From the NCBI GenBank assembly GCA_921293015.1, contig OV121091.1:7717755-7781754 (forward strand): a stretch of DNA of 64,000 nucleotides, in the 5' to 3' direction. The notes beneath the pieces were generated by a model. It made no database searches and was not told the origin of the DNA. It saw only the letters and a list, made by a program, of their open reading frames with translations. The position numbers and the translations under genes are program-made. Below are positions 1 to 64,000 of the stretch, piece after piece (the stretch's first letter is position 1; each line of letters begins with the position of its first letter). This DNA is from Phorcus lineatus (taxonomy: Eukaryota; Mollusca; Gastropoda; Trochida; Trochidae).

Positions 1-238
1 AGTGACCTTCCAGTACAATAACAGATAATGCAATTATTAATTTTTACCTTTCTACAATGAAGATATTACTTGTTAACCTTAAGAGCCATTTTTAAATAAA
101 TTCTTTCAAATCACACATATTTGCACTTACTTGCTACTAGATGTCACTGTTAGTTAAATATACCTAACATCAGGGAGTTGTTTTTAATGAGACTTTAAAT
201 GATGAGTTGGACTGATGATAATTAAATTTTTGTTACAG

Positions 239-273
239 AGTTACCACCTGAAGTCCAACTGGGTAACTACTAA
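239..273 (+). CDS. Candidate terminal exon of an unidentified host gene (partial)
   Basis: A pyrimidine-rich stretch ending TTTTTGTTACAG (ends at 238) looks like a splice acceptor. If the previous exon supplies one G, the frame reads ELPPEVQLGNY and stops at TAA 271-273. An AATAAA lies at 445-450, about 170 bases beyond the stop, as expected for a short 3' UTR. The rest of the gene would lie before the window. Nothing identifies the protein. The call rests only on the order acceptor, short frame, stop and poly(A) signal, so chance is possible. Confidence 0.33.
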
Positions 274-444
274 CACAGGAAACTAGCTCCAGCATATGAA
301 GACATAATAGACTACCTCATTAAGTCACACTCGTTTGATTTCAGGGAAATGAAAGCTTTTCGTGCAACATATGCATATAACTATAATGTACACAATGGAT
401 CTTTCTCAATTGTTGTAAATTTTGGTGTTTGAAACTATGTTTTG

Positions 445-450
445 AATAAA
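445..450 (+). promoter_or_regulatory. Candidate poly(A) signal AATAAA
   Basis: The hexamer lies 3' of the candidate terminal exon at 239-273 and before the MITE at 619. It would end a plus-strand transcript entering from outside the window. AATAAA is frequent by chance in such AT-rich DNA, so it has weight only together with that exon. Confidence 0.3.
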
Positions 451-618
451 AATTTAAACTGATCCATCAGAACATTTTTCTGACTTCTGTTAGTAATTTT
501 AGTTTAGGGATATCTAAGTTATGCGAAGTTTCCAGCATTTCAGTTGGTCAATACACGTACTGGTGAGCCACGCTCACTTTTTTATTTTCGCTTTTTTTGT
601 AACTAATTAACATCAATG

Positions 619-1075
619 ATTAAAGAGCCACTCCGTGATTTTCATAACATATTGTTTACCTTTGATACGAACCTAAATGTCATATGTGTTGATATAAATT
701 CTAAACATCTTAACTTTTCATGTCCAAAAGACATATATATGACAAGTACTGGTTTTCCATGAAAATCTAAAAACAGCCATAAAAACGCACAGAGGTGTAG
801 ATATCACGTCTAATATACATGAATACTAGTTATATAACCTAACAAAAACTATCAACTCCTAACTGCTCTCCTGGCTGTTATAGATAAGTCTCCAAAATTA
901 CATTTGACTAATTGACGCGCGCCACTGTCCGGTTTTTGATCATATTTAGGACGTTCTACCTTCATATTGTCACTGTAAAAAACCAATAAGCTTGGTCGAT
1001 ACTTCGTGATCAAATGACACCATTGATGAAGTTTGGCATATATGACTCCAACAACTCACGGAGTGGCTCTTTAAT
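619..1075. mobile_element. MITE with 20-bp perfect terminal inverted repeats
   Basis: The left end ATTAAAGAGCCACTCCGTGA (619-638) recurs as an exact reverse complement at 1056-1075. The ~457-bp interior has no coding frame. TGA lies just outside a TTAAAGAG...CTCTTTAA core on both sides and could be a 3-bp target duplication, which would fit PIF/Harbinger. The flanking bases are too AT-rich to be sure. The class is an inference; the inverted ends are seen directly. Confidence 0.7.
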
Positions 1076-1079
1076 GACA

Positions 1080-1860
1080 AAAACCAAGGTGAAGTAAATA
1101 GTCAGTTTAATGAAATAGACATGTTTTAATTAGAACAAGTACGTAGAAATATTGTTTGAGAAAGATATTATCATAGAATATTTGTGTTTATCTCGACTTC
1201 AACAGCAATATCGGCTACTGATTGGCCAAAAGCGGTCACGTGCCGTAGGTATATTTTTCTATGTTAAACTGGGTCACGCGCAACCCTAGTAACGAGAGAC
1301 GACGCACTGTCAAGAGTTATCTCCCTTGTCCCATTGTTAGGTAAACAAAGGCTACGCTACGGTGGTTTGTTGAACCCTACACGCTCAGTGTATCTTCCCA
1401 TTTATCAAAGTCATATCTTATAACCACACTGCTTGAACAAGAGTAAGCTCTTCTATAAATGACACGCTAGTGCCGAGAATAAATCGTAACAAGTCAAAAA
1501 GGCTTGCTAACGGCCTGTCGGTTCACTCGCTCGCAGCGGGGTTGTCCATCAGTGAGCTGGAGATCGGAAGGATGAACCAGAAAACCAATGTATACACATA
1601 TCAGTCGAGGTCGTCACCGACTCTTCATTCATAATCATTCATATTCAAACCAACCGGCGCATTATGCAGTGATGCCTGCATGTTCTGTGCGCCCGACACT
1701 TTCAAACTAACTCGCTCCGTTCACGACGGTCGGCCATGAGTCAGAAAACTACGGAGATTTTAGCGCCGCTTCAAATCGAACGTTTCCAAGGTGGAACGTG
1801 TACACGAGGTCACGTGACCAAACAATCAAAATTAAATGCAATAGTCGTTATGTTTATTTA
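1080..1860. other. No gene recognised; local GC-richer patch
   Basis: No long frame or repeat pair stands out. The part around 1490-1740 is richer in G, C and CpG (for example GCTCGCAGCGGGG) than its surroundings and could be a promoter-like or formerly unmethylated stretch. Nothing supports a specific call. Confidence 0.3.
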
Positions 1861-1882
1861 ATTTTGTTAATCCGCATTTACC

Positions 1883-1909
1883 GTCTAGTACCGCTGCACG
1901 GTACTAGAC
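1883..1909. repeat. Small perfect hairpin, 11-bp arms
   Basis: GTCTAGTACCG (1883-1893) and CGGTACTAGAC (1899-1909) are exact reverse complements around a 5-base loop. No T-tract or gene context gives it a function. Confidence 0.6.
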
Positions 1910-2064
1910 TATACTTTTTAAATTTTAAACAGTGATGTAAAAATCATTTTTGTAACCTGATAAATAAAAAAGTTATACTGACAAGATCAGCCGCCATTTT
2001 GACCCATCCAATCTTTCAAGCCATATTTAGAGCATACAATAAGGGTTCTCGTCGAGATAAATAC

Positions 2065-2203
2065 GTTACCATGTGTCCACGAGTTTGATATGGAGATATA
2101 TCATGTGTCCGAGTTAAATATCAAACTCGAACTTCGTTCTCGTTTGATATTTAACTCGAACACATGATATATCTCCATATCAAACTCGCGGACACATGGT
2201 AAC
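2065..2203. repeat. Long hairpin with ~65-bp arms
   Basis: The sequence from GTTACCATGTGTCC at 2065 returns as its near-perfect reverse complement ending GGACACATGGTAAC at 2203. The centre (~2134) is an ATCAAACTCGAA...TCGTTTGATAT turn. Each arm also contains two copies of a GAGTTTGATAT-like word in opposite directions, so smaller hairpins nest inside the large one. It is most likely a fold-back or MITE-type element. If transcribed, it would give a long double-stranded RNA stem. Confidence 0.85.
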
Positions 2204-2397
2204 TTATAATACCGGTACCGTTATAAATTATACCTCTTTTGCAAATACAAGTCAGTCGACTTTGTCCTTCACAAGTTCTGGTCTAATATTACACAGTGCT
2301 GCACACACTTTGACTATCTTATCCAATTGGTGAACAGAATATTCTTAAAAGCCTGAATGTTAAGTTTAATTCTATGGGCATTCTTTGTTTTAGTTGT

Positions 2398-2966
2398 TTA
2401 TTGCTTCACTGAAAAATGGTGATCAACTGACTTGCTTATATCAACTTGTACAGCAACAGGTCTGCTAACAAATATTTTCATGTGGAGACAGTCACAGTCA
2501 TGTGGTGAATCGCTATTGTCCTTTTCAGCTGCATATACATGTTTATCTGTCAAATCAGGTTGAGCTTGGAAATCCTCTTCCACTGTAATGCTCCCTGTGG
2601 TAGACACATCAGCCAGAGGGTGTCTCACAATGGCCCTTCTTCCCTGTGTCACCTGGAGAATTGTATTTGAAAATATACCAAACTAGTTCAACTTTTCAAT
2701 CATTGAGTAGCAAAAAAACAATGTCATAAAAATATTTTTAACACAATTTGGATAATAAATTGACATTGTAATATTTATTTGTATCACATCATTGAACACA
2801 AAATAAAACTGTAAAACATGTGCCAATACATTTCCATTGTAATCGATCATAGTCAAACTAGACATTAGATTAAAAGTACACTTACCTTCCTTTCATATCC
2901 CAAATGCAAGACTTGATCAAGATTTTGCTTGGTTGGATGGCTATCCAAAAGTGAATATAAGCATAT
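2398..2966 (-). CDS. Last two visible exons of an unidentified host gene
   Basis: Read on the minus strand, an 81-nt exon (2966 to 2886) follows the acceptor TTTTTTCCAG and ends AAGGAAG before the donor GTAAGTG. An intron of 233 bases ends with TTCTCCAG, and the last exon runs from 2652 to the TAA at 2400-2398. Both exons are open in one phase-0 frame, giving 111 residues: 27 (ICLYSLLDSHPTKQNLDQVL...) joined to 84 (VTQGRRAIVRHPLADVS...). The other two frames of the small exon stop at once or at the junction. The tail is polar, with an acidic stretch and CDC; no membrane segment or known domain is visible. An AATAAA overlaps the stop (2402-2397). Upstream exons must lie at higher coordinates, and I could not place them. 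Exon structure is well supported; identity is unknown. Confidence 0.65.
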
Positions 2967-2969
2967 CTG

Positions 2970-3870
2970 GAAAAAATAAAAAATTAAGTAATTCAACTAA
3001 AAACCTTGAGACAATGTTATTTCATTGAATAAAATGGATGACTACATATCTCACAAACTCTGACTTTATACACTGTGAATAACATATTTTGTGAAAATTC
3101 TGCAAACACAATATAAGCTTTTTTTCGATTCAGGTAATGAAAATTGTAACATGACTTCGTTGTATCTCGATTCTGATTGGTCGATTCGAAAAAATTACCC
3201 TATGTTGAATGACAATGAATACACGCAAATTAGCAAAGGCGAATCACCGCGAATTGATACAACATGTTCACTAGTGCTGGCCCGACTCAAGTTTTAATTT
3301 TCCAGTTTCTTAGAACATTCGTGCCGTACTCGATTTGACAGTTGTCTTTGTCTTTTTTTATATTGTGTCTACCAGTAGATATCACAAATACACTTTCATA
3401 TGATTTAGTTTTGAAGAACGAAAATATTTTCAACTGGCTTTCTTAGTCCAAGTTTGCCGCAAAGTTTCATGCGGCCGCCTTCTTTCGAATGCCGTTCCCA
3501 TGGTATGACGTCACAAAGGCCAACCGTTTTGACGTCACAATGTTTGCGTCGCTGTCACAATGGTATTGGGCTAGTTCAAGACTTTTGTACTCGGGGTATG
3601 CCGATATTTTTCTACGAGCGTTATAATTGCTGATTTCGGTCTCGAGTTAAACAAGTATTTTGTACGGTCTCGCTGTTACGAGTACCACTATTTGCTAATA
3701 TCACAAAGACGTTTGTAATGTAAATAATGCCGTGAATTCACATTAGTTAGTCGTTATCTCACCTCTTACAGAAATAGAACAGTCGTAAAGTCCTTTCCAC
3801 ACAAATATAAGTACGCAAAAACAGAGTTCGCTCTTAAACTTCTAATAACTAACGGTCATGTTACAATATC
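2970..3870. other. Upstream intron or flank of the minus-strand gene
   Basis: No second strong exon could be placed. A minus-strand AAGAG|GTGAGA at about 3766 could be the donor of a 5' non-coding exon, but no phase-compatible coding frame leads to it. A 68-codon plus-strand frame at 3091-3297 lacks any supporting signal. Confidence 0.25.
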
Positions 3871-4031
3871 GATAAATAGTTGCGTTTGTAAAATTTCCGG
3901 GATTCATTGTTATTCAACGCCCGCAAATTTAAGTGTTTAAAACCTCCGGCTGACGCCGTCGGTTTTAAACTAAATTTGCGGGTGTTGAATAACAATGAAT
4001 CCCGGAAATTTTACAAACGCAACTATTTATC
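3871..4031. repeat. Long hairpin with ~75-bp arms
   Basis: GATAAATAGTTGCG at 3871 returns as CGCAACTATTTATC ending at 4031. The arms are almost exact and meet in a CCTCCGGCTGACGCCGTCGG turn, itself a small GC-rich hairpin. It stands about 130 bp before the palindrome-ended TIR element but shares no sequence with that element's ends. It is probably a fold-back or MITE-type insertion. Confidence 0.85.
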
Positions 4032-4770
4032 TTCTAATTGACAAACGTTCTTAATTTTTTTTTCGCTAATTTACATAAAATAATTATTATAATATTATTC
4101 CATGTGCATAATGTTATTGAAACATCAAGGGGGTTAATAATTTTATATAAATATATATGTATCATCCCAACTGCGGATCCGCCCCATCTTGAGATGGGAC
4201 GCGTCCCAACTTGGGATTCCAAGTTGGGACGTCCCATCTTGAGATGGGACGGGGGATACTAAAACATGTTAATAATATTCATATTTTATAATGAATTGTG
4301 TCAGTAAAACATGTTTTTAGATAATTTTGTTATATTCTTTTTACACCTACGAAAAAAATTTGATATGATGTTCATTTACTTCACTTTTTCACTCGGTTTC
4401 ATCTGTAATCGAGTAGGAACGATTCAACACTACTCAAACATTTATTTAAAGTCACATTTGATTACTGATTGAATCACATTTGTTAAGCGACATAACAAAA
4501 TCAGATCAATATATATATATATATTTATTTTTGGATAATAGTTTTCAGCATTTTTCAAACGACCAATACACGCGTAGATCGAACAGCTGTAAACAGAGAG
4601 GAACCAAACGGCTCCACATTTCACAGAGACATCTATGTATCTTAGTTTCTTTTAATAAAGGTGGTATAAATTTTTAACAATCAAAGATATGAAGTTATTC
4701 TAATACAGATCCAAGTTTTACAATACTAGTGATAAATTGCTTTTTTTAAATATATATCTAAAAAACGTAC

Positions 4771-4837
4771 CTGATACAGAAAAACGAATAATCCACGCAA
4801 AAAAACTTCTATAAGCAGAAATTAAGGTACTCTCCAT
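4771..4837 (-). other. Short ATG exon-like segment with GTACGT donor in TIR element 1, copy 1
   Basis: On the minus strand an ATG at 4837 opens 22 codons (MESTLISAYRSFFAWIIRFS and two more) up to CAG at 4771, followed by GTACGT, a strong donor. Transcription would run out of the element through its end at 4159. In copy 2 the same segment (19644-19717) is 7 bases longer, which changes the frame after about residue 8. The donor and start are kept in both. Whether it is ever transcribed is unknown. Confidence 0.3.
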
Positions 4838-5599
4838 CGTTACAATCCAGCACTGAATAGACTGAATGTGTTAATGTGACAGCTTGGCGTGACAGAGGAC
4901 GAATGATTGGGCACCAATTTGCCCACCGTAGGTAGTGTCAGGCTAAAACAACATATGGAGACACCATAAACCTATGTTGTTTTAACAAATTATTATCATG
5001 TTTATCTACTTGGCGACTTGGTTGATTGTATCAAATGTTAAAAAAATTAAAAGTTCCTATTATCGAAGTCTGGTTCCCCAACATTTTAGATATTTTCAAC
5101 TAGTGCCAACTTAGAGTTTATTGAATATTCCCTAGTAACTCATATCAATATACTAAAATCTATCTTAACGGCGACAAATCTTTGTCACAGAGTGTTAACG
5201 AATTCCTAATAATATCTGTTTATCATTTCATAAATGATGCCAACCGATTTTTAAAGCTCTTTCCTAAAAGTTGTACAAAATGACATATAGGTATTTGCTG
5301 CCTGTTGCTAATCCTTTTCCTTTATCCTTTTTTCCTTTTTCTATATATATATTCTGAATTTTGTGTAACACATGTTTTATGGAAATAACATACTGTTTAA
5401 ATTATAGTATTATACTTACTGCCCATTATATGATTACACATATTGCATATTTTCATACAATGAAATATGATAATATTTTACGATAAGCAATGACAGTTTC
5501 AATATCAAATTTGTATAAGAAATGACAGTTTCTATATCAAATTTGTATAAGCAATAACAATATGAGTCATTTAGTCCTCTGAAGATATTACATTAGTAC

Positions 5600-6556
5600 G
5601 ATCATACCCCACTACGCCAGTTTCTTTGTTTGGGGATTAATTAAGAATTAACGAAGTAACAAGTGGGGATTAATTAGGATTAATTAAGGGACTGGCAGAG
5701 GATTAAAATACAGTTCACTGAAAGACAGTTCGCCCGTTCGATTCAATATTTTATTCAGTTTTACATTCATACACATTATTATAATAAATACATTTTTAAT
5801 GATATACAAGCAGTGTCAGTAATCAGTCAGTAATAAACATTTTCATGTAAAATATATATCATTCTCCATCAGCATTAAAATACAGTTTATGATTCAATAT
5901 TTTATTAAATATTTTATATTGATACATTTTTAATTATGTACAAGCAGTATCAATAATCAGTAATAAACATGTTCATGTAAGATATACATCATTTTCCATC
6001 ATTTGTTATCCACTTACGAATACTTGACAAAATTTACAATGTAATTTGTATATCTGCTTCTTAATTACATTTGCATAGTGTCTTTGGTTACATGTTTGGT
6101 AGTGTCTTTATAAGATGGTATAGAGATAATAATAGAGCAATTATGGGTATATTTACCTGCAGACCAGCTTTCTGTGCTCCTTTCCAGACAGCTTGTCGGA
6201 AATGGAACATAGACAGACAAGACAGACAGACAAATATTTTATTTGAGTCTCACCTCAATCATGGTAAAAGTAATAGATTACATCTTAAAAAATACATGAT
6301 ATACATAAAATACCTTGAGCCACTCCATAAGGAGTTATGAGAGACTTAAAACAAAAAATATAATAACATATAATATGTACAGTTTAAGAACGATCTGTAA
6401 ATAAAATAGATTTACGTGTATCTAAAATAAGTTTCGGGCTTTGGCACTAAAAATAGCATAACACGGAACACTTAATTAAGCCAATCAGTGTCGTTAATTA
6501 TAATCCGATATTCGTTAACTAGTCAGGGATTAGAAACTGGCATATCGGGTCGACCC
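5600..6556. mobile_element. 957-bp insertion in TIR element 1, with 9-bp target duplication
   Basis: Copy 2 of the host element (around 18790) lacks this stretch. In copy 1 it is flanked by CATTAGTAC at 5591-5599 and 6557-6565. The ends are imperfect inverted repeats sharing GCCAGTTTCT about 18 bases in. The interior has a ~135-bp tandem duplication (about 5735-5870 and 5875-6005) and clustered TTAATTAA words near the left end, and a short GACAGACA-rich run at about 6212-6233. There is no transposase. A 9-bp duplication suggests a Mutator-like non-autonomous element. If the first C is chance, 8 bp would suggest hAT. Confidence 0.8.
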
Positions 6557-8398
6557 CATTAGTACATGTATGTCAGCACAAAATAACTCGATAATTGTTA
6601 GTATATCAATAAAATTTTATTGATGTGTACTAACAAACCTAATGCCTTTTTTCGGGGGGACATGTTAAGTAGCATATTTAAAGATAACAAAACGATTAGT
6701 TAAGTAAACTTTCAGCTGTAAAACAACAATATTACACTGAAATGTAATTCTTCCCTCTCACCTACTCATCTTATTTGACTCAGTTGACCAGTTGATTAAC
6801 TTATTAGCAGTAACAACACACAACAATTCTCTCAATTCAACGCTTCTAACAAGCTTAGATAGACGCTTGTACATATAAAAAACAACCTTTTCTCAACTCT
6901 GTACCCTGGTTTGTGACAAAAAATCTTGTGAAGGTTAACAAAGTTTATTAATGAACTCAAAGTAAAAAAACTCCGTTTATAATCTTCTTGTAGTGATGAT
7001 AAGAAATGAGTTTATGAAATGAAATATTGTATTCATAAATTAGCATGAAAAAATTGCCTTTGCAATATTGAATATCTTAAACGAATTATGTTGCAATAGT
7101 AGATCGTATTTGTTTGACTTTGTGTTGTATGTTTGATGGTTTCAAAATATAATTTCTATTGGCGCGGCATTAATATAAGCTTCCAGATTGCTTGCAAATC
7201 TATTTTCTTATTTTGAAATGAATAAAATATGTTTAAACCATAATTTTCTTTTGTAAATCTTGGAAACTAAGTTCTAATTTTTTTAAAAATCTATTAAAGA
7301 GTCTGCTATTTCCCCATAAATAATCAACGGACGATGTTAGATTTCATTGTGGTAAATATAATCGTTCTGTTTATGAAAAAAATATTTTCAATATATTCAG
7401 TGTGGCATAACAACATTCATCGAATAACAATACAATAACAAAAAAACATCAACTTTTGTTGTTGTTTTAGGTTAGGGTTTGATCACGTCTGCTTCCACCT
7501 ATCAGTGATATTGCCGATAGGGGCCAATGCCTTGATAAATATGAATGATAATCATTGACTAAAACAACAAACTTTGTAGTGTTACAAGCATGCTCATTTA
7601 CAATTGGTACCCATTCTTGTCACTAATTGGAAGGTGACACACAGGTATTAGTGTCATAACCGAACCGGATGTTTACCAAAATCCCTTCTTCCGGACATCC
7701 CCCCCCCCCCCCCCCCCTACACCCCTCCCAACCCCCTCCACCCATCTCTGAACTACCAAGCAGGTATGTTTGTCATTTGCACCACGACACTGATCAGATC
7801 AAGTGTGATTGGAAATATAACTGGATTTATTTACTGGACATCTTATAAGCATTGACGGAACACGACTTATAGGTTAGTGTTTGTGAATTAGGTCTAAGAA
7901 ACTTAAAGTTTTAGGTTCGACTATCAAACATAATGAGTATATTGAAATCTTGCTTAACGGAACGGTTTATGTGTAAGAAATTAGCATTCACTTAGAGTGG
8001 GTTTTGAGTGTATAATTGAATATAATTTCTTTTTTTTCTGTTTGCTTAACATGCTGTCACAATTGAAAATATTTAAGAATATAATGAAATAATTTATAAA
8101 ATTTTGTATAAGAATTACTATTGAAATCGTATTGTGCTATGATGAAAGACTAGTATGCGATGAGAGATAGATATAGCCAATAAATCATGAAAATCAACAT
8201 AAAAACAAAATATCTTTCGAGGTCCATAAATCGCTTATCTAAAGGATACATGTTATCATGTTATTACTAAATTCAACATTAGAATAAGATTATTATGAAC
8301 ATGTTAAAGTATCCGCCGTCCCATCTCAAGATGGGACGTCCCAACTTGGAATTCCAAGATGGGATGCGATCCCAAGTTGGGATGATACATATATATAT

Positions 8399-8952
8399 AT
8401 ATATATATCTCGATTTGTTTATTATCATATGGTACAATCTATTTTGCCAATCATTATCTTGAAAAATACATACCACACTTCTAGCCGACGAAAATCTTTC
8501 CGGGTAACAGGTTACACCCAAACACGACGTCCATCTTCATCAAGGAGTGATAGGGAAACAAACAGGGGCATTCCTTCCGTGACAATTAATTGCTCTGAAC
8601 ATAGCATTTCCTTCCATATACGGAGATTTCTTTGGCTCTTTGATGGCACAAATTTTCCCCGATACAGGTTCATAAGGTTTTCTCTTGTTCTTGGCCATAT
8701 TTTCGATTAAAACGTCAAATGTAATCACGTTCAACGTCAATGTGTATTTGCAGCCGCTTTATGGCAGACGATGCTAGCGCCACCACAAAGGGGGATAACT
8801 GAGAGCGGCATGACGCACTGCTCCGTGGAGAGGTCTATAGTAGGGTGCATGATGTAGTTCATGGTAGTGCCGGGACATGCAGATGAGTGAGTTGTACAAC
8901 TTCATGTATATTTCCAATAAAATTCATTCCCTCAAAAGAAGCTATTGTTCTT
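8399..8952. other. Flank of TIR element 1 with a possible promoter region
   Basis: The stretch from about 8700 to 8870 is richer in GC and CpG than its surroundings. Reading minus, it would be the 5' side of the small frame at 8540-8698. No other feature is supported. Confidence 0.3.
8540..8698 (-). CDS. Candidate small host ORF or first exon, 52 codons
   Basis: A minus-strand ATG at 8698 in good context (AAATATGG) opens MAKNKRKPYEPVSGKICAIK and continues to CFPITP before TGA at 8542-8540. The start is Lys-rich. The upstream side (8700-8870) is GC-richer and promoter-like. No membrane segment, signal peptide or known domain is visible. It could be the first exon of a larger gene, a retrocopy fragment or chance. 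I do not recognise the protein. Confidence 0.28.
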   Translation of the reverse strand: MAKNKRKPYEPVSGKICAIKEPKKSPYMEGNAMFRAINCHGRNAPVCFPITP

Positions 8953-8961
8953 GGTGAAGTA

Positions 8962-9390
8962 CATTCTCTCCCAACAGAGGTAGCTCCGTCATAAATTTCT
9001 ATACAACATCTGTCTTAATTCCAAGGTTTCTTGTGCACAAAATGTAGACCGCTGATTGGATGCAACAAAAGTTAGTTCTGCAATCAGCGACGCCATTTCA
9101 AAAGTTTTCATTCAAATCGCCTAAGTTATTTCGAATATGCACCTTGCACTTTGAGTCGTCTTTACAGAAAACAAATGCCTCATTTTCCGACTGTTTCATT
9201 GCACAGGCCTGTGTGACATGAAATATTTTATTGATGCATTCGTTGTTTTCATTGGCTGAAATATAGCCAGGTAGTTTAAGTTGCAATATTGTCCCGCTAG
9301 GGGAAAGTGCCGGAAGACCGAGAAACCTTCGAATTAAGACAGAGGTTGTATAGAAATTTATGACTGAGCTACATCTGTTGGGAGAGAATG
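8962..9390. mobile_element. 429-bp MITE with ~70-bp TIRs and 9-bp target duplication, copy 1
   Basis: The ends CATTCTCTCCCAACAGAGGT (8962) and its inverted partner ending GTTGGGAGAGAATG (9390) match for about 70 bp with few differences. GGTGAAGTA flanks both sides (8953-8961 and 9391-9399), an exact 9-bp duplication. A second, older copy lies inverted at 13637-14046. No protein is coded. Long TIRs with a 9-bp duplication are typical of Mutator-like non-autonomous elements. Confidence 0.88.
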
Positions 9391-9893
9391 GGTGAAGTAA
9401 TATGAATGATCATATGTCCAGTCGCATTATACATGAGGATTAGCGCGATGAAGATCTTTTGATACCAAGATTTGCTGCTGAAGATCACGGTACTTTCTCT
9501 ATAGATGTCATTGATTGCAGTAATAGGATTCCTGTGCCTCCAAAACTGTACTTGTTAAGACAAGAAGTTTGATGAGAAATCGAAAATTCTTTACACACAG
9601 CATGTTTTTCAACTGTTGAAAAAGTCACAAAGTTTCCTACATCACATCACACAGTGATACATAGCAGAGCTAAACAAATAAGAAACTTGATTTTTTCGAA
9701 ACGGGTCATGATACATACCTGTAATTTAAAGAAGGGCTTGCTTAAAAGTGTAAATTTACCAAAAACAATGGCCGAAAAAGTTTACGTTGTGTTCAGGGAC
9801 GAAAACGAGTGATTCGTCCAAATGCATTTTCTGCCAAAGCACATGCAGCATGGGATCATGAAGGTTTACATGCAGACACGTCTGCTTTAGGGG

Positions 9894-9900
9894 TATAAAA
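9894..9900 (+). promoter_or_regulatory. TATA box of the Tc1-like element
   Basis: GGGGTATAAAAAGCC stands 64 bases before the transposase ATG. An initiator-like TTCAGATT lies about 30 bases downstream (near 9925), which puts the likely start of transcription between the box and the ATG. Confidence 0.6.
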
Positions 9901-9957
9901 AGCCATATCAGCCGCTGTTCATTCAGATTACACAACATCGGTACAGCGACCTGAAGA

Positions 9958-10965
9958 ATGCCAAGACTGAACAGAGCGCAACACAACAACGCTATTGGCA
10001 GACTGCAAGCAGGAGCGACGCAGCAAGATGTTGCAACACACTTTGGCGTGTCCAGACAGACCATCTCTTCATTGTGGTCCCGTTTCAACACCCGAAACAG
10101 CGTTGATGATAGGCCAAGGTCAGGCAGAGCAAGGGTGACTACTCGGGCCCAAGATCGGTACATCCGACTGCTCCACCTTCGGGAACGCACCAGGACAGCA
10201 ACGTCAACAACAACGCAGATACCAGGCCTGCGTCAAATTTCCGACCAAACGGTACGCAACAGGCTGAGAGAGGCTGGACTTTTTACACGACGACCGGTTA
10301 GACATCCCGTTTTAACGCAACGTCATCTGGCAGAACGTCTCCAGTGGTGTCAACAAAGGATGAGATGGGCAAGTGCAAGGTGGAGAACCGTTCTCTTCAC
10401 TGATGAGTCCCGTTTTCTGCTTTGACGAAGTGATGGACGAGCACGTGTATACTGACGTCGTGGTGAACGTTATGCATCCAACTGTGTTCAGGGGGTTGTC
10501 CCATTTGGAGGTGGGAGTGTCATGATGTGGGCCAGGATTCGTCACTGTGGTAGGACACCCCTTGTGCATGTTGTGGGTAACCTCACAGGAGTACGGTCTA
10601 GGGACTTGATCCTACAGCCTTACGTTATTCCTCACGTCAACGTCCATGGTGGTCTCTTTCAGCAGGACAATGCTCGACTACATGTTGCACGTGTTTGTCA
10701 AGACTTTTTACAGCATAACAATGTCCAGACATTGCCATGGCCAGCCAGGTCACCAGATTTGTCACCAATTGAGCATCTCTGGGACAAACTGGATCGACGT
10801 GTGCGCAGTAGGAATCCACCACCTCAAACATTTCCAGGACTTCTTGCAGCACTTCAGCACGAATGGCAGAACATTCCACAGGCTGTGATTGACAACTTGA
10901 TTGCATCCATGGGTCGTCGGTGCCAGGCAATAAACAATGCCAATGGTGGCCATACCCGATACTGA
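9958..10965 (+). pseudogene. Tc1-like transposase, DD34E, two in-frame stops
   Basis: The single frame spans 335 codons, full length for the family. The N-terminus carries paired helix-turn-helix DNA-binding domains: RLQAGATQQDVATHFGVSRQ at about residues 15-35, then the GRPR-like hinge RPRSGRARVTT. The catalytic domain shows FTDESRF (first Asp), QQDNARLH (second Asp) and SPIEHLWD (Glu), with 34 residues between the last two, so DD34E. Such enzymes cut and paste the element at TA sites. Two TGA codons interrupt the frame at 10423-10425 and 10453-10455. Both sit where Arg or a similar residue is expected and fit CGA to TGA changes by methyl-CpG deamination. There are no frameshifts, so the copy is young but inactive. 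Confidence 0.92.
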
Positions 10966-11143
10966 CATTTGTGCACCCCTGTGATGTTGAAACACTTGTG
11001 ACCTGTGCATTTCAAGATCATGCTTATTCTGAATAAAATTTGCTGAACAGAGATCTTCAAACAGCGTTTTAGTTTTCATTTCAATGTTTAACTTTCATCT
11101 GTGGTCTTTATATTGAACTTTGAAAGTCAGTGTCAAGTTTCTT

Positions 11144-11490
11144 TTTTTGAAGAGTCTAGTATCACCCCAAATCTAATTTGTGATATTCCATGCTTCCAGT
11201 TGGTCAGGAACACAAGGTTTCATGAATATATTTGTAGGTAGGTTTTTGGACATGTGAAGAATGACGCCAAAAATACGAATTTTATGATAATTCAAAATAA
11301 CACCTGCACAAGAAGCCTCAGATGTAGACTATCTGATAGTCTAATGATCCTCAGGAGCCTTTGTCTTGATGCCTGTCAACATCTTGCCAACAAAATTGGC
11401 AGTTTCTTTCTTGCTTCCTTGCTTGACACGCATTATTTTATCGTGAACAGAACAATGCCATATTTGTTTCTAAATGTTGACAATTGACTG
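11144..11490. other. No feature recognised
   Basis: The stretch lies between the Tc1-like element and the trinucleotide repeat. No frame, inverted pair or splice arrangement is convincing on either strand. Confidence 0.3.
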
Positions 11491-11494
11491 ACTA

Positions 11495-11645
11495 TGAATA
11501 GTAGTAGCAGTAGCAGTAGAAGTAGAAGTAGTAGTCGTAGTAATAGTAGAAGTGGTAGTAGTAGTAGCAGTAGTTGTCGTAGTAGTAATAGTAATAGTAC
11601 AAGTAGTTGTAATCGTAGTAGTAGTGGTAATAGTAGTAGTAGTAC
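11495..11645. repeat. Interrupted AGT trinucleotide microsatellite
   Basis: About 50 units of AGT with scattered AGC, AGA, CGT and AAT variants. All six frames stay open by composition, giving poly-Ser, poly-Leu, poly-Thr or poly-Tyr readings that are not genes. Confidence 0.95.
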
Positions 11646-12040
11646 AATGATGGGATATTTTTTTCCCAAACGGAATTATCGATTCCCTTATCAAAATGTG
11701 AGTTGTTTGCGATGAAGAGTAGTGTCCCCAAAAAATCCAGCAAGATGTCGGGCGTACTTATTTTTGGCAATTCAAAAGTTTTCCTAGAATCAACTGGTTA
11801 AAATATCACTAATTGACAAGTTAAAACAACGATGTTATTCCAGTATTCAGAATTCTTTGAAACGAAAATAGTACCATTTACATAGAACTTCAGTCAACTT
11901 GGAACCTTATCTTATAGGTATCTCGTCAACATTTGGTATTATGTTCACAAATGTAAGCACAACTAATCGTAGATTATACATTGGAGCTGAGGACTTTTCA
12001 GACTGAATGTACATGTCTTGCAAAATCATCCCCTTTCATG
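11646..12040. other. No feature recognised
   Basis: The AT-rich stretch between the trinucleotide repeat and the large inverted repeat has no convincing coding frame, splice signals or repeats. Confidence 0.3.
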
Positions 12041-12520
12041 TTTTTTATCTATCTTAAACTTCCAACAGAATAAATCAGATATGAATAAGTAATGATTCTA
12101 TCGGAAAGTGACATAATAACGTAAAGATTTGTAAGCGTTTGACATTCATGGCGTTGATTTTATATGTTTTATTATTTACTTTATCTTTTTCAAGAAGCAC
12201 CTAAATACTTTACAGTGACATACCAGGGCCTAGATTTTCAAAGCTATCTTAGTGCTAAGATAGTCGTAAGCCAATGTTAATGTATGGTACCTACAGCGAT
12301 CTTAGTGCTAAGAGAGCTTCGAAAATCTAGGCCCCGGTATGTCACTGTAAAGTATTTAGGTGCTTCTTGAAAAAAATGAAGTAAATAATAAAACATATAA
12401 AATCAACGCCATGAATGTCAAACGCTCACAAATCTTTACGTTATTATGTCACTTTTCGATAGAATCATTACTTATTCATATCTGATTTATTCTGTTGGAA
12501 GTTTAAGATAAGATAAAAAA
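12041..12520. repeat. 480-bp near-perfect inverted repeat around a palindromic MITE core
   Basis: The arms run about 12041-12260 and 12300-12520 and differ at only a few positions. The centre (about 12230-12345) is a palindromic MITE with AGATTTTC, CTTAGTGCTAAGATAG and GGTACC words. The arms continue some 180 bp further out as ordinary-looking single-copy sequence. That outer sequence must therefore have been inverted and duplicated together with the core. A fold-back repair or template-switch event seeded by the MITE palindrome would explain it. Confidence 0.85.
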
Positions 12521-12702
12521 CCCAGATTAATATCGGACAGTTTTGATATCTTATTTGCATGCCTAGTTTTCAACCACCAACGTTGATATAAAAAGTGATT
12601 TAGATGCTTGGCATGTTTGTCATGTTCCGCCTACATTTTCATTTAACTGTAACAGAATAAGGAATTTGTCTTATGTAATAATTTTTGCTGTTTTTTTTCT
12701 AG

Positions 12703-13423
12703 GAACATTTCAACAAAACATACAGTTGAACCAAGGATGACGATTTCCAAAAAATGTCACTTAAGGGAAACTGATAACAAATTGGAGAGTAAATCATGTA
12801 ACAAGGAGACACATGAATCAAATGGACAAGAAAAAACTTGCACAGATTTGACATCTGAGGAACATCTTTCACTGGAGCAGGAGCCTACCCTCCCAGCCAA
12901 ATCACCAGAAGGCACTGAGGAACATCTTTTCCCAGAGCAGGAGCCTACCCTCCCGGCCCCACCACCAGTAGGCACTGAGGAACATCTTTCCCCAGAGCAG
13001 GAGCCTACCCTACTGAAACAACCATCAGTAGGCACTGAGGAACATCTTCCCCAGGAACAGGAGCCTGCCCTCCCGGCCCCACCACCAGTAGGCACTGAGG
13101 AACATCTTTCCCCAGAGCAGGAGCCTACCCCACTGAAACAACCATCAGTAGGCACTGAGGAACGTATTCCCCAGGAACAGGAGCCTGCCCTCCCGGCCCC
13201 ACCACTATTAGGCACTGGGGAACATCTATCCCTTGAGCAGGAGCCTACCCTCCCGGCCCCACCACCAGTAGGCACTGGGGAACATCTTTCCCTGGAGCAG
13301 GAGCCTACCCTCCCGGCCCCACCACCAGTAGGAATTGAGGAACATCTTTCCCAGGAGCAAGAGCCTCCCCTCCCTATTCTATCACCAGTAGGAATTGAGG
13401 ATCATCTTTCAATTGGGGATTAA
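12703..13423 (+). CDS. Terminal exon coding nine 20-residue Glu/Pro-rich repeats
   Basis: A strong acceptor (TTTTTTTTCTAG, ending 12702) opens a frame that is free of stops from the junction (one base completes the previous codon) to TAA 13421-13423. An internal ATG at 12737 would give 228 residues. About 40 Lys/Glu/Ser-rich residues are followed by nine full copies (residues 41-220) of a 60-bp unit, typically EEHLSPEQEPTLPAPPPVGT, and a short tenth. Units 3-4 and 5-6 form a 40-residue higher-order pair alternating LKQPSVG with APPPVG, a sign of recent unequal exchange. The product would be acidic, proline-rich and disordered, with no membrane segment or catalytic motif. A spliced host gene with earlier exons upstream is likely; a lone minisatellite kept open by chance is the alternative. 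Confidence 0.5.
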
Positions 13424-13636
13424 GGACATGTGCTCTTGGAAGGGTATTTTGTGTTCCCCTTCCCTCCTGCAATGACAACAAGCAAACTTTCTATTCATGA
13501 ACTATTCTCAATTGCTTTATTTTTCAGATAAATTATGTTGCAATTCGTTGTAACCTTTTTTGTCCGTAATCTGTCTGCTAGAATACTCATAAGTAAGAAA
13601 GCAGAGAGTAGGGCAGAATGTAAGCACTTGAGTTAC

Positions 13637-14046
13637 CCATGTTGGCACAGAGGTAGCTCCGTCATTAATTCCTATACAACCTCTTATATAAAAAAAACTC
13701 TTCTCGAGCTTCCGGCAGTTTCCCCTCGTGGCACAATATTGCAGCATTAACTACCTTGCAATATTTCAGCCAATGAAACACCGAATGCATGAATAATTTG
13801 TTTGTTGTCACACAGGCCAATGCAATGATGCAGTCGCTAAATAAGGGGTATGTGTTTTGTAAAGAACTTCAAAGTGCATATTAGATTAAAGTTTAGAATA
13901 GCATTCAGAAAGCTTACGTCCTTGATTGCACAACTAACCTTTATTGAATCCAATCAGGTTTCTACATTTCTAGACCAAGAAGCGTTCGTTTTATGACAGA
14001 GGTTGTAAAGGAATTTATGATGGAGCTACCTCTTTTGGGAGAGATT
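13637..14046. mobile_element. Degenerate copy 2 of the 429-bp MITE, inverted
   Basis: The left end carries ACAGAGGTAGCTCCGTCAT and the right end the inverted GGAGCTACCTCTTTTGGGAG. The interior (for example TTGCAATATTTCAGCCAATG) matches the reverse complement of 9200-9290 in copy 1. The outermost bases have diverged and no target duplication is visible. Confidence 0.8.
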
Positions 14047-14137
14047 GTAATCAAATAAGCAATTTGATTTGCTTAGAATTTTACATTTGCACCATTTTTT
14101 AGAACAGCATATTTATTTTATACCTTATTATCAAAAT

Positions 14138-14895
14138 TAGAGCGATGGGCTCTATAGATCATCATGACAGGTTGTAAAATTGGTCATCATTTAGCTGGAG
14201 CCGTTGTATTTAGTATTATAATCCTACTTTCATTTCAACTTTCTAAGAATTTTCTTTTAAAGGATAAGGTAGAATTAGGTATTTGGGACGTAGCCCCTGT
14301 GCCCTTAATGTGGAATCAAAAACTCAAAATTGTTCAGTTGTAATCCCCTTTAGCAAAAGCGAATCTGTACACATTTTAGTTTTCTAGAAGAAGACGAAAG
14401 TAGGATTTTGGGGCATGGCCCTCCTCATTAGGTGCCAAAGGGTCACCAAATCTATAAATTATACCGCATAAATGAAAAGAACTTTACACATTTTAACTTT
14501 TTAGGCCTTTTACTTTTTGAGATGAAGCTAAAATAGCCCATAATAGGGACCATATAGTCATCATATCTTTAAATTAAAGCCCAATTTACAAAGTAATATG
14601 TAGCTTTAGATTTCTAGGCCGTTTGTTTTGGCGTGGCCCATATCGCCATTATGAGCAGCAACAAGGTTACCAAGTCTATAAATTTCCACTCACATTAGCC
14701 AACAAATCTGTTCACAACATGAGAAGAAGAAAGATCTTTAAGGCTTGGTTGCTATAACTTTAAATTCATAAACCTTACTAGTGAAGGAGTCTGCACAAAA
14801 GAAATCACATTCTTAAGGGCATTGATTCGAAAAAGCGAAATTTTATGGACGGATGGACAAACGTACGCGGGACACCAGGTCATGCCACAAACATT
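14138..14895 (+). mobile_element. Degenerate pearl-like element
   Basis: It starts with AGAGCGATGGGCTCTATAGA, nearly the start of the whole element at 58632. It has several eroded ~145-bp units marked by GTCACCAAATCTATAAATT-like words. It ends with GGACGGATGGACAAACG and GGTCATGCCACAAAC, matching the microsatellite and CCATGCCATAAG tail of the whole copy. No protein is coded. Confidence 0.65.
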
Positions 14896-15600
14896 TACTC
14901 ATTACTGAAAGATGCCAAATGGGAACCTCTGCAAATGAAGGATGATTGATAAGTAGCTGCTCTCAAAATAAAAACTATGTTTCAATGGCACCATGCTTTG
15001 CACTTGCAATATCATATTTTTTGCTCTATCGCCACCTCTCAATACATTCACTGCACGTGTTTTGTGGCGTCTTTTTTTCTGAAAATGAACCATATGGAGT
15101 AACGAGCTATGGTTAAGTATAATCAAGAGCAAAAGAAACGTTATCAATCTTTTATTTGAATTTTATCAAAACAAAAGACAGGTTGAGAGATCATATCCGA
15201 ACACACCATCATATTTTTTTAAATTGAAAATGTAATTTGTGCCGACATTTGCACTTAATTTTGAAAAACATCTTCCGTATGGATGTATTGAATTCAAGTA
15301 AAAATGTGAATAGGATTCATGAACTACATTTCATTAACTCTTGAACAGAGAGAGCAGGCTATTGGAATGCTCAAGTTAGAAGTGACTCGGTAAAGCATAT
15401 TATGTTTATGTTGGTCAGGCGTTACAGACAAATTACTAATGTCTAAAAATGATCGTCCTTGGGTCACCAAGAATTTGCCTCTTTCACCTGAAAGCTATCA
15501 GTGACATCCGACATAGTCTAACAACTGATGCAGGTTATACTATCGTTAGGTCACTTGTTTTATCTAAAGACTGGATTATTCAAACAGCATTCTATCCCTA
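14896..15600. other. No feature recognised
   Basis: No frame, inverted pair or splice pair is convincing on either strand in this AT-rich stretch. Confidence 0.3.
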
Positions 15601-15668
15601 GCAACCAGAAGATCTTGTAATACCCCTGTTCTTAAGTCATTAACAGGTTGCGGAACTGCTTTGTGATT

Positions 15669-15910
15669 ATGGCGTCATCAGCCGGAACTGCTCTTGGTCA
15701 TCCATCAAAGACTGAGGTGGGCCTGACTGTAGAGCGATGGCAGCAAAAACACGCAATTTGTTCAAGATTGACAATGGTGGAACCATCTTGAGAGACAAAT
15801 CAACAAGTACCAGCCATAAATACACACAAATGAGGCATTGGAAAATCCCTAAAGGAAGAATGGGGAAGAATACCCACAAAAGTGATCAGACATCTGACAT
15901 TATCTGCTAG
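15669..15910 (+). CDS. Two short overlapping frames, weak candidate exon
   Basis: An ATG at 15669 (GATTATGG) opens 40 codons beginning MASSAGTALGHPSKTEVGLT. A second ATG at 15737 in another frame opens 57 codons (MAAKTRNLFKIDNGG...) ending at 15908-15910. A CCCTAGCAACC word about 70 bases upstream resembles half of an RFX X-box. An AATAAA lies near 16249. Either frame could be an exon or part of a retrocopy with one frameshift, or both could be chance. I do not recognise either product. Confidence 0.2.
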
Positions 15911-16854
15911 ACAATCTGTTCATGCTGGAATAGACCAAATAAGATATTGGCTGTGTTGAACTATCTGTCTATCTTTTAGATCCACTAGGGTGCTCGAAAA
16001 ATCCTTGATTGAGTAGTAGTGTAACCTTGTTTCATTTCAAATGTCATATCACTGCTATTTGATCAAGGGTTTGGTAAATATTACTTTTTTACCTAGCCTT
16101 GGGACCCATTTGATATTGTCATAGTTAAAAAGTCAAAGGAGTTTATTTGTAATGATACCAAAGGCCCATGTACAAGAAAGTACAACATCAAATTTATGAA
16201 ATGTACATAATGACATTCATATTGTTTCTATATACACATTTCTTTTAATAAAGGCATGATAAATAAAATTGATTATCTTGGGATGTTCATGACATGTATT
16301 CTTGAAGAACTTTTCTTTGCAGATCCTTATAAAGATGACATACGAGGATAAATGGTACTCATTCTCGATGGCAATGCTTCAAATTGAACATATATGTTTA
16401 TCATGCTCAATTGAATTAAACCTACCCTTATATGAATTATCATAACCAAAACTATAACATCTAAATCAAAATTACAGTGCGCATTACAAATCATTATTTA
16501 CACTATATCATAATCATGTGATTACTTCTACACAATATTTAATTCATATACAATAATTCGCGATGCATTGTCACAATACATTAAACTTTGATACTAGTCT
16601 TCGTAGACAGTATAAAGCTTATAATAATATTACACTTGCACTATATAAATCATAAAATCACAACTTCCAACAAATGTACAGGCCAACTTCTGAACACATT
16701 GACTTCAGAAGGCAATGGTTTAGGAAAGTAAGACAGTTAACTTTAGGTTAAGCATTTATATATACAGACACACGGTGTTAAAAGTATATTCGGCTTACCT
16801 GTTCAAGCAATGGAAAAACCCAACTGGCGAAAGAATTCTGACTAGGGTATATAT
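15911..16854. other. No gene recognised; possible 3' UTR with AATAAA
   Basis: The AATAAA near 16249 could serve the weak frames at 15669-15910. The rest, up to the second copy of TIR element 1, shows nothing I can support. Confidence 0.25.
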
Positions 16855-19800
16855 GTATCATCCCAACTTGGGATCGCGTCCCATCTTAAGATGGGACGCG
16901 TCCCAACTTGGAATTCCAAGTTGGGACGTCCGATCTTGAGATGGGACGGCAGATACTTTAACATGTTTATAATATCCTTATTCTAATGTTGAATTTAGAA
17001 TAACATGATAACATGTATCATTTAGATAAGTGCTTCAAGGACATCGAAAGATATTTTGATTTTATGTTGATTTTCATGACTTATTGGCTATATATATCTC
17101 TCATCGCATACGAGTCTTTCATCATGGCCCAATACGATTTCAAAAGTAATTCTTACACAAAGTCTTATAAATTATTTCATTATATTCTTAAATATTTTTA
17201 ATCATGAAAGCATGTTAAGCAAATAAAAAAAGAATTTATATTCAATTATACACTCAAAACCTACTGTAAGTGAATACCAAGAATGCTAATCTAATGCCTT
17301 GTAATCAGTTCAATTTCTGACACATAAACCGTTCCGTTAAGCAAGATTCCAATGTACTTATATATTGTGTTTGATAGTCGAATCTAAAAGTGTATGTATG
17401 TATGTAACATAATTCACAAACACTAACCTTTAAGTGATGTTCCGTCAATGCTTCTAAGATGTCCAGTAAATAAATCCAGTTATGTCTCCTCATATTTCCG
17501 ATCGAACCTGATCTGATCAGTGTCGTGATGCAAATGGCAAACATATCTGCTTGGTAGTTCAGAGATGGATGTGGGTTGGGTGGAGGGGGGGATGTCCGAA
17601 AGAAGGGATTTTGGTAAACATCCGGTTCGGTTATGACACTAATACCTGTGTGTCACCTTCCAATTAGTGACAAGAATGGGTACCAATTGCACATGAGCAT
17701 GCTTGTAACACTACAAAGGTACACGCCGAGCGTTTGTTGTTTTAGTCAATGATCATCATTCATTTTTATCAAGGCATTTGCCCCTATCGGCAATATCTCT
17801 GATAGGTGGAAGCAGACGTGATCAAACCCTAACCAAAAACAACAACAAATATTATGTTTAGTGTTATTGTATTGTTATTCGATGAAAGTTGTTTTGCCAC
17901 ACTAAATATATTCAAAACATTTTTTTCAATAACAGAACGATTATCATGTCAAGTAACCAAAATGAAATCTAACATCATCCATTGATTAATCATGGGGAAA
18001 TAGCACGCTTTTCAATAGATTTTTTAAAACAAGATAACTTAGTTTCCAAGATTTGCAAAAGAAGATTATGGTTTAAACAAATTTTTTTCATTTCTATAAA
18101 AAGAAATTAGATTTGGAGGCAAGCTGGAAGCTTATATTTATATTAATGCCGCTCCAATAAAAATTATATTTTGAAACCATCCAACATACAACACAAAGTG
18201 AAACAAATACGATGTACAGTTGCAGCACAATACGTTAAGATATTCAATATTGCAAAGGCGATTTCTTTATGCTAATTTAGAAATGCAATATTTCAACTCA
18301 TTTCTTATCAATACTACAAGAAGATTATAAACGGAATTTGTTCACTGAAAAACTTTGTTTACCTTCACTAGATTTTTTGACACAAACCCTTGTTCAGAAA
18401 AATTATTCTGTTTTCTACATAGCCCGAGGTAACATATGATTTTGATCAGTATTAAAAGGTTGCTTTTTTATATGTACAAGCGTCTATCTAGGCTTGTTAG
18501 AAGCGTTGAATTGAGAGAATTGTTGTGTGTTCATACTACTAATACGTTAATCAACTGATCCGTACATAAGTCAAATAAGATGAGTAGGTGAGGGGAAAGA
18601 ATTACATTTCAGTGTAATATTGTTATTTTACAGCTGAAAGTTTACTTAACTAATCGTTTTGTTATCTTTAAATAAGCTACTTAACATGTCCCCCCGAAAA
18701 AAGGCATTAGGTTTGTAAATACACATCAATGAAGTTTATTGATGTACTAAGACTTATCGAGTTATTTTGTGCTGACATACATGTACTAGTGTAATATCCT
18801 CAGAGGACTAAGTGATTCATATTGTTATTGCTTACACAAATCTGATATAGAAACTGTCATTTCTTATACAAAATTGATATTGAAACTGTCATTGCTTATT
18901 GTAAAATATTCGATATTTCATTGTATGAAAATATGCAATATGTGTAATCATATAATGGTTAGTAAGTATATTTCTATGATTTAAACGGTATTCTATTTCA
19001 ATAAAACATGTGTTACACAAAATTCAGAATTTATATACAAAAAGAAAAAAGGATTAGCAAACAGGCAGCAAATGCTTATATAAATTCTTTTCCTGAACCA
19101 AACATAAAACTATTTAGATATCAAGTACATTGGTGGAAATATACATTTGCAATTATTCTTACTAAACTCAAATTCATATGATGCTTTGTCTACCTTACAT
19201 TTTTTGTACAAATTTTAGGAAAGAGCTTAAAAAAATCGATTGGTATCGTTTATGAAATGATAAATATATATTATTAGGAATTCGTTAACACTCTGTGACA
19301 AAGATTTGTCGCCGTTAAGATAGATTTTAGTATATTGTTATGAGTTACGAGGGAATATTCAAACCCTAAGGTTGGCACTATTTGAAAATATCTAAAATGT
19401 TGGGGAACCAGACTTCGATAATAGGAACTTTTAATTATTTTTATATTTGATACAATCAACCAAGTCGCCAAGTAGATGAACAAGATAGTACTCTGTTAAA
19501 ACAACATGGGGTTTTGGTGTCTCCATATGTTGTTTTAGCCTAACAGTTCCTACGGTGGGGAAATTGGTGTCCAATCATCCGTTCTCTGTCACGCCAAGCT
19601 GACACATTAACAAATTCAGTCTAGTCAGTGCTGCATTGTAACGATGGAGAGTACCTTAATTTCTGTTTATACATATATAGGAGGTTTTTGCATGGATTAT
19701 TCATTTCTCTGTATCAGGTACGTTTTTTAATTATATATTTTTGAAAAAGCAATTTATCACTAGTATTGTAAAACTTGGATCTGTATTAGAATAACTTCAT

Positions 19801-20296
19801 ATCTGTGATTGTTAATAGTTTATACCACCTTTTTGTTAAGAAACTAAGATACAAAGGTGTCTCTGTGATGTCAGCTGTTCGATCTACGCATGTATTGTTC
19901 GTTTGAAAAATGCTGAAAACTACTATCTAAATATAAATCTATACATTGATCTGATTTTGTTATGTCTCTTAACAAATGTGATTCAATCAGTAATCAAATG
20001 TGACTTTAAATAAATGTTTGAGGTGTGTTGAATCGTTCGTACTCGATAACATATGAAACCGAGTGAAAAAGTGAAGTAAATGAACATCAAATCAAATTTT
20101 CTTCTTAGGTGTGAAAAGAATATAACAAAACTATCTAAAAACATGTTTTACTAACACAAATTATTATAAAATATGAATATTATTAACATGTTTAAGTATC
20201 CCCCGTCCCATCTCAAGATGGGACGTCCCAACTTGGAATCCCAAGTTGGGACGCGTCCCATCTTAAGATGGGGCGGATCCGCAGTTGGGATGATAC
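16855..20296. mobile_element. TIR element family 1, copy 2, inverted relative to copy 1
   Basis: It runs from GTATCATCCC at 16855 to GGGATGATAC at 20296 (3.44 kb), with the same palindrome-stacked ends as copy 1. The interior aligns with the reverse complement of 4159-8388, apart from the 957-bp insertion that copy 1 alone carries. The immediate flanks read GGGTATATAT and ATATATACCC, which are also inverted, so the terminal repeat may extend a few bases further. No transposase is coded. Confidence 0.87.
19644..19717 (+). other. Short ATG exon-like segment with GTACGT donor in TIR element 1, copy 2
   Basis: ATGGAGAGTACC at 19644 is followed 74 bases later by CAG|GTACGT. It is the counterpart of 4771-4837 in copy 1. 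The 7-base length difference makes the end of the frame differ. Transcription would leave the element through its right end, about 580 bases downstream. Confidence 0.3.
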
Positions 20297-21460
20297 ATAT
20301 ATACCCTCTCAAAGGGGCCTAATACATTTTATCACAGAAACTATTAATCTAGTATTGAGTAATACACACCTGGCCCTGGCAGTAATGGGCCGATATGCAT
20401 CATTCAAATGTCCCGTTACTCAATATCCTGACCTAATCACCATCAGTTAAGCATGTTACATCTGCACTAACTGAAGGTGCATTACAATAAACCAGATTTT
20501 GTATATAAACATTTTCTATATGAGCGGGCTATATGGCTCTTTTAACATTCGATAAAAAAAATATGCTTATTATTCTGAAAATATATCATGTTAATAGAAT
20601 CCCCCGAGTCTGAAAACAAGTTCATCCCGAAATGATTAAGTTTTCAGAATGGTAGGGATGAATACAATGACGGTGTTTCACTTAGACGTGATTTGGTTCG
20701 TTTGGATGGTTGAACTTGGAGGAGATAGCCATGGTGCTCTATCATTAGAAATGCGCAAAACGGTTGTCTCATCATAGTATTAATGTATTTGCTTGCAATA
20801 AAGGCAAATTAAAAGAGGGAGAGTGGAATACATTTGTCTTAAGTTGTGTCAGTGATTTTATGAACGGGCATGTCTACATATAACAGAGGTCTTAGACACC
20901 GATAATTTGAATGTTATTGATCTGAAATGGAGTTTCAATATCGTATTGGGTAATGCAATTACTAAAGGTTATTACTGAAATAGAGATTCATTGGTAAATT
21001 CCAGAAGAATTGATCAAGCCTGGCGATATTGTTTTCGCCAGGACGTGATCAAAAAGTAAACTAAACCTAGAAAAAAGGCATTGTAGGAAGATGCCAGTAG
21101 TTAAGGCATGATCCGTTGAATATTCAATGACTTGAATACTTTTCCAAAATTTAAATGAAATAGTGGTCGGAATTTCATACTTAAATTAAGGTCATCCTGA
21201 ATTTACTTTAGCCTTAGTAGATTGAAGTACGACCATCGTTGCAGATACAGTAGGTAAACGTAGGAATGTATAGAGAAATGCTACGGTAGAACATGTTCTT
21301 ATAGCTAGTCCGACGAAATAGGCCATGAAGACGCTGGTATTGCCGACCCGTCAAAATGGGATCATATAACTCCCTGTTTCTTTGCTCTGTCAACCATACG
21401 GGAAAGACTGAGATGGTCATTTTGGTCATAAGCTAGAAGAGAGGGACCAAATCAATCACT
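20297..21460. other. No feature recognised
   Basis: Between the two TIR families there is no convincing frame. A short inverted pair, TGGCGATA...TTCGCCAG, occurs near 21025. Homology to TIR element 2 begins only at about 21465. Confidence 0.3.
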
Positions 21461-22437
21461 TAAGTTTTTGTTTAAAATATTTACCATCTTGAAATGATAT
21501 TTATACATAATGTAGCCCCCTCTGATATAGTTAAAAGTTTTTTTATTATTAATTTGTTTGGGGTTTTTTTATGGTCAGTTGATTATTTCCATAGATGCAT
21601 TGTTTATTTTTCAATTTGTTCATACATAAGGCCGTTTCAGTGTTCTTTTACGAAGATAGATTTAACATGATATTTTGGTATGATGCAGTATTCCTAATAT
21701 TGACTCAGAAATTTAAAAATGATTTCCTTATTTCATTTAATTACAAAAAGAATTGATTCAAGTAAATTATCAGAAAACATATCACTCTTATTACGTTTGA
21801 TATATGAGCAAACCTATCAACAGGAATGAATTGTTCTTAACACTATCTATAAAACTATGTATGCGATCGGGTGAGGCATTATTATATATAAGCCTATTAA
21901 GCTTTCTATAAAATACTTTTGTGCACATTTGAGTTTTGGTTCCTGGGTTCTATATATTAAAAAGTGACCTCCAAAATAAACTCTGTTAATGTAATAATGA
22001 ATTGCCTAACATAATCAGAATAAATTGTGAACTCGTTCAGTGGCTTTACCTATTTTTGAAAATGATGAACACAGTTCACATTTCATTTATAAGTGAAACT
22101 CGCCTTCTTGATTAAGCGAATGACCGTATACTATATTCCAGGGAAACTAGACACTAGCATAGCAGGAATATCGGGAATGATTTTTTTTATAGAATAAACC
22201 GCTAAATAGCAATAAAAGCATTCTGTCAGACCTCCTTCCCAGCGAGCGTCACTTCTGGATTTGTTTAAAGGAATTTTCTATTTTGCTTTTTATTATCATA
22301 CGATGACATTCGATTTAATTGTATGTTGCTACAATTCCATTTTAAAATTGTTGTATATTATGTTAAGCTCGTGAACAATGAATATTAGATCAACCCTTTG
22401 TTGATATCATAAGTTTTGTCATAATCATTCATGACAT

Positions 22438-22629
22438 GTCTGCAGTAGAGAACTGTTCTACACTACCACCCATGGTTCGCTAGTTCCAGCCGATGCTCGC
22501 AGGTTTCACCGCAATGCATAGCCACAATAGTGTTGCGGGCTTTCTCCCTGCAATAATACTAGCAGCCGCGATATAAGTGAAATAATCTTGAATGCGGCGT
22601 TAAACACCATCTCACCTCACCTCACCTCA
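22438..22629 (-). repeat. SINE copy 1
   Basis: On the minus strand it reads GGTGAGGTGAG, a conserved GTTTAACGCCGC...TCGCGGCTGCTAGTATTATT core, then ATGCATTGCGGTGAAACCTG and an unshared end. GGTTCGCTAGTTCC on the plus strand resembles a degenerate box B. A GTGAG-repeat end joined to a TTAACGCCGC core is familiar from gastropod SINEs; I infer the relation without a database. Confidence 0.65.
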
Positions 22630-23282
22630 TTTAAGTTTATAGTCAATTTGCGTTATTATTGTGCTACAACTCTATAGCGCACAGCGGCCTTTCAAAGAAT
22701 TTATTCTTAAAATGCTAATCGAGCTCGATAAAATTTACCATGATTTGAAGCACCGACTTGATGCACTACGCTCGGCAAGACTTTATCTCCTGTCATCGTA
22801 CAATTGTTTTATCATTTGTGCTTTAAAAAACTCGAATACCCGTTGAACCGAAACATTAATTAAATTTAACATAAATTAACCGATAAAATTTGAACATACA
22901 TTGTATCTCGATGTCTTCACACTCGAAATGTAGTAGTCTGCGACCTCGTTGTATCGCGGTAGTAAATGTTTCTCTCAACAAACGTTACTTCTTGCAGTCA
23001 AAACCAGGTATTTTTTATGTGTACCATACAAATATCATGTCATCAATAACAAATCAAAGAAGTAAAATAATTGTTATATTTTCTTCCATTTTCACTGATT
23101 TCACTGGGTTATTTTCAATTTTGAAAATATTACTGTATGTAAAAATTGATATAAAAAGAATTCTCTCTACATGAAATATTTCCCGTTTGGCTTGTACGTG
23201 TTTTTATGAACAGTTGGATAATCAGAAATGAGACTTAATTTGTGCACATGATAAAGATAGAAAATTGTTAAGTTCTTGATAT

Positions 23283-23407
23283 AGTGTCACCGCAATGCAT
23301 AGCCACTATAGTGTTGCGGGCTTTCTCCCTGCAATAATACTAGCAGCCGCGATATAAGTGAAATAATCTTGAAAGCAGCGTTAAACACCAACTCACCTCA
23401 CCTCACC
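23283..23407 (-). repeat. SINE copy 2, truncated
   Basis: It shares the core of copy 1 (ACCGCAATGCATAGCCACTA through CTCACCTCACCTCACCTC) but lacks the part distal to ATGCATTGCGGTG. Confidence 0.7.
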
Positions 23408-23576
23408 TCATTCATGACATTGTTAGAGTCAATCTTAACATTAACATATCATATAATGTTTCCATAATTAGACAGTGAATGGATCAGCGAACAAGCTGTT
23501 ACCTTAGCACAATACTATATATACATATCTTTTCAAAAATACATATCAAACAATCATAAACATGCATGAATGTAGT

Positions 23577-25062
23577 CGTACAATAATAATAATAATAAAT
23601 ATAGTCGCAAGCGACGACAAAAGGATTCAGCACATAAAAAGCACATTCAGTACAAACATAGTGATGTTAGCCAGCTTCCCTGAAAATTTCATGAAGATTG
23701 GTGCATGCATTAAGCTACAGCAGCAAGTTTCATCTGACCTTATCTGCTAGGCATACTGCGGTTTTTGCAAAGAAGTGCTCAGAAAAAAATATGAACAAAA
23801 TTGCAAATGTTCCGAGATAACTTTTCTCCCCACTCCTTCAGCTATGATATATGTGAGTTTTAGCTCTTAGATGCAGGTATCTTCAGAGAAGAAGATTCTC
23901 AAAGATGCATTTCAAAAATTCAATAAAAACAATATGCCGGCGAAACTATTGATGCTGGGAATTTGCCATGATTTACTTTTTTGCTCCAAATGTAATTACC
24001 TATCGTTTAAATTAAGTTGCAAGTCTCTAAGTGCATTTTGAAAAAAATTCCCATGTTATTTTTTCGAACTTTGAGTGGTACTGAGCCTTTAACGCTTAAT
24101 CTGATTAAGCCCAAAAGCTTCATGGATCTTCTCCTCATGAAGCTCTATCAGACTGCAAAGTTTGGCTGCAATCGCTTTAGCCGTTTGGGCTGAATCGTGT
24201 TCACAAGAATCGTGGAATAATGACAAGCGATTTCTGGAACCAAAAAAATGATAATGCGAAAAAAATATAATTATTATGAATTCGTCATGATTGACTTTTT
24301 TGTTTGTTCTGTTATGACGGTTCATTCAAAACAAGTTTCAAGTCCTTAGGTGCATTTTGAAAAAATACCCCATGTTAATTTTTTTAAAACATATTTTTGC
24401 TTTTTTTGATCGTTTATTGTGAATGAAAATGACTGTTCGCGACCAATGTTTTTAATGATTTGTAAAGTGTACATAGTGATCTGACCTTTCTGAAAAAATG
24501 GTGCAGTTGTGAGTCTAACTTTTTGAGTTATCGCCCTTTGAACATGGTCACAGGAGCAAAGTCGCCCGTTTTTGAAGGGTTGCAGAAAAAAAAGTATTAA
24601 CAAATATGCAAATGTTCCAAGATAAGATTTCTCCCCACTCCTTCAGCTATGATATATGTGAGTTTCATCTCTTAATTACATGTATCTTCAGAGAAGAAGA
24701 TTTTCAAAGATGCACAGGGTCCGGAAGTTTCAACTAGTCAAGAAAAAGCAATATGGCGGCGAAACTATGCATGCTAGGAATTTGCAATGATTTACTTTTT
24801 TGCTCCAAATGTAATTACCTATCGTTTAAAACAAGTTGCAAGTCTCTAGGTGCATTTTGAAAACATTTCCAATGTTAATTTTTCGGACTTTGGATGGTAC
24901 TGTGCCTTTAACGCTTAATTCGATTAAGCCCAAAAGCTTCATGGATCTTCTCCTCATGAAGCTCTGCCAGACTGGCAAGTTTGGCTGTAATAGCTTTAGC
25001 CGTTTTGGCTAAATCCCCGCCACAAAATCGGTGGAAGAAAAATAATAATAATAATAATAATA
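23577..25062 (+). repeat. Long module 1 of the TAA block, with 5' tract and hairpin
   Basis: It starts with (AAT)n, then a GTCGCAAGCGAC hairpin near 23605. Two partial cycles of the common long unit follow, each with TCCCCACTCCTTCAGCTATG and GATTTACTTTTTTGCTCCAA. It closes with (AAT)n at about 25040-25062. Confidence 0.65.
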
Positions 25063-26489
25063 ACTAGGACTGCCAAGGCAGTACTTAGGTCTTCAAGATT
25101 TCCTGCTTGAACTTCATACAGTGTTAGAGCTTAAAATGCTTCTTTGTGTTAGTGGTAAAGGGAGAGTGAAATTGGGACCAAATGTCATAAGCAAACTCTG
25201 ATTTTTGCAAAGAAGTTGATAGTGCGGAAAAACTATGCTAGTCATGAATTTGTCATGATTTACTTTTTTGTTTGTACTGTTATGACGCTTCATTCAAAAC
25301 AATTGTTTTCCTTCAACTGTTTGCAATTTAACCCTTGGGGTCAGGAATTTGCAAAAAGTCAAATGAAGCTAGATGGCGGCCAAACTATGCATGCTTCAAA
25401 TTCGCCGTGATTTGCTTTTTTGCTCGTGATGTAATTGCCTATAGTTTAAATCAAGTTGCAAGTCTCTAAGTGCATTTTGAAAAAAATTCCCATGTTAATT
25501 TTTCGAACTTTAGATCGTACTGTGCCTTTAACACTTAAGCCGAATAAGCCCAAAAGCTTATTGTGGCTTTGTCTCATGCAGTTCTATCAGACTGACAAGT
25601 TTGGCTGTAACAGCTTGAGCGGTTTTGGCTGAATCGTGTTCACAAGAATTGTGGAATGTTGAAAACCATTTTCTGGAACAAATAAGTTGATATTGTGCAA
25701 AAACTATCATACTTATGAAATCGTCATGATTGACTTTTTTGTTTATACTGTTAGTACGCTTCTTTCAAAACAAGTTTCAGGTCTCTAAGTGCATTTTGTA
25801 AAAATAGTCCATGTTAATTATTTTTCAACATATTTGTGCGATATTTGATCGTTTTTTGTGAACGGAAATGACTGTTCGCAATCGATGTTTTTATTGATTT
25901 GTAAAGTGTACAAAGTGATCTTACACTCCAGTGAATATGGTGCAATTGTGAGTCCAACTTTTTGAGTAATTGCCCCTTGAACATTGTCACACGAGCTAAG
26001 TCGCCCGACTTTGAAGGGTTGCAGAAAAAAAAGTATTAACAAATATGCAAATGTTGCTCTATTACTTTTTTCGCCACTCCTTCAGGTATGACATATGTGA
26101 GTTTCAGCTCTTAGATGCATGTATCTTCAGAGGAGAAGATTGTCAAAGATGCTTAGGTTGCGAAAATGCAAAAAAGTCAAATAGAGCAATATGGCGGCGC
26201 AAGTATGCAAGCTACGAATTCGCCATGATTTACTTTTTTGCTTCAAATGTAATTGCGCATCTTTTAAAAAAAGTTGCAAGTCTCTAACTTTATTTTGAAA
26301 AAATTTTCAATGTTAATTTTTGAAAGTTTGAGTGGTACTGTGCCTTTAACGCATGATCCGATCAAGCTGAAAAGCTTCGCCTGTCTATTCCTCAGTAAGG
26401 GCAATCAGCTCGCCAAATTTGGCTGAATTTGCATCAGTAGTTTTGGCTGAATCCTATTCACAAAAAAAGTACAAATAATAATAATAATA
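25063..26489 (+). repeat. Long module 2 of the TAA block
   Basis: It opens with ACTAGGACTGCCAAGGCAGT, whose GACTGCCAAGGCAGT is a small hairpin, then CTTAGGTCTTCAAGA. It closes with CACAAAAAAAGTACAAATAA and (TAA)n. The same opening recurs at 26490, 29551, 31033 and 31659. Confidence 0.7.
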
Positions 26490-27440
26490 ACTAGGACTGC
26501 CAAGGCAGTACTTAGGTCTTCAAGACTTCCTGCTTGAACTTCACACAGTGTTTGACCTGCGCATGCTTTTTTGTTTTAGTGGTGAACGGTTAGTTAAAAT
26601 TGAACCCAATCTCATAAGCAAAGTGTGATTATTGCAAAGAAGTTGAAAATGCGGAAAAACTATGCTAGTGAGGAATTTGTCAGGATTGACTTTTTTGTAT
26701 GTACAGTTATGACGCTTCATTCAAAACAAGTTTCAAGTGTCTAGGTGCATTTTGAAAAATTACCCCATGTTAAAGTTTGGTCAAAAGATTTCTGCCGATT
26801 TCGATCGTTAATTGTGAAAAACTTGACCTTGTTCGCGAATCAGGTTTGAACAGTTTCGTCAAGAGCACATACAGGTCTTGCATTCCTGAAACAATGGTGC
26901 AATTGTGAGTCTAACTTTTTGAGTTATCGCCCCTTGAACATGGTCACACGAGCTATGTTGCTCGAGTTTGAAGGGTTGCTGAGCAAAAAGTTTTAATGTT
27001 ATGACCTTGAAAAAGTCAAATTCAAAATTACAATGCTTCAGGTACATTGAGTGTGAATTTCAGCTCTTAGATGCAAGTATCTTCAGAGAAGAAGATTGTC
27101 AAAGATGCACGGGGTCCGAAAATGCCAAAAAGTCAAATAAAGCAAAATGGCGGCGCAAGTATGCATGCTACGAATTCACCATGATTTACTTTTTTGCTGC
27201 AAATGTAATTGCCCATCTTTTAAAACAAGTTGCAAGTCTGTAAGTGCATTTTGAAAAAATTTTCAATGTTAATTTTTGAAAATTTGAGTGGTACTGTGCC
27301 TTTAACGCATGATCCGATCAAGCTCAAAAGCTTCGCACGACTATTCCTCAGTAAGGGCTATCAGCTTGTAAAATTTGGTCGAATTTGAAGCAGCCGTTTT
27401 GGCTGAATCCGATTCACAAAAAAAGTACAAATAATAATAA
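26490..27440 (+). repeat. Long module 3 of the TAA block
   Basis: It has the same opening and closing sequences as module 2 but is about 480 bp shorter. The middle joins parts of the common unit that are separate in other copies, which suggests deletion or recombination between homologous units. Confidence 0.65.
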
Positions 27441-27756
27441 TAAGAACTTGAAGAAATCGGATCATAACAATAGGTCTTCCAGACTTTGTCTTGAAGACCT
27501 AATAAGAACTTGAAGAAATCGGATAAAAACAATAGGTCTTCCAGACTTTGTCTTGAAGACCTAATAATAATAATAATAATAAGAACTTGAAGAAATCGGA
27601 TAAAAACAATAGGTCTTCCAGACTTTGTCTTGAAGACCTAATAATAAACAGGATAAAAACAATAGGTCTTCCAGACTTTGTCTTGAAGACCTAATAATAA
27701 TAATAAAAAACACGCCAATAACAATAAGGATTCAGCATTTCTGCTGAATCCTTAAA
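27441..27756 (+). repeat. Tandem run of hairpin units with TAA spacers
   Basis: Four copies of a 29-base hairpin unit (AGGTCTTCCAGACTTTGTCT plus TGAAGACCT) lie at 27472-27500, 27534-27562, 27611-27639 and 27664-27692. Each is preceded by GGATAAAAACAAT or GGATCATAACAAT and followed by AATAA repeats. A different hairpin (AAGGATTCAGCA...TGCTGAATCCTT) follows at 27726-27753. Confidence 0.85.
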
Positions 27757-29335
27757 TATAGTCGCAAGCGACGACAATGACAGGATTCGGCAAAATATGA
27801 GCAGGCGTGGCTCTTGGGGGCAAACTAAGTGCTTTTCCAAGTTTAGATAGCGTTTTGAAGAGATTTTCAGTGCACTGCAGTTGATTTAGCCGTATTCTGA
27901 AGCAAAATGACGTTTTGTATACGTTTTCAGTACGTAGCGAGACATAGGAGCGGAAGTGAGGTTTACTCGATGTACACGGCCTGCTGCCAGTTGAGGCAAG
28001 AAAGTAGCAACATCATAATGTAAGGGGTATCTGGAGGGGAGGCAGTAGAGGTTTGAAAGTTGAAAAAGGGTTAGTGTTTTCCTTCGGCGCGCGTGATCAG
28101 GTGCTTTGCCGACACTGGAATATAGTTCCCGAATGCTGGTACATAGGTTGAGGATCTTGATATATATAAATAATCAAGACTATGTCAGTCAGTCCGCTCA
28201 GATCAGTCAGGCAGGCTTTTTTGCTCGCCTCTCTGCCTGTCTGATCAGATTTTGACAGTGCTTGACGCACTTGTGTGCATTTGGTCATCTCGCGCACGCT
28301 GTCCATACGTCCAGTCGTACGGACTTCTGCTGCATAAAGCCATTTCGGCCTTCTCTAGACTGTCAATTACGTGATAATTCATAAGACATCGAAGAGTATT
28401 TCTTCAAACTTCTGCCCCATGTCGCATGTCTTGACAGGAAGGGTGTTTTCCTTCAACTTTTCAAATTAACCCTTGCTAACGCACTCAGCGAATCTTGCTA
28501 CAAGAGCAATGTAGAGTATTTCTGTCAACTTTTGCCCTTTCACACATGCAAGAGCGCATGTACCTGCATTTGAACATGTCACACGTCTTGACCGTTCTTC
28601 AATATTGATGTTTTCCTTCAATTGTTTGCAATTTAACCCTTGCTAACGCACTTAATTGACATATAGTATGATGCAAACTTTGACTCTCTCTTTTGAACTA
28701 AAATGACTGTTCGCGACCGATGTTATGCTTGATTCTTAAAGACCTTGGTCGTGTCTATCTCTCATGCAAATTTCATGAAATTCGACGGGTAGGTTTTTCA
28801 GTTATCTGCCCTTGAAGTTGGCGATTTTTGAAAATTCACTGACTTTGAGTGGTTACTGTGGTAAAAGTATTAGGAATTTGCGAATTCCAAGACAAACTTG
28901 TTTTAGACCAATCATTTAGCTGTGTAACTGTGTAAGTATCATCTCTCTACTGCAAGTAGCAGCAGTGTAGTGTCCGCTCAAAGGTGCATGGGGTCGGACA
29001 TTCCTAAAAAGTGCGTAAATTCAAGATGGCGCCCAAACCACGTGACTTACGAATTTGCCATGATTTACTTTTTTGCTGCAAATGTAATTGCGCATCTTTT
29101 AACGCAAGTTGCAAGTCTCTAAGTGCATTTTGAAAAATTTTTCAATGTTAATTTTTGAAACTTTGAGTGGTACTGTGCCTTTAACGCATGATCCGATCAA
29201 GCTGAAAAGCTTCGCATGTCTATTCCTCAGTAAGAACAATCAGCTTGCCAAATTTGGCTGAATTTGCATCAGTAGTTTTGGCTGAATCCCATTCACAAAA
29301 AAAGTACAAATAATAATAATAATAATAATAATAAA
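27757..29335 (+). repeat. Long module of the GTCGCAAGCGAC type, copy 1
   Basis: It opens with ATATAGTCGCAAGCGACGAC, then AATGACAGGATTC, and runs about 1.5 kb. Landmarks are TGCCTGTCTGATCAGATTTT near 28235 and repeated TAACCCTTGCTAACGCACTT words. It shares its last ~350 bp with the other long modules and closes in (AAT)n near 29310-29335. A second copy starts at 32624. Confidence 0.7.
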
Positions 29336-29550
29336 CAGGATAAAAACAATAGGTCTTCCAGACTTTGTCTTGAAGACCTAATAATAATAATAAACAGGAT
29401 AAAAACAATAGGTCTTCCAGACTTTGTCTTGAAGACCTAATAATAAAACACGCCAATAACAATAAGGATTCAGCAAAATTGCTGAATCCTTAATAATAAA
29501 ACACACCAATAACAATAAGGATTCAGCAAAATTGCTGAATCCTTAATAAT
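29336..29550 (+). repeat. Second run of hairpin units
   Basis: Two AGGTCTTCC-type hairpins (29351-29379 and 29410-29438) and two GGATTCAGCAAAATTGCTGAATCC hairpins (near 29463-29491 and 29516-29543) are separated by (TAA)n. Each of the latter is preceded by an ACACGCCAATAACAAT-like leader. Confidence 0.85.
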
Positions 29551-30990
29551 AACTAGGACTGCCAAGGCAGTACTTAGGTCTTCAAGACTTCCTGTTTGAC
29601 CTTCACACACTGTTTGACCTTGACATGCTTTTTTGTCTTAGTGGTAAACAGTAACTTATGTATGTGGCCAAATTTCAGTAGCAAACTGTAAATATTGCAA
29701 AGAAGTTGATAATGCGCAAAAACTATGCTAGAAAAAATATTTGACTTTCATCAAAATAAAGATCACCCTGAAATGCCCAATGCCTCAGCTACAATATTAT
29801 GGAGTTTCAGCTCTGAGATGCAAGTAACTTCAGAGAAGAAGATTCTGAAAGATGAATTTCAAAAAGTCAATAAAAGCAATATAGCGGCAAAACTATTCAT
29901 GCTACGAATTCAAGATGATTTACTTTTTTGCTCCAAATGTAATTGCCTATCGTTTCAAACAAGTTTCAAGTCTGTAAGCGCATTTTGAAAAAATAACCCA
30001 TGTTAATTTTTCGAAATTTGAATCCTACTATGCCTTTAACGCTTAATCCGATTAAGCCCCAAAGCTTATTGTGGCTTCTTCTCATAAAGCTTTATCAGAC
30101 CGGAAAGTTTGGCTGCAATCGCTTTAGCGGTTTTGGCTGAATCGTGTTCACAAGAATCGTCGAATAATGAAAACCTATTTCTGGAACAAATAAGTTGAAA
30201 ATGCGAAAAAACTATAATACTTATGAAATCGTCATTATTGACGTTTTTGTTGGTACTGTTATGACGCATCATTGAAAACAAGTTTCAAGTCTCTAGGGGC
30301 ATTTTACCCCATGTTAAATTTGTTAAAATGATTTTTCCCGATTTTGAGCCTTAATTGTGAAAAACTTGACCATTTTCGCGATCAATGTTTTGATAGTTTC
30401 GTCAAGAGCACATATAGGTCTTACATTCCTGAAAAAATGGTGCAATTGTGAGTCTAACTTTTTGAGTTATCGGCCCTTGAACATGGTCACAGGAGCTAAG
30501 TCGCCCGACTTTGAAGGGTTGCAGAAAAAAAAGTATTAACAAATTTGCAAATGTTGCTCTATTACTTTTCTCCCCACTCCTTCAGCTATGATATATGTGA
30601 GTTTCAGCTCTTAATTGCATGTATCTTCAGAGAAGAAGATTGTCAAAGATGTATGGGGTCCGGAAATTTAAAAAAGTCAAAAAAAGAAATATGGCGGCGA
30701 AAGTAGTAACGCTACGAAATTGCCATGATTTACTTTTTTGCTCCAAATGTAATTGCCTATCGTTTAAAACAAGTTGCAAGTCTCTAAGTGCATTTTGAAA
30801 AATTTTCCAATGTTAATTTTTGAAACTTTGAGTGGTACTGTGCCTTTAACACATGATCCGATTAAGCCCAAAAGCTTTGCACGACTATTCCTCAGTAAGG
30901 GCTATCAGCATACAAAATTTGGTTGAATTTGAAGCAGCCGTTTTGGCTCTATCCGATTCACAAAAAAAGTACAAATAATAATAACTCGGA
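29551..30990 (+). repeat. Long module 4 of the TAA block
   Basis: It opens with AACTAGGACTGCCAAGGCAG and closes with ACAAAAAAAGTACAAATAAT. The interior is the common unit, with TTTGAAGGGTTGCAG near 30510. Confidence 0.7.
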
Positions 30991-31000
30991 TAAAAACAAT

Positions 31001-31029
31001 AGGTCTTCCAGACTTTGTCTTGAAGACCT
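31001..31029 (+). repeat. Single AGGTCTTCC-type hairpin unit
   Basis: It matches the units at 27472 and elsewhere and sits between the tail of module 4 and the head of module 5. Confidence 0.8.
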
Positions 31030-31032
31030 AAT

Positions 31033-31658
31033 AACTAGGACTGCCAAGGCAGTACTTAGGTCTTCAAGACTTCCTGTTTGAACTTCACACAGTGTTTGAC
31101 CTTCACATGCTTTTTTGTCCTAGTGGTAAACACTAGTAACTTATGTATGTGACCAAATGTCAGTAGCAAAGTGTGATTATTGCAAAGAAGTTGATAATGC
31201 GAAAAAACTATGCAATTTAGGAATTCGTCATCATTTACTTTTTTGTTTGTACTGTGATAAGGCTTCATTCAAAACAAGTTTCAAGTCTCTAGGTGCATTT
31301 TGAAAAATTACCCCATGTTAAATTTTGTCAAAGATTTTTCCAGATTTGAGCCTTAATTGCGAAAGGAAATGACTGTTCGCGATCGATGTTTAAACAGTTG
31401 CGACAAGCCCACATATAAAGGTCTTACATCACTAAAAATGGTGCAATTGTGAGTGTAACTTTTTGAAAAAAATTTCAATGTTAATTTTTGAAACTTTGAG
31501 TGGTACTGTGCCTTTAACGCATCATCCAATCAAGCTCAAAAGCTTCGCCTGTCTATTCCTCAGTAAGGGCTATCTGCATACAAAGTTTGGTCGAATTTGC
31601 AGCAGCCGTTTTGGCTGTATCCGTGTCATAAAAAAAGTACTAATAATAATAATAATAA
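31033..31658 (+). repeat. Long module 5 of the TAA block, internally deleted
   Basis: It opens with AACTAGGACTGCCAAGGCAG. After AATGGTGCAATTGTGAG it passes directly into the closing third, so it is only about 625 bp long. Confidence 0.65.
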
Positions 31659-32623
31659 CTAGGACTGCCGAGGCAGTACTTAGGTCTTCAAGACTTCCTC
31701 TTTGACCTTCACATAGTGTTTGACCTTCACACGGTGTTTGACCTTCACATGCTTTTCTGTCTTAGTGGTAAACAGTAACTTGCCTATGTGACCAAATCTC
31801 ATAAGGAAACTGATATTATTGCAAAGAAGTTGATAATGCGAAAAAAGTATGCTAGTTACGAATTGGTCATGATTGACATTTTTGTTTGGACTGTGATGAC
31901 GCTTCATTCAAAACAAGTTTCAAGTCTGTAAGTGCATTTTGAAAAATTACCCCATGTTAAATTTTGTCAAAAGATTTTTCCCGATTTCGATCGTTAATTG
32001 TGAAAAAAAAAACATGTTCGCAATCAATGTTTTGATAGTTTCATCAAGTCAACATATAGGTCTTACATTCCTGAAAAAATGGTGCAATTGTAAGTCTAAC
32101 TTTTTGAGTTATCGGCCCTTGAACATGGTCACACGAGCTAAGTCGCCCGACTTTGAAGGGTTGCAGAAAAAAAAGTATTAAGAAAAATGCAAATGTTGCT
32201 CTATTACTTTTCTCCCCACTCCTTCAGCTATGATATATGTGAGTTTCAGCTCTTAATTGCATGTATCTTCAGAGAAGAAGATTGTCAAAGATGTATGGGG
32301 TCCGGAAATTCAAAAAAGTCAAAAAAAGAAATATGGCGGCGAAAGTAGTAATGCTACGAAATTGCCATGATTTACTTTTTTGCTCCAAATGTAATTGCCT
32401 ATCGTTTAAAACAAGTTTCAAGTCTCTAAGTGCATTTTGAAAATTTTTCCAATGTTAATTTTTGAAACTTTGAGTTGGTCTGTGCCTTTAACGCATGATC
32501 CGATTAGGCCCAAAAGCTTCGCACGACTATTCTTCAGTAAGGGCTATCAGCATACAAAATTTGGTTGAATTTGAAGCAGCCGTTTTGGCTGTATCCGATT
32601 CACAAAAAAAGTACAAATAATAA
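31659..32623 (+). repeat. Long module 6 of the TAA block
   Basis: It opens with CTAGGACTGCCGAGGCAGTA and closes with ACAAAAAAAGTACAAATAAT. The segment 31990-32600 is very close to 30360-30970 in module 4, so these two are recent relatives. Confidence 0.7.
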
Positions 32624-34030
32624 ATATAGTCGCAAGCGACGACAATGACAGGATTCAGCAAAATATGAGAACCCGTGGCTCTTGGGGGCAAACTAAGTGC
32701 TTTTCCAAGTTAAGATAGCGTTTTGAAGACATTTTTAGTACACTGCAGTTGATTTAGCCGTATTGTGAAGCAAAATGACGTTTTGTATACGTTTTCAGTA
32801 CGTAGCGAGACATAGGAGCGGAAGTGAGGTTTACTCGATGTACACGGCCTGCTGCCAGGTGAGGCAAGAAAGCAACAACATCAAAATGTAAGGGGTATGT
32901 GGAGGGGAGGCAGTAGAGGTGTGACAGTTGAAAAAGGGCTAGTGTTTTCCTTTGGCGAGATCAAGTGCTTTGCCGACACTGGAATACAGTTCCCGAATGC
33001 TGGTACATAGGTTGAGGGTCTTATTATATATAAATAATCAAGACTATGTCAGTCAGTCGGCTCAGGTCAGTCAGGTAGGCTTTTTTGCTCGGTTCTCTGC
33101 CTGTCTGATCAGATTTTGACAGTGCTTGACGCACTTGTGTGCATTTGCTCATCTCGCACACGTCGACCATACGTGCAGTCGTACGGACTTCTGCTTCAAA
33201 GAGCGAATTGGTCCCTCTGTAGACTGTCAATTACGTGCTTGTTCATAAGACATCAAAGAGTATTTCCCTCAAACTTTGCCCCATGTCCGTATACCTTGAC
33301 AGGAAGGGTCTTTTCCTTCAACTTTTCAAATTACCCCTTGCTAACGCATTTAGAGAATCTTGATACAAGAGCAACGTAGAGTATTTCTGTCAACTTTTGC
33401 CCTTTCACACATACAAGAGCGCATGTACCTGCATTTGGACATGTCACACGTCTTGACCGTTCTTCAATATTGATGTTTTCCTTCAATTTTATGCAATCTA
33501 ACCCTTGCTAACGCACTTGACAAATCTTGCTACAGGAGCAATGTAAGACTTCTGCACACGTTCCCATTTTCTTTTAAACAGGTGAGGGGGCATTTGGGGG
33601 GTGGGGAGGGGGGGGGGGGGGTCATTTCTGCATTTTATCACGCTAGAGTGTGTTTTCCTTCAATTGTTTGCAATTTAACCCTTGCTAACGCACTTAATTG
33701 ACATATACTATGATGCAAACGTTGACTCTCTCTTGTGAACTGAAATGACTGTTCGCGATCGAATTTATTCTTTATTCTTAAAGACCTTAATCATTTCTAC
33801 CTCTCATGCAAAAATCACGTAATTCGACAATTAGGTATTTGAGTTTTCTGCCCTTGAATATGCTAAAACGAGCAAAGTCGCTTGACTTTGAAGGGTTGCC
33901 TTTAACGCTTAATCCGATTAAGCCCAAAAGCTTATTTGAACCCCTTCTCATGAAGTTCTACCAGACTGCGAAGTTTGGCTGTTGTAGCTTTAGCGGTTTG
34001 GGCTAAATCGGGTCCACAAAATCGGTGGAA
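32624..34030 (+). repeat. Long module of the GTCGCAAGCGAC type, copy 2
   Basis: It aligns with 27757 onward, including the TGCCTGTCTGATCAGATTTT landmark near 33100, but has a shorter end. A purine-rich run of G (about 33592-33621) could form a quadruplex. Confidence 0.7.
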
Positions 34031-34235
34031 AAAAAAAAAAATAAAAAAAAATAATAAAACACGCCAATAACAATAAGGATTCAGCAAAATTGCTGAATCC
34101 TTAATAACTCGGATAAAAACAATAGGTCTTCCAGACTTTGTCTTGAAGACCTAATAAGAAGAAGAATAAGAATAAGAAGAAGAAGAAATCGGAGAAAAAC
34201 AATAGGTCTTCCAGACTTTGTCTTGAAGACCTAAT
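34031..34235 (+). repeat. Closing run of hairpin units
   Basis: An A-rich stretch is followed by one GGATTCAGCA hairpin (near 34074-34102) and two AGGTCTTCC hairpins (34124-34152 and 34204-34232). Homology to TIR element 2 resumes right after the last TAATAA. Confidence 0.8.
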
Positions 34236-35474
34236 AAATAGTTCTTGTATAGCGCAAAAATCTCCATATTTACTTGTTTTTTATATAATAGTTTAACAAT
34301 GGATATCGTCATCTTCACAGTGCTCTTATTACATAAATATTCTACATTCTGTTTTAAAAAAATACCGATTGGAACATCGTTGCATGCAAAATATTTTTTA
34401 CCCTATCCTATTGATATTTGAACCTTTGAAGCTTGGAATTTTTAGGACCTTAGACCAAATTAAAAAATGAAATGGCACCAAATTGTAGAACTTTTTTCGG
34501 GTTTAATATTTATAAATGAAATAGGTTTAGTCAAATTATGCACTGCAGGCTGAGATTAGAATGTGGCGACTTAATTGCACATTATGAGACATTGATAACA
34601 TTTCAATGCGTACTGTCCTGAGCTGGCCCCTATGTTGTCATAATCAATAGGTGCCCATTATGCAATCTCATTCATGTCAAGTTAAAATTTAACTGTCTCT
34701 CATTACACTTATTTAATTTTCACATTTGTGCATTTGACCCCTTGGTGGCTGTCGGCTTATATCAACGTCCTAGTACAATGACATAACTCATGGCATTACA
34801 CAGCTAATTATAATCAGTATATATCTTTTAGGATATACATTCAACCAATGAGAGGAAGAGAAACTTCTGTTATGCTATCCATGTTTATCAAATGTAGATC
34901 ATTGGAAAGGTTAACAAATCCAATAGAATTATTCAGGAAGTCGATTTCATGTTGCAAATTATTCATAGATTACTTTTTCTGACGCTTGGAATTGGTATGT
35001 ACTTTATCATTTATAATCTTTCAAATTTCACTTTCCATAAAGGCACGGAAAAGGTCCTTTTTCCCTTTTGAAATCAAATGAACTTATATGTTTCAATCTT
35101 TTAAAACCAAAGGTTTGTTATTATTAGTATTATTACTAGCAAATGAAATTCAATGCAAACATTTTTGTCTTAATATTTTTTTTTTCATAATGAAAATGTA
35201 TACATTTCTCTATCTCTCTTTTTTTTCCAAATGATGCAATATTCAAATTCATAATCATTGTTTCATTTCGTTTCAAACAAAAGTGTTTCATTCAATCAAT
35301 AAATGGTAAAATAAATAATAAAAGATAGCAATGAAAATAATAATATGCAGGATTTGATTTATTATCTTAAAATCAAAGTCTATATTTATTCAAAAATTGT
35401 AATGCAAAACTTCGATCAATAAATTTTTCAATCAAAATATTTTTTTTCAAAATGTTAATTGTCAACTGACATAG

Positions 35475-35681
35475 TGAGTGAGTGAGTAGGTGTTCAACAC
35501 CGCTTTAAAGATTATTTCACTTATATCGCGGCTGCTAGTATTATTGCAGGGAGAAAGCCTGCAACACCATTGTGACTATGCATTGCGGTGAAACCTGCGA
35601 GCATCGACTGGAACTAGCGAACCATGGATGGTACTGTGCTGAAACTCAGTGTAGCATTGCACCCAAACCTGACTGGTAAAA
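35475..35681 (+). repeat. SINE copy 3, with 8-bp target duplication
   Basis: It opens TGAGTGAGTGAGTAGG, continues with CAACACCGC and the TATCGCGGCTGCTAGTATTA core, and ends after GCGAACCATGGATGG...GTAAAA. TGACATAG flanks it at 35467-35474 and 35682-35689. It is the same family as 22438-22629, in the opposite orientation. Confidence 0.75.
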
Positions 35682-35816
35682 TGACATAGACATACGAGAT
35701 ATAAAAAGAACAATTCCACTACTAAACGTGAAAAGTCGCACGGGCCATATTTTGTTTTAAATGAGGGGTTTTTTTTGGCTTTGAAGATTATCTCCTTACA
35801 CTATAACATAAAGATT

Positions 35817-36150
35817 TCAATAGTGCTTTATCAATAGTGCTTTATCAATAGTGCTTTATCAATAGTGTTTTATCAATAGTGCTTTATCAATAGTGTTTTA
35901 TCAATAGTGTTTTATCAATAGTGCTTTATCAAGTGCTTTATCAATAGTGTTTTATCAATAGTGCTTTATCAATAGTGCTTTATCAATAGTGTTTTATCAA
36001 TAGTGTTTTATCAATAGTGCTTTATCAATAGTGTTTTACAATAGTGTTTTATCAATAGTGTTTTATCAATAGTGCTTTATCAATAGTGTTTTATCAATAG
36101 TGTTTTATCAATAGTGCTTTATCAATAGTGTTTTATCAATAGTGTTTTTA
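35817..36150. repeat. 14-bp minisatellite, ~23 copies
   Basis: The unit is TCAATAGTG(C/T)TTTA. A C/T variant alternates irregularly, and a few units have lost one or more bases. Confidence 0.95.
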
Positions 36151-36158
36151 AAAAAGGG

Positions 36159-36460
36159 CGACATGAGAAACTCGAATAACTACCGTAGTATTAGCCTTGT
36201 TAGTTGTTTTAGGAAGCTGTTTACGTCTATTACAAATAGACGACTATTATATTGGTCATCAGAGAATAATGTAATAACCGATGCTTTGGTTTCCAGCAAG
36301 TCTTAAGCACTGTAGATGCAATATTTTCTCTTTAATCAATAAAACATAGAGTAAGAAAATGGTGATGTTGCAGATTTATTGACTTTTAAAGAGCCTTTGA
36401 CTCTGTTGATTACATGAGCTATGGTATAAGCTATCCCAACTCGGTATAAGTAGCAAGTTG
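36159..36460 (+). pseudogene. LINE reverse-transcriptase remnant
   Basis: From about 36165 the frame reads NNYRSISLVSCFRKLFTSI, then RRLLYWSSENNVITDA. This is the conserved NYRPISL...KLFEKIL...N.L...Q start of non-LTR reverse transcriptases of the CR1/Jockey/RTE type. Stops appear after about 45 residues, and further recognisable bits follow in other frames (DAIFSLINK). The catalytic YADD part is missing. It may extend to about 37000 but cannot be followed. Confidence 0.6.
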
Positions 36461-38680
36461 TGGCAAGAGCAGAATTAAGTTTTGTAACCAGGAGAAGAAA
36501 ACACTGAAAGACAGGGTTAACGAAATAGTGGACCAAGTTATCCGTCTGAACTACAAGATAGATAATAACTTATAACTGTAGACAGTAAAATTGCTGAAAT
36601 AAAAAAGCTGAAAACTACCTATGCTCCAGCCAAATCGTCGCATTCTTAAGCAGACCCATGTATCCACATTGAAGACTTCCCAGCTCTAAATGAGTCTGAG
36701 CCACACATTGGTACATCTTGAAAGACAAACAGAACTCTCAGTCGCCTGCTGACAAGCGTGATGTTCCAGCTTCAAATATAAACACTGATGCTACTAAAAC
36801 TAACAGACTAATAGATTTACAAATACATAAATGCTATGGGACATCTATACGGAAAATTTTCATGATATAGTCTTCTGTAGGACGGAAAATAAGGTGGGAC
36901 AAACCCAGAAACCACAACCTAAGAAGCAAACCAATGAAATTAGCAACGACAAAAACAACACCTACCGAAACGCACAACAACATCAATGCACTGGCAAAAT
37001 CTTACCCAGCATTTAAATGAGTATCTAGGGTGAATTCAAAGCGAATCGTGTTATTAATGTAAATGCAGAGAAGACTTTTGATTGCACTCATAAACGACAT
37101 GTCCGCACTACTGATGTTAGCCTCCTACAACGACGACACAAGAACAGATTCAGTGCAGGTTAATCTTTCTGCTGATGACTACGACAACATTGTCAATGGC
37201 AACGGTTTCTGGTAACGTGACATTCACTGAAGAGAATATATCCCTCGACATAATCAACTGAAAAGCAGTGACCAATATAACAGTAATGAATACCGAAATG
37301 AGAAGCAATACTAACTGTCTATGTATAACGGTAAAAACATTAAATCGCCAATGTGTACTTGAATAATACTCATGACTCTTTGTTTACTTACGTGGAATAT
37401 ACTATGCTCGTCTAGCACCAAGTCTAATGCAACAACTAATACAATACCTGGGTTGTAGACATATTGTGCATTCAGGAACACTGGTTGAATCCTACAATTA
37501 TCGTTATACTATACTATTATGATATCGTTGACGTATTTATTCAAAGGAAAAAGCAATTGTCAAAATTAAATTTTGTTGTTTCGTTTAGCAAGAAACTATT
37601 AGATTACTGAATAAAATCTTAACAACAATAAATGTATATTTTCTTTTAAAAATGATAATGAATGCCACCTACAAATGAAAACACCAATGTTGTTTTTATA
37701 TCTCTCAAAAACAAAAATGCTTGTAGTGTCAATGATATGATCTACTTACATATGTACAAGCACACTCAACCGTCTATGTCAACAAAATGACAAAAATTTT
37801 AATGGCCGATTACGATAAAAAAACCGTCACGTTCATGTTCAATAACCATTTCGTGGCACTATACGGAATATCCTGATACACAAATGCTGCAATGTGAACT
37901 TTCTTGAAAGCTAAGACATCGAAGTGAGATGAACAAATTAAAAACTGTTTGATGCCGGGTGACACTTGCATGATAAACCATAGGATTCGCGTTAGAAACA
38001 TGTGTTGATTGCGCTGTTCAAACTGCCATGCATACCCCCTTGTAAAAGAAACGAATAACAAGAACTTGAAACTATGATCGTTTGTTAAACAACTTTTTTC
38101 CTAAGTTGACCAAAATTCTGAAACTTAAATGTTGAGTTGGCAAGGTAAAATAATGAGGAGTCGGAGTCCTAATTTCACTTTATTACTTATATTTTGTTGT
38201 TTAAAGTGAAATTCCTCGGTACGTTGTCAATACAAACAGACTATAGCGGAAATTAGGATTAGGAAATCACATGAGTGGTGTCCCTGGTAAACCCGTGTTT
38301 TTCAAAAGATATGGTGATAACTTCCATATATGAAGCTTGAGTATCGTTATGTTCTTGTGAAACCTTAGAGAGGTCGGCTGACTGAGAAGGTTGGGCCAAG
38401 ATGGCAACTGCAAGGGAAAAACGTGGGTACTTTTGGATTGTGAGAGCGTTTGCTTCCTTTTGCTACAAAAAGATTATCGAAACTGATGAATATAGAATAA
38501 TATACATAGTTTCATTCTGTAAAGTATTGTTTTGGGAATGCTTCGCAAATGCAGAGTAATTCTTTAACTGAATTAACTTTGATACCTACATTTAGTTTTA
38601 GAATACATGTTTATTCTTTTATATAAACCTGGAAAGCAATCTTTTCTGAGGCTAGTGACAAATTATTGCATCAATCCAAA
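36461..38680. other. No gene recognised; possible decayed LINE flank
   Basis: Short frames (for example 36831-37016 and 37810-38061 minus) have no recognisable motifs. The part to about 37300 has a polar, Asn/Lys-rich coding flavour that could be decayed LINE sequence, but no domain can be named. Confidence 0.25.
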
Positions 38681-38689
38681 GAGAAGTTT

Positions 38690-41200
38690 CCGAGATGTCA
38701 CATCCCAAAGTGGGTGAAGAAACTCGGTTTACAGATTCTTTGAAAAGGATCCTTCTTTAATTACTATTGCAACCAAATCTGGATTTTTTGCTATATGACA
38801 GGTTGGATTTTTTTTGGATAAAAAATACACAAAACAACACTAAAAACATGTTTTTGTACATTTCACCAATCTAACAGGGCTCCAAACCCTGCCGGTTACC
38901 ATTTCCAAAAGGGTAGGTAACTATTAGGACCACTTATCAATCTAGCATAGCCAGACAGAATAAGGGGATCTGGGTGGCCATACCCCATAGAGGATCCTCT
39001 TCAAAGAATCTGAAACCTCTAAGGTTTGTTCAAATCTTTTTCAGTAGGGATCATCTTTGGAATACTATTGCATAAGCAAGACTCCAAAAGAAGAGTCCTT
39101 GGGAGTGGAATTATGTCTGAAATTAAGAAAGTTAACTAAATTCTAAGAGTAAGTACTCACCACATCTGATATCCCTGGGGTATGTCATCCAAGGGATGAA
39201 AAAACCTTGTACTTTCAAGCCAAAAGTCCCCCCCCCCCCCCACACCCCTTTTTTGCAAAAGGAGCTACAGGGAGAAATCTGATGCAAATAGCCACATAAG
39301 GAGAGGTAATTCCACTGGGTGACTTCCACTAGGGTCCAGACATGACAGTGGATTAGGGGGGTTAATATGTCCTGAAAAATTCATTGACAACAGAGTTAAT
39401 TAATTGACACCTCCAAAGCTCAATCAGCTAGAGGGTACACTGGAGCGAACCCACTGTAAACCGAGCGCTGGCTAGAGTGCATGTCCATTTGATAACACCT
39501 GATGAATGTGCTAGGCCCAGCTGCTGTGCATTCTCTTCAATGAGCCACAGCATAAGGCTTAGAGGTTGCTACCGCCCTAACCGATTGAGCTTTCAAACCC
39601 TCTGGGGGTTGCTCTCCCTTGTGGACTTACCCCTTATTGCGGATACAATCCATCGAGAAACTGTCTATTTTGAAGCATGTAGGCCGGGCTTGGCCCCGCC
39701 ATTACAGCAAAACAACTGTTTATACTAACGGATATCTTTAGTACGTTTTAGGTAGATTTAAATGGTCTGACGCACATCAAGAATACTGCGTTGAGTCATT
39801 GTTGGGAATTCAATTGGGGGCTTCACATGAAAGGAATGATCGACCTTAGGACGGTAGAGTTCGGCAGTCCGATGCTGATCTGTCCCTGTGTGCATCCTAC
39901 ACACCTGCCAGACGTACCTGCCACTAAGAAGGCCGTCTTCCATGTCAGAAGCTGAAGGAAAGGTTCTTAAGGTTCCCGAAAGTCAGGACTGATAACCAGT
40001 CTAGTACCTAGGAAATTTCCAACGAAGGGCTGACCCAGGCGGACAGATCATGTCAACAGCTGCCAAGAAACACTGGACCAGGGGAAGGCTGCCGAGAAGG
40101 GCCCTTTCTAAGTGAGAAGGTCCGTCCCTCCAGACAATAGTACTGGAGGCTGAACAAGAAATCTGAGCAGTGACGAAAACCAGCTCTGTGCCGTCCACAG
40201 TGGGGCCAATAGCAACAAGAAATTGGGCTGTTGGCTGCCTGCCTGGGGATCAGGGGCATGGGTGGGAATGCCCATAGTGCCCAGTCCTTCAAAACTATCA
40301 CAAAGTCTTCGTCTGCCAGAGCTACTGAATCTGGAATATTGGAGCAGTACACTGGTGTCTGTTTCTTCACTGAGGACGCAAACAGATCCACCTGGAATGA
40401 CCCATACAACTGGGAGATCGTGCGGCATAACCCCCAGTGGAGCATCCACTTGTGCTAAGCCAGCATGCAGCGATATTGTCGATATTGTCCATGCCGTGGA
40501 GATACACTGTTATTACTTGCCTGTGTAAGATACTGCAGTGTAATATTTATACAGCAATATTAATCTAGTGTAATACCGCTGTCCGTATGACGTCACTATA
40601 TTGTGTGGTTGTGATGTCACTGAGTAAGCACCGTCTCAACTCATTAATGATTTGGTATCAAACTCACTTTCACTCATTTTATACTTAATCATTAACTCGT
40701 TTAATGAAAATAGTATTAAATGGAAGGCCGCTTTGTATCCTTCGTATGCCATACCGGTTGTACGAGTGCAGGAACTGCCACACCTCTCCCAAAAGAGTCT
40801 ATGACATTGTTCCGCCCTACTTTGGAATGTAGGACATGGCTGTCTGGTTGTCCATCTCTAGACGAACCACCTGACCTGCGGAAGGAAACCCTTTACCTGC
40901 TTTGCATTAGTTGCTTAGAGGGGAGCGGTACATGTTCAAATGTCACCTCCTGAAGGCTGCTTCAAGGGATTGACGACAACGGGTCTTGCTGTAGAACTTG
41001 GTGCAGGTAGAGCATGCTGACTTATCGTGTGGTAAATGCCAGGGTTTAGGGCCCTGTTACTTAGGGTGGTGAAATATTTACAATAACAAGTTTTTAGTGT
41101 TCTTTTTGTATATTTTGTATTTAAAACAATAGTAACAACCTGTCATATAGCAAATACTAAAGATTTTGATACAATAGTCCCCAAAGTGGTATCACTTCGG
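38690..41200 (-). mobile_element. DIRS-like retroelement fossil 1 (deleted copy with inverted ends)
   Basis: A minus-strand stretch near 40.05-40.45 kb resembles the conserved linker of DIRS-type elements between RNase H and the tyrosine recombinase (VDLFASSVKKQTPVYCS, then AFPPMPLIPR). TTTGCTATATGACAGGTTGG near 38796 returns inverted near 41130, fitting inverted terminal repeats. The element is broken in several places and much shorter than a full DIRS element. It is old. Family is inferred from motif and end structure. Confidence 0.5.
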
Positions 41201-41213
41201 AAAAAGAATGCAA

Positions 41214-41560
41214 TAATGACTTATGTTAAAAAGTTTGCAGTCATCAAGCATTTGGAAAGGAATGTCTGCAAAGGAAATCTATGAAGACATGGTCGATACT
41301 TTTAGTGCTGTCTCCGTGACCAAATGTGGCTATGAAATTCTTCCATATTCACCCTACTTCCCTGATTTGAGACCCTCAGGCTTTTTCCTCTTTCAAATTC
41401 TGAAGAACAATTTACATGGATGTGATTTTGCTCACAACAGCCTGATTGCTGCCCTGGAGAGATTTCTTGAGACTAAAGATGCGGACTTCTAAAAGAATGG
41501 CATAACGAGGATGGAACATGGCTGGTCGTAATGTATTTATTTAGTTCATGATCATCCATC
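41214..41560 (+). pseudogene. Internally deleted mariner transposase remnant in the left arm
   Basis: The plus strand reads MSAKEIYEDMVDTFS, as in mariner N-termini, and joins directly to TKCGYEILPYSPYFPDL (third catalytic Asp region) and a C-terminal ALERFLETKDADF. The middle, with the first two Asp residues, is gone. Mariner enzymes are DD34D cut-and-paste transposases. Confidence 0.65.
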
Positions 41561-41999
41561 AATTATTGAACTTACATTTTCAATGTATTTTCAAATTTCA
41601 GACCTCTGCCCGATATGGGTAAAATATTTCATCTCTAGAACAGTGATTTTCCCTTTTTGAGCCCAGGGCTGGATGGAGGAGAGTACTAACTAGTACCGAA
41701 ATGTATTAATTTAAGTTCATTGGATTTGATAAGTGACTACATTATGGTAATGAAGATGTGATTTTGATTGAAAATAAATTGACTAATTAGTAACAATTAC
41801 TTGTATTGTTAGTAATTATTAGTAAACTTACCTCTTGGATGAGCTGTGCCCCTTCCCTCTGTTCCCTGAACCTACCTACAGAAGCCTGAAAAGTTATAAA
41901 AAATAAACTAAGTTCTAATTACCATTAGTGCTCTGCAGCTCCCTCCTCAGCCTGGAGTAATCTCCCCTTGGCCCGGTAGGTGGCAGCTTCACATTCTCT

Positions 42000-42620
42000 T
42001 ACCAATCACGAAACATCACCTGGAATCATGCGGGGAGGCATTAGTAAAACCTTACTCAGGCGGGTGTAAATTTGCTCATCCGAAAGGTAAGTTTACAAAT
42101 AATTACTAACAATACAAGTAATTGTTCCTAATAATTAGCATAAAAATTCCCTCTAGGATGAGGTGTGTCCCAGATAAAGGAGAAAGGGGATCCAGTTCGA
42201 TGTTGACGGAATGTTAGACTTATCATAATTGCAGGATTGAATATTGGACTATTATGTTATACTAACACTGCCTACTATTCAATACATATGTTATACATAT
42301 AATTCTTTAATCATTGCATGCATCAATTCCCAGCCACCGGTCAAGGAGGATCAGTAGGAAAATACCACCATTTAGTATTTTATTAGAATAATAGTAGCAT
42401 ATGAGGTTCTGTAATTACAATTCTCGGTCAAACCATTAATTTCCATTAAAACAGCTAAACCATGGTTTTCTACCGGCCAATTGTCTCCTGAAGCTCCATC
42501 AAACATATTCGGTCATTATGACGTCACTTCCGGTACTGTGACGTCACTTCCGGTATGTCTGGCTGCTTCTGGAGGACCACAAACATCATATCCAGAGGAG
42601 AATTAGGGAGATGCATTATC
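42000..42620. other. Inner part of the left arm and non-coding flank of fossil 2
   Basis: GTAAGTTTACAAATAATTAC at about 42091 repeats the motif seen in both terminal arms. No separate gene is present. Confidence 0.4.
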
Positions 42621-43119
42621 TAGTGGTTATACCAAACCAGAACAAATGATTCAACAATCAATAACTCATTAATTGGCCCTCGACCTACATAGTTAACAGT
42701 GGGGCACCTCACCTTACGATTAATAGTGTCTCTTGGCATCCAGGTCAATCGTCGTCTATCCTTTGACGACAGGCAGCAACAAGATGAACTGACTTCCATG
42801 CTGCTAAGGAGGTAGCCAGTGCCTGAATTTCTGATCCACAGTATCCTGGTCAACTGACTGGTAAGCAAAAGCTATGGTTTTCCTTACCACAAAGCTATAG
42901 TATTCTTGGAAATCTCTGTGTCCACTGCAGTCTTGCAGGATAAAAAGAGTCTCCCTCTGGGCACTGTTCTGACAGGACATAGCAATCTGGACTTCTCTGA
43001 TCGAGATGTAGGACTTGGAAGTGCAGGAATCTTATAAACGCTGGTCCGAAGTGGACCTAAAAGATGTTGACTGATTCTTGGCCACAAATTCAGGTAATGC
43101 TGAACAAGATACTTCTTTG

Positions 43120-43321
43120 TATCTTCTTTCTCCAACTCTTGACAATTTCAAATCTCACTTAAAAACATACCTCTTCAAAAAATACTACCAATGCTAGATT
43201 CTCATTTCCCACTTTTGTAAATAATGTTCATACTTTCATATTGCGCTTAGAGCAGACACTTAGTGCCTGGAGCATTTAGCGCTATATAAATCCACTCATT
43301 ATTATTATTATTATTATTATA
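43120..43321 (+). repeat. LINE 3' tail with (ATT)n
   Basis: The plus strand reads LDNFKSHLKTYLFKKYY, the usual C-terminus of L2/CR1/RTE-type reverse-transcriptase proteins. GCGCTATATAAATCCACTCA and eight ATT repeats follow. A 5'-truncated LINE copy inserted in the DIRS-like fossil is the likely origin. Confidence 0.65.
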
Positions 43322-44262
43322 TCCTTCCAAAAATCTTAAAGACGAATTATCAATCACATGTAACTCACATGTAGGATCGCAGTCTTATAGGATAAAAACT
43401 TAAGATTCGTAGATTGCATAGGCTCATATGGTGCTTTTAGAAAGGATTGAAGAGTAATGCATAAATCCCATTTAAGAAATACCGACGGTACATATAAGTC
43501 CTTAATCTGGAACGATCTGAGAAGCTTATGCAGTGAGACATCAGATCCTAACGATAATCCTCGAATGTCACAGACTGAGGCAATGGCTGATAGGTAGCCT
43601 TCAATGGTTCCATTTTAAGTTTTCTCTCTGCAAGTAGATATAACAGAAAATCTGCCACCATCGGAATGGTTATATCCTAAACTATCAGCTGTCGCTGCTT
43701 TCTCCATCCAACAAAGACATTCACCTTAGCATCGTAAAGCACACATGAAGATTCAAGGCAGACAAATTCTTGTGAGTTGCCCCGGACTGCAGTAGAGTAA
43801 GGAGGTTGTGCCACAGGGGTAGCCGAAGGTGGACATCTGTCAATAGTTCCAATAGACTTGGAAACCAAGTCCTTGTGGGCCAGGTGGGCGCCACTAGATA
43901 AACAAGACATTTGCACAGCAATCTTTGCAAATACATCTGGAATGATTTTCATTGGAGGAAAAGCATATGCTGTCATCCCTTCCTACGAAAATGACAGGGC
44001 TTCCACTGCCCAGGCTAATGGATCCGGAATTAGATTGACAAACGTTGTAACGCGGAAATTCCTGCTTGTTGCAAAAAGGTCTATCAATGGATGTTCCCAA
44101 GTTCTGGCAATCAGTTGAAACGCCTCCCTGTCAAGGGTCCATTCTGTGGGAATTACTTGGTTCCTGTGTGATGGAGAGTCCGTCAAGTCACTCAATTTGT
44201 CTGGAATATATCTTGCTCTTACTATGACCTTTGCTTGATCCACGTTCCAAAAAAGAAGACAG

Positions 44263-44346
44263 GTGAGATCCATTAGATCTTATGTGAGATCCATTAGATC
44301 TTAGGTGAGATCCATTAGATCTTAGGTGAGATCCATTAGATCTTAG
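44263..44346. repeat. 21-bp tandem repeat, four copies
   Basis: Units of GTGAGATCCATTAGATCTTA plus one base. They lie inside the DIRS-like fossil. Confidence 0.9.
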
Positions 44347-45160
44347 GAACGAGTTCCACCTTGCTTGTTGATATACGAAACCACTGGCAAATTGTCTGTG
44401 GCTATCATAACACTTGTCTTGTAAAGTCGACGCTACCACTGATGTAAGGCCTTTACTACCACTAACATCTCTAGTGCATTCATATGAACGGAGATTAGAG
44501 ATAGTATCCAATCCTTGATAACTAACCATCGATCCAGGATGGGTAGAATAAGACCTCGGTCCACATCCAATACCCCACCCAGGAACTTGATCCTTTTTGT
44601 GGGAGTCTGTTCCTATTTCTCCGGGTGAACTAGGTGGGTAAAAACGTGTATCACAACCTTGGTCTGTTACAGAAGAATTTCTGCCCGAACATGTCTACCT
44701 AAGAGGCATCAAGATACCCATGAATTGCTATGCCTCCGATGTGCAGAAAGTGTAGAACTGGTTTCAACACCAGCGTGAATAGCCATGGTGCTACTAAGAC
44801 CCTGAATGGAAGTACTCGGAATTGGAACCGCCTGCCATTTACCTCGAAACAAAGATACTTCTGGGAATGAGAAGGGATCAGATTACGCAGATAAGTGTCC
44901 TTCAGGTCCATGCTGACAAACTTGGATCGAGGATGAATGAGCTTCCTGACGTTGGATACAGATTCCACGGTGAACTTGGGTGGTCTCGTTCAATATCTTT
45001 AGGTCGATAATCATTCTCATTTCTCTTGTGTCGCGATTTGGTACCAGAAAAACTGGGGAGTAGAACCCCTGAGAGGTGTCCAGGGGGGACAACCCTACAA
45101 CTGCCTCCTTCAGCAAAAGTTGTTCTATCACAAGTATCACTGCATCCAGACCACAGCTGT

Positions 45161-46859
45161 TTAAGCCTTGCCTTGGCCAGGCTCTTTAGTGTGCTAGCTG
45201 CTTAGAGCGACTCAAGTGATGAGTCATGGCTCGCGCATGCGTACTCAATGTTACTAAGGCTGGCATCATTATTTAAAGATGGCGTCTACCCTTAGCAACC
45301 GTTGTCATCTCGAGTTTAATTGTCCCTATTTCTCCATACTAACGATGTGTTGTTTAAAATAATTGGCGTTATCTTAACAGTTAACCTTGTGGCAAACTCT
45401 AGGCGAAGATTAATGAGGGTCTGTAGAGATCTCAACTTGGGAGGTTACAATAAACAAAGTCAAGCTGGAATCTTGTAATCTCAAAAGTGTTTATAGTTAA
45501 TGACTCACAGTTATCTTAACTGAGTTTTCCGGAGGAAACTGTTTATATTATCATGAAGCTATAATGTTCCTCTGTCAGATTAAATTAACAGAACATATTC
45601 AAGCAAGGTTTATTTTACAAGAATCCGTATCTAACATAGGATAGTGTAGCAGATGTTTAAAGGTCTCTCAGTGCTTGGAGATGGCTGTAGTTATGCTCCA
45701 GTAAGGAATTAAGGTGTATTCTGAATGGATTAAGTGTATTTGCTACTGTTTTCTCATTTGGATTCATAATGGATTCTGTAAATGAAAATCACTTTGAGAG
45801 ATTGGAATTAATGTGTCGAATATTTGATTGGAGACTGACACCATTCGGTAAAAAGAGTAACTATGCATTTGGACCATGTGTAAAATACAGTGATAGGCTA
45901 TACCATGTTTACGGAATAGATGTGCTCTCTGACAATACATTTCAGGTGTACATTAGGTAGTGTTAGTCCGAAAATGCATTTTTTAGAGGATCACTTGTAT
46001 GCCTGGATCAACACCTGGGGTTTTGGAATGGGCTTGCAATGTGAGCAGGGAGGGAAGCAAGTCCATGCTACCATAACCTACTGAAACGTCGAGTATTGGG
46101 TGTGAAATCGGACAAAATGAAATATCAGATAATTTTGAGGGAACATTACATGCAGGTATCACTTTGTGTTCAGTCTGTTCTTCCGGCCCAAGAAAACGTG
46201 TGAACAAATCATAAGAAATTGAAAGATAAAATGAAAAATACTGATAAATACTGTGTAATATGTAATAAGAGTCATTGGAGATATTTAAGGGACACTGGAT
46301 TCCATTTTAAATTGTGATATTGACTCGTTTTTCTTCTGTGTGTGAAGAACTATCAATTGGATATACAGTGGATGGATTTAGCAGTTTCTTGACAGTGAGT
46401 ACATATTCCATGTAATAGAAGAGTCAAACACCTTGCTTGATTATGATGAAATTGTTGTGTTGGTAGCAGTACATATTAGGCTCAATGTTTACGTAACTTA
46501 CATTGCCAAAAATACTCTATAAAGACCATTTAAAGCAGTTCGAAAATGGGCAAATAAATCCAATTTAAAACTTTTTAAATGTATGGAATGCCAACTTTAA
46601 AACTGAAATAACACCCCTCATATTAATTTGTTTTCAAATCTAAGTACAGAGAAGTGATCTATATGCACTCCTTGATAAAATGCTATTGTGGCTTAAAGTC
46701 TCATCAAAGCACACGCAACACACACGCTCAGTTTTGATAACATGTGCGACCTAAATATGGGCTTAGGAATGTACAGTCAAACCGCCCCACCTTATCTCAT
46801 ACTGCCTTCTTCGCTCAGTCAGCTACGGTCTCTGTACTACCTAAAGAGCCTGGTGCTAA
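45161..46859. mobile_element. 1.7-kb insertion in the DIRS-like fossil, 8-bp target duplication
   Basis: ACAGCTGT flanks it at 45153-45160 and 46860-46867. Both ends contain CCAGGCTCTTTAG in inverted orientation (about 16 bases offset on the left), so it is a TIR element. An 8-bp duplication suggests hAT. The left part is promoter-like (GCGCATGCGTACTC near 45235 resembles an NRF1 site). A possible 5' exon follows at 45769. No transposase domain is recognised. Confidence 0.6.
45769..45960 (+). CDS. Exon-like ORF of unknown function inside the 1.7-kb insertion
   Basis: An ATG (ATAATGG) opens 63 codons: MDSVNENHFERLELMCRIFD, then WRLTPFGKKSNYAFGPCVKY, ending near DNTFQVYIR and TAG. TTTCAG|GTGTAC at about 45948 looks like a splice donor, so the coding part may end at the Gln. 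Amino-acid usage is natural, with conserved-looking Trp, Cys, Tyr and Gly. I do not recognise the family. It could be the first exon of the transposase of the autonomous relative, or a captured host exon. Confidence 0.35.
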   Translation: MDSVNENHFERLELMCRIFDWRLTPFGKKSNYAFGPCVKYSDRLYHVYGIDVLSDNTFQVYIR

Positions 46860-49199
46860 ACAGCTGTGAGACGCGGGCCTTGTAGAAAGTACCTCCTTCC
46901 CATAGTAGATACTGCTAAGGGTGGACGAGCTTGGAATTGTAGCTGATAGCCGTCCAAAATCACTGAGTTTATCCAAGGATCTGGAGTGACCTGTTTCCAA
47001 TCCTGAGCAAAGCGTTTCAGCTGTCTCCCCATTGGGGAGGGAACGACCATAAGTTGAAAAATCCATGGGTATGCACAAGTCGAAAGGGTCCGATAGTGTC
47101 GAAACGGCAGGGTAGAAGTCAACGACATCTGGGGAAGGTAGAAGACTCCCTTGAACCTCTACCTCGAAAATTAGAAGATGGAGGGTTGTTCCTGGGCTGT
47201 TGGTTTTGCGTTACAACCCCTTGACGATTCTTGTGTTGAGAATACGCTCTCTCTAAAGCTAAGTGATGGAGGGGGCAGGTCGGGTTTGAGGGTCGGGATT
47301 TTCTCCTCTGCTCCCGGTCTGGGCTATGACAGCTTCCATAAGCCGAGAGTTGAGATTACGAGTGGTCTGAGCCTGCTGTGAATTGATAGCCTGACTACAC
47401 TGGCCGAAACATAGACTCAAAATGCAAAGGCTGTTGAAAGAGATCCTCTTTTGAATCCTGTGGAACACTCTAAGGCAGCCAAGCGACCTATGGTACCAAA
47501 TTGAGCGTCAACGGCAAGATAGATTACGTCCAAGAAGGAGTTCGCTAAGGCCACTTCCTCGGCACTCATCATGACTAAGGACTGAGGTTTAACTCCTTTG
47601 TAATCCTGGAAGTGGGAGGTATAATCTGACTAATTCCTGCCGCAAAACAGGTGATATATTACAAGATATCCACTGAATTTCTGGCTGACAAGTCAATGTT
47701 CATTCGTGTTAAGGTCAACTTCCCCATTAATTTCCTGTGAAGGCCCCCAGATTCTAAACAGCCAAATTCCCTGTCCAGATTGGGGGCAGATGCCGGGAAC
47801 ATCCGATCATGGATGACATAAGCCTGCTTTGATGGAATCCTGGGTAACGCCGAAATATCCTTCGCTTTTGACAAGTTCTTATTCACCAAATCCAATCCCA
47901 TTTTAACCACTGAAGAATGAGGCAATGAGTGTTTGGGAGGTCGAGATGGTGGACTGGCTACTGTTAACAGGCTGCATGCCCAGCACATGCGTCCCAGCCT
48001 TTACCGACCCAGTGGAGGGAGGAAAAAGCTTAACGCGTCACTATCGTGCGTCCAAGTCACACCAGCTCCCCAGGGGGCGTGTGGTTGAGCACAGGCACTG
48101 TCACCCAATAGGTCACCACGACCTGTCAAGGCCGGCAGGCCCCCAGAGGGTAAACACTGCCGCCTTGGTTTGAGATCATTCCCCATAACTTCGGGGTCAT
48201 TGGGGTTGGCAGCTTGCATACCAGCTGTAGTCTTAGTTAAGCCTCATTACGAGCCTGTAACTCCTTAAATGATTGAGAAAAGGAAGCAACTATTTTTTGT
48301 TTGAAGGAAGATAGTATCACGCTCAGATCAAGAGAGTTAGCTGTATTTACAGTACCAGACAAAGGTATTTGCGAAGTCAAGGCCGAATCTTTCGACACAA
48401 AAGTAGCTGACTTAGTCTTAGAAGGAGTTGATCGGGGTTTCTTAGACCTATCTTCAAACATCTTAATCCACTCCTCATGTGGCATATCCTTACACATGAG
48501 ACATTGAGACATGAGTTATTGAGCAAATAGAGTTTTTATTACATGAGAAACAAAAAGAATAAGGGTCTTTGTCCGACATGAAACGTTGACAAGTTACACA
48601 TTTACGTTGAGACGAAAAAAAACGCCGATGTCACACACAAACAAATTCACAAGTCACAAAACACACAAATTAACACAATGTTATTGTCCTAAAACCAAAT
48701 GTCAATATCATATAATCCAAATAGCACATGTAGAAGTAGATGAATATCTGCTACAGAACACTTGGGCTACAGAAGAGAATGTGAAGCTGCCACCTACCGG
48801 GCCAAGGGGAGATAACTCCAGGCTGAGGAGGGAGCTGCAGAGCACTAATGGTAATTAGAACTTAGTTTATTTTTTATAACTTTTCAGGCTTCTGTAGGTA
48901 GGTTCAGGGAACAGAGGGAAGGGGCACAGCTCATCCCAGAGGTAAGTTTACTAATAATTACTAACAATACAAGTAATTGTTCCTAATTAGTCAATTTATT
49001 TTCAATCAAAATCACATCTTCATTACCATAATGTAGTCACTTATCAAATCCAATGAACTTAAATTAATACATTTCGGTACTAGTTAGTACTCTCCTCCAT
49101 CCAGCCCTGGGCTCAAAAAGGGAAAATCACTGTTCAAGAGATGAAATATTTTACCCATATCGGGCAGAGGTCTGAAATTTAAAATACATTGAAAATGTA

Positions 49200-49617
49200 A
49201 GTTCAATAATTGATGGATGATCATGAACTAAATAAATACATTTGGACCAACCATGTTTCTTCTTTTAGAAGTCCGTATCTTTAGTCTCAAGATATCTCTC
49301 CAGGGCAGCAATCAGGCTGTTGTTATGAGCAAAATCACATCCATGTAAATTGTTCTTCAGAATTTGAAAGAGGAAAAGCCTGAGAGTTTCAAATCAGGGA
49401 AGTAGGGTGAATATGGAAGAATTTCATAGCCACATTTGGTCATGGCAGTGACAGCAATATGTGCTGTGTGGACAGGAGCATTGTCCTTAAGGAGCAGCAG
49501 TTGTGGAGTATGCAAGGGAAACATCACTAAAAGTATCGACCATGTCTTCATAGATTTCCTTTGCAGACATTCCTTTCCAAATGCTTGATGACTGCAAACT
49601 TTTTAACATAAGTCATA
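49200..49617 (-). pseudogene. Mariner transposase remnant in the right arm
   Basis: It is the inverted counterpart of 41214-41560. It keeps about 100 bp more of the middle, including LLLKDNAPVHTAHIAVTAM (second catalytic Asp) before TKCGYEILPYSPYFPDL. N-terminal AKEIYEDMVDTFS lies in another frame. Both arms thus hold deletion derivatives of one mariner insertion. Confidence 0.65.
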
Positions 49618-49744
49618 TTTTATTTTTTATTACTTTTCAGTCTTCTGTCGGTAGTATCAGGGAACAGAGAGTAGGGGCACAGCTCATCCCAGAGGGAATG
49701 TTTACGCCAGTAATTTGGTTTTTAGCTTAACAAGTTTCATTTCA

Positions 49745-49915
49745 TTATTACATAAGGGGCCACGGTTTCACCATGTCAGGGCCTCAGGGTCACCAAATCT
49801 ATAGACTATTATCTCGATTTACCAAAGAGTTTGTACACTACATTTCAGTTTTCCCAAGGCACCTGTACACTAGAATTCAATGAAGTCACTGTATGCCACT
49901 GTATGCTCTGCCATG
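49745..49915 (+). repeat. Pearl-like fragment
   Basis: GGGTCACCAAATCTATAGAC and CCAAAGAGTTTGTACACTAC followed by GCCATGCCATAAGCC match, in order, a single unit and the tail of the whole element at 58632-59865. Confidence 0.55.
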
Positions 49916-50029
49916 CCATAAGCCTTTTGAATCCAGATGAAATAAAAGAAATGAACAATGTACCACTGCTGGCCTGTGCTAATCATTCAAACATAATTTT
50001 GGATACTTATCGAAATGAGTGATTAGTGT

Positions 50030-50342
50030 TGATTGATAGTGTTTTAAGCCCAACTCACACTACATACGATCGATCACGACCGCTGTATGAAAGTGTTGTG
50101 TATTCAACGTGTTGTTATTGTGTGGTTATTGTGCTGTAATTGTGTGGTTATCGACAGTAATTGAACTGATCATGCTTCTTTTCCAACAAGTTGTTCAAAT
50201 CGCAAACATGTTCCTGATTTCAGAAAATCGTGTTGTGGGCATGTCGATCGTGTAGTGATTGTGTGGTGTATGTGTTGTGATTGTGTTGATCGTGTTTCAG
50301 CCTTAGGACATGATAACAGCACAACCACAACACTATCAATAA
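50030..50342. mobile_element. Possible small MITE
   Basis: TTGATAGTGTT near 50033 returns inverted (AACACTATCAA) near 50328. The interior is rich in TTGTGTGG/TGTTGTG words. The inverted pair is short and no target duplication is clear. Confidence 0.35.
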
Positions 50343-50813
50343 ATTGTCTCTCTTGCAATCATACTATTATCGTACTCATGTTACATTAACCCTCATAGTG
50401 CTAAACATTAGGACCACGATGACAGCTCGTACAGAACAGGGAGTCACACGATTACTGTACAATCAGGATACAATCTTTACACGATATTAGATTGAACTTG
50501 CACCAATAAGAGTGTTTCCCATCAAAACGTTTTCATCACGTGTGCTTCGCGTGTTTTGCTTTTAAATGGATTTTAATGTTTATTTGGTTAGTTCTGTGTT
50601 AGAATGAATCACATATGTACTTGTTATCAAATTTAAATTAAACTGAATCATATTGAACAAAGCAGGTACTAAAGATAACAATTTGGATACTTATATTGCG
50701 CGACATTGCTCTCTCAGGCCAATTGTAAAGATTTTACCACAGACTCATGTTTTTGGAAACAATTAATGACCTAGAATTCGAAAATGGTAATTTGGGCTCT
50801 CAATATTCATATA
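50343..50813. other. No feature recognised
   Basis: A TTAACCCTCATAGTGCTAA word at 50386 resembles one at 52849 but has no inverted partner. No gene is visible. Confidence 0.3.
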
Positions 50814-52500
50814 CCGTATATTACAGTGTATAAGTCGACCCTGTGTATAAGTCGACCCCCTTTCTCAGGCCCCCAAATTGCTGTCAAAATCATATACCTT
50901 GTATATAAGTCGACCCCCTTAATAGCGCGTGTTGGAGGCAGGTCGACATGAAACACGCGGCACGTTGCGAGATTTAGTTACGGTAAGATGATGCATCGGT
51001 AATTTTCAAAGTGAGTTGTAATACGTCAGTGTTTTGTAATACAGTAAGCATTTGTTTAATAAGAGATTGTTGTAATAAATATATAAATAATAATAATAAA
51101 AAATACATACGTGTGTGCTGGTGTTAGCTCTATTTTCAAAAAGAATTTTATGTCATTTACTTCTCGGTACATGCACAGGGTTGCACCTAGAGTGCGTATT
51201 TGTGTAATTAATAAATAACGCATCTATAATGAACTGTGGCGCAAAAAATAATAACTACTGGGCCACACCATACGCAATAAACATTAAGTACGCATTTATA
51301 TGCATATCGTGCGTAGCATTCGGTTTTTAACTCAATTTAAATGTTACGGTTTTCATAACGAAATTTGGAAATTCCCGTAACTATTTATAGCACATTACCA
51401 AGAACTCATACCCGTAAGTGACCTCAGACAAAAGGAAAAATTTAATTGGTTAATTCAGAATGCCCGTATTTAATTTGAATGTAAGGATACATTTCATTGG
51501 ATAATTCTGTCATAACCTCTCGCTCTGCTTTTCTCGGAAATTGATAGTCCGAGTGGTGAAATTCCAAGTATTTTACGCGGTGAAAATCAAACCAAATGTC
51601 TTCATCAAATTCAAAGAAAGCTAGAAGAGTAATTGATTTTTTCACGGGAGCGAGTCAATGTACGTCTACTGATGAGGTAGGGGTACAAGATGAAATTCGT
51701 GCCGATAACATTTCCGGTGTGACTACACTTCAGTAGATCTATAACATGTGACAAATCGCGGGGTGTTATTCTCACGCTAACACAAAAAACGACTTATTTG
51801 CGGGATTTAATTTTCGCGCATATTGACAAAGCGATTAATGAGAAAAACTGCAAGTACCGTGCAGAAAAATTACAGTGTTACTAATAGTAAGTACCTATCG
51901 GTTCTCGTGTAATTGTTACGTCCATGTTACGTTTTGTTGACAGTCATTGAACCGTATATGACCTCGTGACAAGCTTGGCCTATCAGATGACAGATGTGCA
52001 TATCGGCGAAATATAATGATTTTACAGTACGTCTTTTATTTAATTCCTTTTCATAACTAAAAGTTATGATAGAAATAACGTTAGATTAGGGAAATAAGTC
52101 TTAGCTAATGTTCAACTTCGACAGTAATTTTCATCGCAGAACATTAAAAATTCAAAATGACGTCGATCGATAAGATTATTTACAAACAGATCAATTTCAA
52201 TTCGATCAAACTGGATTCCCAATCATAGTAATTTATTTATTTTTAGGAATTAAATATAATTAAAAAAAAGAGTAAAATATGTAATATTTATAAAAGTAAT
52301 TTTATTTCAATATTTTGACAATGAGTTGACATCGTGGCTTCCGGTTTGAATCTCCTCTGTTCGTCTCCTACTGGCAGATCGTCACTTGACCTTAGAATTT
52401 TTAGGTCTCAAACATAGACCTCGTATATAAGTCGACCCCCCCCTCCTTGACCCCTCAATTTCTGGTATAAAAAACTCGACTTATACACTGTAATATACTG
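50814..52500. mobile_element. Non-autonomous TA-flanked element (pogo/Tc1 type), 1.69 kb
   Basis: The left end C(C/A)GTATATTACAGTGTATA and inverted right end TATACACTGTAATATACTG match over about 27 bp and continue into GTCGACCCC-rich subterminal repeats (50835, 50850, 50910 and 52430). TA flanks both ends (50812-50813, 52501-52502), as for the Tc1/mariner/pogo group. No transposase is complete. A possible first exon lies at 51596. Confidence 0.75.
51596..51676 (+). other. Possible first exon inside the pogo/Tc1-type element
   Basis: ATG opens 27 codons (MSSSNSKKARRVIDFFTGAS, then QCTSTDE) ending at GAG|GTAGGG, a fair donor. The Ser/Lys-rich start would suit a nuclear DNA-binding protein. It may be the 5' exon left from the autonomous relative. 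No domain is visible. Confidence 0.3.
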
Positions 52501-52502
52501 TA

Positions 52503-53330
52503 GATCAAGGGAATGTGATGACCACCATGTAGAAATGTTTCATAATTTGGTAGGCAGCGAAGTATAATCCTCATGTCCTCAGTTATCGATCAACTTGGCA
52601 AGTTTCTTTATGTCAAGATGTAAACTTCTTTACATGGTCTGGAAATTCAACTGCTTTGAATCAGAAGGAATGCCCGTGGAACACCATCAGTAGTTATTCG
52701 TATGAAGCCAGAAGATGAGAGAAAAACTCAGTAAGATTGAACGAAGATGTTAGAATAAGTAATATATACCCTCCGGTCTTTATGGCTTTGACATTGTATT
52801 TCATATTTGCATTGCATCACAGGATGAATAACAATTCTACATTGATCATTAACCCTTAAGATGCTAAGCACGGACCTGTTCGGGTTGATATTAGCTTTGA
52901 CCGCATGTCCTCCAAGCGAGATGGGACTACCACACTCAATTTTTCTCACGCTAGCTCATTAACGCTGTGGTGCCCAGTAGCGGATCACGGACACTTGTTG
53001 TACGGCAGAATTGTCAGTTCAACGCTAGTACTTTGCGTCCGTCTGTTGCTAAGCTTCCGAATTTAGTTTTGTTGGTGTTCTAAATAATGTGCGAACATGT
53101 TCCGAAAATTATGCAAACATTGATAACGTTTATCGTACCAAAAATAAGCGTTAAAATCACTCAATTTTCCCCCACTCCCAGGCCGCACGTGTTAATAGCC
53201 TGTGGGCACTTTCTACCCTCTCTTACCGACCCGCGCGTGCTATCGTTTACTGAGACGCGTGCGTTTTGACCCTATGCACACCTTCCTATCCCACGCCCTA
53301 TGTTCTGAACCCTTGGGAGGATTTCAATAT
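52503..53330. other. No feature recognised
   Basis: The last 300 bases are GC- and CpG-richer (GACCCGCGCGTGCTATCG) and may belong to the tandem array that follows. No gene is supported. Confidence 0.3.
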
Positions 53331-54227
53331 AGGTGGGATCATTTGAAAGAGAAAAAAATTGTCTTCAATTCGATGAAAAATACATATGTAAATAAAGATA
53401 CAGCATGTGCTGCAAAAAAAGGTGATTTTTATATATTTTTAGTTTTACACTGTTTTGTCACACGAATTTTCTCATGATGTGCTCAACGTATTTTGACATT
53501 TTTTATATCACCAGATAGAGAAAAAGATTGGCTTTAATTCCATGTAAAATGTGTACATGCGCAGAAATTCATAAAGACACAGCAACCGCCGCACAAAAAG
53601 GTAACTTTGCCAACTTTCTTATTATATGTTCTGAAGCGCGATGTGCCTTTCTTTCACAATGAATTTCTTCTACACCGTGAAAGGAATTTTGTTGAATTTT
53701 ACATCACAATAAAGACAAATAAATTGTCTTCAATTCACTATATCAATTATTTATGCGCGCAAATAAATAAAGACCCAACCAGTGCCGTAAAAAACACAAC
53801 TTTTGCACTTCGCATCTCTGTTAGTGACGCAAATAGGGAAACTTTGGCACTTTATATCTCCGTAACCAAATGACGTATTCCAAAACCATTTATTTCATTA
53901 TCAAGAGGAATAAATTGTCTACAAAGTGGTATATAATATGTACATGCGCTAAAACAAATTGCGATGCAGCAAGCGCCGCACAAAGGGTGCTTATGTCGCC
54001 TTTCTTATCATGTGATCCGAAGCTCAATTTTCATGTACCTTTCTGTCGCACTCGATATCTTCTATACCACTTGGCGGATTTTGATAAATTTTACATCTAA
54101 ATAAAGATGAAACAATGTTCTTCATTTCCATATATTGATCATACACGCGCGCACAAAAATAAAGGCACAAGAAGTGCCGCAAATTGGGCAAGTTTTGCAT
54201 TTCGTATTTCTGTAACCAAGTGGCGCA
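53330..54227. repeat. ~195-bp tandem array, left block (five units)
   Basis: Units are marked by AATTGTCTTCAATTC...ACATGCGC and GACACAGCAAGCGCCGCA-like words at about 53356, 53523, 53719, 53910 and 54112 (spacing 167-202). Divergence between units is high. The array resumes at 58496 and 62940, so it predates the elements that split it. Confidence 0.75.
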
Positions 54228-57200
54228 CTCACCCTGGAGTAACGAGCGTTCATTCCAAAAGCTTAAAGGCGTCCTTTCCAAGAGGAAAGAGGCACCCTTC
54301 CACACCTTTCCATAAAGGAAAGAGGCACCCTTCCACACCTTTCCAAAGGCTTAAAGAACGCCCTTTCCAAAGCCTCTTTGGAAAGAACGCACGGCAAGGT
54401 GACCTTTCCACAGCCTTTAAAACTAATTAGCACCTTACCTGTCTGACCAAGAGTTATGTCCCTTTATTCTGTTTGTCAAATTCGTCATGTTATTGAATAC
54501 CTTTAGAAGTTTTTGATTAAGTTAAACTAAAGTTATTTTTACATTTTGAAAATCTTTATTTTGTTTGAAAGATTGATTCTTAAAAGACATAAAATTTAAT
54601 TTACCTTTGAAAAATTAAAACGTTTTTCATCGCAACTTTTTAACAAAAGAAGACTTTGTTTTTAAATTGATGAATCAAATCCTGCATATTATTTTATTGC
54701 AGAAATTAAATAAATCATTTTACTATTCAAGGATTGACTTAAACACATGAAATGAATAAGAGATATAGAGTTTGAAAATTGCAACATTTAAAATTAAAAG
54801 ATATTTAGAAAATTGTATGAATTTAATCATGGAAAATGTTAATAAAAAATTTTTGGCGATGATTATCATTTGTTCGCAATAATTTGTTTGATTTCAAAGG
54901 TAAATGGTGACCTTTTTGAAAGTGAAGTTTGAAAGATTATCAATGACAAAGTACATACCCGTTTCAATCGTCAGAAAAAGTGATCCATGAATTGTTTGCA
55001 ACTTGATCGACTTCCTGAATAATCCTATTAAATTTGGGTACCTTTCCAAATGATCTACTTTTTTCAAGTGACTGTAAGCATCGATAGCATTGCAGAAGAT
55101 TTTCTTCTCATTGGTTGAACGTATATTCTACAAGTTCATTGGTTTATAATGTTTGTCGTTGTTAAGATGTACTAATTAGCTGTGTAATGCCAAGAGTTAT
55201 GTCAGTATGAACGGATGTTGACATAAGCCGCCATTTACCAAAGGGTCCAAAGCACAGGTGTGGGCCTGCTATTTTAGACAAATAATCTAACAATGAAATT
55301 TGACAGGAAATAGATTACGTAATAGGCACCTGTTAATTATGACAACATTAGGACCCAGCTATGGACAGTATGCATTGAATCTGAGCAGTGTCTTGTGATG
55401 TGCAATTGCGTCGCCACATTCTAAACTCAGCATGAAGTACATAATTGACAAAACCAGTTTCATAAATAAATATCAAAACTAAAAAAGTGTTTTTATTTGG
55501 TTTTTTTTTAAATTCCAAGCTTCATAGATTCAAAATTTATTTGGATTAGGTAAAAACTATTATGCATACAAGAATGTATGAATGAGTTTTTAAAAAGAAT
55601 ATAGAATGTTGATGTAATAAGAGCAGTGTGAAGATGACAATATCCCTTGTCAATCGTTAAGTTTTATATAAAACAACTAAATACAGGATCATATAACGAA
55701 TATTTTTACTTAAATGTATGACTACATTAATCATGCATGTTTATGATTGTTCGATATGTATTTCGAAAAGATATATATGCCTCAAGAAAGTAAATTCTAA
55801 GGCAACAGCTAGTTCGCCGATCCGTTCGCTGTCCAAATTAAGGAAACATTTAGATATGTGTATGTAAATTGCAACTTACAATGTCATGTGTAATTATGGT
55901 AAAACTTATGATATCAACAACAAAGCGTTGATCTAATATTAATTCATTGTTCATGAGCTTAACATAATAAAGAACATTTTAGAAATAGAATTTAGAAACA
56001 TACAATCTAATGCTATTGTTTGATAATAACAAGCAAAACAGAAAAATCTTATAAAACAGATCCACAAAAATATTTTATTGAATCTTACATACCCCCTATT
56101 TCAAATTATGCACCTTAGGCTTTCTGTGAGAAGAATCGCTCATTATAAACAATATACATCTTGTTAATTTGTCTAGCCGACAATCAAGTTTGCCTCTTTG
56201 ATCTCATAGTGGTAATTAACTGGATGCGTTTAGTGTAGAGGCTGGACCAGAAAGGGGGAGGGGGCGTGAGGGGTGGGGCGTCTGGAAGTGACACTCGCTT
56301 GAAAAGAGCGTCTGACAAGATTGCTTTCATTGCTATTTGGCGGTCTATGGTATAGTATTCCCGCTATGCCATTACCGGGACCTGGACTAACGGATCATGA
56401 ATTGAGTTTCACTTGAATGTCATATCTAAAATATAGATTTAGCCAATGATCGAGTTTACAATTTATGATGAAAATATTAGGCTTTTCATTATTACATTAT
56501 CAGGGCTTATTTCGGAGGTCACGTTTTAATATATCAAACCCAGTAACCACATACTTGAACCAAACCTCAAATGTCCACAAAAGATTTTATAGAAAGCTCA
56601 ATCGGCTCATACATAGCTTAAAATATAGTTTTATGAACAATTCATTTCTGTTGATAGGTTTGCTCATACATGAAACGGTATAAGATTGTTTTCTGACAAT
56701 TCCTATGTTGTATCAATTCTTTTGAAATTTAAGGAAATAATTTAAATTTCTGTGTCAAGGTTAGAAACACCGTGTAAAGTAAAATTATCAATAATATCAA
56801 GTCTATTTTTGTAAAAGAACACAGAAACGGATGTATGAAAACATATTAATGGATATTAATAATCAATTGACGATACTTTATACATACTGATACTACAATA
56901 TGTGCACATATCCATTAAAAGTGGTAAATATTGTAAATAAAAACTTCACCTTGCGTATTAACCTCTGTCTAATAAGGAAAATTTTGACTTGCTTCCATTG
57001 TGTGCTAACAGTGAAATAAATGGATGGTTAAGACAATCAACAACGGGTTTCATATCATGTTATAAGATGTCTTACATTTCTTTTATTAACTCTCCATGCT
57101 CCAGATCTTGCTTCATATGTCTTTTGTGAATGTTCTCTTTGCCGTTCAACAAACGGTTTCATACCATGTGATAATGTCGCATACATTTCACTTTCAAGCT

Positions 57201-58495
57201 CTTGATTTTGTCAAATAATCAAGTGCGCCTCAAGCTCGATTGTAGTGAATGCAAAAAATCTAATAGACAAATATCGGACACGTCCAGATGTTTTTGCGGA
57301 AATTGGCATTGTTATGTTGTTCTGATTTAAGAAAAATTAACAAATGTTACTAAAACAACGAGTCCTCGTTAGCGTCAGATAATACCATTTAGCATCTCAG
57401 ACCAATAAAACCTATCAGACTATGACCAGTTGTCAGCTTCAGGTATTGAGCAGGTGTCAACCGTGCTGTACAAACACATGCAGGTGGCTTGTAGACAAGT
57501 GGCCATGTATCAGTCTGATCTGTCAGGACGGTGTCTCTCGTGTCTTGAAATAACAGGATACACTTCTTTAACGCATCCTGTTATCCAATGAAATCTGAGA
57601 GGTTAGATAAGAAATTATCAAACTAATTTGGCATCGGCTCTCTTTTTCTCATCTGGTCGCCATTATTGTTTGAATGTGATAGCTGGATGTAGAGATTGTG
57701 TCGTTTATCTGTTTAGCCACTGATCAGTGATGGGTTTTTGTTCTGTTCTTAAGCTAAAAAGGATTTGGATATTTATGTTCTTGTGGATACATTCACTGAA
57801 AAGGTACGTTCCACATGTTTAACTGATTAACTAACACATGCTTTATTGATTTATGAAAGAAGTATATGAGGCAGCTTTTCATTTTTACCTAACTTGATTT
57901 AGCGCTTTGCAAATTCGTTACCTTCAGAGTAATGCACTTTAAGCATGTATCAGTGCGTGGAAAAGTGCCATACAACTATCCATAAAATTATTATAACAAT
58001 CACGTTATACGTTAAATAACTATAAAGTAAATCCCTTTGATGACCTTTATAGATATGTGAACTATGTTATGCAATTAAATATGATACTGTTTCTTTAAAT
58101 ATGCCACTCAACCCCTCGATTTAATACATGTTGAACTACTAACTTAATTCAAAATGACTTCTTAACGGCTTTTCATTTCACTTTTCTCCTAGTTATTAAT
58201 TTTAAAATAATCGTTCCACGTCCATGATTAACACAGTTTCATGATCTCGTAATTTCATGAAATCAAATTCATGTTTCAAATAAGAAATAAAAAAACCCTT
58301 TTCAACCATACTACTTAGAATTGAGAAAAACGTAAAGTGCGATTTTATGCGCGCTTCATTGACTTAATCGATTTGGAAAGATAGGCAACGGAAAGGCGAC
58401 CTTTCCTTAGTGTGGAAAGGACGCCTTTCAGTTTTTGGCAAGACCGCCTTGCCAAATTTGGAAAGTTATGGAATGAACGCGCGTTACTCCAGTGT
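54228..58495. mobile_element. TIR element family 2, whole copy, non-autonomous
   Basis: CTGGAGTAACGAGCGTTCAT at the left end matches the inverted right end ATGAACGCGCGTTACTCCAG. Both ends carry clusters of GGAAAG/CTTTCC: about ten in 54255-54420 and about seven in 58372-58470. Such subterminal clusters are typical transposase-binding sites in hAT-like elements. The element sits inside the ~195-bp array, which continues on both sides. Its central 2.5 kb matches the old inverted copy at 21465-35474. No transposase is coded, and a target duplication is not clear. Confidence 0.8.
57730..57803 (+). other. Short ATG exon-like segment with GTACGT donor in TIR element 2
   Basis: ATG opens 24 codons, MGFCSVLKLKRIWIFMFLWI then HSLK, ending AAAAG|GTACGT. 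A charged start and a hydrophobic run resemble a signal peptide. The direction is toward the nearer end, 690 bases away, as in TIR element 1. Length (74 nt) and donor equal those at 19644-19717, but the sequences are unrelated. Confidence 0.3.
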
Positions 58496-58631
58496 CAACA
58501 ACGTTTGGTATCAGCGTAAAGAGCAGAAAATTCTCTTCATTTTGATATACAATTTGTATATGCGCTCACAGAAATATAGATTCAACAAGCGCCGCAAAAT
58601 TTTTATAAATAAAATGTTATAAGTAAAAAAA
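58496..58631. repeat. ~195-bp tandem array, short middle block
   Basis: CTTCATTTTGATATACAATT, then TGCGCTCACAGAAATA and CAAGCGCCGCAAAA, match one array unit. Confidence 0.6.
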
Positions 58632-59865
58632 TAGAGCCATGGGCTCTGTAGCTCATCAGACTTTTGATAGATATAGGTGTTTGGGTTTAGACCATGGGGT
58701 CATGGGCAGTGTAGGAAAGGTAGCCTGTCCCAACGTTAGAGTTATTCACAATCAAATAAAAAAGGCCCATTGCCCATTTGGGGTCAAGTGGTCACCAAAC
58801 CTATAATTTAGAATCCCCGTTGGCCAAGGAGTCTACACACACCTTTTCAGCTCTCTAGACTTTTTGGAACTGGAGAAGAAGATGAAAATAGGTTTTTCAG
58901 GTTTTGACCCCTGTGACCCCATTTGGGGTCAAGTGGTCACCAAACCTATAATTTAGAATCCCCAGTGTCCAAGGAGTCTTCACACAATTTTTCAGCTCTC
59001 TAGACCTTTTGGAACTAGGGAAAAAGATGAAATTAGGTTTTTTAGGTTTTGACCCCTGTGACCCCATTTGGGGTCATGGGGTCACCAAACCTACAATTTA
59101 GAATCCCCGTTGACCAAGGAGTCTACACACACCTTTTCAGCTCTGTAGACCTTTTGGAACTGGAGAAGAAGATGAAAATAGGTTTTTCAGGTTTTGACCC
59201 CTGTGACCCCATTTGGGGTCATTGGGTCACCAAACCTACAATTTAGAATCTCCAGTGCCCAAGGAGTCTACACACAACTATTCAGCTCTCTGGACCTTTT
59301 GGAACTGGAGAAGAAGATGAAAATAGGTTTTTCATGTTTTGACCCCTCTGACCTCATTTGGGGTCATGGGGTCACAAAATCTACAATTTAGAATCTCCAG
59401 TGCCCAAGGAGTCTACACACAACTATTCAGCTCTCTGGACCTTTTGGAACTGGAGAAGAAGATGAAAATAGGTTTTTCATGTTTTGACCCCTCTGACCTC
59501 ATTTGGGGTCATGGGGTCACAAAATCTACAATTTAGAATCTCCAGTGCCCAAGGAGTCTACACACAACTTTTCAGCTCTCTGGACCTTTTGGAACTGGAG
59601 AAGAAGATTAAAATAGATTTTTAAGGTTTTGACTCTTGTGACCCCATTTGGGGTCCTGGGGTCACGAAATCTACAATTTAGAATCCTCATTTGCCAAGGA
59701 GTATGCACATAAAATTTCAGCTCTTTAGAGTCATTGGTTCTGGAGAAGATGTCGAAAAAGTGAAAAGTTTACGGATGGACGGATGGACGGACGGACGGAT
59801 GGACGGATGGCCGGACGCCTTGCCATGCCATAAGCCCATCGGGTCTTTCAGACCTGATGAGCTAA
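58632..59865 (+). mobile_element. Pearl-like element, whole
   Basis: The left arm starts AGAGCCATGGGCTCTGTAGC. Seven 145-bp units follow (about 58774-59770), each with GACCCCATTTGGGGTCA and CCAAGGAGTCTACACAC. An (ACGG/ATGG)n microsatellite lies at 59771-59815, then CCATGCCATAAGCC and a hairpin CATCGGGTCT-TTC-AGACCTGATG (59837-59859), ending CTAA. AGCTCATCAG near the left end is inverted at the right end. Left arm, tandem core, tetranucleotide and right arm are the described plan of bivalve pearl elements, thought to be moved by Helentron/Helitron enzymes. No protein is coded. Confidence 0.75.
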
Positions 59866-60002
59866 AAATGATGAAGGAAACACTGTTTCTTTAGTGTTCA
59901 ATTATAGATTTTATAAACCAAGAAAGTTAAAGGAGAAAAAACTTTGGGATTTACATTCATAGACTTATTGATGTCTTTTTTGAGTTAGGGGATTTTTGCG
60001 TT

Positions 60003-60182
60003 GGGCACCGCCATCTGGTAATGGAATAATTGTCCAACGAAAATGTTTGTGGTTGAGACACTGTATGTCGGGGATCTTTTGCCGGGCACCGCCATCAGGT
60101 CATGAGAAAATGTGTCCAACGAAAATGTTCGTGTTCGAGACCAAAAAATTCAGCGGACTTCCATCGGGCACCGCCACCAGGT
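60003..60182. repeat. ~81-bp tandem repeat, three starts
   Basis: GGGCACCGCCATC(T/A)GGT recurs at 60003-60019, 60084-60100 and 60166-60182. The first two units also share GTCCAACGAAAATGTT. They lie upstream of the piggyBac transposase. Confidence 0.8.
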
Positions 60183-60417
60183 ATGGGTTTTTTTCTACCC
60201 AATTTTGTTTTGGTCGAGGAAACTCATTTTTGAAAAAAAAGTTTGGTAGCATTCCGAGGTTTTAAATAGTTTGCTATATATGTCGGGATGGCAATAGTTC
60301 CTTCGAGTAGAATGCAGTTGTTCGCGACTCGCCGGCTCGTTGCTTAGGAAGTCAGAAGGCGGCATCAGGGTTGATGATGTTGACACAACTTCGGCGGACA
60401 TCGGTGCCATCGGCACC

Positions 60418-60545
60418 TTTGGCAGGATTGTGAAAAGTCGTCCGACAGTTAAAAAGTGTCCGGCGACATTAGAACTTGTTCGGCAGGTCTGTGAAAAGTT
60501 GCCCGAAAGTTAGAAATTGTCCAGCAATGTTAGAATTTGTCCTGA
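60418..60545. repeat. ~65-bp repeat, two copies
   Basis: TTGTGAAAAGTCGTCCGACA...CATTAGAACTTGTTCGGCAG is followed by a diverged copy with TGTGAAAAGTTGCCCGAAAG. The pair lies in the presumed leader region of the piggyBac-like gene. Confidence 0.6.
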
Positions 60546-60719
60546 TTTGTTATTTTTGCAAATCATGAAACAATATCAAATGTCCAGATTATTGATGGAA
60601 ATTTGTTTCAAACACTTACAAAATGTGGCAATTGAATGTCCATGAAGCTCACATTGAATTTCTCTGTACAACAGGTCATGTGTTGATGTTATATCTGATG
60701 TGTGCCTAAATTATTTTCA

Positions 60720-62830
60720 ATCAATTACAGATTGATGTGAAAGATGCCTAAGGCCAGGAGGCCGCAAACCAGGAGTTGGGAAGGTCCGTCAACGTCTAGC
60801 GACGACAACTTCATCAACGAGGTCCATGCCGATGAAGCTTCTGATATGGAATCAACTGATGAGAGTGACAGTGACAGAGATGGTGAAAGTGACATTGATA
60901 GTGATGTTGAAATAAGAAACATTGCAAGACACATATTAGCAAGTACGGGTGAAACTTCTACGACTGGTACTTCCACAGAAGAAGAGTTCAGTGGCTTTGA
61001 TGAGCAATATAATGAAATGGACACACATTTTGATGACCGTGACAACTTTATGGAACGCTGGACAGAGGGTCCGAGGCCACGTGGACGTGTTGATCTGCAA
61101 TTTACTGGCAACACGGGATTAGGACGCTTCATAGAATTGCCTGATAATCCGCATCCTGTAGACTATTTCGGGTTATTTTTTTATGAAGATGGCAGCAGAA
61201 ACCAACAGATACTTCCACAAACAGGTTGACGATAAGGTTCTAATGCCCTGTTCAAGGTTGAGGCAATGGTATGATAAGAATGCTGAAGAAATGAAAGTAT
61301 TCGTAGCAATGACTATAGCAATGTCTCTAGTTGTACAGAGAAACTTTTCTGAGTATTAGTCAATGAGTGATGTGATGATGACGCCTTTCTTTACCAAATG
61401 TATGCCTCGCGATAGGTTCTGGTTATTACTAACGTACCTACATTTGCATGATAATAACCGAATGCCGGGACGAAACACACCCCAGTTTTCACCAATCAAT
61501 AAACTTGGCTATTTGTACCAGCGCATCGTGCATCGTTTTTCCAGAGTTTACAAGCCGCATCAAATGATTTGTGTTGACGAAGGGTTGGTGCCTTGGAAAG
61601 GCAATCTGAGTTTCAAAGTATACAATCCCGACAAGCCGAAGTAGTATGGGATAAAGGCCTACATGCTGTATGACTCAACCAATGGTTATGTTTGCAAGTT
61701 TCAACTCTACACTGGAAAAACAAATGAAACTGTTTCTGTCGGTGGGAAAACGTATGATCTCGTCATGGACTTGGTGAAGGATTATGCTGGGAAAGGGTAT
61801 CATGTGTTCATGGACAATTTCTATTCCTCTGTGGCATTGTATATGAACTTGTGGGAAACGGGAACTGGTGCGACGGGGATGTTGAGAGGAAATCGCAAAG
61901 GCATTCCTGAAAAGGTAAAGAAGGCACAGAAAAAACAGAAGAAAGGGGATCTGATGATCTATCACAATCAAGACCTACTCCTTGTGAGGTATGAGGACAG
62001 GAAGTCAGTGTTGCTCATGTCAACCGTAGAAGACACTGAAATTGTAGAGACAGGGAAGAAGAACCGAGTGACTGGGGAAGCAAATAAGAGACCACGTATT
62101 GTGCACGAGTACAACAAGTATATGGGAGGTGTGGATCGGGCCGACCAGATGCTGTCGTACACCCCGTTCAAAATGAAAACTCTTAAATGGTGGAAGTGTG
62201 GTTTCATGTGTTGAACGTTGCCATGTTGAACTCTTACATTCTCTATAAAGAATTCTCAAAAGACAAAACCTTGAAAACAAGCCGTCAATTCAGAAAAGAT
62301 TTAGTGCAGCATATGATCACCTTCGCCGACACGGAAAAAGTGCCTTCCCTGCGTAGACGTCCCCGATGCAGGCCAAGCACAAGCGACGAAAGTGTGTTTC
62401 GTCTTCATGGTCGTCACTTTAAATCAAAGATTCAGCAGGTTGGAAAGAAGAAGAGGCTTTCCCGTATGTGTGTTGTTTGCTCCAAAGCGAAAAGAGAACT
62501 ACTTCGAAGGGCAGTGCAAGAAAGCAATGAGCCAGTTCGAAAGAAGAAAAGGGTAGGCAAATAATCTTCTTACGAATGTAACGAGTGTAATGTGGCTCTA
62601 TGTGCAGCACCATGTTTCAGAATTTATCACACGTCACAAGATTGCACTAAAGCTTATATCAGTTTGATGTCAGAGAAGGAAAATGAGGGGCATAATCAAG
62701 AAGATTGAAGAAAGAAGAAAGAAGCAGAAGTGTGGATGTGCGTTACTCTCCTTATAAAGTTTATTCTTCACATCAATAAGGTGAATAAGTGTAATATAGA
62801 ATACTTATTGTCAATAAAATAATCTTTTTT
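60720..62830 (+). mobile_element. piggyBac-like DNA transposon, decayed
   Basis: The transposase pseudogene (60744-62707) is followed by an AATAAA (62813-62818). A polypyrimidine tract and CAG (ending about 60730) just before the ATG look like a splice acceptor, so a non-coding first exon is likely. I could not find terminal repeats or TTAA duplications. The upstream tandem repeats at 60003-60545 may belong to the element. Confidence 0.7.
60744..62707 (+). pseudogene. piggyBac-like transposase (PGBD4-like), several inactivating changes
   Basis: The N-terminus is acidic and Ser-rich (about 95 residues: SSDDNFINEVHADEASDMES...). The DDE_Tnp_1_7 domain follows. Catalytic Asp codons are at 61576 (ICVDEGLVPWKG), 61813 (VFMDNFYSS) and 62134 (YMGGVDRADQ), all present. 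The C-terminus has a Cys-rich zinc-binding end (RMCVVCSKAK, then YECNECNVALC and HTSQDC). Damage: a frameshift near the T run at 61175-61182, TAG at 61357-61359, TAG at 61642-61644, a frameshift near 62190 and TAA at 62562-62564. Coding similarity continues to the stop at 62705-62707, so length was about 650 residues, normal for the family. A relic, probably of moderate age. Confidence 0.9.
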
Positions 62831-62939
62831 TTACGTCATAAAAGGGACAGAGAAAGTCAATGTGAGCTGTCACTGGATGTTCGATACGAGCCGCATCACG
62901 AGCATACCCCCGATCTTTCGCAATTTGCATTCTTAGAAT

Positions 62940-63990
62940 CGGGTGGCGAAATTTCATACTTTTTACATTATCGTAAAGGGAAAAGAACTGGCTTTGATTC
63001 AATATGAAATGTGTATGTGCGCAACACATAATAAAGAAACAGCAACTAATGCGAGAAATGTCGCAATTATCAATTTTTTCCCCAAAATGTCTGTTGAGGG
63101 TGTTGCTCTTTCGCGGTTCATATCTCCCAAACTATTAAATACTTTTTTATATTTTTTTCACCTATTTCAAGGGAATAGAATTGTCCTTAATTCCATGTAT
63201 AATATGCATATGCGCAGTCAATAATAGCGATGCGGTGAATGATGCAACTGGTGTCGCAAATAGAACGCTTATCAAAATTTGCTTTCAAGTAGTTGAGGGT
63301 ATCCCTCTTTCGCTTTTCAACCATCTTTTGAACCAGTTGGCACCTTTTCATTATTTTTTCGCAGTCGTAAGGACGAAAGATTTATCTTTAATTCCATGTA
63401 AAATTTGTACATGCGCAGCAAGAAATAACGATGCAGCGTGCGTATAGATGTATGATTTTATTATCTCGGAATGTTCGCCCGCGTGTGACTGCACGCGCCG
63501 AGAGGATCAGTACAGCAGGAAGCAACGCTGGTGCTTAGAACACTGGCACTCGCATGCTGGTGCCCCGGGACTGCCCTGGGCATATAACGGCACTAATTAG
63601 CGTACCGATGCCAGACTGCCCAAGGGAGAATTAGTTCTGGCTAAAAATCCCGTAATGTCGGAGCATCCTCGGGGTACCCCCAGCCATCTTTCGCGGCGTA
63701 TATCTTTTGAACTGGGTGACATATTCTAACAATTTTTTATCATCATAAGGAAGAATAAATTGTGTACGATACCATATATAATACATGTATGCGCGCTCAG
63801 TATTAGGGATTTTATTCAGCAGGAAATAAAGACAATCTTTAGATAATTGTAGAAATCTAACTAGAGGTCGCATTGTAAAAAGATAATATATCATCGTAAA
63901 GAGGAATAATGTATCTTCAATTCCATATAAAAAATTTTAATTGTGCCATTATATTTAAGGATTGTCCGTAACTCTAAATAAATCTTCATA
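62940..63990. repeat. ~195-bp tandem array, right block
   Basis: Units at about 62983, 63176, 63378, 63755 and 63907 share AATTCCATGTAAAAT and ACATGCGC/ATGTGCGC words. A GC-rich piece at 63460-63690 interrupts them. Confidence 0.7.
63460..63690. other. GC-rich insert in the tandem array, not identified
   Basis: GC and CpG content rise sharply (GTGTGACTGCACGCGCCGAG...GGTGCCCCGGGACTGCCC). Array units stop at its left edge and resume after it. It is not 5S rRNA or a recognisable tRNA. No inverted ends were found. Confidence 0.35.
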
Positions 63991-64000
63991 TTGTAATAGA

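What the first reader, a model, noticed from the sequence alone, without database searches (positions are those of the whole stretch)
23577..34235. A 10.7-kb pile of elements that seem to have inserted into each other's (TAA)n tails
Seen: at least eight long modules and about 13 minimal hairpin units abut at (AAT)n/(TAA)n tracts, nearly all on one strand. The inverted copy of the surrounding TIR element lacks the whole block. Inference: a TAA-tailed retroelement family prefers (TAA)n targets, so every insertion makes a new target and the pile grows in one direction. The long modules also look like recombination mosaics of a common unit.
Basis: partly seen in the sequence, partly recalled or inferred. 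Interest (0 to 1): 0.75.

Follow-up and report, generated by a model that had tools for sequence, protein, structure and literature searches.

The report
Self-nested rolling-circle transposons in TAA tracts
A 10.7-kb stretch of animal-like DNA is a pile of non-coding mobile elements, most likely of the Helentron kind, that seem to have jumped repeatedly into a short TTA repeat that each of them carries near one end.

Summary
Between 23582 and about 34237 there are 21 element ends on one strand: 8 long modules and 13 hairpin units, every joint at TAA in one phase. An inverted copy of the flank at 55.5-55.9 kb lacks the block and has no TAA array. The retroelement reading is not supported. Read on the minus strand, long modules and hairpin units are two halves of non-coding elements built like HINEs (non-autonomous Helentrons): 5' palindromic subTIR plus IR, linker, (TTA)n microsatellite, body, 3' subTIR, small palindrome. 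There are two end types, with subTIRs of 15 bp (A) and 12 bp (B) exact; 0 of 2000 shuffles reach either. The 21 ends parse as correctly nested brackets, inserts always in the host element's TTA tract; the order alone is weak evidence, since about 6% of shuffles parse too. Bodies are mosaics. Surplus 5' ends fit recombination or transposition with several 5' ends, both described for Helitrons. The new point is that the element's own TTA microsatellite acts as the landing pad: a new variant of a known kind. No genome-wide test was possible.

The parts
23582..34237 (-). Whole pile of HINE-like elements (element 5'->3' runs on the minus strand)
   Evidence: empty site
29553..31034 (-). Un-nested complete type A element (A3): 5' LF 30985-31034, TTA tract 30974-30984, body, 3' RF 29553-29593
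   Evidence: 15-bp exact subTIR TTAGGTCTTCAAGAC
32624..34107 (-). Complete type B element (B3), nothing nested inside it: 5' LF about 34058-34107, body, 3' RF 32624-32660; it sits in the TTA tract of A5
   Evidence: 12-bp exact subTIR AGGATTCAGCAA
31659..34157 (-). Type A element A5, split by B3 in its TTA tract; its LF in the parse is the hairpin at 34119-34154
   Evidence: nested parse; its assigned linker is of the same CTCGG class as that of A3
31035..34237 (-). Type A element A4 (short body), split by A5 in its TTA tract; its LF in the parse is the hairpin at 34199-34234
23599..27755 (-). Type B element B1, split in its TTA tract by A1, itself split by A2; its LF in the parse is the odd B hairpin at 27716-27755
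25064..26490 (-). Body and RF of type A element A1 with its TTA tract (LF among the hairpins at 27529-27641)
26491..27505 (-). Type A element A2 with its directly adjacent LF hairpin 27467-27502
27756..29499 (-). Type B element B2: RF side is B (92% to B3 over 900 bp), microsatellite side is A-like (94% to A1 over 261 bp); two surplus A LFs (29346, 29405) between its body and the B LF at 29454
27467..27697 (-). Four A-type LF hairpins in a row (27467, 27529, 27606, 27659); two are surplus to the 3' ends
29507..29552 (-). Surplus B LF, one edit from the B LF at 29454 (possible local tandem duplication)
25041..25063 (.). TAA joint between B1 body and A1 RF, an example of the landing tract
55500..55900 (-). 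Inverted paralogue of the flank: empty site, no block and no TAA array

Best explanation
The block is a nested pile of non-autonomous rolling-circle transposons of the Helentron/Helitron2 kind (HINE-like), in two end families A and B, lying 5'->3' on the minus strand. Shown: each element type has a 5' left flank (palindromic subTIR plus IR, short linker), a TTA microsatellite, a body without recognisable coding sequence and with diverged internal repeats, and a 3' right flank (inverted subTIR, then a small palindrome). Shown: joints between elements lie in TTA tracts, in one phase. Inferred: a Rep/helicase supplied elsewhere inserts copies at T^T without target duplication, and the TT in the element's own (TTA)n is a favoured site. 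Inferred: because that tract lies just inside the 5' flank, self-insertion leaves both end signals of the host element intact, so composites can still move and each insertion renews the target. Inferred: surplus 5' flanks come from transposition that starts at an outer 5' end and stops at the first 3' end, from local duplication, or from deletion between homologous bodies, as proposed for B2.
For: SubTIR words: A 15 bp, B 12 bp exact, 0 of 2000 single-base shuffles each. 5' palindromes fold far better than shuffles, z -5.5 and -7.3. The order of parts matches Cg_HINE: subTIR, complementary IR and microsatellite in the left flank, 3' subTIR and palindrome in the right (PMC7492417, passages). 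The small 3' palindromes differ in sequence between A and B but sit in the same place. All 21 ends on one strand; 8 RF and 13 LF joints in one TAA phase. A nested parse closes all 8 elements with same-type ends. On the element strand 4 of 8 body-RFs follow an LF directly and 4 follow another element's RF, which a simple tandem array would not give. A3 and A5, the most similar A pair over the microsatellite-side 180 bp (96.6%), are assigned the only two CTCGG-class LFs, one across B3; the outlier B1 is assigned the outlier B hairpin across A1 and A2. Empty site without TAA array. B2 has A-type LFs and an A-like body end joined to a B 3' side. No Pfam family in 10 of the block's frames. Multiple 5' ends with one 3' end, and self-insertion composites, are described for Helitron2-type Fusarium elements (PMC5148889, passages and section 10).
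Against: The bracket order alone parses in 11,841 of 200,000 full shuffles and 13,165 of 200,000 label shuffles. A body-versus-LF distance test for A shows no correlation (r -0.06; 6326 of 15120 assignments do as well, and 76 of 210 with the adjacent pairs fixed); the LF matches cited in favour were picked after looking, and over the RF-side 170 bp the pair most alike is A3-A4 (94.6%), not A3-A5 (90.1%). The small 3' palindromes do not beat shuffles (z -0.9 and -1.2). The 3' subTIR lies 21 (A) and 26 (B) nt from the 3' end, closer than the 38-60 nt of mite HINEs. T^T without duplication cannot be told from a TTA duplication inside a TTA array, nor at the outer site. No transposase, second locus or genome was available. 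B2's switch from B-like to A-like spans a stretch (about 28830-28960) only weakly like either, so it is not a clean recent crossover.
Confidence: 0.72

Rival explanations
1. The ends are HINE-like, but the pile grew mainly by recombination between TAA tracts and homologous bodies, or as rolling-circle tandem products, not by repeated insertion.
For: Recombination between TAA tracts also keeps phase. Bodies are clear mosaics. Neighbouring LFs are near-identical tandem copies. The bracket order is only about a 6% event. Helitron arrays with many 5' ends and one 3' end are reported (Xiong et al. as summarised in a passage of PMC12628747).
Against: The reported tandem pattern has a single 3' end. 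Here LFs cluster and body-RF units repeat, with 8 RFs. The bodies are not one amplified unit: compared ends are 82-97% alike among A bodies and 72-95% among B bodies. Exchange between tracts alone would be expected to leave some 3' ends without a 5' partner; the parse leaves none.
Confidence: 0.2
2. One reading: a TAA-tailed retroelement family inserting into TAA tracts, with the minimal units as separate short elements.
For: Each long module ends in TAA and one-way growth is expected.
Against: All 8 long modules keep the other end. The subTIR words tie long-module and hairpin ends of one type together. No tRNA-like part, longest stop-to-stop frame in the block 113 aa, no Pfam family in 10 frames. 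The microsatellite-side 180 bp of A bodies are 86-97% alike while 9 of 9 A hairpin markers are exact.
Confidence: 0.05
3. PIF/Harbinger-like MITEs that duplicate TAA/TTA on insertion.
For: Elements are flanked by TAA on both sides, and the outer empty site contains TAA, so a TAA duplication cannot be excluded.
Against: No terminal inverted repeat: the inverted words sit at the 5' end on one side and 21-26 nt inside on the other. The two palindromes and the internal microsatellite are HINE features. Harbinger features are recalled, not from a call.
Confidence: 0.03

Closest known systems
HINE / DINE-1-like non-autonomous Helentrons (PMC4067079, passages and section 6; Cg_HINE of oyster, PMC7492417, passages)
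   Same: 5' subTIR with complementary IR, microsatellite in the left flank, repeat-bearing body, 3' subTIR then palindrome, T-rich target, no clear target duplication, non-coding
   Different: The microsatellite is TTA, which itself holds TT (oyster: mostly 4-nt motifs such as GTCY, though 3- to 8-nt motifs occur), and family members lie nested in it; the 3' subTIR is closer to the end than in mite HINEs
FoHeli (Helitron2-type) of Fusarium, with multiple 5' termini and self-insertion (PMC5148889, passages and section 10)
   Same: Inverted repeat about 20-40 bp from the 3' end, hairpins, several 5' termini per 3' terminus, nested copies; a triple in Metarhizium that the authors read as insertion into another's 5' end twice, or rolling-circle replication
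   Different: In the passages read: one nested example, one insertion 2 bp from another copy, the Metarhizium triple and short 5' duplications; here 8 elements in one pile joined through one microsatellite
Shuffled Helitron/Helentron loci of Crassostrea gigas, and transposon dimers formed by insertion-site preference in Drosophila (both in passages of PMC12628747)
   Same: Loci with truncated, tandemised and nested Helentron parts and mosaic central repeats; adjacency through target preference
   Different: The passages read do not mention a microsatellite inside the element as landing tract
Microsatellite-targeting transposons: MuTAnT (PMC4486113, passages), Micron (named there); Helitron-like elements in (GAAA)n (Coates 2010, title seen in reference lists only)
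   Same: Insertion into microsatellites
   Different: In the MuTAnT passages read, genomic TA microsatellites are the target, not a repeat carried inside the element

Membership tests
HINE (non-autonomous Helentron) | SubTIRs of at least 11 bp, inverted, one near each end | tested here: met
   A 15 bp, B 12 bp exact, on one element of each type; 0 of 2000 shuffles each
HINE (non-autonomous Helentron) | 5' subTIR within a few nt of the 5' end, with complementary IR close by | tested here: met
   0 (A) and 3 (B) nt if the end is taken at TTA; palindromes with 3- and 4-nt loops, z -5.5 and -7.3
HINE (non-autonomous Helentron) | Palindrome between 3' subTIR and 3' end | tested here: inconclusive
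   Present in both families at the same place with different sequence, but folding energy not beyond shuffles, z -0.9 and -1.2
HINE (non-autonomous Helentron) | 3' subTIR 38-60 nt from the 3' end (mite HINEs) | tested here: not met
   21 (A) and 26 (B) nt; within the 20-40 nt of the Fusarium Helitron2-type elements, so this counts against the mite layout, not against the clade
HINE (non-autonomous Helentron) | Microsatellite after the left flank | tested here: met
   TTA tract directly inside the linker in A3; a degenerate T-rich form in B3
HINE (non-autonomous Helentron) | Insertion at TT / T-rich site without target duplication | tested here: inconclusive
   Empty site is T-rich on the minus strand; a TTA duplication cannot be separated from none
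HINE (non-autonomous Helentron) | Autonomous partner with Rep/helicase/endonuclease and the same ends | not testable with these tools
   No genome held; longest frame in the block 113 aa; exact-match scans empty
PIF/Harbinger MITE | Terminal inverted repeats at both termini (recalled) | tested here: not met
   Longest inverted match starts 21 (A) or 26 (B) nt inside the 3' end
TAA-tailed retroelement (LINE/SINE) | Coding region or tRNA-like head, and 5'-truncated copies (recalled) | tested here: not met
   No tRNA in the window, longest frame in the block 113 aa, no Pfam family in 10 frames, 0 of 8 modules lacking that end
Canonical Helitron (Helitron1) | 5' TC, 3' CTRR, insertion between A and T | tested here: not met
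   5' ends TTAGG and TTAAGG; A ends CTAG, which fits CTRR, but B ends CTATAT; TTA context

The most novel reading that the evidence does not exclude
A Helentron family carries its own renewable target: the TTA microsatellite just inside the 5' flank is a preferred landing site for the same family. Self-insertion is therefore harmless to the end signals, composites stay mobile, and loci grow by nesting and then shed solo 5' flanks and mosaic bodies. The microsatellite found in HINEs generally could then have a role as an internal safe site.
Probability: 0.35. Interest if true: 0.62.

Novelty: new variant of a known kind. Interest (0 to 1): 0.45.

Why it matters
HINE-like elements of insects and molluscs are reported with a microsatellite beside the left flank (PMC4067079, PMC7492417, PMC4344730, passages read). 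In this pile that tract is where other family members sit. If this holds genome-wide, it offers a reason for the microsatellite and a route to mosaic bodies, multiple 5' ends and shuffled Helentron loci. The pile can be read layer by layer, which makes self-nesting against tandem rolling-circle amplification directly testable.

Tried and rejected
Retroelement with TAA tail: rejected, because long-module and hairpin ends share subTIR words and all 8 modules keep the other end. PIF/Harbinger MITE: rejected for lack of terminal inverted repeats. Simple tandem amplification: rejected for the pile as a whole, because LFs cluster and body-RFs repeat with 8 RFs; still possible for neighbouring LFs (TRF). 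Bracket test: weaker than hoped, about 6% of shuffles parse. Distance test of LF against body for A: no correlation. Ten literature searches turned up no paper that, in the listings and passages I saw, describes an element's own microsatellite as its family's landing site; the library lacks most subscription journals. Rfam (gathering scores) and ARAGORN on the window: nothing.
Full report
OBSERVATION. A marker scan with up to 30% edits finds, on the + strand between 23599 and 34237, 8 long-module starts (A at 25064, 26491, 29553, 31035, 31659; B at 23599, 27756, 32624) and 13 hairpin units (A at 27467, 27529, 27606, 27659, 29346, 29405, 30996, 34119, 34199; B at 27716, 29454, 29507, 34065). 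Their edit counts are 0 to 4; weaker hits in the block (8 to 12 edits) are palindrome echoes on the minus strand, or places where one end's word or linker resembles the other's. All 8 long-module starts are preceded by TAA, and all 13 hairpins are followed by TAA, in one phase, with 1 to 7 units. Tracts of 9 bp or more make up 201 of 10,657 bases of the block; in the rest of the window TAA and TTA tracts together make up 78 of 53,343 bases. The flanking sequence has an inverted, diverged copy at 54.6-56.8 kb (68-79% identity in four pieces). At 55500-55900 that copy runs across the site with no block and no TAA array, and shows an A/T-rich stretch where the block would be.

WHAT IT IS. Reading the minus strand as the element strand, two units with nothing nested inside show the anatomy. 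A3 (31031 down to 29553, 1479 bp) starts TTAGGTCTTCAAGAC, which with the following complement forms a palindrome (z -5.5). Then come a linker, a TTA tract and a body. It ends with the inverted word GTCTTGAAGACCTAA, a small palindrome ACTGCC-TT-GGCAGT, and CTAG. B3 (34104 down to 32624, 1481 bp) has the same plan with a different word, AGGATTCAGCAA (palindrome z -7.3), and a different small palindrome, GTCGC-TT-GCGAC. The inverted words are 15 and 12 bp exact, and 0 of 2000 single-base shuffles reach either. The small 3' palindromes do not beat shuffles on energy (z -0.9, -1.2); their support is that both families have one in the same place with different sequence. This order is the one reported for oyster HINEs: subTIR, complementary IR and microsatellite at the left, 3' subTIR and palindrome at the right, T-rich/TT target, no target duplication (PMC7492417, passages; PMC4067079, passages and section 6). 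The longest stop-to-stop frame in the block is 113 aa, and 10 of the 48 frames listed there, including the longest, match no Pfam family, so the elements would depend on an enzyme from elsewhere.

HOW THE PILE IS ORDERED. Written on the + strand, with capitals for long-module starts (element 3' ends) and small letters for hairpins (element 5' ends), the order is B A A a a a a b B a a b b A a A A B b a a. Every capital can be closed by a small letter of its own type under correct nesting, with five small letters left over. This alone is not strong: 11,841 of 200,000 full shuffles and 13,165 of 200,000 label shuffles also parse. Three things strengthen it. First, in the parse the four insertions into an element (A1 in B1, A2 in A1, A5 in A4, B3 in A5) all lie in the TTA tract between host 5' flank and host body, although such tracts are under 2% of the block. 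Second, the most similar A bodies over the microsatellite-side 180 bp (A3 and A5, 96.6%) are assigned the only two CTCGG-class linkers, one of them across the inserted B3; and the outlier B1 is assigned the outlier B hairpin across A1 and A2. These matches were noticed after the fact. Over the RF-side 170 bp A3 is most like A4 (94.6%), not A5 (90.1%), and a general distance test for A shows no correlation (r -0.06; 6326 of 15120 assignments as good, 76 of 210 with the adjacent pairs fixed). Third, on the element strand 4 of 8 bodies follow a 5' flank directly and 4 follow another element's 3' end. The tandem arrays described for plant Helitrons, with many 5' ends and one 3' end (Xiong et al. 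as summarised in a passage of PMC12628747), would not give this.

MOSAIC BODIES AND SURPLUS 5' ENDS. Bodies carry diverged internal repeats (for example B1 182-622 against 985-1441, 85%; A1 290-585 against 1108-1403, 75%). B2 is a clear mosaic: its 3' side matches B3 at 92% over 900 bp, while its last 261 bp by the microsatellite match A1 at 94%. In sliding windows the best partner changes from B3 to A bodies between about 28780 and 29016, with a stretch only weakly like either in between. B2 is also the element with A-type 5' flanks stacked inside its B flank. A simple reading joins the two facts: an A element sat in B2's tract, and a deletion between the two related bodies removed the A 3' end and left a hybrid body. 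This is inference. Other surplus flanks may be local duplications (five short-period TRF rows at 97-100% match within 27438-27700 and 29320-29552; two longer-period rows over the first stretch score 64% and 91%), or may have arrived with elements that already had several 5' ends, as described for Fusarium Helitrons (PMC5148889, passages and section 10).

MECHANISM. Most likely (0.72): HINE-like elements inserted one after another into the (TTA)n carried by earlier copies. The tract offers TT, the target dinucleotide reported for Helentrons. It lies just inside the 5' flank, so insertion there spares both end signals, and each insertion brings another tract. Shown here: the anatomy, one strand, one phase, empty site and mosaics. 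Inferred: rolling-circle mechanism, T^T preference, continued mobility of composites. A TTA target duplication cannot be excluded inside TTA arrays, nor at the outer site. The top level of the pile is itself a row of balanced blocks joined at TAA, so some elements landed beside, not inside, their neighbours; adjacency through insertion-site preference is described for Drosophila transposon dimers (passage of PMC12628747).

KNOWN AND NEW. Helentron anatomy, Helitron self-insertion, multiple 5' ends, microsatellite-targeting transposons (MuTAnT, PMC4486113, passages; Helitron-like elements in (GAAA)n, Coates 2010, title in reference lists only) and shuffled Helentron loci in oyster (PMC12628747, passages) are all in print. 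I found no description of an element's own microsatellite as the landing site of its family in the listings and passages from the searches; the library is open-access only. The host looks like a mollusc to me from the texture of its short repeats; that is recalled and rests on no call. No second locus was available: no genome is held, and exact scans of bacterial/archaeal and viral contigs were empty.

Noticed in passing
4144-8403 and 16844-20307: Large inverted repeat arms (long pieces 82-89% identity) about 8.4 kb apart, with a short self-complementary GC-rich stretch at 20203-20276, 16877-16948 and 4179-4252 and a similar one at 8316-8384; may be a large fold-back or TIR element.
   Followed up: no
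9955-10965 (+): Tc1/mariner-like transposase in two frames (PF01498 E 3.5e-13, PF13358 E 1.8e-9), with open frames on the other strand too.
   Followed up: partly
60741-62564 (+): Frames of which 61645-62211 matches DDE_Tnp_1_7 (PF13843, E 5.2e-42), a piggyBac-type domain by recall; the two neighbouring frames match nothing in Pfam.
   Followed up: partly
22503-22631, 23284-23412, 35474-35637 (-): Three copies of a short repeat (90-96% identity) on both sides of the block, SINE-like by recall; two end in CACCTCACCTCACCTCA, the third in CACTCACTCACT.
   Followed up: partly
58773-59729: 145-bp tandem repeat, 6.6 copies, 91% match.
   Followed up: no
35817-36148: 14-bp tandem repeat TCAATAGTGTTTTA, about 24 copies.
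   Followed up: no
41203-42000 and 48773-49628: Inverted repeat pair at about 95% identity, about 7 kb apart.
   Followed up: no
24202-24221, 25641-25656, 30147-30168: Inside bodies B1, A1 and A3 a sequence like the B-type body end (CACAAGAATCGTGGAATAAT and variants) recurs mid-body; it may be a decayed joint of an older generation of fused elements.
   Followed up: partly
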